A DNA stretch of 64,000 nt from Limonium bicolor (taxonomy: Eukaryota; Streptophyta; Magnoliopsida; Caryophyllales; Plumbaginaceae). Both the position numbers and the translations under genes were made by a program. Shown piece by piece: positions 1 to 64,000 of this stretch. Within the stretch, counting starts at the first letter, position 1. Each line of letters begins with the position of its first letter. The stretch lies in NCBI GenBank assembly GCA_023374045.1, contig CM041781.1, forward strand, positions 141,166,982-141,230,981. The letters are read 5' to 3'. Below the pieces are notes generated by a model that had not been told where the DNA came from, searched no databases, and saw only the letters and a program-made list of their open reading frames with translations.

Positions 1-451
1 TAACGCTCGTTTTAATTACCCGGTTTCGAAACTATTCACTCCCGGGACCCGTTTTTCGGATTTTTCTCGTTTCTTTATTTTTAATGGTTATTATTCTATA
101 ATTTTTATGGGTCCATTTGACCACTTAAAGTCATGTTTTCGGGTTTTCTCGAAAAACGTGCTTTAAAACTCCGTTAGCATTTTAATCCATTATTTGGGTA
201 CGGTATCTTCAGGAATCACTCCCGTATACTAATTAGGCCTAACTAAGCCTTAGGAATCCATCTCGGACCCTCTCGAGATCATATATATCTCTTATATTCA
301 TTTAATGCGCGTTTTAGCGTTTTTCGCGTTTTACGCATTTTCTCTTTTCTTTTGGTTTTATTTCCCTTACCAATACTCTTTAGGCACTATTAGGCCTTTA
401 TTAATCATATTAGAGTAATTTAATCACGATTTCTAGATCCGAGGTATTAAA
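1..451 (-). mobile_element. Element E: partial 3' LTR (5' portion)
   Basis: Read on the minus strand, this begins TTTAATACCTCGGATCT at 451 and runs off the left edge. It is closely similar to the first 500 bases of the B LTRs (for example 15091-15580): the blocks around CTCGAGAGGGTCCGAGATGG, the GCGCGTTAAATGAGTATAAG stretch and the GTCAAATGGACCCGTAAAAA stretch occur in the same order. The pol reading frame of E ends directly at its edge, with no polypurine tract between, so an internal deletion joins pol to the LTR. No gene is seen in it. Confidence 0.8.
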
Positions 452-1814
452 AGCCCTTCACAAACTTACGATAGTATACCGCCAATCCAAGGAAGCTACA
501 AATCTCTCAAACATTAGTGGGCCTGGACTACTCTGTAATAGCCCTAATCTTCTCCGGGTCCACGGAGATTCCATCCTTAGAGACAACGTGTCCCAAGAAA
601 ACTACCTGATCCAGCCAGAACTCACACTTCTTCAGCTTCACGTACATCTCTCTCTCTCTCTTAAAGTCTTGAGTGCGGTCCTTATATGCTCCTCAACACT
701 CTTGGAATACACCAAGATGTCATCTATAAACACCATGATGAACTGGTCCGAAATTGGCTTGAACACCCGGATCATCATGTCCATAAATACAGAAGGTGCA
801 TTCATCAGACCGAATGGCATCACTAGGAACTCGTAGTGTCCATAATGAGTCCTAAAGGTGGACTTAGGCACGTCGTCTACCTTATTCCTCAACTGATGAT
901 AACCGGACCTCAAATCAATCTTAGAAAACACTTTAACTCCAACTAACTGGTCGAACAAGTCATCTATGCGCGGGAGAGGATACCGATTCTTAATGGTAAC
1001 CTTGTTGAGCTCCTTGTAGTCAATGCACAAGCGCATGCTACCGTCCTTTTTCTTGACAAATAAGACTGGCGCTCCCCAAGGTGAAACACTAGGGCGAATG
1101 AAGCCCTTATCCAATAGCTCCTGCAACTGGATCTTCAACTCCTTGTGCTCAGTAGGACCCATCCGGTATGGGGCCTTAGAGATAGGCTGAGTCTCAGGTG
1201 TGAGCTCGATTGAGAACTCCACCTCTCTGACAGAGGGAAGCCCAGGCACATCATCATGGAACACATCCGGAAAGTCTCTGACCACTGGAATGTCCTTCAA
1301 TTTCACATCCCTGTGGACCTCAAGGTTGTAGCACAGAAATCCCTGGCATCCTTTCCTCAAATGGCAAAACGCCTGCATAGCTGAGATGACTAGCGGCAAG
1401 CATGGGATTGCATTCCCTGCTACAGTCAGGCGGGGCTGCCCTGGCTCCTCAAGCGTCACTCTCAAAGCAACGCAGTCAATATGGGCATGATGGGCAGCAA
1501 GCCAATCTATACCCAAAATCACATCAAAGCTTGTCATCTCCACTGGGATGAGAGTAGCACACAGAGTCCTATCTCTTACTAACACAGACTATCTTTACAC
1601 ACAGAGTTCAGAAGCATGGATGAATTCTTAACTAAAGGACTATGCACACACAACTTCATACCTATAGGCACAACAGGAAACCCAAGCTCACCCACTAACT
1701 CAGTAGAATTAAAGGAGTAGGTGGCTCCAGAGTCAAACAAACAGAAAACAGAACGAGAGGACAGCTGAAGAATACCTGTGACAACTTTGTTAGGGGATCG
1801 GTCCGTCTTTCCAG
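452..1814 (-). pseudogene. Element E: truncated pol (protease and reverse transcriptase)
   Basis: Degenerate Ty3/gypsy pol. An aspartic protease active site (LFDSGATYSF) lies near 1734. The protease C-terminal motif VILGIDWL follows in another frame (the frame changes near 1585). The reverse transcriptase then follows: KAPYRM, the fingers motif [32 protein letters not shown] and the catalytic FIDDILVYS near 730-706. A CT microsatellite at about 649-661 shifts the frame just after the catalytic motif. RT sequence resumes as [11 protein letters not shown] (about 560) and continues to a YYRKFVKGF-like block that abuts the LTR at 452. RNase H, integrase and the 3' polypurine tract are missing. 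What is seen is typical gypsy pol. Assignment to a Tekay/Del-like chromovirus lineage is inference from the zinc knuckles, primer site and LTR relatives. Confidence 0.88.
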
Positions 1815-2869
1815 TCATCGCATAGGCTTTGGCCTGGCCCTGGTGCTTCTTTTACTCAGCCCGGTCTCGGTCTGTGGTCTCTGAGGCGAACCCTCCAGTC
1901 CTACCTCCCAAGCTACCTCTGCTCCTCTCGGCCTAAGGGCAGTCGGCGATCCTAAGGTCCAGGGTGCCACATTTGAAGCAGGCTCCTGACTTCTTGTAGC
2001 AGTCCCACCCTCGATGAAACTTGCCACAGACCTGACACTACGGAGCAAACGACAAAGATTAAGATCCACCTCTGTCTCTTGAACCCTGATGATCCCCAGA
2101 ATGATCTCCAGTAGACTGCTTCTTTTGAGAAGCATGCTGATCCCTCCTATCCCCATCCTCGGACCTCTGCTTCCTCTTCTGGTCCTTACCCCCAGACTGG
2201 CGGCCCTTCAGGTCGGCCTCCACTAACAGGGGCAACGTCTGCTACGTCCCTGAAGGTCTTGTGATGAAGCGGCGTCACAGTAGAATGAATATCGGGCCTG
2301 AGGCCACTCTCAAACATCCTGGCCATCCTATGCTCGTCAGGCTCAGGTGCAAACTTCGACAGGCTGATGAACTTCCGGACGTACTCCTCTACGCTCATAT
2401 CCCGACCCTGGCGAAGTCTGTTGTACTCCAAGATGCGCTGGTCCTTATGAACATCAAGGCTGAACTGTTTAATAAACTCACCTGTGAACTGGTCCTAAGT
2501 CCAAGGCTGAGGAAACTTCCCCATCACTGACCTCAACCACTCCTTGGCTTCGGCCTTGAATAGGAAGGTGGCGAAGTCCACCTTCTGCTCCTCTATAGAG
2601 CCCATAACACGTAACAAATTCTCCACCTCAGATAGCCAATGATTGGCCTCCGGCTGGTCCCCAGTCCCGTCAAATGCTGAAGGCTTCAACTTCATGAACT
2701 CTTGAAGCGCTTTCAAATTCCTCGCCCCAGCATCGGCAGCCCCTCCTCCGGTTGCACCACCACCAGCTGCTCCTCCTGCTACAACCGTCTGCAGCAGCTG
2801 AGTCATGAACTGCTGGACTGCGTCAACTACGTCGCCCTGAGGAGTAACTGGAGTTCTTCGTGGCGGCAT
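1815..2869 (-). pseudogene. Element E: broken gag with tandem zinc knuckles
   Basis: The likely start is the ATG at 2869 (MPPRRTPVTPQ), about 105 bases after the primer site; an upstream in-frame Met at 2911 is less gag-like. A Gly/Ala-rich stretch is followed by a retrotransposon Gag core (ANHWLSEVENLLRVMG, ATFLFKAEAKEWL). An in-frame TAG at 2495-2497 interrupts it, and the frame stays open after it (LRQGRDMSVEEYVRKF) to about 2186. A frameshift near 2220 leads into the C-terminal part. There, two CCHC knuckles lie at about 2045-1960: the first is C-x2-C-x3-H-x4-C, and the second has lost its His (Leu instead). The protease follows directly, with no room for the AlkB segment present in element C. 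Confidence 0.85.
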
Positions 2870-2973
2870 TTTGAAAGTCCATAAGCAAGTAGTTAGTTCA
2901 CGAGTCCCCAAAGCACAGATACTACCAACTAACTGACTGACTCAGCTAAGTTCCCATCAGATTATAACCTAGA

Positions 2974-2985
2974 GCTCTGATACCA
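2974..2985 (-). promoter_or_regulatory. Element E primer binding site
   Basis: The reverse complement reads TGGTATCAGAGC, matching the initiator Met tRNA 3' end used by many plant gypsy elements. It lies 5 bases from the LTR edge at 2991. Confidence 0.85.
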
Positions 2986-2990
2986 CTAAA

Positions 2991-3028
2991 TGTAACGACC
3001 CCTACACTAGCCTAGGAGTAAGGGACGT
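2991..3028 (-). mobile_element. Element E: stub of 5' LTR
   Basis: Thirty-eight bases beginning TGTAACGACCCC (so the LTR ends ...GGGGTCGTTACA on the minus strand) next to E's primer site. Element A interrupts it. The last five bases, GACGT (3024-3028), are the expected target-site duplication of A; its partner would lie beyond the right edge. Confidence 0.7.
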
Positions 3029-4581
3029 TGTAACAACCCAACTCATAAAGCCATACTTAGCTCATAAACCTTCATTTACATATATCAACATTGCAACGAA
3101 ATTCTTACAACAATTGGTGTTACCGCCGTTAGTCACCCACGTGACTAACTAGGCATACTAAATACTCCAAGATCTAGCAACGGTCTAATGGACCCGAATA
3201 TACCAAACATTAGCATACTAAATCCTAACCAATTACATATTCTTAATACAATGTACTTCATATCCTAATACATCCTACTAACATCTCATACCATTTACTA
3301 AACGAGTGTACATGCACAACTCGTGTAACAAAAGGAAAACAACCCGAAGTACTTCTACCCGATCCTACCCTCAGAACGGTCATCTTCTGTCATTCACCTG
3401 CAAAATAAATATGGATGCCCCTAGGGTCTCAGCACATTCACTGGTACGATTCTCTTATAGCCCCTAAGCGAACGGGGCCACTACGACTACTTGTCGATAG
3501 CATGCGGTTGATTAATAACACAACATAAATACGTAGTGCAATAAACACCACACCACATATGAACAATTATAGTTCAAACACAATGAACGACTTAAAAGCG
3601 TTCCTTAAGTAAGTGAGTTAATTTTTTAACTCCTTAAGTTATGATTTCCTTATCCTCAATCCAAGTCTTATCTCAGTCTCAAGTCTTATCTCAATCTCAT
3701 TGTACCAACCGTACTTTAATTAGAATTGGTTGTATGTTAACTCAATGTTTATCTTTGTCGGGTCAAAAGTAACCCTAGCCAATGGGCTATTAACTCTATT
3801 GGTTATATAAACAACTTATCTTAAATTTGGGATTTAGGTGATCCCACCGCACCATCTTAATCTGGCCTCCCACCTTGAACTGTAATCCAAGGTGGTCGAG
3901 TCTATATGTTGACTCTAGGCGCCAAGTCAAAGACGAGTCTCAACGGAAGTCGGATCTGATACAGATACCAACCCTCTTTCCTTAACATGCATGACCGGAG
4001 TCAGTCCCGGATTCCTCACTCTCCCCAAGTTCCAGTTAGTAGAAAGTCTTAAAGACGAAGTGTTAGTTAAACTTTTTTCGGGTATTAACCAACTAACATT
4101 TATGGAGTGAATTATTATCTCAAACCAATGTTACTAAGCATTGTTAGTAACTAAACTCAAAGTCAACTGTGTTAATACTATGCAAACACACAAGAAGCTC
4201 AATAGTCCGGTTGCATGCTTTATCTTGTTTTAGTCGAAACAAATAAACAATTAGCACACAAGTCGAGGGACACCTCGTTAGCAAGCAGGCTACAAGAAAA
4301 CCATACCATATACCGTCGGTTGCCTGTTCTCCTTCCGAGTCCTAATTCATGAGTCTTAAAACATTCATTCAATTTAGGTTGTTAATTACATTCAATCAAC
4401 CTAACTTACTTAGCCACTAATGTTTACCCACTGGTAATTACTAACTTATAGTTTTAATCTTAAACACTAAAATCACTTTACTTCACTTAGTTTCCTACGT
4501 CCTTATATCCTTATCCTTCTAATCACCATTACCCTCCTAATGGTGGTCTACTAATGTCACTCTTTCTTTCTTTTTTACAAA

Positions 4582-4693
4582 GGCCGACCGACCCACTCTG
4601 GGGTAGGTCACCTGGGTGGGTCGGATGCAGAAGCATCCAGTTTGACAGTTTTTGCTCAACGACCTAGATAGAGTCGGTCCCCTGGGTCGGTCC
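4582..4693 (-). repeat. Inverted-repeat cluster in A 3' LTR
   Basis: Motifs GGCCGACCGACCCA...TGGGTGGGTCGG and GAGTCGGTCCCCTGGGTCGGTCC can fold into GC-rich hairpins in otherwise AT-rich LTR. The corresponding part of A's 5' LTR (14454-14548) is where element C inserted. The B and C LTRs hold comparable clusters of different sequence. Confidence 0.65.
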
Positions 4694-5854
4694 ACTGCAG
4701 AACCCTTTCCCAAAGTGCTTATTTTACTCCAATCTCTTCCACAAGTGTCCTAGTATGTTCCCATATCATTTTGGCACATTAATACCCTCTTAAATCATTC
4801 ACCAAACTCTTTGTTCAACCCACCTCCAAATTCCTTAATCACTTACTCAAATTCTTGCTAAATTCTTAACACTTAAAACTTAGTTCCTTATACTTCCAAC
4901 ATGGAAACTTTGCCCAGAACCTCAACTAACCAAAGTGTTTCTTCTCAACCATTTTGACTGCTCCTCATGCATTATCAACCATCCTCATATCCTTAACACA
5001 AACTTCTCAAAGTTCTTAAGGTCTTATTGCATCTACATGCATAACTTCCTCTCTTTTACACTTACTACTCATCGTTCCTAAACTTGTACATACTTATGCA
5101 TTTCTAGCCACCCTCTTAACCCCTTAACATTGTTCCTCACCCAACTACACAATTACTTAGCCTTGTACTCATCCTTTCTCCTTCAACTTGACCATTCTAA
5201 ATTACTCTTAACATTTCCATCTCATTTACTCAATTCACTCACCATTAACATGGGTATACACTCTTATCCATTCCTAATCATTCCCTTGACAAGTTACTAC
5301 ATTCTCTTATAGTTTTCGCCTCCATCACCCAAGTCCACTCATTACCATCCAAGCTATACCCTTATTAATTCACTACTAGCACCTTCATCTCTTACACAAG
5401 CTACCAAAAATTCTTAATGTTATATTCTCTAGTTCATACCTAAATCATCATAAAACATTATACATCATTTCCTCCAGATTTTTGCACAAGTCTTAACATT
5501 CTTAACACCATGATTTTGGTGTGTTTAATACACCTACCTAACCTCTAATTCCTCATAGACAACTACAGGTCTTTCTAAATCTCAAGAACACCTTTTTAAA
5601 CTCATTTCCACTCAAATTTCCATTAATGATTCCTAGTAAATCCTTGGTCATTTTATTCCATAACAATCACCAAAAACACTTTATTTTCTACTCAAATTTT
5701 ACCATAGCTCCTCTAGTATATTATCATGCCCATATGCATAGTCTTTCTCCTCTAATCAAAACACCACACACACATCAAATCTTTTTCTCATGATATTTCT
5801 CACCCAATTCAAACCATTCATAACAAACACAATATGGTGCAATAATCTTAAATT

Positions 5855-5940
5855 GCATAGCACTAAGGCTCTTAAATGGCATGGCTCTTAGGCCCTTAAA
5901 TGACATGGCTTTAGGCCCTTAAATGACATGAATTTAGACA
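5855..5940. repeat. Three imperfect 28-base tandem repeats
   Basis: The unit approximates CTTAAATGRCATGGCTTTAGGCC, repeated three times. Element C's LTR has a single counterpart (TTTAAGGGCCTAAGTGCC near 48250), so A shows a local expansion. Confidence 0.6.
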
Positions 5941-7517
5941 CTGAATTTCCCACATTTAAAGCTTTCAATCTGCAATTACACAACACTCCATCTCATAGCA
6001 GTTACAATGCCCTTATTATCCATCTTATGCTTATCTTACTAACTCATTTTCCATTGTCTCCTTAGTCACAAGTTCACAAGATCTTAAGCTTGTTCGTATT
6101 CATTTCCCTAGGTTACATAAACCATATTGTAATGTAAGTTCTAGGCTAAATTTGGTATATATATAAACACCATCTCTTTAAGGCACTAAATTACATTAAG
6201 GCAAACAATTTACCTTATGTTTCAAGCATTTTCCTTTCTCCTTTCCTTATTTATTACTTGTTTGATTTTCAGCCAAGATGGTTTCCTCCCTTGCTAAACC
6301 TCTAATCAATGTCCAAATAAGGTAATGAGTGCTAATTAATGTACCTAGACTCATGGAATTTACTCTTGAGTACGAAGGAGTGATGAGTGCACAAAAATGG
6401 GTGTTTACCTTAGGAATTTGGAATGGACTTTGATAAAGAACCAATGCAAGACCTCCTCTAGTCTTTTGAAGATTGAATCAAGGCTATTACAAAGAGTAGA
6501 ACAAGGAACTTCAAATGGTAATTCTTGGTCAAGTACAAAAATGGAAGAAAATGGAGATTTTTGAAGCTTTTCATACCTTAAACCAAAAAGAGTATAAACT
6601 TGCTCTTGAATATGATTTTTCCTCTTCAAATGGAGCTCCTTCAATGGAGTCTAACTTCTGGTTTTGGGATTTTGGAAAGAGCACTTTGAAGCCCTTGACT
6701 TAACTAAGAGAAATATGTGTTTTATTTTGGATTTGAAGTTTTGTGTTGGATTTGGCAAGCAAATGAAGGTGGAAGAGCCATGGATGTAGCTTGGATGGTT
6801 TTTGGAGCAGAGAGGAGAAGAAGAACACGGTGGGAAAGGAGTAAAATGAAGAAGAGAGGAGAGAGAAGAGGTATAAGAAGATATTTGCTTAAATTAAGGT
6901 AAATAGTCATTTTCTTCTTTTCCTTCTTCTTTTATAGCATGGCTGGCATAAGGTGATGATTCACCCTCTCAAAACCGGCCCCCCTCTCATTCACTTATAT
7001 ATTTAGGTGTTATTTGACCACTGACCACTTAGTAAAGCCATTTGACTTATTTTGGGCACTATTTGGGTACTATTCATAATTAGTGCACAAATTTATGAAA
7101 TGTTTTATTTCTTGTTGATTTAGGCTTCCTAATGTGATACTAAGTAGTAAAAATGTTGATTAAGGTGTAATCATGGTCATCTAGCCCCTCAAAACCCCTT
7201 TGTAAGACAATTTTTCACAAATGTGCTTTAAGAAGTCTTAAAGCACAATTTGTGTTTTAACGTGTTTTTGAGCTTCTTTTTCTTTGGTAATTGATTTAAC
7301 ATGTTCATTAGCATGTTAATAAGGTCTAGGAATGACCTTTGGGTCCTAATCAAGGTTACACCAAGTCTAGAGCAAGTATTTGCTTAAATTGACTTTATGG
7401 TGTTTTCTTGTGTTTTCTTTGGTTTAAATTGTACACCAATGTTTCTAAGGCATGTTTTAGCCTTATTACATCATAAATTGATGTTTTATTATCATAATTA
7501 GGTTTGGGGTATTTAAA

Positions 7518-7530
7518 TCAACCCCCTTAA
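7518..7530 (-). promoter_or_regulatory. Element A 3' polypurine tract
   Basis: The minus strand reads TTAAGGGGGTTGA immediately before the 3' LTR start. This is the expected plus-strand DNA priming site for reverse transcription. Confidence 0.75.
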
Positions 7531-7732
7531 ATGAACTTTGTCCCCAAAGTTCCCATGCATCTTATTTTATTAGAACACATGGCTTATCTCATACCATAGA
7601 TCATATAGATCATGTTTATATATATATATATCTACGCTTATTAACTCATTAGTTCTGTCATATACTTATACTCAAATATCATGCAACCCGCTTATGCATG
7701 TATAGCACTCAGAATTCCATTTGTTGCATCCT

Positions 7733-8027
7733 CTCCATGTCACCGGTCAGAAGACGTAGGCTCACAGGTCCTCGGCTTCATGAGCGAGTAATGCAAGATA
7801 TCGCCTGTAGGTACCGACTATTGAAAACTTAGGCTCTCTGCTCCACGGTCCTATGGAAGATTAAAACAATCATATACTTTTGTCGTATTCTCCCATGTCA
7901 CCGGTCCGAAGATAAAGACACATTCATCCTCGCCTTCATGGGCTAGAACACAAAACCACTTTGTTCTCCCCATGTCACGTTCCGAGGACAAAGGCTCATG
8001 CATCCTCGACTTCATGGGCGAGACTCA
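7733..8027. repeat. Three imperfect 60-base repeats in A internal region
   Basis: Three copies share CCATGTCACCGGT.CGAAGA, then a CTCA..CATCCTCG.CTTCATGGGCGAG block, at about 7733-7790, 7889-7948 and 7966-8027. They lie between the two polypurine tracts. The same zone of the B internals also holds repeated ACCGGT-centred motifs. Confidence 0.65.
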
Positions 8028-8697
8028 GTAAAAAGGAAATCCTTTTTACGAGGTCAAGTGAGGAATAATTCCCTCTATTTGAAAATTCAGTCAACTCCAA
8101 TTCCACTTTATCCTAACTGCCTCTATTCTAACGTGAATATTTGTGACCACTTGTAGGGAGTTTCAGGAATCCTTCGACCCCGATGTGATCAGCATCAGTG
8201 TTAAACTATCCTTTCACTCCAATTTGTGTTCAGTTTCCCTTGATCAATAGAAAATCAAGTTCCACCTCCCATGTAATTTTCAAACATCAAATTATTCATT
8301 CATTTCTAATTTTCTATCTTTTTAGCCATTCTAGTCATAATCAATACATCTCCAAGGTGTGGACTCAGTCCACCAATCGTTCTCAGTTCAACTCCAAGCA
8401 ATTAGCAAGGGAGTTTAATTCCTACTAAGTTCTATATTTGTTCCGTACCGATTCTTACCATCTTATAGCTCATATATTCCTTGAACCTCTTTAATCCTCT
8501 TCACTAATTCTCTTAACTTGTACTCACACCGGAGTTAACAAGGAAGGTACTTAATACGTATGGTATTCACATCTTATGTGCGTAATAACCATAATTATCT
8601 TAAAATGTTTATGTAAAACAAATTCTCAAATTTTTTTATGCTATTCACATCGTAGTTTACGTACATAGTACAAAAACATACGTTAAACGGTTTTTCA

Positions 8698-8714
8698 CTC
8701 TACCCCCCTTAAAA
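8698..8714 (-). promoter_or_regulatory. Element A second (internal) polypurine tract
   Basis: The reverse complement TTTTAAGGGGGGTAGAG is almost identical to copies in B (22930-22946) and C (56933-56950). It lies about 1.2 kb inside the true 3' tract. Whether it primes DNA synthesis is unknown. Confidence 0.6.
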
Positions 8715-11700
8715 CGGATTACACCCACATAATCAACATGATATCACCCTTGAACTTAGGTTCAAGATTCACATTATGATCTGATCAAAGGGTCTTAACC
8801 ATGTTAATGGCTTAGTCTCTGTATCTGGGATCCTTAACGGTACTTATACCATCTTTTCAACTTTATTTGGTCTACCCTTGAAGGTTCTAAAGTATTTGAT
8901 CGGTAAGTCGTATATTTATCCAACTGGAAGTCGTGTGGTACATTGTTCCTTTCCCGTTCATTAGGTATATGAAACCTTTAAGGTACCGGTCTGATAGCTT
9001 CTACTGCGCGACTCTGATAACCTTAGGCTTAATTTGCCTTTCTTATCCTTTTATAGTATTATATATCCTTATGCCTACTTACAGTTTTGGAACATTGGTC
9101 TCTCAATGAACACATGTTATCTTTTATCATACACGGGCTTAATGAGTTGTAGCTTGTATAGCCCATTCCCTCTGAAATTCTAATGTTCATACTCTTAGTG
9201 TTGTCTCAAGTGTCTAAGTCGTTCTTTCCAATTGACCTTTGGTCTGAGGATGATTCTTAATCTGAAACTACTGTTTAGTGTTTATTTCCCTTTACAGTTT
9301 TATCTTTAACGTCTTAAGACATGTTCTATGTCTGCACTTAATAATCCGTGCTCATCGCACTTCATAATTCTTAATTATTTTCTGCTTGAAATGAGTTCTC
9401 TACTTCCTTTGTGTCGTTGGCTTAACTGAGTTCCTTCTCTTCAACTGTGGTAGTAGCTACTCTGGTCTGATCTTGCATTGTTGACCATGGTACGGAGTCG
9501 ACTACTTTTCGTGTTCCTTACACTACTCATTTACATGCATGGGGTACCTTACTGGTACATTACTACTTACCCGACTAACTCATGAATGAGTATGCCAGGC
9601 CCGCAAGCTCCTGTGGAGTGCGGTTGTCCCACATCTCGTTTTAGTATACTCGTAGTGTCCGTCACACATTTAGCCATTGCTAATTATAAAGTATTCTATT
9701 GTCGATCTCCTCTTTCATCGTTCCATAATAACACTTATTGTTCTTCTTGAACTTAATCAAGGGAAATCCATCTACCGTGTTCTTAGATATGATATGTTCT
9801 AGCTTGTGTTTGTATTTAGTATGGACTCTATCCTTTAGTAACTGAGGTCTCTTTCTAACAAGCCTATCATCTTGTTTCTCATGTTTGATCTACTAGGAAT
9901 GCACCTCCAGTTCCTTAAGGAGTGGACAGTGTGCTTCCTGTGAAATCTTTCATCGCATGGTCTCGGTTACTGGCGTAAATGAACAGTTCGTCTTCCATCG
10001 TATTTCCTCACTTACATTGATTTTAGCTTATAGATCTAATTGTCTTTGTGTCAATATTTGACGGTTTCTATATAATGGTCACTTTGATGCGCATCATGAC
10101 TAAATCCATTTATATAGGTATTGTCTTCCTGACCTCTACTACTACGGTAGCTTGCCTTTATTCTGTCACCCATTGGTGGTGCAACTCTTCAATCATTTAT
10201 TCTAACTGCTTATGGTGGTTGTCGTACCGTGCCATAAAATCGTTATCTCTTGATATGAAGGTGTTTCGTTTCAATTTTGCGTTCGCAAGTAGGTCAGTCA
10301 CTCTCACGTTCTTCCATCCTTTATGACGTTATTTACCAAGTAATTTAACTGGTTACAGAAGAATTCATCCATTGAGTCACAAGCTCTACTGAGCGTTGGT
10401 CACTCGGCGTGCCATATTTTGCACTCACAATGTTTATCTTTGACGATTACTAATTCCTAAATCTTAGGCGCCGGATATAAGGTTTGTCTATGCTGTATTC
10501 CTTCTTATATGTATAACTGAAAGGTTCCAAGGTAATTTCAAAGTTTACGGTTCAGTTTTCTAACAAAAGAATGTTCTATCTCTAATAAGTGAGAGCCCAA
10601 AATGGGGGGTTTATTCCCACTCAAAGTCCTCACAACAAGGAGTGGTATCCCCACCCTAAAAGGAGTGCTTTGTTCTCCGCCTCCGTCTATTGTATCATCT
10701 TTATATTCTCACCAGTACTCATTTGGCAATCCCTCCACATGTATGTTATAGGTTTCATAACGATTCATATCTACGAATTGTAGTTCGCTCATGGCTTAAA
10801 TAAGTCCTCTTATGCCTTCTTGCGCCTCGGGCTCTGATGTGGTAAACATCCTTGGCTTGTAGGCTCTTAGTGCTTAATTTCCTTGAGTGAGAGCCGTTGC
10901 TCGGTTCACTTCTTGTACTCTTACTCATCTATAGGCTATCCTCATAAGTTTTTGGTTCTTTGAATTCTCTCAACCGTTAGGATACATATTAAATGTAGTC
11001 CCGGATTCCATGGTAAGTCCCTGCTTCCCACTGTGGATGTTCGTCCAGGTGATCTAACGTTATTTAGTGTTTGCAAATATTTCCGCTTTTAAAGACTTGA
11101 GTCTTTTAGCGATTAAGGTTCAGTTCGTACTAGGCGTCTACCTTACGGTGTCTAAGTTGGGTAATTATCCTGATTATCATGCGCTTCCATCTCAATGCTT
11201 CGTTCAACATTTGTTGACTACGCCGTCCGTCAATGATCAATCATACTTGGGTGTTAATGAGTTAGGCAATAATGCTAACTGTCGTTCATCGGTTCGTTCG
11301 GCTCGACTATGCCCGCTCTGTGGGGTAGTCCTCTCAGCTTTTCTCTTTCAGAGTTGTATGTCTTTGATCCTTGGTAGGTTATAGTCTAAGTTCATTTCCT
11401 CTATCCCTGTTTCCGGGGTTTACTAACATCTTCAATGAAGAATGTTTGTTACTTGTATTCCTAGTGGTCATCCTGGGAGACTTATCCCGTTCTTGTTGAA
11501 AGTCGTTCCGTCCGCTGTCTTCATTGTATCACGTAATACATTCCTTGTATGTTATTACTTACATAGTGTTTTGCTCGGATTACTGAGCGATCTCTTAGGT
11601 TCTTCTATTCGAGGTTCGGGATTGGTGTTCTCACCTGTACTATCGGTTGTTGTTGTAGTAGGTTGTACTGTTGCTAAAATTCATATCGTTTAGTATTCTA

Positions 11701-12840
11701 TCCAAGTTCAGCTCCCTGCTGACTGGTGTGTCGACTCAGCTCGTCATGGTCAGGCCGTCAGGCCTTTCCAAGGTCTCATTCTCCAATTCATATGGATTTG
11801 CAATCTGGTATTAATATGTGTCATAACTGTAGTGCTCTACTATCTTGCCATGATGGGTTCCTGTATAGCTTAATCGTGGTAGCACTTGCTATGGCAAGTG
11901 CGCCATGCAAGATGGGCTATCGGTACCATGTACAACTGTAGTGGTACTTCCTCCTAATATCCATGTAATTGGTAGTCCTCGGGACTCCTAGATGTTCTCT
12001 TCCTTTGGGTAACTGACCATCCGGCAGTTTCCTGGTTGTTTTGACATGACAGTCACTTATCAGGGCGTTCCTCTTTCTGAGGGAACCCCTTGTTATTTAC
12101 TTATGTCTTAATCCTCACTCCCGTTTTCACGCATTTGTCGTGGTTACAAAGTACTGATTCTCCTTTAGGCACTACGTCGTAGTCCTATTTCCTTATTCAA
12201 TTTGTACATGTTTCCTTAGTCACCTGAGCTATGCCAGTCAGGTTCTCGTAAGTTTTCAAGTTGTATGGGGGTTTGGAGTCCCTATTTCATAATGGACTTT
12301 CCGGTAGTCTTTATCCTCTTGCGCGGTATTATCCCGCTGTTATGTTCCTTCGGACCACTGTCCGATATCCTTGTCGCTTCTCTTTTCCTTTCCATTGCAC
12401 TCGTAGTGCTTTTCTTATTATTGGTATGGCGGGTTATTTCGACTGCGTAGCATGTCGACCCATGTTGTCGGTAATTACCATTCTCTTATTGGTAGAATTC
12501 CATTGGCAGCGCCTGGTTCATCATTGCGCTCCAATTAAAACCTCCAAGTTTTCATAAACAGTTGTATAACGATATGTTTCTCGTATTTCTTAATGTTAAC
12601 TAACTACCAGATCGGGTTTCCCCGAGTAAGAGAAGGCTTTCATCTCTCTGGCGTTTGTTCCCCGTATTTCAGAACCAGGAAAGTTGAGGGAGGGTTTAGG
12701 TATTGTAGGTATCCGGTAAACACCGGGAAGTCCTAACTAACGCACCTCACGCTCTATCTCTCAACCCTTAACCCATAACTCAAACTCCAACTCGGTATCC
12801 TCCTAAGTTCGGTAATTCTAGTCATCAGAGCGTAACTACA

Positions 12841-12851
12841 CTCTGATACCA
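12841..12851 (-). promoter_or_regulatory. Element A primer binding site
   Basis: The reverse complement is TGGTATCAGAG, five bases from the 5' LTR end at 12857. It fits priming by initiator Met tRNA. Confidence 0.85.
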
Positions 12852-12856
12852 CTTTT

Positions 12857-14548
12857 TGTAACACCCCAACTCAAAGAAGCCAGATATCTAATAAACCTCC
12901 ATTTACATATATCAACATTGCTGCGGAATTCTTACAACAATTGGTGTTACCGCCGTTAGTCACCCACGTGACTAACTAGGCATACTAAATACTCCAAGAT
13001 CAGGCTACGGTCTGATGGACCAGAATATACCGAACATTAGTATACTAAATCCTAACCAATTACATATTCTCAATACAAAGTACTTCATATCCTAATACAT
13101 CTTACTAACATCTCATACCATTTACTAAACGAGTATACATGCACAACACGTGTAACAAAAGGAAAACAACCCAAAGTACTTCTACCCGATCCTACCCTCA
13201 GAACAGTCTTCTTCTGTCATTCACCAGCAAAATAAATATGGATGCCCCTAGGGGCTCAGCACCTTCGCTAGTACGATTCTCCTATAGCCCCAAGCTAACG
13301 GGGCTACTACGACTACGTGTCGATAGCATGCGGTTGATTAATAACACGACATAAATACGAAGTGAAATAAACACCACACCACATATGAACAATTATAGTT
13401 CAAACACAATGAACGACTTAAAAACGTTCCTTAAGTAAGTGAGTTAATCTTTTAACTCCTTAAGTTATGATTTCCTTATCCTCAATCCAAGTCTTATCTC
13501 ATCTCAAGTCTTATCTTAGTCTCAAGTCTTATCTCAATCTCAAGTCTAATCCCAGTCTCATTGTACCAACCGTTCTTTAATTAGAATTGGTTTTATCGTA
13601 ACTCAATGTTTATCTTTGTCGGGTCAAAAGTAACCCTAGCCAATGAGCTATTAACTCCATTGGTTAAATAAACAACTTATCTTAAATTTGGGATTTAGGT
13701 GATCCCACCATACCATCTTAATCTGGCCTCCCACCTTGAACTGTAATCCAAGGTGGCCGAGTCTATATGTTGACTCTAGGTGACAAGTCAAACACGAGTC
13801 TCGACAGAAGTCGGATCTGATATAGATACCAACCCTCTTTCCTTAACATGCATGACCGGAGTCAGTCCCGGATTCCTCACTCCCCCATGTTCCAGTTAGT
13901 CAGTAGTCTTAAAGATGAAGTGTTAGTTAAACTTTTTTCGGGTATTAACCAACCAACATTTAGAGTGTGAATTCTTATATCAAATCAATGTTACTAAGCA
14001 TTGTTAGTAACTAAACTCAAAGTCGAGAGTGTTAGTACAATGCAATCACACAAGAAGCTCAATAGTCCAGTTGCTTGCTTTATCTTGTTTTATTCGAAAC
14101 AAATAAACAATTAGCACACAAGCCGAGGGACACCTTGTTAGCAAGCAGGCTACAAGAAAACCATACCGTACACCGTCTGTTGTTCGGTTGCTTATTCTCC
14201 TTCCGAGTCCCAATTCACGAGTCCTAAAACATTCATTCAATTTAGATTGTTAATTACTTTCAATCAACCTAACTTACTTAGCCACTAATGTTTACCCACT
14301 GGTAATTACTAAGTCCTTATAGTTTTAATCTTAAACACTAAAATCACTTTATTTCTCTTAGTTTCCTAAGTCCTTATATGCTTATCCTTCTAATCACCAT
14401 TACCCTCCTAATAGTGGTCTACTAATGTCACACTTTCTTTTTTTGTTTACAAAGGCCGACCGACCCACTCTGGGGTAGGTCGCCTGGATGGGTCGGATGC
14501 AGAAGCATCAAGTTTGATAGTTTTTGCTCAACCGAGCTAAATAGGGTC
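12857..14548 (-). mobile_element. Element A: 5' LTR, first segment
   Basis: It begins TGTAACACCCCAAC next to the primer site and follows the 3' LTR (3029-4690) base by base with scattered substitutions and indels. It breaks off at GGGTC (14544-14548), where element C is inserted, and resumes at 61407. The reverse-strand ORF at 14046-14240 is chance sequence. Confidence 0.85.
14544..14548. repeat. Target-site duplication of element C, left copy
   Basis: GGGTC directly precedes the C LTR start (TGAAATACCCC at 14549). The matching GGGTC is at 61407-61411, followed by continuing A LTR. Confidence 0.9.
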
Positions 14549-15090
14549 TGAAATACCCCAAACATGGTGTTTAAATGATAAACAAAGATATAATAAGGCT
14601 AAAGAATGGCTTAGAAACGTTAAGAAACCATTTTAATCAAAGAAAACACCAAAAGAGCAGTTTAAGCCAAAAACATGCTCTAAGCTTGGAGAGACTTGGG
14701 TGAGCACCCAAATATCATTCTAAGACCTTAGTAATATCCTAATGGTCATTTTAAGCCAATTACCTAAGAAAACCAAGCTCAAAAACAAGTTAAAACACAA
14801 AATGTGCTTTAAGGACTCTGAAAGCACATTTTTGAAAAATTGTCTTAGAAAGGGGTTTTAAGTGGCTAAATGCCCATGATTACTCCTTAATTAACTTGTG
14901 TACTAATTAGTATCACATTAGGAAGTCTAAATCAATGGGAAATCAAAAATTTCACAAATATGTGCACTAATTTGTGAATAGTAACCATATAGTGCCTAGT
15001 TTAGTTTTTAATCAATTAAGTCTAATTAATTGGTCAAACAAGACCATGACCAGCCTAATTAATGAAGGGGGCCGGTTTTCTAAGGGTGTG
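14549..15090 (+). mobile_element. Element C: 5' LTR, first segment
   Basis: It starts TGAAATACCCCAAACATGG and matches the start of C's 3' LTR (57214-57765) closely. The B array interrupts it after GTGTG at 15086-15090. No gene is seen in it. Confidence 0.9.
15086..15090. repeat. Target-site duplication of array B, left copy
   Basis: GTGTG precedes B's first LTR. The same five bases follow the last LTR (47214-47218). A third copy with flank follows the second LTR at 28643. Confidence 0.9.
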
Positions 15091-15705
15091 TTTAATACCC
15101 CGGATCTAAAAATGGCGATTTAATTACTCTAATAAAATTATTAAGGGCCTAAATGTGCCTAGAGAGTATTGGTAAAAAGAATAAAACCAAAAGAAAAGAG
15201 GAAACGCTTGAAAAGCGAAAAACGCTAAAATGCGCGTTAAATGAGTATAAGAGATATATGATCTCGAGAGGGTCCGAGATGGATTCCTAAGGCTTAGTTA
15301 GGCCTAATTAGTATACGGGAATGATTCCCGAAGAAAACGGATCCAAATAATGGATTAAAAATGCTAACGGAGTTTTAAGCACGTTTTTCGAGAAAACCCG
15401 AAAACGTGACTTTAAGTGGTCAAATGGACCCGTAAAAATTATAGTTGATTAAATAACTATAATTAAGTATTAATGGAAGCTTACTAACCATTAAAATTAA
15501 TTAAACGAGAAAATTCCGGAAAACGGACCCGGTAAGTGAATAGTGACGAAACCGGGAGACGAAACGCGTTTAATTCGAAAAGACGAAAAACGACCCGGGC
15601 TATTAATTAGTGTGGGCCGGTTTTAATTAATAAGTGTACACCCTTTAATAGCTTGCTAGCTATTAAGTAATAACAAGACAAATAAATAAGTAAGAAAGCA
15701 AATAG

Positions 15706-15760
15706 TATAAAGTTAAAAAGTAAAGTAAAGTACTTACCTCTCATTTCTCCTTCTTCACTC
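15706..15760 (+). promoter_or_regulatory. Putative LTR promoter (TATA box and pyrimidine-rich leader)
   Basis: TATAAAGT at 15706 is followed about 30 bases later by a pyrimidine-rich stretch (CTCTCATTTCTCCTTCTTCA) typical of plant LTR transcript starts. The same arrangement is in LTR2 (24994), LTR3 (34278) and LTR4 (43559). This is inferred from spacing only. Confidence 0.35.
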
Positions 15761-17117
15761 ACGTATTGAATTGCTCCAGAGACTTGCAAACTCCTTCTTC
15801 TTCCTCTGTACGCGCGAGACCGAACAGCACCACCACCTTCATCTTCAATCTCCTCTAACTTGTTCGTTCCTTCACCGAATCGCACAAAATTGCCACCGTT
15901 AGATTCGTATCGGCGAGGGCTACGTTTTCCACCCTTCAAAATCTTGTTTCCTCCACCTTCACTTCCATGGGTGTTTTGGCTTTTGAAGCTTAAGGAGCTG
16001 ATTTTGAGCCTCCATCATCTTCTTGATGCTTCAAGGTAAAAAGAAAGTTACAAGCTCTTCATTTCTAGCTAACTCTTCCAATTTTGGAAAAAATTCCCTC
16101 ACGTTGAATTTTTCCCCATGTTAGCCGTGAGCATCTTGCTCTTGTGGAGGGATGGAAACTCTTCCAATGGATTGCCAAGCTGTCCATTTGGTTATTCTAA
16201 GGTAAAACCTAAGCTAAACCTTGAAAACTAGCTCCTTAAAATATATATATGGTTTTGTGAAGGAAAAACAAATTGATTGTTGAATGTGTGTGGTGGGCGG
16301 TGGTTGTAGTTGGCAATCAATAGCCTTGTTTGGTGTGAAAACAAGAAGTGAAAGAGAGAACAAGATAAAGAAGAAGAAGAAGGGTGAAAACCGAAATGAA
16401 CAAGGTAAAAAGCTTACCTTGTGATAGTTTTATTTTCCTTGTGAAACTTATGTGGGTGCTGTATAAACAAACTTGAACTTGAGTAGTAATGATACTACAA
16501 TATTGAGTTGAAAGAGAATGTTTAAATGAGGTTTATGTGTGCAAATAAACCTAGAAACTAAACTAGTGTACATGTGTAAACAAGAGGGAAATTTGGAGTA
16601 TTGTAGTTGTTTTGTTTCATTAAACAGGAATGAAGAAGTGGTTATGAGCTGTTTTATGTGTGGTGAATATGCTTGAGAAGTAGGCAAGTGCTGTCAAAAT
16701 TTCCTTGGAGATTATGAACTTGGGTGTTCCATTATAAGGAAGAAACTAGGTGGTTTAAGAGGTTTAAGTTGTTGGTTAATGGCTTGAAAACCAAACTAAG
16801 AAGAAGAGTGTGTTAGTAGTGGAAATAATGTCAATTGAAGTGCTAGGAATGGCATTAGTGGGTGAAGTTTGAATGTTGAGAAGAGAGTGCCCAATCTGTT
16901 ACAAGAGCTTTGGAAAACAAGAAAACTAGTTATGGAAATATAAGTGGTTTTGAGTAAGAATTTGGGTAAGGGTTTAACCCATGATTTGAAGAGGTTTAGA
17001 GCATGTTTAAAGGTGGTTAAACATGTGGAAAACTTGTGGAAAGTTTATGGAAAGATTAAGGGAGGTTTAAGGATTGATTTGGAGTGGAAAAATCAAGTGT
17101 GGAGCAGGTTTTAGCAG

Positions 17118-17299
17118 GGTCCGGGACTTGGTCCTTGGACAAAGTCCCGGACCACATCTAAATTAAGGCCGAGAGTGCAAGTACTGCCTTGGTCCAGGAC
17201 TATACTCCAGGACAAGGTCCCGGACCATGTGTAATTTTCACCCGAGAGTTATGTTTGCAATTGGTCCGGGACTTAGGGTAAGGACCAAGTCCCGGACCA
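17118..17299. repeat. Three GGTCCGGGACTT/AAGTCCCGGACC hairpins, LTR1
   Basis: Three inverted-repeat pairs, each about 36 bases, spaced about 70 bases apart, with a CCGAGAG motif in each spacer. Copies occur in LTR2 (26401-26582), LTR3 (35686-35864) and LTR4 (44971-45152). The middle pair in LTR1 has one mismatch (GGTCCAGGAC) that the other LTRs lack. Confidence 0.8.
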
Positions 17300-18543
17300 C
17301 CCCCAGAAACCTACAGAGAGTGTTTTAAAGGGTTTAAATGATGGGGGATTGAAGGTTAATGATGTTATAAGATGTTAAGGCCTTGTTTGGTGACATGTAA
17401 AGGCCCTAGGAAGTGCAAGAGAGTGTTAGAAGTGAGTGAGAAGTAAGAACTCAAATTAACAAAAGTAAAACCGAGATAACGGGACAACGGGGTAAATACG
17501 GGAGTAGCATTTAATTATGTACCGTATGATCTTAGTATTAATAATAATGTTTGAAACATTATCAGAGAGTCGTGCGTGACCCGAGCATGGTGAGATGCCA
17601 CGGTAAAGTAAAAACCCCGGTGAAAGGTATGATTTTCTCATGCCCCGTATGCTAACCGAGTTACTCTGATTTGTGTTTGTTTGCCGGCTTAATCAAGATT
17701 AAAGCATGAAAATAATCCCTTGTTTGATTATGCATGCATTGTTGTATGTTGTATGAGCTAACATACTTGTATGCCGGTGTGGTCTAACGTAGTGCATAGA
17801 CCAACTCTTAGTGAGTATTGATTGACTAGAAACCCGTTGAACGGGTAGTCACATAACCAATGGAAGTATGCAAACACACATAAACTATCGATTTAAGTGT
17901 AACGATAACGCAAACATATGAACTCCCTAGAACGTGAGGAGATGTACGGGTTGAGTAAATACCCGATAACGGTTAGGAAACCTTATTGCAACAATCCACG
18001 AAATAAATATGAGTGGAGGGATAAACGAACCTCCATCGAGAGGATCGAAGTTAGTCCAATAATGTAAACATATAAGAAAGGTAAAAGAGACCTAAGGGAC
18101 TATGTGACTCCCTTGAGATACGGTCGACCTCTTATATGAGGAATTTTACCCGGTATAAGAAAATATCCTAATGTATAATCATATGATTGTGAGGGTAACC
18201 CTTAAACCTAAGATTACCCGAAATTAAGTAAAGTTCCCAAGGTCATTAGAAACATCGAGAATGATGCTTCTAGACTAATATACATGATATTATTATAACT
18301 CCGAGAGAGGAGTGTACGGGAACGAGAGTAGTCCGAGAGTAGTCGGACCTAAGTAAAAGAGATAGGAACCAAGAGAGAGTTCGGTGAGCTAGTTGAACCT
18401 TCCCACCATGCTAGACCCAGAGTAGGGTCGAAACCGGGGAAGTAAGACTATGCTAGAGAGCCATGAGTTTTGGCTTAAGTATGTAAAGAGAGTAACAAGC
18501 GTGACGTAGGAGACCTGTAGTGTCTCGAGAATCTACAAGAGCT

Positions 18544-18723
18544 TGAGTATGAATAACCCAAGAGTGTGGGTGAGATAATGAGTATAAATAACCCGAGAGA
18601 AAGGGGTGAGTATATGTATGAGTAACCCGAGAGAATGGGTAAGTATAAGAATGAGTAGCCCAAGAGAATGGGTGTGTATACGAATAAGTAACCCGAGAGA
18701 GCGGGTGAGGTATTGAATAAGTA
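18544..18723. repeat. Five degenerate 36-40 base tandem repeats, LTR1
   Basis: The unit is GAGTATGAATAACCCGAGAGAATGGGT; ACCC and GGGT within each unit can pair. Copies occur in LTR2 (27829-28007), LTR3 (37108-37288) and LTR4 (46400-46579). Minus-strand ORFs rich in Tyr-Thr-His here simply reflect the repeat. Confidence 0.75.
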
Positions 18724-19362
18724 AACAAGGCATAGTGAGGAATAACCCTCAATGCCTAAGAGTAACCAGTTACCACTAACAACTTTGTTATGTTAGTTAG
18801 GAATCGTGTTCCGTGATTGGATGTAGATTCCTTGTGTGATATACATATATATTGTATTGCCATGATGCATGTTGTTTGATTAAAATGAACTCCATGTATA
18901 TCCGACCCAAAGTAGTCGGCGTACCGCGGTTAGCACGCGGTATATGCGAATTTCATGCGCAGCATAAGCTGACCCCCTAGGGGGAACGTTTTTAGTGTGC
19001 AGGTACTTGAAGCTGACCACCGTTCGAGAGAGTAGGACGGGGACAGTTATGAAGCGTGGGTGGTTAGATCGTAATTACTTATGCATTTGAATGAGGTGTA
19101 AGTCCGAGTATGTTATCGGCATCCGTATATTGTAGACTCGGTATAGTAAAGAAGTGAAATGAGTATTGTATTTGTATGAAGTACTCGGTTGTTCCAGTTC
19201 ATCAGACCGTTACGGTATGTAAGAAAGGCCTGGTTAGCCACATGGGTGGCTAACGGCGTTGTTTCACCCCTCGTTGTAATTAGAGTTCCGCTGCGTGAGT
19301 AGGAGTAATTTGTAACAGTTTAAGAGGTAATGACGAGATTAACGGTTGGGGTGTTACAAAAA

Positions 19363-19374
19363 TGGTATCAGAGC
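19363..19374 (+). promoter_or_regulatory. B primer binding site, internal 1
   Basis: TGGTATCAGAGC, four bases after LTR1 ends. It is identical at 37925-37936 after LTR3, but absent after LTR2. Confidence 0.9.
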
Positions 19375-22300
19375 GAAGTATCGCTCTGATGACTGGAAAT
19401 ACCGAGCTTAGGAAATACCGAGTTAGGATATAGAGACTTAGGGCTATGGGTTGAGTGGTAGCGTGAGAGATGCGCTAGATAGGAACTTCCAGTATGTTCT
19501 GGATACCTACAATACCAAACCCGCCCTCCACAACCCCCGTATTAAAAGTTCGGGAAAGAACGCCAAAAGACGGGAAACCCGATCTGGCACTTACAAACTA
19601 TTTCAAAATGAACTAGAACCTGTCATGCGGTAGATCCCGAGAACCGGAAACCCCGGAGGCGGATCCCGCTGGAACGACAATAACCGCACTTAATGGCGGA
19701 AGGTCGAGACATCCTAATCCAAGGAGACCAGAATTTGTGACAGCCTAGGGCGACATGCTTAGCAGTCAGCGAGAACCCAGCTGGTCGAGCAGTAGCAAGA
19801 AGAAAGCACTAACCGTGCAAGAAGGCAGATTAATGAGAAGCAGTGATAATAACAAAAACCGAGACACATGTCTACGGACCGCCATGATATGTAATACCAC
19901 TAAGGGTATACCAACCAATTAAGAACGTAGTTGAGAGTAGGTACACCCACCATGCCACACCCGAAGAGGTTGCAATACCTAACGGGCACAGCTTAGACAG
20001 CTGTAAGCATAACTGTGGGATACACCCAAATAGGACTACAGCAGTAGTGCCTAAATAAGTTAAACCTCGGTAACCACAGTAAAGACGTGGGAACGAGCAA
20101 CGAGGTAAAGCCTAGAATTAAAGTGATTAAGGAACTCCGAGAGTGGAGGGGCACCTGAATGAATGACAGTCATGTCAAGAGGAATGAGAATAAGCTCCAA
20201 GGAGCAGTTACCAACTAGGGGATCAAGGAAGAGCCGTCAAGGCTACCAGATACAATGTGAACAATACCGTGACTGGTATGATTTAACCTAAAAACTGACT
20301 GTACCGCGCACTTGCCTCGGCAAGTGCAGTAATAACGGGACCGTTAAGAAGAATATTAACAAATGACAAGTACTTAGCAAGTACCAAGATGGCAACAAAG
20401 CCAAAATAGCCACTTAAACCCTAAGAATTGTGAAACGAAACCTTGAAAAGGCATAACGGCCTGATCATTATATAAAGAACATACCAGTCAGCGAGAAGCT
20501 GGACTCGGTGAGGAACAGTCGGCATTGAAATGCCATGAAGAACTTACTTTTAAAACTTGAACTTCCTTTCAGAACATAAAATTTTCCAAAAACCCCCAAA
20601 GTTTTAAAACCAAACCAGTGAACCACGATAAGTTATTATAGGACCATACAAGAGGAGTTGGCAACAGAATACTTCATTTAGGCGTGACCGACACTACAAG
20701 TGTACACAAATGAGACATGGAACGACCGCACTCCAAAGGAGCTTGCGGGCCTGACAGACCAGTTATGAGTTAGTCAGGTAAGTGGTAACGTATCAATAAG
20801 AGACTCCATGTATGTATACTAGTAGAGTACGGAACACGGGAAGTAGCCCACCCCATACTACGGACGAAAGAGCCAATTCAAACCGAGACAGTTGGACACC
20901 TCGAATGATCGAAGAACACAAGGAAGCTTACCAAGATAAAGGAGTCTAGGAACCAGCAAGGTGACAGACCTAAGGATATAGCGTTAATAAGTGCGAGAAG
21001 CACAGAGTATTAAGCATAGACATTGGATATGTCTCAGGAAATACCTAATAACTGGAATATATACCAGTGTAAATAATACGACGAATGCCTAAATGAACTT
21101 ATTAATGTACGATAAACGGGATAGAATTCCCACTTTATACCTCACTGAAGAGAATAATGACCAGACCTAGAAGGTATTAGAAGGTACCAAGGATCTACCC
21201 AATAATGAGAGACATTACAACCCTAAACGGGATAGTCAAGGACATAGCCACAAGGCGAAGTCACAACTGAACATAACCATGAGTACAAACCAGATGTAAT
21301 GGCATTACTCAGTAACACCCAGGAGCAATCCGAGAAGGTGCCGGAGTCAACAGTAGTTGAACGAATTATCGTGTCGAGAACACAAGTGTTTAAGCAAACA
21401 CTCGGGTAAAACCCGAAGGGATCCCTTGTAACACGGGATACCCTAAATTGCTAGAGGGCATGAATTAATACCTAGTAAAAAAGGGCCTTCCAAGTACGGA
21501 AGAGTGGTGAGACAACCATATCAAAGAGCCCATAAATACCTCCTAACCATTTAATGGCATACGGAGAAGAAGAAACCTATATAAACAGCCGCATGGAGCA
21601 TGACTCGAGGCAAGGTGGCTTGTAAGCCGATAAAACTAACTACAATACGTAGATCCAAACGTTGTAAAACATATGCATAAAGGCATAAGAGTTATTGTGG
21701 AGCACGAACCCCTGCCTTAGAGTGGGGATACCACTTGTTACTGTGGGGCCTAGGGAGCGGCAATTGCGTGAATCCTCCAGAGAAAGGCTACCACGTAGGC
21801 ATGAAATGTGAAACCGCTAGAGCGGTGTAGTAAAACTTGAGCATGTGTATATTGCCAAGGAGCATATGAACTATAGTAGTGTGTAAAGAGGAACCTTGAT
21901 GGCAGTACAAAGGAAACCGATAGAGTAATCGGATGAGTAGTGAACACTGTATGTGTACAGTATGAACTGCAGAGTAAGCAGTGCGCAAGCGCGCAGAGAG
22001 ACTTTAAGAATAACGTATATTGTTGAGCCAAATGAATGGCAAGCCATCGTGTAAATGGCGAGAACACCTGGGCGGAAGCTAAAGTAGTAGCGGATGCCAT
22101 AGAAATGAGAAAGAATATGGTACGCAACAAGCAACCATTGTAAGAGTATAGCCAGTTCATGATATGAAGTTGATGAGAAAATGTGGTAAAGGAGACATGT
22201 TCATTCCTATCTCATGAGAGATTTACTGTCAAGGGTTTACGCTTCTGCACTCTGTATGACTGAGTGTTTTGGTATTGCACTTGTGCGGTAATGATCGAGT

Positions 22301-22929
22301 GGGAGAGCCAGGAATTGAGAAATGTCAACGAAGCCTGTTGAGTGAGAATCTAGAGAGATAACCGTGCGGCCATTGGCCAAAGATGCACAAAGAACGTGGG
22401 CAGTAACCCACAGGGCCCAGGATCGATATGTGGAAAAATGCAGAGTAGTACGAATAAAGAACTCTGGTACAGAACCAAGAAACAAACATAATCCATGAGC
22501 CACTATTAAACGAGGAAGCACTACATGCTAAGTAGTAGCTTGACCTCAACCGACAACAAGTCGGGAAAAATAAGTGAATAATCACAAAGGTATACAGTGT
22601 TATACGAAGTAGATTCCCGAGAACTGGAGAGACAATCTAAAATTCATCGAATTCGCATACGGTAAGAGATACCAAGCGATGATTGAAATACATTGAAAAT
22701 ACCAAAAGAGCGAATTAAGCTCTAGTTATCAGGTCACGCAGCAGAAGCTTGTGGACCGTGATTCAGGGTTAAGTATACCTATATCATAAACCCCTTGAAG
22801 CCTTAGAGGCTAGAACCGAACACGGTTATGAGTTAATTAACCGTAGTGAAGTTAAAACACTTCATAATACTCGAATTAATGAACCAATGTTCAGTGATAA
22901 CATATGGTTGGTTACGCGGGCGTAACCCC

Positions 22930-22946
22930 TTTTAAGGGGGGTAGAG
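22930..22946 (+). promoter_or_regulatory. B second (internal) polypurine tract
   Basis: TTTTAAGGGGGGTAGAG is preceded by a GGCGTAACCCC block, as in C (56922-56950). Copies are at 32218-32234 and 41486-41502. It lies about 1.44 kb before the tract that abuts the LTR. Confidence 0.6.
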
Positions 22947-24365
22947 CGAGAAACCGCTTAGAGTATGTTTTACGTATTGGTGCGTAAACTACTATGTGCA
23001 TACCACAAAAAGAAATTGTTTTGATGATTGGAACTCATGTTACATAAACATGTCTACCCATTCATCGCGTAAGTATGAGTATTGTGCATGAGAGATGCGA
23101 GTAATGTGTATGTAATAAATATGAAAAGAGGAGTAGAGAAACTCCTGGGGAATGAGAATCCCTATAGTATATGTCTAGTGAGATTAGACATGAGTTATGA
23201 TGAGTATGAATCGGCATGAAACCGATGTGTAACCTAAGAGGGAGTGAGTCCCCTAGGTGATTTTATTTGAGAATGATAGATGGAGTGAGTTCCATCCTTT
23301 GGAGTTGTATGTTATGTGTTTTAAATTGAGCAACAATTTGAGTAAAAGAGGCCACAAGTATGGAATGCCTAGGCAAGGTAAGTGAAACAAATAGAATAAT
23401 GGATGACTTAAGTTCCATGATAAAGATAAATTGAAACAGATTGTTTTGAATACGACTAGAAAGAGTAAAAGATAGAAAACGAAAGTGTTTGACTATCTGA
23501 TTGTTTGAAACTGACGTGGGAGGTGGAACTTGATCTGCTAGCGATCAAGGGAAACCGAACACAAATTGGGGTGGAAGGACAGTCCAACACTGATGCTGAT
23601 CACATCAGGGTTGGATGATTCTTGAAGCTCCCTATAAGTGGTCACAAGTAATCACGCTAAGGAAGGATACAACTACCATAAACCGGATTTGGAGTTGTGT
23701 GATGTTTTAAAAAGAATTTTCAAACAGATTTTGAAAAAGAATTTTCTTCAAGTATGAAGATGGAAATGAAAACTGGTTTTGAAACCGCTATCACCCGCCG
23801 ATGGCTGAGCCTTAAGTCTTAATGACCGGTGAACGGTGGGCGTATTAGATTTGAAACCATTGCACCGTACGTGCGGCGGTCCTAAGTGACCGGTTGGGGC
23901 GGTGTCAGTGTGTGATTTTTCCAAAGGCAGCGGGACGGGGAGAGTACCCTGAGATGTTCCTGTGTTGAGTGAGTCAACCAGAGTGCCTGAGGATATATAT
24001 ATGTGTAACGTTTTGATCAGAACCGAAGGGACCGTGGGCCAGAGAGAGTAAGTGCCCATTTGTCATGAAACGGCCGTGAACCAGAAAGAGTAAGTGTTCA
24101 ACGTGACCGGTACCTGAGGGATCAGTAGTATATTACTCAATATGGATTCGAGGACTGTAGTGCCTTCTTGTCTTCGGACCGATTCCATGGAGAGAGTAAA
24201 AAGAGTATTTTTGATTGCTATACATGCTGTGATATGTGTGTGGTATGTGTAGTATGAAATGAGACAGACTTGTGGAGTCTGTAAGGTTATACATGTATTA
24301 TAACCTTGGCATAGTACGCCATGAGAGTAACCATCTAGATTCACCAACTTTGAGGACAAAGTTCC

Positions 24366-24379
24366 TAAGGGGGGTAGAT
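24366..24379 (+). promoter_or_regulatory. B 3' polypurine tract, internal 1
   Basis: TAAGGGGGGTAGAT sits right before LTR2. The same sequence is at about 33654-33667 (before LTR3) and 42929-42942 (before LTR4). Confidence 0.8.
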
Positions 24380-27300
24380 TTTAATACCCCGGATCTAAAA
24401 ATGGCGATTTAATTACTCTAATAAAATTATTAAGGGCCTAAATGTGCCTAGAGAGTATTGGTAAAAAGAATAAAACCAAAAGAAAAGAGGAAACGCTTGA
24501 AAAGCGAAAAACGCTAAAATGCGCGTTAAATGAGTATAAGAGATATATGATCTCGAGAGGGTCCGAGATGGATTCCTAAGGCTTAGTTAGGCCTAATTAG
24601 TATACGGGAATGATTCCCGAAGAAAACGGATCCAAATAATGGATTAAAAATGCTAACGGAGTTTTAAGCACGTTTTTCGAGAAAACCCGAAAACGTGACT
24701 TTAAGTGGTCAAATGGACCCGTAAAAATTATAGTTGATTAAATAACTATAATTAAGTATTAATGGAAGCTTACTAACCATTAAAATTAATTAAACGAGAA
24801 AATTCCGGAAAACGGACCCGGTAAGTGAATAGTGACGAAACCGGAGACGAAACGCGTTTAATTCGAAAAGACGAAAAACGACCCGGGCTATTAATTAGTG
24901 TGGGCCGGTTTTAATTAATAAGTGTACACCCTTTAATAGCTTGCTAGCTATTAAGTAATAACAAGACAAATAAATAAGTAAGAAAGCAAATAGTATAAAG
25001 TTAAAAAGTAAAGTAAAGTACTTACCTCTCATTTCTCCTTCTTCACTCACGTATTGAATTGCTCCAGAGACTTGCAAACTCCTTCTTCTTCCTCTCTGTA
25101 CGCGCGAGACCGAACAGCACCACCACCTTCATCTTCAATCTCCTCTAACTTGTTCGTTCCTTCACCGAATCGCACAAAATTGCCACCGTTAGATTCGTAT
25201 CGGCGAGGGCTACGTTTTCCACCCTTCAAAATCTTGTTTCCTCCACCTTCACTTCCATGGGTGTTTTGGCTTTTGAAGCTTAAGGAGCTGATTTTGAGCC
25301 TCCATCATCTTCTTGATGCTTCAAGGTAAAAAGAAAGTTACAAGCTCTTCATTTCTAGCTAACTCTTCCAATTTTGGAAAAAATTCCCTCACGTTGAATT
25401 TTTCCCCATGTTAGCCGTGAGCATCTTGCTCTTGTGGAGGGATGGAAACTCTTCCAATGGATTGCCAAGCTGTCCATTTGGTTATTCTAAGGTAAAAGCT
25501 AAGCTAAACCTTGAAAACTAGCTCCTTAAAATATATATATGGTTTTGTGAAGGAAAAACAAATTGATTGTTGAATGTGTGTGGGCGGTGGTTGTAGTTGG
25601 CAATCAATAGCCTTGTTTGGTGTGAAAACAAGAAGTGAAAGAGAGAACAAGATAAAGAAGAAGAAGAAGGGTGAAAACCGAAATGAACAAGGTAAAAAGC
25701 TTACCTTGTGATAGTTTTATTTTCCTTGTGAAACTTATGTGGGTGCTGTATAAACAAACTTGAACTTGAGTAGTAATGATACTACAATATTGAGTTGAAA
25801 GAGAATGTTTAAATGAGGTTTATGTGTGCAAATAAACCTAGAAACTAAACTAGTGTACATGTGTAAACAAGAGGGAAATTTGGAGTATTGTAGTTGTTTT
25901 GTTTCATTAAACAGGAATGAAGAAGTGGTTATGAGCTGTTTTATGTGTGGTGAATATGCTTGAGAAGTAGGCAAGTGCTGTCAAAATTTCCTTGGAGATT
26001 ATGAACTTGGGTGTTCCATTATAAGGAAGAAACTAGGTGGTTTAAGAGGTTTAAGTTGTTGGTTAATGGCTTGAAAACCAAACTAAGAAGAAGTGTGTTA
26101 GTAGTGGAAATAATGTCAATTGAAGTGCTAGGAATGGCATTAGTGGGTGAAGTTTGAATGTTGAGAAGAGAGTGCCCAATCTGTTACAAGAGCTTTGGAA
26201 AACAAGAAAACTAGTTATGGAAATAAGTGGTTTTGAGTAAGAATTTGGGTAAGGGTTTAACCCATGATTTGAAGAGGTTTAGAGCATGATTAAAGGTGGT
26301 TAAACATGTGGAAAACTTGTGGAAAGTTTATGGAAAGATTAAGGGTGGTTTAAGGATTGATTTGGAGTGGAAAAATCAAGTGTGGAGCAGGTTTTAGCAG
26401 GGTCCGGGACTTGGTCCTTGGACAAAGTCCCGGACCACATCTAAATTAAGGCCGAGAGTGCAAGTACTGCCTTGGTCCGGGACTATACTCCAGGACAAGG
26501 TCCCGGACCATGTGTAATTTTCACCCGAGAGTTATGTTTGCAATTGGTCCGGGACTTAGGGTAAGGACCAAGTCCCGGACCACCCCCAGAAACCTACAGA
26601 GAGTGTTTTAAAGGGTTTAAATGATGGGGGATTGAAGGTTAATGATGTTATAAGATGTTAAGGCCTTGTTTGGTGACATGTAAAGGCCCTAGGAAGTGCA
26701 AGAGAGTGTTAGAAGTGAGTGAGAAGTAAGAACTCAAATTAACAAAAGTAAAACCGAGATAACGGGACAACGGGGTAAATACGGGAGTAGCATTTAATTA
26801 TGTACCGTATGATCTTAGTATTAATAATAATGTTTGAAACATTATCAGAGAGTCGTGCGTGACCCGAGCATGGTGAGATGCCACGGTAAAGTAAAAACCC
26901 CGGTGAAAGGTATGATTTTCTCATGCCCCGTATGCTAACCGAGTTACTCTGATTTGTGTGTTTGTTTGCCGGCTTAATCAAGATTAAAGCATGAAAATAA
27001 TCCCTTGTTTGATTATGCATGCATTGTTGTATGTTGTATGAGCTAACATACTTGTATGCCGGTGTGGTCTAACGTAGTGCATAGACCAACTCTTAGTGAG
27101 TATTGATTGACTAGAAACCCGTTGAACGGGTAGTCACATAACCAATGGAAGTATGCAAACACACATAAACTATCGATTTAAGTGTAACGATAACGCAAAC
27201 ATATGAACTCCCTAGAACGTGAGGAGATGTACGGGTTGAGTAAATACCCGATAACGGTTAGGAAACCTTATTGCAACAATCCACGAAATAAATATGAGTG

Positions 27301-28642
27301 GAGGGATAAACGAACCTCCATCGAGAGGATCGAAGTTAGTCCAATAATGTAAACATATAAGAAAGGTAAAAGAGACCTAAGGGACTATGTGACTCCCTTG
27401 AGATACGGTCGACCTCTTATATGAGGAATTTTACCCGGTATAAGAAAATATCCTAATGTATAATCATATGATTGTGAGGGTAACCCTTAAACCTAAGATT
27501 ACCCGAAATTAAGTAAAGTTCCCAAGGTCATTAGAAACATCGAGAATGATGCTTCTAGACTAATATACATGATATTATTATAACTCCGAGAGAGGAGTGT
27601 ACGGGAACGAGAGTAGTCCGAGAGTAGTCGGACCTAAGTAAAAGAGATAGGAACCAAGAGAGAGTTCGTGAGCTAGTTGAACCTTCCCACCATGCTAGAC
27701 CCAGAGTAGGGTCGAAACCGGGGAAGTAAGACTATGCTAGAGAGCCATGAGTTTTGGCTTAAGTATGTAAAGAGAGTAACAAGCGTGACGTAGGAGACCT
27801 GTAGTGTCTCGAGAATCTACAAGAGCTTGAGTATGAATAACCCAAGAGTGTGGGTGAGATAATGAGTATAAATAACCCGAGAGAAAGGGGTGAGTATATG
27901 TATGAGTAACCCGAGAGAATGGGTAAGTATAAGAATGAGTAGCCCAAGAGAATGGGTGTGTATACGAATAAGTAACCCGAGAGAGCGGGTGAGGTATTGA
28001 ATAAGTAAACAAGGCATAGTGAGGAATAACCCTCAATGCCTAAGAGTAACCAGTTACCACTAACAACTTTGTTATGTTAGTTAGGAATCGTGTTCCGTGA
28101 TTGGATGTAGATTCCTTGTGTGATATACATATATATTGTATTGCCATGATGCATGTTGTTTGATTAAAATGAACTCCATGTATATCCGACCCAAAGTAGT
28201 CGGCGTACCGCGGTTAGCACGCGGTATATGCGAATTTCATGCGCAGCGTAAGCTGACCCCCTAGGGGGAACGTTTTTAGTGTGCAGGTACTTGAAGCTGA
28301 CCACCGTTCGAGAGAGTAGGACGGGGACAGTTATGAAGCGTGGGTGGTTAGATCGTAATTACTTATGCATTTGAATGAGGTGTAAGTCCGAGTATGTTAT
28401 CGGCATCCGTATATTGTAGACTCGGTATAGTAAAGAAGTGAAATGAGTATTGTATTTGTATGAAGTACTCGGTTGTTCCAGTTCATCAGACCGTTACGGT
28501 ATGTAAGAAAGGCCTGGTTAGCCACATGGGTGGCTAACGGCGTTGTTTCACCCCTCGTTGTAATTAGAGTTCCGCTGCGTGAGTAGGAGTAATTAGTAAC
28601 AGTTTAAGAGGTAATGACGAGATTAACGGTTGGGGTGTTACA
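24380..28642 (+). mobile_element. B LTR2
   Basis: 4.26 kb, nearly identical to the other B LTRs. Near its 3' end it reads AATTAGTAACAG, as does LTR4, whereas LTR1 and LTR3 read AATTTGTAACAG and AATTGTAACAG. It is followed by GTGTG and target flank, not by a primer site, so it is a copy of the original 3' LTR. The 91-codon plus-strand frame at 25054-25329 opens with TTG, lies in the leader and has no recognised domain. Confidence 0.88.
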
Positions 28643-28746
28643 GTGTGAGTCATCAAGAGTAGCAAATTAATGTTAGAAGAAAAAGAGAAAAGCAAGTTGT
28701 TACTATTTGCTTTTAAGGAATCAAATATCTTATATGCCATCTCTCT
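28643..28746 (+). other. Captured target flank (C LTR fragment) inside array B
   Basis: These 104 bases, GTGTGAGTCATCAAGAG...ATCTCTCT, match 47214-47317, the sequence right of the whole array (element C's LTR). They then join internal sequence equivalent to 19454 onward. They replace the first 95 bases of the internal region, including the primer site. No clear microhomology is seen at the junction. Confidence 0.92.
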
Positions 28747-31700
28747 AGTGGTAGCGTGAGAGATGCGCTAGATAGGAACTTCCAGTATGTTCTGGATACC
28801 TACAATACCAAACCCGCCCTCCACAACCCCCGTATTAAAAGTTCGGGAAAGAACGCCAAAAGACGGGAAACCCGATCTGGCACTTACAAACTATTTCAAA
28901 ATGAACTAGAACCTGTCATGCGGTAGATCCCGAGAACCGGAAACCCCGGAGGCGGATCCCGCTGGAACGACAATAACCGCACTTAATGGCGGAAGGTCGA
29001 GACATCCTAATCCAAGGAGACCAGAATTTGTGACAGCCTAGGGCGACATGCTTAGCAGTCAGCGAGAACCCAGCTGGTCGAGCAGTAGCAAGAAAAAGCA
29101 CTAACCGTGCAAGAAGGCAGATTAATGAGAAGCAGTGATAATAACAAAAACCGAGACACATGTCTACGGACCGCCATGATATGTAATACCACTAAGGGTA
29201 TACCAACCAATTAAGAACGTAGTTGAGAGTAGGTACACCCACCATGCCACACCCGAAGAGGTTGCAATACCTAACGGGCACAGCTTAGACAGCTGTAAGC
29301 ATAACTGTGGGATACACCCAAATAGGACTACAGCAGTAGTGCCTAAATAAGTTAAACCTCGGTAACCACAGTAAAGACGTGGGAACGAGCAACGAGGTAA
29401 AGCCTAGAATTAAAGTGATTAAGGAACTCCGAGAGTGGAGGGGCACCTGAATGAATGACAGTCATGTCAAGAGGAATGAGAATAAGCTCCAAGGAGCAGT
29501 TACCAACTAGGGGATCAAGGAAGAGCCGTCAAGGCTACCAGATACAACGTGAACAATACCGTGACTGGTATGATTTAACCTAAAAACTGCCTGTACCGCG
29601 CACTTGCCTCGGCAAGTGCAGTAATAACGGGACCGTTAAGAAGAATATTAACAAATGACAAGTACTTAGCAAGTACCAAGATGGCAACAAAGCCAAAATA
29701 GCCACTTAAACCCTAAGAATTGTGAAACGAAACCTTGAAAAGGCATAACGGCCTGATCATTATATAAAGAACATACCAGTCAGCGAGAAGCTGGACTCGG
29801 TGAGGAACAGTCGGCATTGAAATGCCATGAAGAACTTACTTTTAAAACTTGAACTTCCTTTCAGAACATAAAATTTTCCAAAAACCCCCAAAGTTTTAAA
29901 ACCAAACCAGTGAACCACGATAAGTTTTATAGGACCATACAAGAGGAGTTGGCAACAGAATACTTCATTTAGGCGTGACCGACACTACAAGTGTACACAA
30001 ATGAGACATGGAACGACCGCACTCCAAAGGAGCTTGCGGGCCTGACAGACCAGTTATGAGTTAGTCAGGTAAGTGGTAACGTATCAATAAGAGACTCCAT
30101 GTATGTATACTAGTAGAGTACGGAACACGGGAAGTAGCCCACCCCATACTACGGACGAAAGAGCCAATTCAAACCGAGACAGTTGGACACCTCGAATGAT
30201 CGAAGAACACAAGGAAGCTTACCAAGATAAAGGAGTCTAGGAACCAGCAAGGTGACAGACCTAAGGATATAGCGTTAATAAGTGCGAGAAGCACAGAGTA
30301 TTAAGCATAGACATTGGATATGTCTCAGGAAATACCTAATAACTGGAATATATACCAGTGTAAATAATACGACGAATGCCTAAATGAACTTATTAATGTA
30401 CGATAAACGGGATAGAATTCCCACTTTATACCTCACTGAAGAGAATAATGACCAGACCTAGAAGGTATTAGAAGGTACCAAGGATCTACCCAATAATGAG
30501 AGACATTACAACCCTAAACGGGATAGTCAAGGACATAGCCACAAGGCGAAGTCACAACTGAACATAACCATGAGTACAAACCAGATGTAATGGCATTACT
30601 CAGTAACACCCAGGAGCAATCCGAGAAGGGTGCCGGAGTCAACAGTAGTTGAACGAATTATCGTGTCGAGAACACAAGTGTTTAAGCAAACACTCGGGTA
30701 AAACCCGAAGGGATCCCTTGTAACACGGGATACCCTAAATTGCTAGAGGGCATGAATTAATACCTAGTAAAAAAGGGCCTTCCAAGTACGGAAGAGTGGT
30801 GAGACAACCATATCAAAGAGCCCATAAATACCTCCTAACCATTTAATGGCATACGGAGAAGAAGAAACCTATATAAACAGCCGCATGGAGCATGACTCGA
30901 GGCAAGGTGGCTTGTAAGCCGATAAAACTAACTACAATACGTAGATCCAAACGTTGTAAAACATATGCATAAAGGCATAAGAGTTATTGTGGAGCACGAA
31001 CCCTGCCTTAGAGTGGGGATACCACTTGTTACTGTGGGGCCTAGGGAGCGGCAATTGCGTGAATCCTCCAGAGAAAGGCTACCACGTAGGCATGAAATGT
31101 GAAACCGCTAGAGCGGTGTAGTAAAACTTGAGCATGTGTATATTGCCAAGGAGCATATGAACTATAGTAGTGTGTAAAGAGGAACCTTGATGGTAGTACA
31201 AAGGAAACCGATAGAGTAATCGGATGAGTAGTGAACACTGTATGTGTACAGTATGAACTGCAGAGTAAGCAGTGCGCAAGCGCGCAGAGAGACTTTAAGA
31301 ATAACGTATATTGTTGAGCCAAATGAATGGCAAGCCATCGTGTAAATGGCGAGAACACCTGGGCGGAAGCTAAAGTAGTAGCGGATGCCATAGAAATGAG
31401 AAAGAATATGGTACGCAACAAGCAACCATTGTAAGAGTATAGCCAGTTCATGATATGAAGTTGATGAGAAAATGTGGTAAAGGAGACATGTTCATTCCTA
31501 TCTCATGAGAGATTTACTGTCAAGGGTTTACGCTTCTGCACTCTGTATGACTGAGTGTTTTGGTATTGCACTTGTGCGGTAATGATCGAGTGGGAGAGCC
31601 AGGAATTGAGAAATGTCAACGAAGCCTGTTGAGTGAGAATCTAGAGAGATAACCGTGCGGCCATTGGCCAAAGATGCACAAAGAACGTGGGCAGTAACCC

Positions 31701-33667
31701 ACAGGGCCCAGGATCGATATGTGGAAAAATGCAGAGTAGTACGAATAAGAACTCTGGTACAGAACCAAGAAACAAACATAATCCATGAGCCACTATTAAA
31801 CGAGGAAGCACTACATGCTAAGTAGTAGCTTGACCTCAACCGACAACAAGTCGGGAAAAATAAGTGAATAATCACAAAGGTATACAGTGTTATACGAAGT
31901 AGATTCCCAGAGAACTGGAGAGACAATCTAAAATTCATCGAATTCGCATACGGTAAGAGATACCAAGCGATGATTGAAATACATTGAAAACCAAAGAGCG
32001 AATTAAGCTCTAGTTATCAGGTCACGCAGCAGAAGCTTGTGGACCGTGATTCAGGGTTAAGTATACCTATATCATAAACCCCTTGAAGCCTTAGAGGCTA
32101 GAACCGAACACGGTTATGAGTTAATTAACCGTAGTGAAGTTAAAACACTTCATAATACTCGAATTAATGAACCAATGTTCAGTGATAACATATGGTTGGT
32201 TACGCGGGCGTAACCCCTTTTAAGGGGGGTAGAGCGAGAAACCGCTTAGAGTATGTTTTACGTATTGGTGCGTAAACTACTATGTGCATACACAAAAAGA
32301 AATTGTTTTGATGATTGGAACTCATGTTACATAAACATGTCTACCCATTCATCGCGTAAGTATGAGTATTGTGCATGAGAGATGCGAGTAATGTGTATGT
32401 AATAATATGAAAAGAGGAGTAGAGAAACTCCTGGGGAATGAGAATCCCTATAGTATATGTCTAGTGAGATTAGACATGAGTTATGATGAGTATGAATCGG
32501 CATGAAACCGATGTGTAACCTAAGAGGGAGTGAGTCCCTAGGTGATTTTATTTGAGAATGATAGATGGAGTGAGTTCCATCCTTTGGAGTTGTATGTTAT
32601 GTGTTTTAAATTGAGCAACAATTTGAGTAAAAGAGGCCACAAGTATGGAATGCCTAGGCAAGGTAAGTGAAACAAATAGAGAATAATGGATGACTTAAGT
32701 TCCATGATAAAGATAAATTGAAACAGATTGTTTTATGAATACGACTAGAAAGAGTAAAAGATAGAAAACGAAAGTGTTTGACTATCTGATTGTTTGAAAC
32801 TGACGTGGGAGGTGGAACTTGATCTGCTAGCGATCAAGGGAAACCGAACACAAATTGGGGTGGAAGGACAGTCAACACTGATGCTGATCACATCAGGGTT
32901 GGATGATTCTTGAAGCTCCCTATAAGTGGTCACAAGTAATCACGCTAAGGAAGGATACAACTACCATAAACCGGATTTGGAGTTGTGTGATGTTTTAAAA
33001 AGAATTTTCAAACAGATTTTGAAAAAGAATTTTCTTCAAGTATGAAGATGGAAATGAAAACTGGTTTTGAAACCGCTATCACCCGCCGATGGCTGAGCCT
33101 TAAGTCTTATGACCGGTAGAACGGTGGGCGTGTATTAGTTTTAAAACCATTGCACCGTACGTGCGGCGGTCCTAAGTGACCGGTTGGGGCGGTGTCAGTG
33201 TGTGATTTTTCCAAAGGCAGCGGGACGGGGAGAGTACCCTGAGATGTTCCTGTGTTGAGTGAGTCAACCAGAGTGCCTGAGGATATATATATGTGTAACG
33301 TTTTGATCAGAACCGAAGGGACCGTGGGCCAGAGAGAGTAAGTGCCCATTTGTCATGAAACGGCCGTGAACCAGAAAGAGTAAGTGTTCAACGTGACCGG
33401 TACCTGAGGGATCAGTAGTATATTACTCAATATGGATTCGAGGACTGTAGTGCCTTCTTGTCTTCGGACCGATTCCATGGAGAGAGTAAAAAGAGTATTT
33501 TTGATTGCTATACATGCTGTGATATGTGTGGTATGTGTAGTATGAAATGAGACAGACTTGTGGAGTCTGTAAGGTTATACATGTATTATAACCTTGGCAT
33601 AGTACGCCATGAGAGTAACCATCTAGATTCACCAACTTTGAGGACAAAGTTCCTAAGGGGGGTAGAT
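28747..33667 (+). mobile_element. B internal region 2 (lacks primer site)
   Basis: It starts at AGTGGTAGCGTGAGAGATGC, equivalent to 19454. It shares variants with internal 3 and not internal 1: TACAACGTGAAC near 29548, ACTGCCTG near 29587, and an extra G at GAGAAGGGTGCC near 30625. It is non-coding like the others. Confidence 0.88.
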
Positions 33668-36600
33668 TTTAATACCCCGGATCTAAAAATGGCGATTTAA
33701 TTACTCTAATAAATTATTAAGGGCCTAATGTGCCTAGAGAGTATTGGTAAAAAGAATAAAACCAAAAGAAAGAGAAACGCTTGAAAAGCGAAAAACGCTA
33801 AAATGCGCGTTAAATGAGTATAAGAGATATATGATCTCGAGAGGGTCCGAGATGGATTCCTAAGGCTTAGTTAGGCCTAATTAGTATACGGGAATGATTC
33901 CCGAAGAAAACGGATCCAAATAATGGATTAAAAATGCTAACGGAGTTTTAAGCACGTTTTTCGAGAAAACCCGAAAACGTGACTTTAAGTGGTCAAATGG
34001 ACCCGTAAAAATTATAGTTGATTAAATAACTATAATTAAGTATTAATGGAAGCTTACTAACCATTAAAATTAATTAAACGAGAAAATTCCGGAAAACGGA
34101 CCCGGTAAGTGAATAGTGACGAAACCGGAGACGAAACGCGTTTAATTCGAAAAGACGAAAAACGACCCGGGCTATTAATTAGTGTGGGCCGGTTTTAATT
34201 AATAAGTGTACACCCTTTAATAGCTTGCTAGCTATTAAGTAATAACAAGACAAATAAATAAGTAAGAAAGCAAATAGTATAAAGTTAAAAAGTAAAGTAA
34301 AGTACTTACCTCTCATTTCTCCTTCTTCACTCACGTATTGAATTGCTCCAGAGACTTGCAAACTCCTTCTTCTTCCTCTCTGTACGCGCGAGACCGAACA
34401 GCACCACCACCTTCATCTTCAATCTCCTCTAACTTGTTCGTTCCTTCACCGAATCGCACAAAATTGCCACCGTTAGATTCGTATCGGCGAGGGCTACGTT
34501 TTCCACCCTTCAAAATCTTGTTTCCTCCACCTTCACTTCCATGGGTGTTTTGGCTTTTGAAGCTTAAGGAGCTGATTTTGAGCCTCCATCATCTTCTTGA
34601 TGCTTCAAGGTAAAAAGAAAGTTACAAGCTCTTCATTTCTAGCTAACTCTTCCAATTTTGGAAAAATTCCCTCACGTTGAATTTTTCCCCATGTTAGCCG
34701 TGAGCATCTTGCTCTTGTGGAGGGATGGAAACTCTTCCAATGGATTGCCAAGCTGTCCATTTGGTTATTCTAAGGTAAAAGCTAAGCTAAACCTTGAAAA
34801 CTAGCTCCTTAAAATATATATATGGTTTTGTGAAGGAAAAACAAATTGATTGTTGAATGTGTGTGGGCGGTGGTTGTAGTTGGCAATCAATAGCCTTGTT
34901 TGGTGTGAAAACAAGAAGTGAAAGAGAGAACAAGATAAGAAGAAGAAGAAGGGTGAAAACCGAAATGAACAAGGTAAAAAGCTTACCTTGTGATAGTTTT
35001 ATTTTCCTTGTGAAACTTATGTGGGTGCTGTATAAACAAACTTGAACTTGAGTAGTAATGATACTACAATATTGAGTTGAAAGAGAATGTTTAAATGAGG
35101 TTTATGTGTGCAAATAAACCTAGAAACTAAACTAGTGTACATGTGTAAACAAGAGGGAAATTTGGAGTATTGTAGTTGTTTTGTTTCATTAAACAGGAAT
35201 GAAGAAGTGGTTATGAGCTGTTTTATGTGTGGTGAATATGCTTGAGAAGTAGGCAAGTGCTGTCAAAATTTCCTTGGAGATTATGAACTTGGGTGTTCCA
35301 TTATAAGGAAGAAACTAGGTGGTTTAAGAGGTTTAAGTTGTTGGTTAATGGCTTGAAAACCAAACTAAGAAGAGAGTGTGTTAGTAGTGGAAATAATGTC
35401 AATTGAAGTGCTAGGAATGGCATTAGTGGGTGAAGTTTGAATGTTGAGAAGAGAGTGCCCAATCTGTTACAAGAGCTTTGGAAAACAAGAAAACTAGTTA
35501 TGGAAATATAAGTGGTTTTGAGTAAGAATTTGGGTAAGGGTTTAACCCATGATTTGAAGAGGTTTAGAGCATGATTAAAGGTGGTTAAACATGTGGAAAA
35601 CTTGTGGAAAGTTTATGGAAAGATTAAGGGTGGTTTAAGGATTGATTTGGAGTGGAAAAATCAAGTGTGGAGCAGGTTTTAGCAGGGTCCGGGACTTGGT
35701 CCTTGGACAAAGTCCCGGACCACATAAATTAAGGCCGAGAGTGCAAGTACTGCCTTGGTCCGGGACTATACTCCAGGACAAGGTCCCGGACCATGTGTAA
35801 TTTTCACCCGAGAGTTATGTTTGCAATTGGTCCGGGACTTAGGGTAAGGACCAAGTCCCGGACCACCCCCAGAAACCTACAGAGAGTGTTTTAAAGGGTT
35901 TAAATGATGGGGGATTGAAGGTTAATGATGTTATAAGATGTTAAGGCCTTGTTTGGTGACATGTAAAGGCCCTAGGAAGTGCAAGAGAGTGTTAGAAGTG
36001 AGTGAGAAGTAAGAACTCAAATTAACAAAAGTAAAACCGAGATAACGGGACAACGGGGTAAATACGGGAGTAGCATTTAATTGTACCGTATGATCTTAGT
36101 ATTAATAATCATGTTTGAAACATTATCAGAGAGTCGTGCGTGACCCGAGCATGGTGAGATGCCACGGTAAAGTAAAACCCCGGTGAAAGGTATGATTTTC
36201 TCATGCCCCGTATGCTAACCGAGTTACTCTGATTTGTGTGTTGTTTGCCGGCTTAATCAAGATTAAAGCATGAAAATAATCCCTTGTTTGATTATGCATG
36301 CATTGTTGTATGTTGTATGAGCTAACATACTTGTATGCCGGTGTGGTCTAACGTAGTGCATAGACCAACTCTTAGTGAGTATTGATTGACTAGAAACCCG
36401 TTGAACGGGTAGTCACATAACCAATGGAAGTATGCAAACACACATAAACTATCGATTTAAGTGTAACGATAACGCAAACATATGAACTCCCTAGAACGTG
36501 AGGAGATGTACGGGTTGAGTAAATACCCGATAACGGTTAGGAAACCTTATTGCAACAATCCACGAAATAAATATGAGTGGAGGGATAAACGAACCTCCAT

Positions 36601-37920
36601 CGAGAGGATCGAAGTTAGTCCAATAATGTAAACATATAAGAAAGGTAAAAGAGACCTAAGGGACTATGTGACTCCCTTGAGATACGGTCGACCTCTTATA
36701 TGAGGAATTTTACCCGGTATAAGAAAATATCCTAATGTATAATCATATGATTGTGAGGGTAACCCTTAAACCTAAGATTACCCGAAATTAAGTAAAGTTC
36801 CCAAGGTCATTAGAAACATCGAGAATGATGCTTCTAGACTAATATACATGATATTATTATAACTCCGAGAGAGGAGTGTACGGGAACGAGAGTAGTCCGA
36901 GAGTAGTCGGACCTAAGTAAAAGAGATAGGAACCAAGAGAGAGTTCGTGAGCTAGTTGAACCTTCCCACCATGCTAGACCCAGAGTAGGGTCGAAACCGG
37001 GGAAGTAAGACTATGCTAGAGAGCCATGAGTTTTGGCTTAAGTATGTAAAGAGAGTAACAAGCGTGACGTAGGAGACCTGTAGTGTCTCGAGAATCTACA
37101 AGAGCTTGAGTATGAATAACCCAAGAGTGTGGGTGAGATAATGAGTATAAATAACCCGAGAGAAAGGGGTGAGTATATGTATGAGTAACCCGAGAGAATG
37201 GGTAAGTATAAGAATGAGTAGCCCAAGAGAATGGGTGTGTATACGAATAAGTAACCCGAGAGAGCGGGTGAGGTATTGAATAAGTAAACAAGGCATAGTG
37301 AGGAATAACCCTCAATGCCTAAGAGTAACCAGTTACCACTAACAACTTTGTTATGTTAGTTAGGAATCGTGTTCCGTGATTGGATGTAGATTCCTTGTGT
37401 GATATACATATATATTGTATTGCCATGATGCATGTTGTTTGATTAAAATGAACTCCATGTATATCCGACCCAAAGTAGTCGGCGTACCGCGGTTAGCACG
37501 CGGTATATGCGAATTTCATGCGCAGCGTAAGCTGACCCCCTAGGGGGAACGTTTTTAGTGTGCAGGTACTTGAAGCTGACCACCGTTCGAGAGAGTAGGA
37601 CGGGGACAGTTATGAAGCGTGGGTGGTTAGATCGTAATTACTTATGCATTTGAATGAGGTGTAAGTCCGAGTATGTTATCGGCATCCGTATATTGTAGAC
37701 TCGGTATAGTAAAGAAGTGAAATGAGTATTGTATTTGTATGAAGTACTCGGTTGTTCCAGTTCATCAGACCGTTACGGTATGTAAGAAAGGCCTGGTTAG
37801 CCACATGGGTGGCTAACGGCGTTGTTTCACCCCTCGTTGTAATTAGAGTTCCGCTGCGTGAGTAGGAGTAATTGTAACAGTTTAAGAGGTAATGACGAGA
37901 TTAACGGTTGGGGTGTTACA
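33668..37920 (+). mobile_element. B LTR3
   Basis: 4.25 kb. Its 3' end (AATTGTAACAG) is 5'-LTR-like, and a primer site follows directly. It has small private deletions, for example in the AT-rich start around 33712-33775 and within the hairpin spacer near 35722. It carries the same hairpin cluster and subrepeats as LTR1. Confidence 0.88.
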
Positions 37921-40900
37921 AAAATGGTATCAGAGCGAAGTATCGCTCTGATGACTGGAAATACCGAGCTTAGGAAATACCGAGTTAGGATATAGAGACT
38001 TAGGGCTATGGGTTGAGTGGTAGCGTGAGAGATGCGCTAGATAGGAACTTCCAGTATGTTCTGGATACCTACAATACCAAACCCGCCCTCCACAACCCCC
38101 GTATTAAAAGTTCGGGAAAGAACGCCAAAGACGGGAAACCCGATCTGGCACTTACAAACTATTTCAAAATGAACTAGAACCTGTCATGCGGTAGATCCCG
38201 AGAACCGGAAACCCCGGAGGCGGATCCCGCTGGAACGACAATAACCGCACTTAATGCGGAAGGTCGAGACATCCTAATCCAAGGAGACCAGAATTTGTGA
38301 CAGCCTAGGGCGACATGCTTAGCAGTCAGCGAGAACCCAGCTGGTCGAGCAGTAGCAAGAAGAAAGCACTAACCGTGCAAGAAGGCAGATTAATGAGAAG
38401 CAGTGATAATAACAAAAACCGAGACACATGTCTACGGACCGCCATGATATGTAATACCACTAAGGGTATACCAACCAATTAAGAACGTAGTTGAGAGTAG
38501 GTACACCCACCATGCCACACCCGAAGAGGTTGCAATACCTAACGGGCACAGCTTAGACAGCTGTAAGCATAACTGTGGGATACACCCAAATAGGACTACA
38601 GCAGTAGTGCCTAAATAAGTTAAACCTCGGTAACCACAGTAAAGACGTGGGAACGAGCAACGAGGTAAAGCCTAGAATTAAAGTGATTAAGGAACTCCGA
38701 GAGTGGAGGGGCACCTGAATGAATGACAGTCATGTCAAGAGGAATGAGAATAAGCTCCAAGGAGCAGTTACCAACTAGGGGATCAAGGAAGAGCCGTCAA
38801 GGCTACCAGATACAACGTGAACAATACCGTGACTGGTATGATTTAACCTAAAAACTGCCTGTACCGCGCACTTGCCTCGGCAAGTGCAGTAATAACGGGA
38901 CCGTTAAGAAGAATATTAACAAATGACAAGTACTTAGCAAGTACCAAGATGGCAACAAAGCCAAAATAGCCACTTAAACCCTAAGAATTGTGAAACGAAA
39001 CCTTGAAAAGGCATAACGGCCTGATCATTATATAAAGAACATACCAGTCAGCGAGAAGCTGGACTCGGTGAGGAACAGTCGGCATTGAAATGCCTGAAGA
39101 ATACTTTTAAAACTGAACTTCCTTTCAGAACATAAAATTTTCCAAAAACCCCCAAAGTTTTAAAACCAAACCAGTGAACCACGATAAGTTATTATAGGAC
39201 CATACAAGAGGAGTTGGCAACAGAATACTTCATTTAGGCGTGACCGACACTACAAGTGTACACAAATGAGACATGGAACGACCGCACTCCAAAGGAGCTT
39301 GCGGGCCTGACAGACCAGTTATGAGTTAGTCAGGTAAGTGGTAACGTATCAATAAGAGACTCCATGTATGTATACTAGTAGAGTACGGAACACGGGAAGT
39401 AGCCCACCCCATACTACGGACGAAAGAGCCAATTCAAACCGAGACAGTTGGACACCTCGAATGATCGAAGAACACAAGGAAGCTTACCAAGATAAAGGAG
39501 TCTAGGAACCAGCAAGGTGACAGACCTAAGGATATAGCGTTAATAAGTGCGAGAAGCACAGAGTATTAAGCATAGACATTGGATATGTCTCAGGAAATAC
39601 CTAATAACTGGAATATATACCAGTGTAAATAATACGACGAATGCCTAAATGAACTTATTAATGTACGATAAACGGGATAGAATTCCCACTTTATACCTCA
39701 CTGAAGAGAATAATGACCAGACCTAGAAGGTATTAGAAGGTACCAAGGATCTACCCAATAATGAGAGACATTACAACCCTAAACGGGATAGTCAAGGACA
39801 TAGCCACAAGGCGAAGTCACAACTGAACATAACCATGAGTACAAACCAGATGTAATGGCATTACTCAGTAACACCCAGGAGCAATCCGAGAAGGGTGCCG
39901 GAGTCAACAGTAGTTGAACGAATTATCGTGTCGAGAACACAAGTGTTTAAGCAAACACTCGGGTAAAACCCGAAGGGATCCCTTGTAACACGGGATACCC
40001 TAAATTGCTAGAGGGCATGAATTAATACCTAGTAAAAAAGGGCCTTCCAAGTACGGAAGAGTGGTGAGACAACCATATCAAAGAGCCCATAAATACCTCC
40101 TAACCATTTAATGGCATACGGAGAAGAAGAAACCTATATAAACAGCCGCATGGAGCATGACTCGAGGCAAGGTGGCTTGTAAGCCGATAAAACTAACTAC
40201 AATACGTAGATCCAAACGTTGTAAAACATATGCATAAAGGCATAAGAGTTATTGTGGAGCACGAACCCCTGCCTTAGAGTGGGGATACCACTTGTTACTG
40301 TGGGGCCTAGGGAGCGGCAATTGCGTGAATCCTCCAGAGAAAGGCTACCACGTAGGCATGAAATGTGAAACCGCTAGAGCGGTGTAGTAAAACTTGAGCA
40401 TGTGTATATTGCCAAGGAGCATATGAACTATAGTAGTGTAAAGAGGAACCTTGATGGCAGTACAAAGGAAACCGATAGAGTAATCGGATGAGTAGTGAAC
40501 ACTGTATGTGTACAGTATGAACTGCAGAGTAAGCAGTGCGCAAGCGCGCAGAGAGACTTTAAGAATAACGTATATTGTTGAGCCAAATGAATGGCAAGCC
40601 ATCGTGTAAATGGCGAGAACACCTGGGCGGAAGCTAAAGTAGTAGCGGATGCCATAGAAATGAGAAAGAATATGGTACGCAACAAGCAACCATTGTAAGA
40701 GTATAGCCAGTTCATGATATGAAGTTGATGAGAAAATGTGGTAAAGGAGACATGTTCATTCCTATCTCATGAGAGATTTACTGTCAAGGGTTTACGCTTC
40801 TGCACTCTGTATGACTGAGTGTTTTGGTATTGCACTTGTGCGGTAATGATCGAGTGGGAGAGCCAGGAATTGAGAAATGTCAACGAAGCCTGTTGAGTGA

Positions 40901-42942
40901 GAATCTAGAGAGATAACCGTGCGGCCATTGGCCAAAGATGCACAAAGAACGTGGGCAGTAACCCACAGGGCCCAGGATCGATATGTGGAAAAATGCAGAG
41001 TAGTACGAATAAAGAACTCTGGTACAGAACCAAGAAACAAACATAATCCATGAGCCACTATTAAACGAGGAAGCACTACATGCTAAGTAGTAGCTTGACC
41101 TCAACCGACAACAAGTCGGGAAAAATAAGTGAATAATCACAAAGGTATACAGTGTTATACGAAGTAGATTCCCAGAGAACTGGAGAGACAATCTAAAATT
41201 CATCGAATTCGCATACGGTAAGAGATACCAAGCGATGATTGAAATACATTGAAAATACCAAAAGAGCGAATTAAGCTCTAGTTATCAGGTCACGCAGCAG
41301 AAGCTTGTGGACCGTGATTCAGGGTTAAGTATACCTATATCATAAACCCCTTGAAGCCTTAGAGGCTAGAACCGAACACGGTTATGAGTTAATTAACCGT
41401 AGTGAAGTTAAAACACTTCATAATACTCGAATTAATGAACCAATGTTCAGTGATAACATATGGTTGGTTACGCGGGCGTAACCCCTTTTAAGGGGGGTAG
41501 AGCGAGAAACCGCTTAGAGTATGTTTTACGTATTGGTGCGTAAACTACTATGTGCATACCACAAAAAGAAATTGTTTTGATGATTGGAACTCATGTTACA
41601 TAAACATGTCTACCCATTCATCGCGTAAGTATGAGTATTGTGCATGAGAGATGCGAGTAATGTGTATGTAATAAATATGAAAAGAGGAGTAGAGAAACTC
41701 CTGGGGAATGAGAATCCCTATAGTATATGTCTAGTGAGATTAGACATGAGTTATGATGAGTATGAATCGGCATGAAACCGATGTGTAACCTAAGAGGGAG
41801 TGAGTCCCCTAGGTGATTTTATTTGAGAATGATAGATGGAGTGAGTTCCATCCTTTGGAGTTGTATGTTATGTGTTTTAAATTGAGCAACAATTTGAGTA
41901 AAAGAGGCCACAAGTATGGAATGCCTAGGCAAGGTAAGTGAAACAAATAGAGAATAATGGATGACTTAAGTTCCATGATAAAGATAAATTGAAACAGATT
42001 GTTTTATGAATACGACTAGAAAGAGTAAAAGATAGAAAACGAAAGTGTTTGACTATCTGATTGTTAGAAACTGACGTGGGAGGTGGAACTTGATCTGCTA
42101 GCGATCAAGGGAAACCGAACACAAATTGGGGTGGAAGGACAGTCCAACACTGATGCTGATCACATCAGGGTTGGATGATTCTTGAAGCTCCCTATAAGTG
42201 GTCACAAGTAATCACGCTAAGGAAGGATACAACTACCATAAACCGGATTTGGAGTTGTGTGATGTTTTAAAAAGAATTTTCAAACAGATTTTGAAAAAGA
42301 ATTTTCTTCAAGTATGAAGATGGAAATGAAAACTGGTTTTGAAACCGCTATCACCCGCCGATGGCTGAGCCTTAAGTCTTAATGACCGGTTGAACGGTGG
42401 GCGTGTATTAGTTTTGAAACCATTGCACCGTACGTGCGGCGGTCCTAAGTGACCGGTTGGGGCGGTGTCAGTGTGTGATTTTTCCAAAGGCAGCGGGACG
42501 GGGAGAGTACCCTGAGATGTTCCTGTGTTGAGTGAGTCAACCAGAGTGCCTGAGGATATATATATGTGTAACGTTTTGATCAGAACCGAAGGGACCGTGG
42601 GCCAGAGAGAGTAAGTGCCCATTTGTCATGAAACGGCCGTGAACCAGAAAGAGTAAGTGTTCAACGTGACCGGTACCTGAGGGATCAGTAGTATATTACT
42701 CAATATGGATTCGAGGACTGTAGTGCCTTCTTGTCTTCGGACCGATTCCATGGAGAGAGTAAAAAGAGTATTTTTGATTGCTATACATGCTGTGATATGT
42801 GTGTGGTATGTGTAGTATGAAATGAGACAGACTTGTGGAGTCTGTAAGGTTATACATGTATTATAACCTTGGCATAGTACGCCATGAGAGTAACCATCTA
42901 GATTCACCAACTTTGAGGACAAAGTTCCTAAGGGGGGTAGAT
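37921..42942 (+). mobile_element. B internal region 3
   Basis: It has the primer site at 37925-37936, the second polypurine tract at 41486-41502 and the 3' tract at about 42929-42942. A short deletion in the 39094-39116 zone distinguishes it from internals 1 and 2. No coding domain is recognised. Confidence 0.88.
37925..37936 (+). promoter_or_regulatory. B primer binding site, internal 3
   Basis: TGGTATCAGAGC, four bases after LTR3. Confidence 0.9.
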
Positions 42943-45900
42943 TTTAATACCCCGGATCTAAAAATGGCGATTTAATTACTCTAATAAAATTATTAAGGGC
43001 CTAAATGTGCCTAGAGAGTATTGGTAAAAAGAATAAAACCAAAAGAAAAGAGGAAACGCTTGAAAAGCGAAAAACGCTAAAATGCGCGTTAAATGAGTAT
43101 AAGAGATATATGATCTCGAGAGGGTCCGAGATGGATTCCTAAGGCTTAGTTAGGCCTAATTAGTATACGGGAATGATTCCCGAAGAAAACGGATCCAAAT
43201 AATGGATTAAAAATGCTAACGGAGTTTTAAGCACGTTTTTCGAGAAAACCCAAAAAACGTGACTTTAAGTGGTCAAATGGACCCGTAAAAATTATAGTTG
43301 ATTAAATAACTATAATTAAGTATTAATGGAAGCTTACTAACCATTAAAATTAATTAAACGAGAAAATTCCGGAAAACGGACCCGGTAAGTGAATAGTGAC
43401 GAAACCCGGAGACGAAACGCGTTTAATTCGAAAAGACGAAAAACGACCCGGGCTATTAATTAGTGTGGGCCGGTTTTAATTAATAAGTGTACACCCTTTA
43501 ATAGCTTGCTAGCTATTAAGTAATAACAAGACAAATAAATAAGTAAGAAAGCAAATAGTATAAAGTTAAAAAGTAAAGTAAAGTACTTACCTCTCATTTC
43601 TCCTTCTTCACTCACGTATTGAATTGCTCCAGAGACTTGCAAACTCCTTCTTCTTCCTCTCTGTACGCGCGAGACCGAACAGCACCACCACCTTCATCTT
43701 CAATCTCCTCTAACTTGTTCGTTCCTTCACCGAATCGCACAAAATTGCCACCGTTAGATTCGTATCGGCGAGGGCTACGTTTTCCACCCTTCAAAATCTT
43801 GTTTCCTCCACCTTCACTTCCATGGGTGTTTTGGCTTTTGAAGCTTAAGGAGCTGATTTTGAGCCTCCATCATCTTCTTGATGCTTCAAGGTAAAAAGAA
43901 AGTTACAAGCTCTTCATTTCTAGCTAACTCTTCCAATTTTGGAAAAAATTCCCTCACGTTGAATTTTTCCCCATGTTAGCCGTGAGCATCTTGCTCTTGT
44001 GGAGGGATGGAAACTCTTCCAATGGATTGCCAAGCTGTCCATTTGGTTATTCTAAGGTAAAAGCTAAGCTAAACCTTGAAAACTAGCTCCTTAAAATATA
44101 TATATGGTTTTGTGAAGGAAAAACAAATTGATTGTTGAATGTGTGTGGGCGGTGGTTGTAGTTGGCAATCAATAGCCTTGTTTGGTGTGAAAACAAGAAG
44201 TGAAAGAGAGAGAACAAGATAAAGAAGAAGAAGAAGGGTGAAAACCGAAATGAACAAGGTAAAAAGCTTACCTTGTGATAGTTTTATTTTCCTTGTGAAA
44301 CTTATGTGGGTGCTGTATAAACAAACTTGAACTTGAGTAGTAATGATACTACAATATTGAGTTGCAAGAGAATGTTTAAATGAGGTTTATGTGTGCAAAT
44401 AAACCTAGAAACTAAACTAGTGTACATGTGTAAACAAGAGGGAAATTTGGAGTATTGTAGTTGTTTGTTTCATTAAACAGGAATGAAGAAGTGGTTATGA
44501 GCTGTTTTATGTGTGGTGAATATGCTTGAGAAGTAGGCAAGTGCTGTCAAAATTTCCTTGGAGATTATGAACTTGGGTGTTCCATTATAAGGAAGAAACT
44601 AGGTGGTTTAAGAGGTTTAAGTTGTTGGTTAATGGCTTGAAAACCAAACTAAGAAGAAGAGTGTGTTAGTAGTGGAAATAATGTCAATTGAAGTGCTAGG
44701 AATGGCATTAGTGGGTGAAGTTTGAATGTTGAGAAGAGAGTGCCCAATCTGTTACAAGAGCTTTGGAAAACAAGAAAACTAGTTATGGAAATATAAGTGG
44801 TTTTGAGTAAGAATTTGGGTAAGGGTTTAACCCATGATTTGAAGAGGTTTAGAGCATGATTAAAGGTGGTTAAACATGTGGAAAACTTGTGGAAAGTTTA
44901 TGGAAAGATTAAGGGTGGTTTAAGGATTGATTTGGAGTGGAAAAATCAAGTGTGGAGCAGGTTTTAGCAGGGTCCGGGACTTGGTCCTTGGACAAAGTCC
45001 CGGACCACATCTAAATTAAGGCCGAGAGTGCAAGTACTGCCTTGGTCCGGGACTATACTCCAGGACAAGGTCCCGGACCATGTGTAATTTTCACCCGAGA
45101 GTTATGTTTGCAATTGGTCCGGGACTTAGGGTAAGGACCAAGTCCCGGACCACCCCCAGAAACCTACAGAGAGTGTTTTAAAGGGTTTAAATGATGGGGG
45201 ATTGAAGGTTAATGATGTTATAAGATGTTAAGGCCTTGTTTGGTGACATGTAAAGGCCCTAGGAAGTGCAAGAGAGTGTTAGAAGTGAGTGAGAAGTAAG
45301 AACTCAAATTAACAAAAGTAAAACCGAGATAACGGGACAACGGGGTAAATACGGGAGTAGCATTTAATTATGTACCGTATGATCTTAGTATTAATAATAA
45401 TGTTTGAAACATTATCAGAGAGTCGTGCGTGACCCGAGCATGGTGAGATGCCACGGTAAAGTAAAAACCCCGGTGAAAGGTATGATTTTCTCATGCCCCG
45501 TATGCTAACCGAGTTACTCTGATTTGTGTGTTTGTTTGCCGGCTTAATCAAGATTAAAGCATGAAAATAATCCCTTGTTTGATTATGCATGCATTGTTGT
45601 ATGTTGTATGAGCTAACATACTTGTATGCCGGTGTGGTCTAACGTAGTGCATAGACCAACTCTTAGTGAGTATTGATTGACTAGAAACCCGTTGAACGGG
45701 TAGTCACATAACCAATGGAAGTATGCAAACACACATAAACTATCGATTTAAGTGTAACGATAACGCAAACATATGAACTCCCTAGAACGTGAGGAGATGT
45801 ACGGGTTGAGTAAATACCCGATAACGGTTAGGAAACCTTATTGCAACAATCCACGAAATAAATATGAGTGGAGGGATAAACGAACCTCCATCGAGAGGAT

Positions 45901-47213
45901 CGAAGTTAGTCCAATAATGTAAACATATAAGAAAGGTAAAAGAGACCTAAGGGACTATGTGACTCCCTTGAGATACGGTCGACCTCTTATATGAGGAATT
46001 TTACCCGGTATAAGAAAATATCCTAATGTATAATCATATGATTGTGAGGGTAACCCTTAAACCTAAGATTACCCGAAATTAAGTAAAGTTCCCAAGGTCA
46101 TTAGAAACATCGAGAATGATGCTTCTAGACTAATATACATGATATTATTATAACTCTGAGAGAGGAGTGTATGGGAACGAGAGTAGTCCGAGAGTAGTCG
46201 GACCTAAGTAAAAGAGATAGGAACCAAGAGAGAGTTCCGTGAGCTAGTTGAACCTTCCCACCATGCTAGACCCAGAGTAGGGTCGAAACCGGGGAAGTAA
46301 GACTATGCTAGAGATCCATGAGTGTTGGCTTAAGTATGTAAAGAGAGTAACAAGCGTGACGTAGGAGACCTGTAGTGTCTCGAGAATCTACAAGAGCTTG
46401 AGTATGAATAACCCAAGAGTGTGGGTGAGATAATGAGTATAAATAACCCGAGAGAAAGGGGTGAGTATATGTATGAGTAACCCGAGAGAATGGGTAAGTA
46501 TAAGAATGAGTAGCCCAAGAGAATGGGTGTGTATACGAATAAGTAACCCGAGAGAGCGGGTGAGGTATTGAATAAGTAAACAAGGCATAGTGAGGAATAA
46601 CCCTCAATGCCTAAGAGTAACCAGTTACCACTAACAACTTTGTTATGTTAGTTAGGAATCGTGTTCCGTGATTGGATGTAGATTCCTTGTGTGATATACA
46701 TATATATTGTATTGCCATGATGCATGTTGTTTGATTAAAATGAACTCCATGTATATCCGACCCAAAGTAGTCGGCGTACCGCGGTTAGCACGCGGTATAT
46801 GCGAATTTCATGCGCAGCGTAAGCTGACCCCCTAGGGGGAACGTTTTTAGTGTGCAGGTACTTGAAGCTGACCACCGTTCGAGAGAGTAGGACGGGGACA
46901 GTTATGAAGCGTGGGTGGTTAGATCGTAATTACTTATGCATTTGAATGAGGTGTAAGTCCGAGTATGTTATCGGCATCCGTATATTGTAGACTCGGTATA
47001 GTAAAGAAGTGAAATGAGTATTGTATTTGTATGAAGTACTCGGTTGTTCCAGTTCATCAGACCGTTACGGTATGTAAGAAAGGCCTGGTTAGCCACATGG
47101 GTGGCTAACGGCGTTGTTTCACCCCTCGTTGTAATTAGAGTTCCGCTGCGTGAGTAGGAGTAATTAGTAACAGTTTAAGAGGTAATGACGAGATTAACGG
47201 TTGGGGTGTTACA
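42943..47213 (+). mobile_element. B LTR4 (outer 3' LTR)
   Basis: 4.27 kb, ending GGGTGTTACA just before the right GTGTG and the resumed C LTR. It shares the AATTAGTAACAG variant with LTR2. It has private changes, for example GTTGCAAGAG near 44361 and GAGATCCATGAGTG near 46313. Confidence 0.9.
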
Positions 47214-47218
47214 GTGTG
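47214..47218. repeat. Target-site duplication of array B, right copy
   Basis: GTGTG, matching 15086-15090. The uninterrupted site in C's 3' LTR (AAGGGTGTGAGTCACC, about 57758-57773) has one copy. Confidence 0.9.
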
Positions 47219-47300
47219 AGTCATCAAGAGTAGCAAATTAATGTTAGAAGAAAAAGAGAAAAGCAAGTTGTTACTATTTGCTTTTAAGGAATCAAATATC

Positions 47301-47400
47301 TTATATGCCATCTCTCTCCTCCTTTCTTCATTCTTCATCTTCTCCATCGATTTCTCTTGCTCACTTTCTTCTCTCTCACGTAAGAAGCAACCTCCATGCT
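47301..47400 (+). promoter_or_regulatory. Putative C LTR promoter and leader start
   Basis: TTATATGCC is followed by a CT-rich stretch (CATCTCTCTCCTCC onward), similar in arrangement to the B LTR promoter candidate. It is repeated near 57848 in the 3' LTR. Assigned by composition only. Confidence 0.3.
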
Positions 47401-48991
47401 AGCTCCATCTTCTCTTGCGCACATCTTGCTCATTTAAGCTCCAAAATCAAAACCAAGCACATATATCTCTTAGTTAGCTCAACCTCTTTCTTTCTATCCT
47501 TCCAAAACTTCAAGAGCTCCATTTTGGTGCCAAGGCAAACCGCCATTAGAGGGGGAAACTCAAGCTTGGAGACTCCATTAGCTTCTCCATTCTCTTAAGG
47601 TAAAGAATATGTAAGAAAATCTAGGTTTCCATCATTCTCTCTCCATGTCCGAAAATTATCACTCATGGGGTTCCATTTTTATTCCTTGTTATAGCTTGTT
47701 TCCTACTCTCCAAAGGATAAAGGAGGTCCTTCTTGCTTCATATCCAAGCTTGTCTTGAGAAACCAAGGTAAAACAATCAATTTAATACCTTAAAACACAT
47801 TTTTAACCTAGGTTTTTATTCCTTAATGTTAGTGTGTTGTTTAGTACTCATTGAAGTCATTGAATGTTGGTTAGAACATTGGCAAGGAGAACTTGGTTGG
47901 TGACCGAGATTGTTCAAGGAAAAAGTCTAAGGAGGAAAGTTTGTGAGCTTGTAAACGAACAAGGTAAATTACTTACCTTAAGGTGTTTTGTTGATTAAGG
48001 GAATGGGATTTAGATAGGTGATGAGTTTAGTGTAGAGTTTACATTGGGGAAGAACTATAAAAATCTAGGAGAAACAATGACTATTCTTGTGAACTTGTAA
48101 ATAAGGAGCCAATGGGAAAAGAGATAGTTAAACCATGTTGAGATGAATTATAAGAAGCATTTTATTTCAATGGGAGCCTTGTTGTGTGTATTTGCAGGTC
48201 AAAGGCTATATATATATTGAGGAAATTCAGTGTTTAAGATTTATGCATTTAAGGGCCTAAGTGCCAAGCAATTTAAGTTCATGCACTATATTGTGATGTA
48301 GTGTAGTTTTGGTGTATGATGTGTGCTAAGGAGGTTTAATGAGAGTTTGAATGTTGATAGCTATTTGATGGTGAAAAACTAAATGTTTTGGTGTAATAAT
48401 GTACTAGAGAACCCATGGCAAAATTTAGAGAAGAACCTAAGTGTTTAGGATGTGTTAAGGAGATTTCATGACCAAGGTAGTACTAGGAAGTTTTAGAGGT
48501 TGTCTTGATGAAAAAGGGTGAGTTTAAGGTTTATAATGAGTTAGAATGACCTAGACATGATCATGGAGGATTTAGGAATCAAATGAATGTACTAGTGTAT
48601 TTAGGACTTAGGCAAACATTGGTAAACTAGTAGAAAAGAAATAATGTGGGTAGAAGGAGGCATAAACTTGTGTAGAAACTTTGAGTAGTTGCATAAGGAG
48701 TTTTAGATGGTGAAAGATGCTTGGGAGATGATGTTATAGTCGTGAGGAAGCTCTTGGCATAGTGGCTGTATTAGGTATGAACCACCACTTAGAAACCTAG
48801 TGAAAAACATTACAAGAATTGGCATGATTACAAGGAAATTGCATGATGACTAAGGTAGGTGTTGGTGAGTGATTTAATGTGTTTAGTGGAAGGCTTAAGG
48901 TGTATTTGAGGTGCCCAAATGAGTTTAGAACATACTAGGATATATGAGGTGAAGTTTGGAGTTAAATGGGAATTTAGAAACAAGGTTCTAG

Positions 48992-49399
48992 AGCCGATCC
49001 ACCTTAGGGACTGGACCTGCAAGGTCGGTCGAGCTCAGTTTACACTACCGGAAAGAGTTTCTGGAACCGATCGAACTTGGGGATCGGACTTACAAGTTCG
49101 GTCGGGCTTGTATTTTGTGAACGAATTAAATCTCTGGAATGGACCGACCTTGGGACCGGACTTACAAGGTCGGTCATGCTTGGAATTTTGTACTGGAATT
49201 GGTCTCTGGAATCGACCGAACTTGGGACTGGACTTGGCAAGTTCGGTCGAGCTTAAATTTCCAACGGGGGAAAACTCTCGGGAATGGACCGACCTTGGGG
49301 ACTGGACTTGCAAGGTCGGTCGGGGTAAAATTTTCAAACGGTAATGCGTCCTGGAATGGACCGACCTTGGGTAAGGTCGGTCGGTAAGTTCGATCGAGC
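48992..49399. repeat. Array of about six GACCGACCTT/AAGGTCGGTC hairpins, C 5' LTR
   Basis: Units of about 70 bases hold GACCGACCTTGGG.CCGGACTT and CAAGGTCGGTC arms, alternating with a GACCGAACTT/AAGTTCGGTC version. Each pair of units is separated by AT-richer spacer. The 3' LTR copy is at 59511-59912. The position in the LTR matches the B cluster (17118-17299) and the A cluster (4582-4693), although the arms differ. Confidence 0.8.
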
Positions 49400-50897
49400 C
49401 AAAAACAAAAAAAAAGAAATTTTAAATTCTAAAGATGTTAATTAGTAATAAGGTATGCCATTGGTAGGGTAATAATGATTAGGGACCTAAGAACCTAAGG
49501 AATTAAGTGAAGTTAAGTATAAACCTTAATGTTTAAGGTTAAGTTATAAGGTTAGGAGGTAAGGACTTAAGAGAGTACTGGATGGGAATCTTAGGGATTA
49601 AGTGTCTTAAGTAAGGTGCAAATTACTAATGACCTAAAAATGAATGATGTTTTAGGTTTGTGAATTGGGACCCCGAAGAAGGTTAAACAAACAACAGTCG
49701 ACGGTGAACGGTACAGTCTTTCTTGTGACCTGCTTGCTAACGAGGTGTCCCTCGGCTTGTGTGCTATCTGTTTATTTGCTATGACTAAGACAAGATAAAG
49801 CATGCAACCGGATATTAACGTTCTCGTTGTGTATGTGTTTTCTTCACACTAACCCACGAGGCTTAAGGATAGCTACTAACTAAGCTTGATACTTATTAAG
49901 TTAATGAGAGGATTTGTACATTGGTGATTGTTGGTTAATACCCGTCAAGGTTTAACTAACACATGGTAATTAAAACTTTCACTAACCATAACTTGGGGTG
50001 GGAGTGAGGAATCCGGAATGGTACCGGCACATGTGTATTGGGGGAGGTCGGTATCTGAATCAGATCCAACTTCCAAATAAGACTTGTCATTGGACTCGTT
50101 GGCTAGGGTCAACAAACCGACCCGACCACCCGGACTACTGTTTGAGGTGGGAGGCACATTAAGGATGGCGTGGGGGGATCAAGCCTACATCCCCAACAAA
50201 TTAAGAAAGGTAGCTTCCTGCCGGATAGTGCACTGCTACCGGCTAGGGTTAACCAAGCCCTATAAAAATAAGCAACCAATTAAGGGCTAACCAATCTAAT
50301 AGTGGAACGGTTGGCAATTATTAGGTTAAGGAGATTGTGGATCTAAGGAGTTAAGAACTAACTCACTTATTAAGGGAACGCCTGAGTCGTTCATTTGCAT
50401 ATGAGCTATTTATGTTCATTGTGGTTGTTGTTTTATTGCATTTCATATTATGTTTGTTATGCTAATCAACTTCCATGCTATCGACAATTAGTCGTCGTAG
50501 CCCCGTTAGCTTGGGGGCCATGAGAGGGTCGTACCAGCATTCGTGCTGACCCCCTTCGGGGGCTATTTTTACACTTGCGGGTAAGCGGCCGATGAAGTCA
50601 CACCACGAGAGTAGGAGCGGGTAGCCCTAGGTGGGACTTTATTTTGAGTACGGGTAGCGCCTATGCACCCGTCTGTTAGTAGTTGAACTTGTGAAGTATT
50701 GCATGGTTTTGGAGATACTTTAAACTCGGTTGGTGTATGTATTATGGAAATGCGGTTGTAAATATTTAAGTAACGGTATTTCTTGTTGATTAGATCGTGG
50801 CAAGGTCCTGGTGTTAGTTTAGTTCCGCTGCGACGTTTATGTGTTACTGTTAAGTTGCGATAACCACGAATTGCTTAAGACGGGGTGTTACAAAAAG

Positions 50898-50909
50898 TGG
50901 TATCAGAAC
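50898..50909 (+). promoter_or_regulatory. Element C primer binding site
   Basis: TGGTATCAGAAC, one mismatch from the consensus TGGTATCAGAGC, five bases after the LTR. Confidence 0.85.
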
Positions 50910-51760
50910 GTAGTTACGCTCTGATCAAGAAATACCGGACATAAGAAACCACCGAGTTAGGATATAAGTTAAGAAATAAGTGACGGGTTAAGGGTGTGAG
51001 TTGTTAGTGTGAGTAGAGTCAGATGACCACTAATAAGTGTGGATCGTCTTTACCGTCTACGAACGTTATAAATTCGTTAACCGAAACAGTGGTGGATACG
51101 AATCTAATGTGAGTTATGATTGTTCAGATGTCAGGAAGGAGAGGCCGAGGCCGTGGTCGAGGTGACGAGACTGAGATACCGGAGGGGCAGACGATCGCAG
51201 AGATCGTAGCTGCCGCCTTAGGGCATATGGGATATCAGCCTGGTGTGGGTGCACCACCTCCACCGCCACAACCCCGGGAACCGAATTGGGTGAAGAGCCT
51301 TGCAGACCTTCGACCTGCACATTTTAAGGGGGAGACCGATCCCGCCAAGCTCGAGGCGTACATCTCCGAGCTGGAGACCGCCTTCGAGACCCTTGACGTC
51401 CCTGCTGGGATCAAGGTGCGTCTAGCTGCGTTCTACCTGAAGGGGGCAGCAGGCGATTGGTGGAAGCTGGTGAGGGCCGAGCATGTGGCCAATCCAGAGT
51501 TTGGCTGGGAGCAGTACACCGCCTTGCTACGAGCAAAGTACTATCCCGCCCATGTCCAGACAAAGAAGCGCCTACAGTTGGATGCGCTCATGCAGACCGA
51601 CAAGATGACGGTGGACGAGTATTACACGGAGTTCACCGCCTTGCTCCGTCTTCTGCCAGGTCTTGGGTATTCAGACCAGATACTGGTGGACCGCTTCTAT
51701 GGCAGGCTTAGCCATCGACTCCGCTACGGCATGGGGCCGACGAGTTATACTACCTTGCAG

Positions 51761-51839
51761 TTAATAAGAATGAGTAAGATATAATTAAGTTAATAAGATT
51801 TAGTTTGTGGGAAATAAGAGGGACTAATACCATGGGAAG
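51761..51839 (+). other. Putative degenerate intron 1 in C gag
   Basis: AT-rich 79-base interruption between ...TTGCAG and CAAGAGTGC. Skipping it joins two gag frames in phase. It ends GGAAG and contains a GACTAAT branch-like motif. Its first base is T (TTAATAAG), so a canonical GT donor would need to have been lost. It could instead be a small insertion. Confidence 0.4.
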
Positions 51840-52095
51840 CAAGAGTGCTATCATGCCGCTGCTAAGGTTGAGATAACCGTCCAGCTAAGGGACGAGGACA
51901 ATGCCAAGAGAAAGAATGCTGGGAAGAGTACTGAACACCAAGGGCAAGGTGGGTACAAGAAACAGAAGTACCAGCCTCAAGCCTAAAAGAACCAGAACCA
52001 AAAAGGAAATGAGGAAAAGGAGAAGGCTACTGATGAGCCACTGAAACTGACTTATGCTTATGCTGCTAAGCCCCTGCGCTCCAGGGCGCCAAAGG

Positions 52096-52171
52096 GTAAG
52101 GAAATACACCTTGAGTAAATAAGAATGGTTAACAACATTAAGACACAATCACTAATGCGATACGTAATCAG
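52096..52171 (+). other. Putative intron 2 in C gag
   Basis: 76 bases, GTAAGG...ATCAG, AT-rich, with CACTAATG (plant branch-site-like) about 20 bases before the acceptor. Removing it restores one frame from the Lys/Gln-rich tail into the zinc-knuckle segment; read through, the frame meets stops at once. It is the best-supported of the four gaps. Confidence 0.55.
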
Positions 52172-52513
52172 GTACTAAGTCTGGAAAGGAAACCGGAGGT
52201 GGCTACCAACGACACTACTATTGCCAGAGGTGCAAGGGGGACCACCCTGAAGTTGACTACAGGGGGAATAAGGTGGAGTGTAATTTTTGCGGTGTACTCG
52301 GGCACCGGGCATATGAGTGCTACGGGAACCCGAAGAGTAAGAATTACAGACCCAGTTTTTAGATTAAGACCAAGACCGATCAAGGAGTTGGATCCGACGG
52401 TCAGAGGAGGGTGCAACAAGCTGCAGACAAGAACCCACGGGTGACCCAGAAGTCGGGACCCACACTACACTTGGTGGACCGGGACGATGAGCCTGAGCCC
52501 TCATCGAGGCCAG

Positions 52514-52692
52514 GTACCGCTATAACCATTTAGTAATAAAATTACCTGCTTACCGCATTATCATGCCTGTTTGGTGAATAATTGAGTTAAGTGAGAATGA
52601 GATGAGATTAGGACTTAAGTGAGATATAACCTACTACCACCTTAGGAAACTTCAACATTTGCTATCCAATGCCTTCAACACCTGACCCGGAG
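52514..52692 (+). other. Putative intron 3 between gag and AlkB
   Basis: It starts GTACCG directly after a CAG and ends CCCGGAG. It is AT-rich in the middle and has stops in the flanking frames. The donor leaves phase 1, and the acceptor at 52692 enters the AlkB frame in the matching phase. The acceptor is not pyrimidine-rich, so it is uncertain; another AG at 52736 lies nearer the first conserved AlkB residue but is out of phase. Confidence 0.35.
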
Positions 52693-53384
52693 TGCACCGA
52701 CATGAAACCCTAGACTTTCCAACCGAACAATGTTAGGTTATCCGCCCAGGTATGATTTTATTAAGGGGATACCTGACACCCGAAGCGTAAATAGCCATCA
52801 TCAGGAAATGCAATCAACTAGGAATGGGACCGGGAGGTTTTTATACACCGGAGTACCCAGGGGGAGCAAGAATGAAATTAAAGATGATGAGCTTAGGCAA
52901 GGATTTGAATCCGTATGCCAAGACCTACCAAACTACGAGGATGCATGATGGAGTCTCACCACCGGGAATACCCGAAGAGTTCCATCCGGTTATTATACAA
53001 GTCATGGAAATCGCTCAGCAGTTGGAAGCTGAACTGATTCCAGACATACAGGCGGACATTTGCATTGTGAACTTCTACAAGAAAGATGGGTGACTTGGAC
53101 TACATCAGGACAAGGACGAGACAACGGGGTCTCTCGAACGAGGGATACCCATAGTGTCTTGGTCCTTAGGAGATGACGCTGAATTTTTGTACGGCGAGCA
53201 TAAGCGTGCGGACCGTGCTAATAAGTTAATACTTAAGTCAGGGGATGTATTAGTTATGGGAGGAGAGTCAAGGATGTTATACCATGGGATTAAGAGAATC
53301 AAGCTGAATACAGCACCGTCAGCAGTGATTAATGCAATGCATATGAAACCAGGACGGTTAAACCTAACCTTTAGACAATATTAG
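52693..53384 (+). pseudogene. AlkB-like 2-oxoglutarate/Fe(II) dioxygenase domain inside element C
   Basis: One frame from about 52693 (clearly from 52737, VIRPGM) to the stop at 53382-53384 reads as a plant ALKBH1-like AlkB domain. N to C: the VIRPGMILLRGYL start, LGMGPGGFY, LKMMSLGKDLNPY, PPGIPEEFHPV, then the core ICIVNFYKKDG, LGLHQDKDE with the iron-binding His (53103) and Asp (53109), VSWSLGDDAEFLYG, SGDVLVMGGESRMLYHG with the distal His (53283), and the C-terminal RPGRLNLTF-type end with two Arg (53355, 53373) that bind 2-oxoglutarate in the family. The terminal Tyr-stop matches the usual AlkB end. Premature stops: TAG 52734, TAA 52788, TGA 53091. It lies between the gag zinc knuckles and the protease, in the same orientation. 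Known AlkB enzymes oxidatively remove methyl groups from nucleic acids. A role on element RNA or DNA is inference. Confidence 0.9.
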
Positions 53385-53541
53385 CTATGTAACGTTTTGG
53401 TGTGAGATAAGGAATGAGATGTAAGATTAAGGCACATGTTGTAAACAGGATGGTTATGAATAAAATAACAGTGTTGTTCATATAAATCGTTACGACTCTT
53501 GTTATACCATCAATACTCATGAAGCTTATGAATACAATTAG
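53385..53541 (+). other. AT-rich gap between AlkB and protease (putative intron 4)
   Basis: About 157 bases of AT-rich sequence with stops in every frame. It has several GT sites shortly after the AlkB stop and ends ACAATTAG at 53541. The protease frame opens right after, in the same phase as the acceptor at 52692. The gag donor at 52513/52514 could therefore join in phase either to AlkB or directly to protease. Confidence 0.35.
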
Positions 53542-54175
53542 GTCATGGACTCGGTACGGAAGGTGTGCTAAGCATACTTATAGAGGCATAGGCCGACGCC
53601 AGCGGTACTATCCTCACTGGCACCTTTCCGATTAATGGGATTGAGGTATCAGTTCTCTTCGACTCAGGGGCCTCGCATACCTTTGTCTCGGCATCTTTTG
53701 CGAGATGGTTGGGGCTAGACGCTGATGAGCTACCCGACTTCACGGTTACGCTCCCGCTATGGAGAAGGTTCGTTGCACTCGCTACTACCGAGGAGCCATT
53801 GTCAGAATTAAGGGGGAAGACTTTCCAGTCAGTTTTATTGAGTTCAGGGAGTTGGGATTTGATGTTATCTTTGGGATGAACTGGTTGGAGCGGCACAAGG
53901 GTCGTATCCTCTGCGCCGAGCATAGATTGCTGCTCAGGAGCCCGTCTGGGGTAACAATATCATACCACCAGAGGCCCAGGGAGCCTTCGACTAAGATCAT
54001 CACCGCTATGGCAATGTATAAGGAGTTGAGGAGAAAGGAAGAAGTGTACCTCTGCTATGTACAAGACATAGAGAGAGACCCCGAGTTCGACCCCGAGTTC
54101 GACCCTGACTTACCGGTAGTGTCAGAGTTCCCCGACCTATTTCCACGGGAACTGCCCAGCATGCCACCCACTTGA
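53542..54175 (+). pseudogene. Element C: aspartic protease region of pol
   Basis: Retropepsin-type protease with the active site VLFDSGASHTF (Asp near 53661), followed by VRCTRYYRGAIVRI and the C-terminal LGFDVIFGMNWLERHKGRI. A TAG at 53589 precedes the active site. A one-base indel near 53755 moves the frame between the two halves. A repeated GACCCCGAGTTC leads into the linker (EFPDLFPRELPSMPPT), which ends at a TGA (54173-54175). The enzyme would process the Gag-Pol precursor. Confidence 0.88.
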
Positions 54176-55030
54176 GAGGTACAGTTCACCATCGAGCTAC
54201 TACCTGGTACCGGACCAAAAGCCAAGGCACCATACCGTATGGCTCCGGCAGAGATGAATGAGTTAAAGGAACAACTGAAGGACTTGTTAGATAAAGGGTT
54301 CATAAGACCCAGTGTATCACCATGGGGAGCGCCAGTTCTCTTCGTGAAGAAGAAGGATGGTAGTCTCCGCCTCTGCATGGACTACAAAGAGTTGAATGCA
54401 GTGACAGTGAAGAATAAGTATCCACTACCCCGCATTGACGATCTGTTCGATCAGTTGAAGGGAGCATCTGTGTTTTCCAAGATTGATCTCAGATCGGGGT
54501 ATCATCAGATAGCCATTAAGGAGGGAGACATTGAGAAGACGGCATTCCGGACACGATACGGCCACTATGAGTTTACAGTAATGCCGTTCGGTTTGTCGAA
54601 CGCACCGGTGAAGTTTATGGTTTTGATGAACCGCTTGTTCTAGGAGCAGCTGGACGAGTCGGTTGTGGTATTCATCGACGACATACTGATGTATTCGAGA
54701 TCTAAGGTTGAACATGAGGAACATCTGAGGAGAGTATTAGAGATATTGAGGGAGAACCAGCTATATGCTAAGTTCTCCAAATGTGAGTTTTGGATTGACC
54801 AGGTCTCTTTCCTAGGTCATGTCATCTCAGATGCTGGGATCTCAGTGGATCCAGCATAGATTGATGCCGTACGTACTTGGCCAAGGACGAAGACTGTTAC
54901 CGACATCCGGAGCTTTCTCGGCCTGACAGGTTACTATAGGAGGTTTGTTAGGGATTTCAGCAAGGTCGTGAAACCAATGACCAGTCTGATGAAGAAAGAT
55001 GCACCGTTCTTATGGACGGCTGACTGTGAG
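54176..55030 (+). pseudogene. Element C: reverse transcriptase
   Basis: Gypsy RT in one frame: [80 protein letters not shown], then catalytic [11 protein letters not shown] near 54671, and the thumb/connection [10 protein letters not shown] and FLGLTGYYRRFVRDFSKV. Both catalytic Asp of the IDD motif are present. TAG stops at 54641 and 54857 interrupt it. It is very similar to element E's RT through the same motifs. It copies element RNA into DNA in the cytoplasmic particle; this copy cannot. Confidence 0.92.
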
Positions 55031-55480
55031 AGATCATTTTAGAGTTTGAAGGACTCACTGACCACTGCACCGGTTCTGACCATTCCAGACGGTACAGAGG
55101 GCTTTGAGGTTTATTGCGATGCATCCGGCAGAGGGTTGGGTTGTGTGCTCATGCAACTTGGCAAGGTGGTGGCATATGCCTCACGCCAGTTGAAGAAACA
55201 TGAGGAGAACTACCCCACAAATGATTTGGAGATGGGAGCTGTAGTCTTCGCTTTGAAGATATGGCGCCACTACTTATACGGGGTTAGGGTGACAATCTAC
55301 ACCGATCATAAGAGCTTAAGATACATATTTACTCAGAAGGAGTTGAATCTCAGACAGAGGAGATGGTTGGAATTCTTGAAAGACTATGACATTGAACTCC
55401 AATACAAAGAGGGAAAGGCCAATGTCGTAGCGGACGCCCTAAGCCGTCGAGCACACTCACTCCATTCGCTAGTTTCTTTC
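55031..55480 (+). pseudogene. Element C: RNase H
   Basis: Acidic residues in [34 protein letters not shown] and [11 protein letters not shown] are intact. The domain ends at [18 protein letters not shown] at 55040 lies at its start. It removes the RNA strand during reverse transcription. The same frame as RT continues into the integrase zinc domain. Confidence 0.92.
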
Positions 55481-56898
55481 TCCGGCTTGGTTGATGAGGT
55501 GCGAGAGGCTCAGAGGACAGATGAGTATACGAGAGAGGTCAGACAGAAGCTGACAGATGGTACTTTTGAGGGTCAGAAATATGACTTCAGACTTCACGAC
55601 GATGATGTGATCAGACTTAAGGGCCGGTTATGCATACCACGGGGCAACACGGATCTGAAAGACCGTATACTTAGGGAATCACATTGTTCTTCAGTCTCCA
55701 TCCATCCGGGAGCCTCTAAGATGTACAAAGACATGAGGAGGTACTTCTAGTGGTCGGGGATGAAGACAGATGTTACCGAGTTGTCATGAGGTGTCTCACA
55801 TGCTAGAAGGTAAAATTCGAGCACCGACGACCGAGCGGAATGGTACATTCGATGCCAGTTCCGGAGTGGAAGTTCCATGATATCTCCATGGACTTTGTAG
55901 TTGGACTCCCACCTGCTAGGGGAGGTCTCAACATGATATGGTTGGTGGTGGATCGCCTTACCAAAGTAGCCCGATTCATACCGATGAAGGATACTTGGAA
56001 GGTGACCAAATTAGCTGAGTTGTATGAGAAAGAAATCATGAGACATCACGGGATACCAAAGACCATAGTGTCAGATAGAGATACCAGATTCCTTTCGAGG
56101 TACTGGAGAGCTACTAGAGAAGCGTTGGGTACAGAACTGAAGTTGAGTACCTCGTTCCATCCTCAGACAGATGGTCAGACTGAGCGTACGATTCAGACAC
56201 TCGAGGACATGCTGAGGGCATGTGCCTTAGACTTCCAGGGCAGTTGGATTGACAAATTGCATGTGATCGAGTTTTCATACAACAACAGCTATCACGCTTC
56301 GATCAAGATGACACCTTTTCAAGCGTTGTACGGTAGACCATGTCGTACACCGCTCTGCTGGGATGAGTCAAGTGAGACGGTCATCATAGGACCAGAGTAC
56401 TTAGAGCAAGTTAAGGCCGAGGTTCAGCAAATCAGAGAGAACATGAAAGCTGCTCAAGATAGGCAGAAGTCGTATGCTGATGTTCGACGACGAGACCTGG
56501 AGTTCACAGTGGGCGACCGGGTATTTCTGTGAGTTTCACCAATGAAGGGTGTATTCAGATTTGGGAAGAAGGGTACATTAAGCCCGAAGTTTGTTGGTCC
56601 TTATGAGATTACGGAGCGGGTGGGCCCGGTTGCTTACAGGTTGAATTTACCTGCTGAACTGGGTAAAGTGCATGATGTTTTTCATGTTTCACAGCTAAAG
56701 AAATACATGCACCACCCCTCCCATGTGTTAGAACCTGAGAGGTTGACATTAGAACCGAATATGAGATCAGTGGAGATTCCTCAGAGAAATTTGGATAGTA
56801 AGACTAGGGACACTCGCCATAAGTCTGTGCGACTGGTGAAGGTTCTCTGGTCTAACCAGGATGTCGAAGAGGGCGAAGTACCCTTCGTTGTTTACTGA
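55481..56898 (+). pseudogene. Element C: integrase with degenerate chromodomain tail
   Basis: The zinc domain (His in [11 protein letters not shown], Cys in CLTC) is broken by TAG 55748, a one-base loss near 55784 and TAG 55804. The catalytic core has Asp in HDISMDFVVGLP, Asp in IVSDRDTRF and Glu in TDGQTERTIQTLEDML, all intact. TGA 56530 follows VGDRVFL. The GPY-type domain [11 protein letters not shown] and the [12 protein letters not shown] linker precede a tail [17 protein letters not shown], which is the first part of a chromodomain. Its Thr-Trp-Glu part is absent and the frame ends at 56898. Another frame reads AKYPSLFTD just there, suggesting a short deletion. Chromodomains direct integration toward marked chromatin. 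The combination points to a chromovirus, probably Tekay/Del-like. Confidence 0.9.
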
Positions 56899-57198
56899 CT
56901 AGATCGTCTGTATAGGGTACGGGGCGTACCCCTTTTAAAGGGGGGTAGAGCTTCCTCGCTTTTGAGTTAGGAAACGAACTTGTTGTCGTTTGTTTGGTTG
57001 TTTAAGAAGTGAATTTGTGTAAGTTGCTACACTTTGGTGATAAGTTTGAGTTATGTATAATACTTATGTATTGTATTTGTGATTGACCTTTGAGTCTTGA
57101 GATGTGTGAATGAGAATATAAGATGTGGTGTTAAGATTAAGAGAATTGAATACCGTGAATGGTTAAGCATATATGTGAACTTTGGGGACAAGGTTCTT
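56899..57198 (+). other. Element C 3' untranslated region
   Basis: About 300 bases between pol and the 3' tract, starting with the GGGCGTACCCC block and the second polypurine tract (56933-56950), then AT-rich sequence without an ORF. The corresponding interval in A and B is 1.2-1.4 kb. Confidence 0.7.
56933..56950 (+). promoter_or_regulatory. Element C second (internal) polypurine tract
   Basis: TTTTAAAGGGGGGTAGAG, nearly the same as the tract that abuts the LTR, 265 bases before it and 35 bases after the pol stop. Confidence 0.6.
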
Positions 57199-57213
57199 TT
57201 AAGGGGGGTAGAT
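57199..57213 (+). promoter_or_regulatory. Element C 3' polypurine tract
   Basis: TTAAGGGGGGTAGAT immediately before the LTR start TGAAATACCC. Confidence 0.85.
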
Positions 57214-60200
57214 TGAAATACCCAAAACATGGTTTTTAAATGATAAACTAAGATATAAGAAGGCTAAAGAATGCCTTAGAAACGTTAAGAAACCATTTTA
57301 ATCAAAGAAAACATAAGGAAACACCAAAAGAGCAGTTTAAGCCAAAAACATGCTCTAAGCTTGGAGAGACTTGGGTGAGCACCCAAACATCATTCTAAGA
57401 CCTTAGTAATATCCTAATGGTCATTTTAAGCCAATTACCAAAGAAAACCAAGCTCAAAAACAAGTTATAACACAAATTGTGCTTTAAGGACTCTTAAAGC
57501 ACATTTTTGAAAAATTGTCTTAGAAAGGGGTTTTAAGTGGCTAAATGCCCATGATTACTCCTTAATTAACTTGTTTACTAATTAGTATCACATTAGGAAG
57601 TCTAAATCAATGGGAAACAAAAAATTTCATAAATATGTGCACTAATTTGTGAATAGTAACCAAATAGTGCCTAGTTTAGTTTTTAATCAATTAAGTCTTA
57701 TTAATTGGTCAAACAAGACCATGACCAGCCTAATTAATGAAGGGGGCCGGTTTTATAAGGGTGTGAGTCACCAAGAGTATCCAATTAATGTTAGAAGAAA
57801 AAGAGAAAAGCAAGTTGTTACTATTTGCTTTTAAGGAATCAAATATCTTATATGCCATCTCTCTCCTCCTTTCATTCCATCTTCTCCATCGATTTCTCTT
57901 GCTCACTTCTTCTCTCTCACGTAAGAAAGCAACCTCCATGCTAGCTCCATTCTCTTGCGCACATATTGCTCATTTAAGCTCCAAAATCAAAACCAAGCAC
58001 ATATATCTCTTAGTTAGCTCAAGCTCTTTCTTTCTATCCTTCCAAAACTTCAAGAGCTCCATTTTGGTGCCAAGGCGAACCGCCATTAGAGGGGGAAACT
58101 CAAGCTTGGAGACTCCATTAGCTTCTCCATTCTCTTAAGGTAAAGAATATGTAAGAAAATCTAGGTTTCCATCATTCCTCTCATGTCCGAAAATTATCAC
58201 TCATGGGGTTCCATTTTTAAGCCTTGTTCTAGCTTGTTTCCTACTCTCCAAAGGATAAAGGAGGTCCTTCTTGCTTCATATCCAAGCTTGTCTTGAGAAA
58301 CCAAGGTAAAACAATCAATTTAATACCTTAAAACACATTTTTTAACCTAGGTTTTTATTCCTTAAGGTAGTGTGTGTTTAGTACTCATTGGAGTCATTGA
58401 TTGGTTAGAACATTGGCAAGGAGAACTTGGTTGGTGACCGAGATTGTTCAAGGAAAAAGTCTAAGGAGGAAAGTTTGTGAGCTTGTAAAAAGAACAAGGT
58501 AAATTACTTACCTTAAGGTGTTTTGTTGATTAAGGGAATGGGATTTAGATAGGTGATGAGTTTAGTGTAGAGTTTACATTGGGGAAGAACTCTAAAAACC
58601 TTGGAGAAACAATGACTATACTTGTGAACTTGTAAATACGGAGCCAATGGGAAAAGAGATAGTTAAACCATGTTGAGATTGAATTATAAGAAGCATTTTA
58701 TTTCAATGGGAGCCTTGTTGTGTGTATTTGCAGGTCAAAGGCTATATATATATTGAGGAAATTCAGTGCTTAAGATTTATGCATTTAAGGGCCTAAGTGC
58801 CAAGCAATTTAAGTTCATGAACTATATTGTGATGTAGTGTAGATTTGGTGTATGATGTGTGGTAAGGAGGTTTAATGAGAGTTTGAATGTGATAGCTATT
58901 TGATGGTGAAAAACTAAATTTTTGGTTTTGTAATAATGTACTAGAGAACCCATGGCAAAATTTAGAGAAGAACCTAAGTGTTTAGGATTGTTAAGGAGAT
59001 TCATGACCGAGGTAGTACTAGGAAGTTTTTAGAGGTTGTCTTGATGAAAAAGGTGAGTTTAAGTTTAAATGAGTAGAATGACCTAGACATATCATGGAGG
59101 ATTTAGGAATCAAATGAATGTACTAGTGTATTTAGGACTTTAGGCAACATTGGTAAAACTAGTAGAAAAGAAATAATGTGGGTAGTAGAAGGGCATAACC
59201 TTTGTGTAGAAACTTTGAGTAGTTGAAAGGAGTTTTAGATGGTGAAAGATGCTTGGGAGATGATGTTTATAGTGGTGAGGAAGCTCTGGCATAGTGGCTG
59301 TATTAGGTATGAACCACCACTTAGAAACCTAGTGAAAACATTACAAGAATTGGCATGATTACATGAAATTGCATGAGGACTAAGGTGGTGTTGGTGAGTG
59401 ATTTAATGTGTTTAGGGAAGGCTTAAGGTGTATTTGAGGTTAGAACATAACTAGGATATATGAGGTGAACGTTTGGAGTTAAATGGGAATTTAGAAACAA
59501 GGTTCTGAGCCGACCGATTAGGGACCGGACCTGCAAGGTCGGTCGAGCTCAGTTTACACTACCGAAAAGAGTTTCTGGAACCGACCGAACTTGGGGACCG
59601 GACTTACAAGTTCGGTCGGGCCTGTATTTTGTGTACGAATTAAGTCTCTGGAATGGACCGACCTTGGGACCGGACTTACAAGATCGGTCATGCTTGGAAT
59701 TTTGTACTGGAATTGGTCTCTGGAATCGACCGAACTTGGGACCGGACTTGGCAAGTTCGGTCGAGCTTAAATTTCCAATGGGGGAAAACTCTTGGGAATG
59801 GACCGACCTTGGGGACCGGACTTGCAAGGTCGGTCGGGGTAAAATTTTCAAACGGTAATGCGTCGTGGAATGGACCGACCTTGGGTAAGGTCAGTCGGTA
59901 AGTTCGGTCAAGCCAAAAACAAAAAAAAGAAAATTTAAATTCTAAAGATGTTAATTAGTAATAAGGTATGCCATTGGTAGGGTAATAATGATTAGGGACC
60001 TAAGAACCTAAGGAATTAAGTGAATTTAAGTATAAACCTTAATGTTTAAAGTTAAGTTATAAGGTTAGGAGGTAAGGACTTAAGAGAGTACTGGATGGGA
60101 ATCTTAGGGATTAAGTGTCTTAAGTAAGGTGCAAATAACTAATGGCCTAAAAATGAATGAATGTTTTAGGTTTGTGAATTGGGACCCCGAAGAAGGTTAA

Positions 60201-61406
60201 ACAAACAACAGTCGACGGTGAACGGTACAGTCTTTCTTGTGACCTGCTTGCTAACGAGGTGTCCCTCGGCTTGTGTGCTATCTGTTTATTTGCTATGACT
60301 AAGACAAGATAAAGCATGCAACCGGATATTAACGTTCTCGTTGTGTATGTGTTTTCTTCACACTAACCCACGAGGCTTAAGGATAGCTACTAACTAAGCT
60401 TGATACTTATTAAGTTAAGGAGAGGATTTGTACATTGGTGATTGTTGGTTAATACCCGTCAAGGTTTAACTAACACATGGTAATTAAGACTTTCACTAAC
60501 CATAACTTGGGGTGGGAGTGAGGAATCCGGAATGGTACCGGCACATGTGTATTGGGGGAGGTCGGTATCTGAATCAGATCCAACTTCCAAATAAGACTTG
60601 TCATTGGACTCGTCGGCTAGGGTCAACAAACCGACCCGACCACCCGGACTACTGTTTGAGGTGGGAGGCACATTAAGGATGGCGTGGGGGGATCAAGCCT
60701 ACATCCCCAACAAATTAAGAAAGGTAGCTTATTGCCGGATAGTGCAATGCTACTGGCTAGGGTTAACCAAGCCCTATAAAAATAAGCAACCAATTAAGGG
60801 CTAACCAATCTAATAGTGGAACGGTTGGCAATTATAAGGTTAAGGAGATTGTGGATCTAAGGAGTTAAGAACTAACTCACTTATTAAGGGAACACCGGAG
60901 TCATTCATTTGCATATGAGCTATTTATGTTCATTGTGGTTGTTGTTTTATTGCATTTCATATTATGTTTGTTATGCTAATCAACTTCCATGCTATCGACA
61001 ATTAGTCGTCGTAGCCCCGTTAGCTTGGGGGCCATGAGAGGGTCGTTCCAGCATTCGTGCTGACCCCCTTTGGGGGCTGTTTTTGCACTTGCGGGTAAGC
61101 GGCCGATGAAGTCACACCACGAGAGTAGGAGCGGGCAGCCCTAGGTGGGACTTTATTTTGAGTACGGGTAGCGCCTGTGCACCCGTCTGTTAGTAGTTGA
61201 ACTTGTGAAGTATTGCATGGTTTTGGAGATACATTAAACTCGGTTGGTGTATGTATTATGGAAATGCGGTTGTAAATATTTAAGTAACGGTATTTCTTGT
61301 TGATTAGACCGTGGCAAGGTCCTGGTGTTAGTTTACTTCCGCTGCGACGTTTATGTGTTACTGTTAAGTTGCGATAACCACGAATGGCTTTAGACGGGGT
61401 GTTACA
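57214..61406 (+). mobile_element. Element C: complete 3' LTR
   Basis: 4.19 kb, TGAAATACCC to GGGGTGTTACA. It matches the split 5' LTR with scattered substitutions and small indels, many in 58380-59480. It contains the CT-rich leader (57860-57960), AAGGTAA motifs near 58139, 58304 and 58498, the hairpin array (59511-59912), and a conserved GACCCCC..GGGGGC palindrome near 61060. No gene is seen. Confidence 0.9.
59511..59912. repeat. Hairpin array, C 3' LTR copy
   Basis: Same unit as 48992-49399. Several arms pair better here (GACCGAACTTGGGGACCGGACTT), so the 5' copy has drifted at some arms (for example CGATCGAACTTGG near 49067). Confidence 0.8.
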
Positions 61407-61666
61407 GGGTCGGTCCACTGCAGAACCCTTTCCCAAAGTGCTTATTTTACTCCAATCTCTTCCACAAGTGCCCTAGTATGTTCCCATATCATTTTGCACA
61501 TTAATACCCTCTTAAATCATCCACCAACTCATTGTTCAACCCACATAAAAATTCCTTAATCACTTACTCAAATTCTTACTAAATTCCTAACACTTAAAAC
61601 TTAGTTCCTTATACTTCCAACATGTAAACTTTGCCCAAAACCTCAACTAACCAAAGTGTTTCTTCT
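61407..61666 (-). mobile_element. Element A: 5' LTR, second segment (with right TSD of C)
   Basis: It starts with GGGTC (61407-61411), the right duplication of C. It then continues A's LTR (GGTCCACTGCAGAACCC onward, matching 4689-4950 in the 3' LTR) until TTTCTTCT at 61666, where element D begins. The remaining 2.5 kb of this LTR lies beyond D. Confidence 0.88.
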
Positions 61667-64000
61667 TGAAACACCCTCAATTGCTAGGAATTTATATAGT
61701 GATATAGATCACTGTATAGTCGTAGCTCACTAGGAACTACTTACTGAGAATTAAGTGTTAGTGTGTCGTCTCCTTATTCCAATATCTTTAAGTGTTGATC
61801 CAATGATATTATCCCATGAAGTATATCATTTTCATTAGACCATTCATGGCCATAAGATAGACAGCAAGGTCTAGCCAATTTATTCTTATACAACAGTCCA
61901 TTTCTTTCGGTTATTTTTGGACTCGGTTAGCTAATTATTATCATGTTGCCACTTCCTATTCCTATACCTTAATGTTGTCAACCAAACTAGACATTCCATA
62001 CACATTATTGAGCTTTATTTCATGGCTCAAAATCAAGCCAAACAAGGCTCCAAATCTGCCTATACTTGCCGCCCACATTAAGGGTATTCAAACATGTAAC
62101 AATTGTTACATGTTACTTCTTGTCACATAAACTATCACATTTCCTTATATAATCCTAAGTATTATAATTCCCAAGTATATCATCAGTATGTGGCCGATTT
62201 TTATATGCTGTAACTTCCATAGCAGCCATTAAATAACATGTATAATTCAGCCACTTATATTATAATGTAACATTATTACACTCTTGTCTCCTTACCATTT
62301 AAGTAATAGTATTAACATCTTTGGTCTGATTAAACAAGTCCCATGGCTGGAGACAAACTTTTGAGGTGTCAAACCAGGTCTTCTTGAATTACAATGTGGG
62401 TTATGTGTCATTATTTCAGCCAAGACTACATTAGACTTCAATAAACAAACATGCTGAAATGGAAAAACAATTCTCCTTGTTGTGCATATTGGGATCGGCT
62501 GGATGGGGCTTCACTCATGCCTAGATCATTGTCTTCTCAGCCTTCCCAAACTCTTATAAACATTCCACAAATACCAATTAAAGAATACAGCAAAGAATTA
62601 ACTTGGAGAGTTGATCCAAGTGAGAACACATGTGCTGAAAAGTCTTGCCAAGTGCAGATTTTTGTCTCTCTCTTTGCATGCTCTCGGTTTTAACCCCTCC
62701 CCATGCCCTCATGTTTCCACTTCAACATTACTCCTCACTTCCCTAACATCCCTAGCTGAGTTAGAAGTCAGAAGTTGAGAGAAAACTGAAAGAAAAGAGA
62801 AGGAAAAACGTTGAGAAGGGAAAGGAAAGAAAAGAGTGCTGAACCAGAAAAATTCTGCTGCTGTATCCCTTCATTTCTGGTCCTATAATTCGTTTTTCAT
62901 CCATTACCAAAGCTTGTTTCTTTCACCCAATCCCTTCCCCTGTGTGTCTAGAGGTTAGATCAAAAGAGAAACCAAGAAAAAGTCTTATAACAAGAGAGAA
63001 ATAGAGCAAACCGTGAAGAGCTGCTGCTGCTGGAATTTTCTGCTGCTGTTGCTGTTTGATGTGCATGCACCAGCTTAGGAGGAGGATTTAGAGTCCAATT
63101 GCTGGAAGTATTAAGAGGAGAAGGAGAGCTCTTTTATCTGTAGAAATTCCCAACAAAAACTAACTAGTTATGGCTAGAGGATCTGAGGTAACTTTCATGT
63201 ACAACAATGTTCAAAAACTGAAAAATTCATTTGTTGTTTTCGGTTCTGTTTGGTTCTGATTGAGTGTGATGTTTCTGTAAATTTTGAGATGTGTTATGGT
63301 TGATTAGTAGAGGTTAAAACCCTCTACATTGCTTATGAATTTCGTGGCTCATGCAGGTGGTAAGTTAAGTTAGGAAAGAACAAAGGAAGAATGACATAAA
63401 AAGTGCTTTAAGGATTGCATGTGCAATCGGTTTTGTTGTTTCTGTATACTAAGTATTATGTGATGTTTTACAGCTTGAATTGATGAGGAAATGATGTTAT
63501 TTTGTTGGTTATAAGTCCAGGTCGAAATGGTGTCAAATGGGATAGGTTTCCTAGACAAATAACAAGACAAAGTTAGTGGTACATATAAATGTACATTTAG
63601 ATATATGGTGTTTTTAGTAACCATTGTGGTAGAAGTTTGATGAGATAATGATTTTCCTAAGATGGACAGAACCTTAGGTAATGAGATGGATAGGTTAAAT
63701 ATGAGGTTTAGACATATGTTTAGTGACTATAAGTTTGATGAAACATGGCTAGTTAACTAGGTGAGTTAACTAGAGAAAAATCTACCATAAACTTATCGGT
63801 TTTGGCTATAAAGTTCTTGTTGCTTTGGTTTCTGGTGTTTTAATGAACATGGGGTCTTATACTGACCATATGATGTTATATGACCATTGGGTTCAAACAA
63901 AAATTGTAATAACACTTTAATACACATAGGAGCACAATAAGTGTTACTAAAGGATTTTGATCACTGTTATTGTAGTAATTTCGGTATGGTTGGTTTTTCT
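61667..64000 (+). mobile_element. Element D: start of another insertion, probably a long LTR
   Basis: TGAAACACCCTCAATTGC at 61667 interrupts A's LTR. The preceding CTTCT (61662-61666) would be its target duplication. The start resembles the TGAAATACCC start of the C LTR. Inside are a TATAAA motif near 62551, a purine-rich stretch (62760-62840), CTG-rich runs (63022-63056), and an ATGGCTAGAGGATCTGAG followed by GTAACT at 63171-63194. No pol domain, primer site or second LTR is reached. The short ORFs (62451-62693; 63370-63624 minus) have no recognised domain. It could also be another kind of insertion. Confidence 0.55.

What the first reader, a model, noticed from the sequence alone, without database searches (positions are those of the whole stretch)
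52693..53384. AlkB dioxygenase domain carried inside a Ty3/gypsy retrotransposon between gag and protease
The domain is recognisable end to end (LGMGPGGFY, VNFYKK, LHQDKDE, LYHGI, two C-terminal Arg) and has the element's orientation. Established: AlkB proteins oxidatively demethylate nucleic acids, plants have ALKBH1-like paralogues, and some plant RNA viruses carry AlkB domains. Inference: this retrotransposon lineage captured a host ALKBH gene, possibly to erase methyl marks on its RNA or DNA and escape silencing or translation control. The level of decay looks like that of the adjacent gag and pol, so it was probably present when the element inserted. I cannot tell from sequence whether this has been described before.
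Basis: partly seen in the sequence, partly recalled or inferred. Interest (0 to 1): 0.95.

Follow-up and report, generated by a model that had tools for sequence, protein, structure and literature searches.

The report
Jumping gene carrying an ALKBH1 demethylase
A worn-out plant jumping gene in this DNA carries, between its own genes, a copy of a plant enzyme of the kind that strips methyl marks from DNA or RNA, and relatives elsewhere suggest that a whole family of such elements has kept the enzyme for a long time.

Summary
The AlkB domain is real. It lies at about 52646-53384, between the gag zinc knuckle and the protease of a decayed Ty3/gypsy element (4.2-kb LTRs, GGGTC target-site duplication). 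It is ALKBH1-type: the profile's best PDB match is rice OsALKBH1 (1.7e-76), and a model of its intact relative P0002 superposes on it at 1.3 A. The seven metal/2OG residues checked are kept, but this copy has 3 in-frame stops and a frameshift. It is not a late insertion: the nearest AlkB protein (72%) and the only gag hit (70%) share one contig length, 26,621 bp; another AlkB relative and the top RNase H hit (74%) share 23,054 bp. The contigs themselves were not seen. Seven AlkB sequences form one clade (99/94) apart from the sampled seed-plant host genes and vary where other AlkBs vary, as under selection. An intron seen in some host-type sequences is missing, which suggests capture through mRNA. 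Plausible splice sites would join the zinc-knuckle exon to AlkB, but no transcript was seen. The kind is known: Phalaenopsis Tat/Ogre elements carry an ALKBH5-type demethylase. This one differs in enzyme subfamily, element layout and position, so it looks like an independent capture, not found in print by my searches. Function is inferred.

The parts
14544..14548 (.). 5-bp target-site duplication GGGTC, left of element C (right copy 61407-61411)
   Evidence: sequence at both LTR outer edges; the flanks match adjacent stretches 3028-4675 and 4684-4945
14549..15090 (+). 5' LTR of element C, first part (TG start), cut by a younger insertion at 15091-47213
   Evidence: 95.1% to 57214-57765, edges
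47214..50892 (+). 5' LTR of element C, second part (ends ...GTTACA)
   Evidence: 96.2% to 57761-61406, edges
50898..50907 (+). primer binding site TGGTATCAGA (tRNA-Met type; the assignment is recalled)
   Evidence: pattern match 50888-50907
51113..51761 (+). gag, capsid part (putative exon 1); the open piece runs on to 51781
   Evidence: PF03732 1e-15; 70% identical to P0122, whose ORF ends within four codons of the same point
51849..52095 (+). gag, linker part (putative exon 2; start approximate)
   Evidence: frame with one stop in 83 codons, GC 0.49 against 0.31-0.36 in the spacers
52096..52171 (+). putative intron B (76 nt, AGG|GTAAGG ... TCAG|G)
   Evidence: only frame-compatible GT..AG pair of 6 in the stretch tried; GC about 0.34
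52172..52513 (+). gag, zinc-knuckle part (putative exon 3)
   Evidence: CX2CX4HX4C read in the translation; Pfam zf-CCHC weak, 17.9 bits, below cut-off
52514..52645 (+). putative intron C (132 nt, CAG|GTACCG ... CCTTAG|GA), would join the zinc-knuckle frame to the AlkB frame
   Evidence: one of 2 frame-compatible pairs of 6 in the stretch tried; GC about 0.35
52646..53384 (+). ALKBH1-type 2OG-Fe(II) dioxygenase, broken (3 in-frame stops, 1 frameshift), ends at its own stop
   Evidence: PF13532, OsALKBH1 match, 72% to P0002
53385..53591 (+). AT-rich spacer between AlkB and protease (GC 0.36), role unknown
53592..53876 (+). aspartic protease start (frameshift inside the region)
   Evidence: PF08284 3.5e-11
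54176..54856 (+). reverse transcriptase (one internal stop)
   Evidence: PF00078 2.5e-20 on 54176-54640
55043..55747 (+). RNase H and start of the integrase zinc finger; no second RNase H between them
   Evidence: PF17917 8.5e-35, PF17921 5e-4; 74% to P0123
55807..56895 (+). integrase core and C-terminal SH3-like part (one internal stop)
   Evidence: PF00665 2.4e-4 (21.7 bits, below cut-off), PF24626 4.1e-23
57201..57213 (+). polypurine tract before the 3' LTR
   Evidence: sequence
57214..61406 (+). 3' LTR of element C (4193 bp)
61407..61411 (.). 5-bp target-site duplication GGGTC, right copy

Best explanation
Element C is a decayed copy of a plant Ty3/gypsy lineage whose ancestor captured a spliced mRNA of a plant ALKBH1 gene and kept it between the gag zinc knuckle and the protease. 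SHOWN: the domain, its place, its ALKBH1 identity and the kept ligand residues. WELL SUPPORTED: the same AlkB clade goes with gag or pol of this lineage on two other contigs, and the clade was under purifying selection. INFERRED: splicing of short introns joins Gag (zinc knuckle) to AlkB, so that the enzyme rides in the particle on the element's own nucleic acid. There it would oxidatively remove methyl groups from adenine in single-stranded or unpaired RNA or cDNA, protecting templates and copies from host or chemical methylation. My odds: captured and selected lineage about 0.9; Gag-fused, particle-borne action about 0.35; adenine-methyl substrate about 0.5.
Against: No DNA of the two linked contigs was seen; linkage rests on equal contig lengths. 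No transcript supports the introns: the share of frame-compatible pairs (5 of 26 over spacers A-C) is no better than the one in three expected by chance, so the case rests on consensus-like ends and base composition, and spacer A has no convincing pair. How pol is expressed is unexplained. This copy cannot make the enzyme. Nothing here tests activity or substrate.
Confidence: 0.7

Rival explanations
1. AlkB is made as a separate protein from its own (perhaps alternatively spliced) message, not fused to Gag, and acts in trans on element or host RNA, as proposed for the orchid ORF2.
For: The orchid enzyme is a separate ORF with m6A demethylase activity in vitro (PMC9289625). AlkB here ends at its own stop, and the RT frame differs from its frame. 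P0002 and P0005 start with M at the fold's first strand, though that is also how an ORF caller would cut them.
Against: A plausible acceptor puts AlkB in frame with the zinc-knuckle exon, though that could be chance. No separate promoter or start was tested.
Confidence: 0.35
2. AlkB works in the nucleus on the integrated DNA or its R-loops, loosening chromatin and easing silencing of the element.
For: Rice ALKBH1 mutants gain 6mA at R-loops, and the protein counteracts PRC2-mediated H3K27me3 (PMC10469495, passages).
Against: Nothing found in the sequence points to nuclear action; the position next to the zinc knuckle fits particle or RNA work better (inference).
Confidence: 0.15
3. A passenger: a host fragment carried by some copies without selection.
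For: This copy is broken. Plant retroelements pick up host sequence (general knowledge).
Against: Relatives 59-72% identical keep all the ligands that they cover, and changes avoid conserved columns. A stop-free 197-codon frame at about 66% identity has a neutral chance of about 0.03, though a database of predicted ORFs favours intact ones.
Confidence: 0.05
4. A late processed pseudogene that landed in this one copy.
For: The domain lacks the host-type intron, as a processed copy would. A 10-bp direct repeat flanks it, which 22 of 300 shuffles also reach.
Against: Other contigs pair the same AlkB clade with this lineage's gag and RNase H. No A-run of 6 or more after it.
Confidence: 0.02
5. The AlkB clade consists of ordinary host genes of an unsampled plant group, and the equal contig lengths are coincidence.
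For: The linked contigs are unnamed and their DNA was not seen. At least two equal lengths near 1.2-1.3 kb between the AlkB and RNase H lists (1310 and 1176, read off) are surely chance.
Against: For lengths of 5-100 kb the expected number of chance matches is about 0.01, and three of the four proteins concerned are the best hit of their search (P0002, P0122, P0123). The window itself shows the domain inside an element.
Confidence: 0.03

Closest known systems
Phalaenopsis Gypsy_Pa_2799 elements with 2-ODD/AlkB ORF2 (Alvarado-Marchena et al. 2022, PMC9289625)
   Same: A plant Ty3/gypsy LTR retrotransposon carrying an AlkB-family dioxygenase in its internal region, with cofactor ligands kept.
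   Different: Orchid: ALKBH5-type, Tat/Ogre lineage, tRNA-Arg PBS, dual RNase H, 25.5 kb with 6.4-kb LTRs, separate 565-aa ORF2, gag-pol in one ORF, called a recent acquisition. Here: ALKBH1-type, tRNA-Met-type PBS (recalled), single RNase H, about 14.7 kb with 4.2-kb LTRs, AlkB between zinc knuckle and protease with intron-like spacers, and a deep AlkB clade. Their consensus-based screen of 121 genomes found the domain in Phalaenopsis only.
Plant ALKBH1 (ALKBH1C/1D-like; rice OsALKBH1, PDB 5xeg/5xoi)
   Different: Lies in a retrotransposon, lacks the intron after HQ seen in some host-type sequences and most of the variable N-terminus, and forms its own clade.
AlkB domains of plant RNA viruses (Alpha-/Betaflexiviridae, Closteroviridae)
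   Same: Mobile genetic element carrying its own AlkB domain.
   Different: RNA viruses; in the replicase polyprotein (recalled). No sequence comparison was made here; the families are named in PMC9289625.
[quoted passage not shown]
   Same: LTR retrotransposon with intron-like spacer in the coding region.
   Different: In Ogre the splicing is experimentally shown and no AlkB is carried; here several short spacers lie in gag and around AlkB, and splicing is only predicted.

Membership tests
AlkB / 2OG-FeII_Oxy_2 (PF13532) | significant match to the family profile | tested here: met
   4.8e-28 on 53094-53381
AlkB / 2OG-FeII_Oxy_2 (PF13532) | HxD...H iron ligands and two C-terminal arginines for 2OG | tested here: met
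   H, D, H, R, R (and N, Y) present in the window copy
AlkB / 2OG-FeII_Oxy_2 (PF13532) | AlkB dioxygenase fold | tested here: met
   model of relative P0002, pLDDT 94.2, on OsALKBH1 at 1.3 A; the window copy itself was not folded
AlkB / 2OG-FeII_Oxy_2 (PF13532) | oxidative demethylase activity | not testable with these tools
   needs protein; the window copy is broken
Plant ALKBH1 subfamily | closest to ALKBH1 rather than ALKBH5 or other homologues | tested here: met
   profile of the clade: OsALKBH1 chain 1.7e-76, E. coli-type AlkB 5.2e-24, ALKBH1 (6ima) 2.5e-14, no ALKBH5 up to E=1; Foldseek identity 52% to OsALKBH1, 16% to ALKBH5
Ty3/gypsy LTR retrotransposon | LTRs, 5-bp TSD, PBS, PPT and order gag-PR-RT-RH-IN | tested here: met
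Chromovirus (Tekay-like) | tRNA-Met PBS | tested here: inconclusive
   TGGTATCAGA at 50898; its assignment to tRNA-Met is recalled, not computed. PMC6317226 says most chromoviruses use tRNA-Met and non-chromoviruses do not
Chromovirus (Tekay-like) | chromodomain after integrase | tested here: inconclusive
   no chromodomain match in 56533-56895 up to E=0.1; a residual chromodomain-like stretch is seen by eye only
Chromovirus (Tekay-like) | place in RT/RH/IN tree with reference elements | not tested
   no reference set at hand; the RNase H tree only pairs C with P0123
Phalaenopsis Gypsy_Pa_2799 / Tat-Ogre | second RNase H | tested here: not met
   one RNase H, then the integrase zinc finger at residues 203-235 of 55043-55747
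Phalaenopsis Gypsy_Pa_2799 / Tat-Ogre | tRNA-Arg PBS | tested here: inconclusive
   the PBS string is of tRNA-Met type by recall
Phalaenopsis Gypsy_Pa_2799 / Tat-Ogre | ALKBH5-type 2-ODD in a separate ORF2 | tested here: not met
   ALKBH1-type, between gag and PR; no direct alignment to the orchid protein was possible

The most novel reading that the evidence does not exclude
An old, multi-branch lineage of plant Ty3/gypsy elements makes a spliced Gag-ALKBH1 fusion protein, so that an adenine demethylase is built into the virus-like particle and works on the element's own RNA or single-stranded cDNA. It would be a second, independent case of epitranscriptomic or epigenetic counter-defence in a retrotransposon, with a different enzyme class from the orchid one.
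Probability: 0.3. Interest if true: 0.85.

Novelty: new variant of a known kind. Interest (0 to 1): 0.72.

Why it matters
One AlkB-bearing retrotransposon family (ALKBH5-type, orchids) turned up in the literature searched. A second capture of a different AlkB class, in a differently built Ty3/gypsy lineage and kept under selection, would make nucleic-acid demethylation a recurrent weapon of plant retrotransposons and not a curiosity. Because rice ALKBH1 is linked to 6mA in single-stranded or unpaired DNA (PMC10469495, passages), it also raises the question whether plants mark retroelement cDNA or R-loops with adenine methylation, which intact relatives such as P0002 would let one test.

Tried and rejected
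Late processed insertion: rejected (relatives on other contigs; no A-run). The flanking 10-bp direct repeat is borderline: 22 of 300 letter shuffles reach it. A second AlkB in the window: none (tblastn E<=1e-3). Neighbour element F (minus strand, about 1-3020) was used as an internal control: by eye its zinc knuckle and protease are adjacent without AlkB.

Led nowhere: viral-contig scans with P0001 and the RT piece gave no relative. With alignment A2, 3 viral contigs gave 33-37% AlkBs, and the genome-contig scan gave 70 loci, all titled as bacteria, 29-47%. Rfam at gathering thresholds: 0. tRNAs by ARAGORN: 0. An AU test that held the clade of 7 together with 35 angiosperm rows was rejected (p 6.8e-5), but it also forced unnamed plant-like rows and Ginkgo out, so I do not use it. 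NCBIfam gave bacterial AlkB models far below their cut-offs. ALKBH5 is not in the VIA-align rows shown, which proves nothing; Foldseek lists it at 16% identity.

In the RNase H search only the 7997 candidates sharing most words were scored, and several hits ranked 2-7 are 65-73% identical, but over 49-55% of the piece (P0126: 49% over 83%); those of them that are in the tree do not group with C, P0128 excepted, which shares a larger, weaker group.

Rows dropped: the AlkB tree used 62 of 121 sequences, chosen by hand for spread. The conservation test used 38 non-element rows (plants, algae and unnamed sequences, some bacteria-like) and columns with at least 20 of them. The RNase H tree used 45 rows, the query and 44 of 120 listed hits. 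P0005, P0020 and P0096 are truncated; P0005 and P0096 do not cover all ligands.

Not in print, as far as searched: (open-licence PMC full text only; listings of titles and abstracts) showed one AlkB-bearing retrotransposon, the orchid one. PMC12786077 (passages) cites only that. The PMC11963269 passage is a reference to it. PMC11728184 (passages) describes a different extra ORF. Papers seen: PMC9289625 outline and parts 1-5 of 7; PMC10469495, PMC12786077, PMC6317226, PMC11728184 and PMC11963269 passages only. Two ids were not held.

Full report
WHAT IS THERE. The reported stretch encodes the two halves of an AlkB-type dioxygenase in one frame, interrupted by a stop. The open pieces 52791-53090 and 53094-53381 match PF13532 (6.1e-7, slightly under the curated cut-off, and 4.8e-28) and, in order, one PDB chain, 5xeg (1.6e-22; 2.8e-34), which the fold library titles 'The structure of OsALKBH1'. 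Damage: three in-frame stops and one frameshift. All seven residues checked (N and Y before the HxD, H, D, H, R, R) remain.

THE ELEMENT. Self-comparison and edge inspection define element C on the + strand: 5' LTR 14549-15090 plus 47214-50892, split by a younger insertion at 15091-47213; PBS TGGTATCAGA at 50898; polypurine tract before 57214; 3' LTR 57214-61406; target-site duplication GGGTC. The flanks 12856-14548 and 61407-61666 match the adjacent stretches 3028-4675 and 4684-4945 elsewhere in the window (90.7% and 95.4%), so the empty site is visible. Without the insertion the element is about 14.7 kb. Domains in order: gag capsid 51113-51781 (PF03732 1e-15), zinc knuckle about 52200-52360 (weak), AlkB 52646-53384, protease 53592 (PF08284 3.5e-11), RT 54176, RNase H 55043, integrase 55807-56895. 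There is one RNase H, and no chromodomain was detected. PMC6317226 (passages) says that most chromoviruses use tRNA-Met primers and non-chromoviruses do not. C's PBS is of tRNA-Met type by recall, so C is probably chromovirus-like; a reference tree was not possible, and I do not file it as Tekay.

NOT A LATE INSERTION. The protein search with the AlkB piece found 2225 proteins at 1e-10 or better and listed 120. Six unnamed ones, P0002-P0005, P0020 and P0096, are 59-72% identical; the others listed, named plant proteins among them, reach at most 51%. The search with the gag piece gave exactly one hit at 1e-10 or better among 3093 candidates, P0122, 70% identical, on a contig of 26,621 bp. That is also the contig length of P0002 (72%). 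The search with the RNase H piece gave P0123 as top hit, 74% over the full piece, on a contig of 23,054 bp, the contig length of P0096; other listed hits that cover nearly the whole piece are at most 56% identical, while several cover about half of it at 61-73%. I did not see the DNA of these contigs. Equal lengths do arise by chance among contigs of about 1 kb (1310 and 1176 occur in both lists), but for lengths of 5-100 kb (15 and 15 entries) the expected number is about 0.01 between the lists and 0.0003 for the gag hit. The RNase H tree of 45 rows pairs C with P0123 (SH-aLRT 97). Around the domain there is no A-run, and the longest flanking direct repeat is 10 bp, which 22 of 300 shuffles reach.

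ONE CLADE, UNDER SELECTION. In a tree of 62 of 121 AlkB sequences the seven element-type sequences form one clade (99/94, 100% of 200 bootstrap trees). Its first split separates {P0003, P0004, P0096} from {window, P0002, P0005, P0020}. The two linked contigs fall on opposite sides, so by parsimony the ancestor of the clade already sat in the element. The 44-row group that holds the sampled seed-plant genes, a Ginkgo-like record (Gb_05899) included, is separate (99/99). This suggests an old capture or fast evolution after it; ferns and lycophytes were not knowingly sampled. Columns at least 90% conserved in 38 other AlkB proteins differ between window copy and P0002 in 4 of 61 cases, the rest in 51 of 135 (p 2.1e-6). 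The seven pairs tested give p between 3e-8 and 0.014. Changes found only in the window copy show the same bias (3 of 46 against 24 of 85, p 0.003). Neutral drift would not know which columns the enzyme needs. Under neutrality a stop-free 197-codon frame at 66% identity has a chance of about 0.03, though a database of predicted proteins favours intact frames.

HOW IT GOT THERE. Three sequences outside the clade carry an intron-like insert exactly after ...HQ: P0090 (inside the seed-plant group), P0095 and P0103 (unnamed, outside it). The insert begins with V and ends with Q before DRDE, DKAE or DKDE. Most host proteins that I aligned read through there, as spliced gene models would. The window copy and all six relatives also read straight through. 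That fits capture of a spliced mRNA; it is not proof, as the relatives' contigs were not seen.

HOW IT MAY BE EXPRESSED. The gag-AlkB-PR region is broken by AT-rich spacers (GC 0.31-0.36 against 0.45-0.59 in coding parts). Spacer B has one frame-compatible GT..AG pair out of 6 tried (52096-52171, AGG|GTAAGG..TCAG|G). Spacer C has two of 6, one of them CAG|GTACCG..CCTTAG|GA (52514-52645), which puts the zinc-knuckle exon in frame with AlkB. Spacer A has two of 14, neither convincing. One in three would be compatible by chance, so frames alone prove nothing; the consensus-like ends and the composition carry the case. The gag frame of P0122 ends within four codons of where C's does, so the break after the capsid is probably shared. 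The likeliest product is Gag-zinc knuckle-AlkB ending at the AlkB stop. How protease and pol are then made I cannot say. Internal control: in neighbour element F, zinc knuckle and protease are adjacent by eye, without AlkB.

THIS COPY. LTR divergence is K2P 0.028. From that age about 0.34 stops are expected in AlkB and 2.1 in gag+pol; 3 and 9 are seen (crude, no extra C-to-T pressure modelled). So this copy probably derives from an already defective parent, or its LTRs were homogenised. AlkB is not significantly more broken than gag+pol (Fisher p 0.22).

AGAINST WHAT IS KNOWN. PMC9289625 (outline and parts 1-5 of 7) describes Phalaenopsis Tat/Ogre elements with an ALKBH5-like ORF2 that demethylates m6A RNA in vitro; a consensus-based screen of 121 angiosperm genomes found the domain in no other plant genus. 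The present case shares the idea but not the enzyme subfamily, RNase H layout, size or position. I take it as an independent capture; the orchid protein itself could not be aligned. Searches showed no other report.

LIMITS. The window's own genome could not be searched. The species is unknown. Contig linkage is indirect, and splicing and activity are untested.

Noticed in passing
15091-47213: Element E: four LTRs of about 4.27 kb alternating with three internal regions of about 5.0 kb (99.4-99.6% alike), a tandem LTR-retrotransposon array, inserted into the 5' LTR of C with GTGTG on both sides; no domain of C's gag, pol or AlkB found in it at E<=1e-3.
   Followed up: partly
3028-14548 and 61407-61666: Element D on the minus strand, whose 5' LTR was hit by C: LTR stretches 70-81% similar to C's and the same 20-base LTR-end/PBS string at 12842-12861; no pol domain found at E<=1e-3, so possibly a non-autonomous relative.
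   Followed up: partly
1-3020: Element F on the minus strand: tRNA-Met-type PBS (recalled), gag and zinc knuckle by eye, protease and RT (74% to C's RT piece) in ordinary order without AlkB.
   Followed up: partly
49001-49371 and 59521-59885: About five tandem units of 72-73 bp in C's LTRs, with a CGACC...GGTCG type inverted motif; possible regulatory repeat.
   Followed up: no
53385-53591: AT-rich spacer between the AlkB stop and the protease: how protease and pol are translated is not explained.
   Followed up: no
L001-L003: Three IMG/VR viral contigs encode AlkB relatives at 33-37% identity.
   Followed up: no
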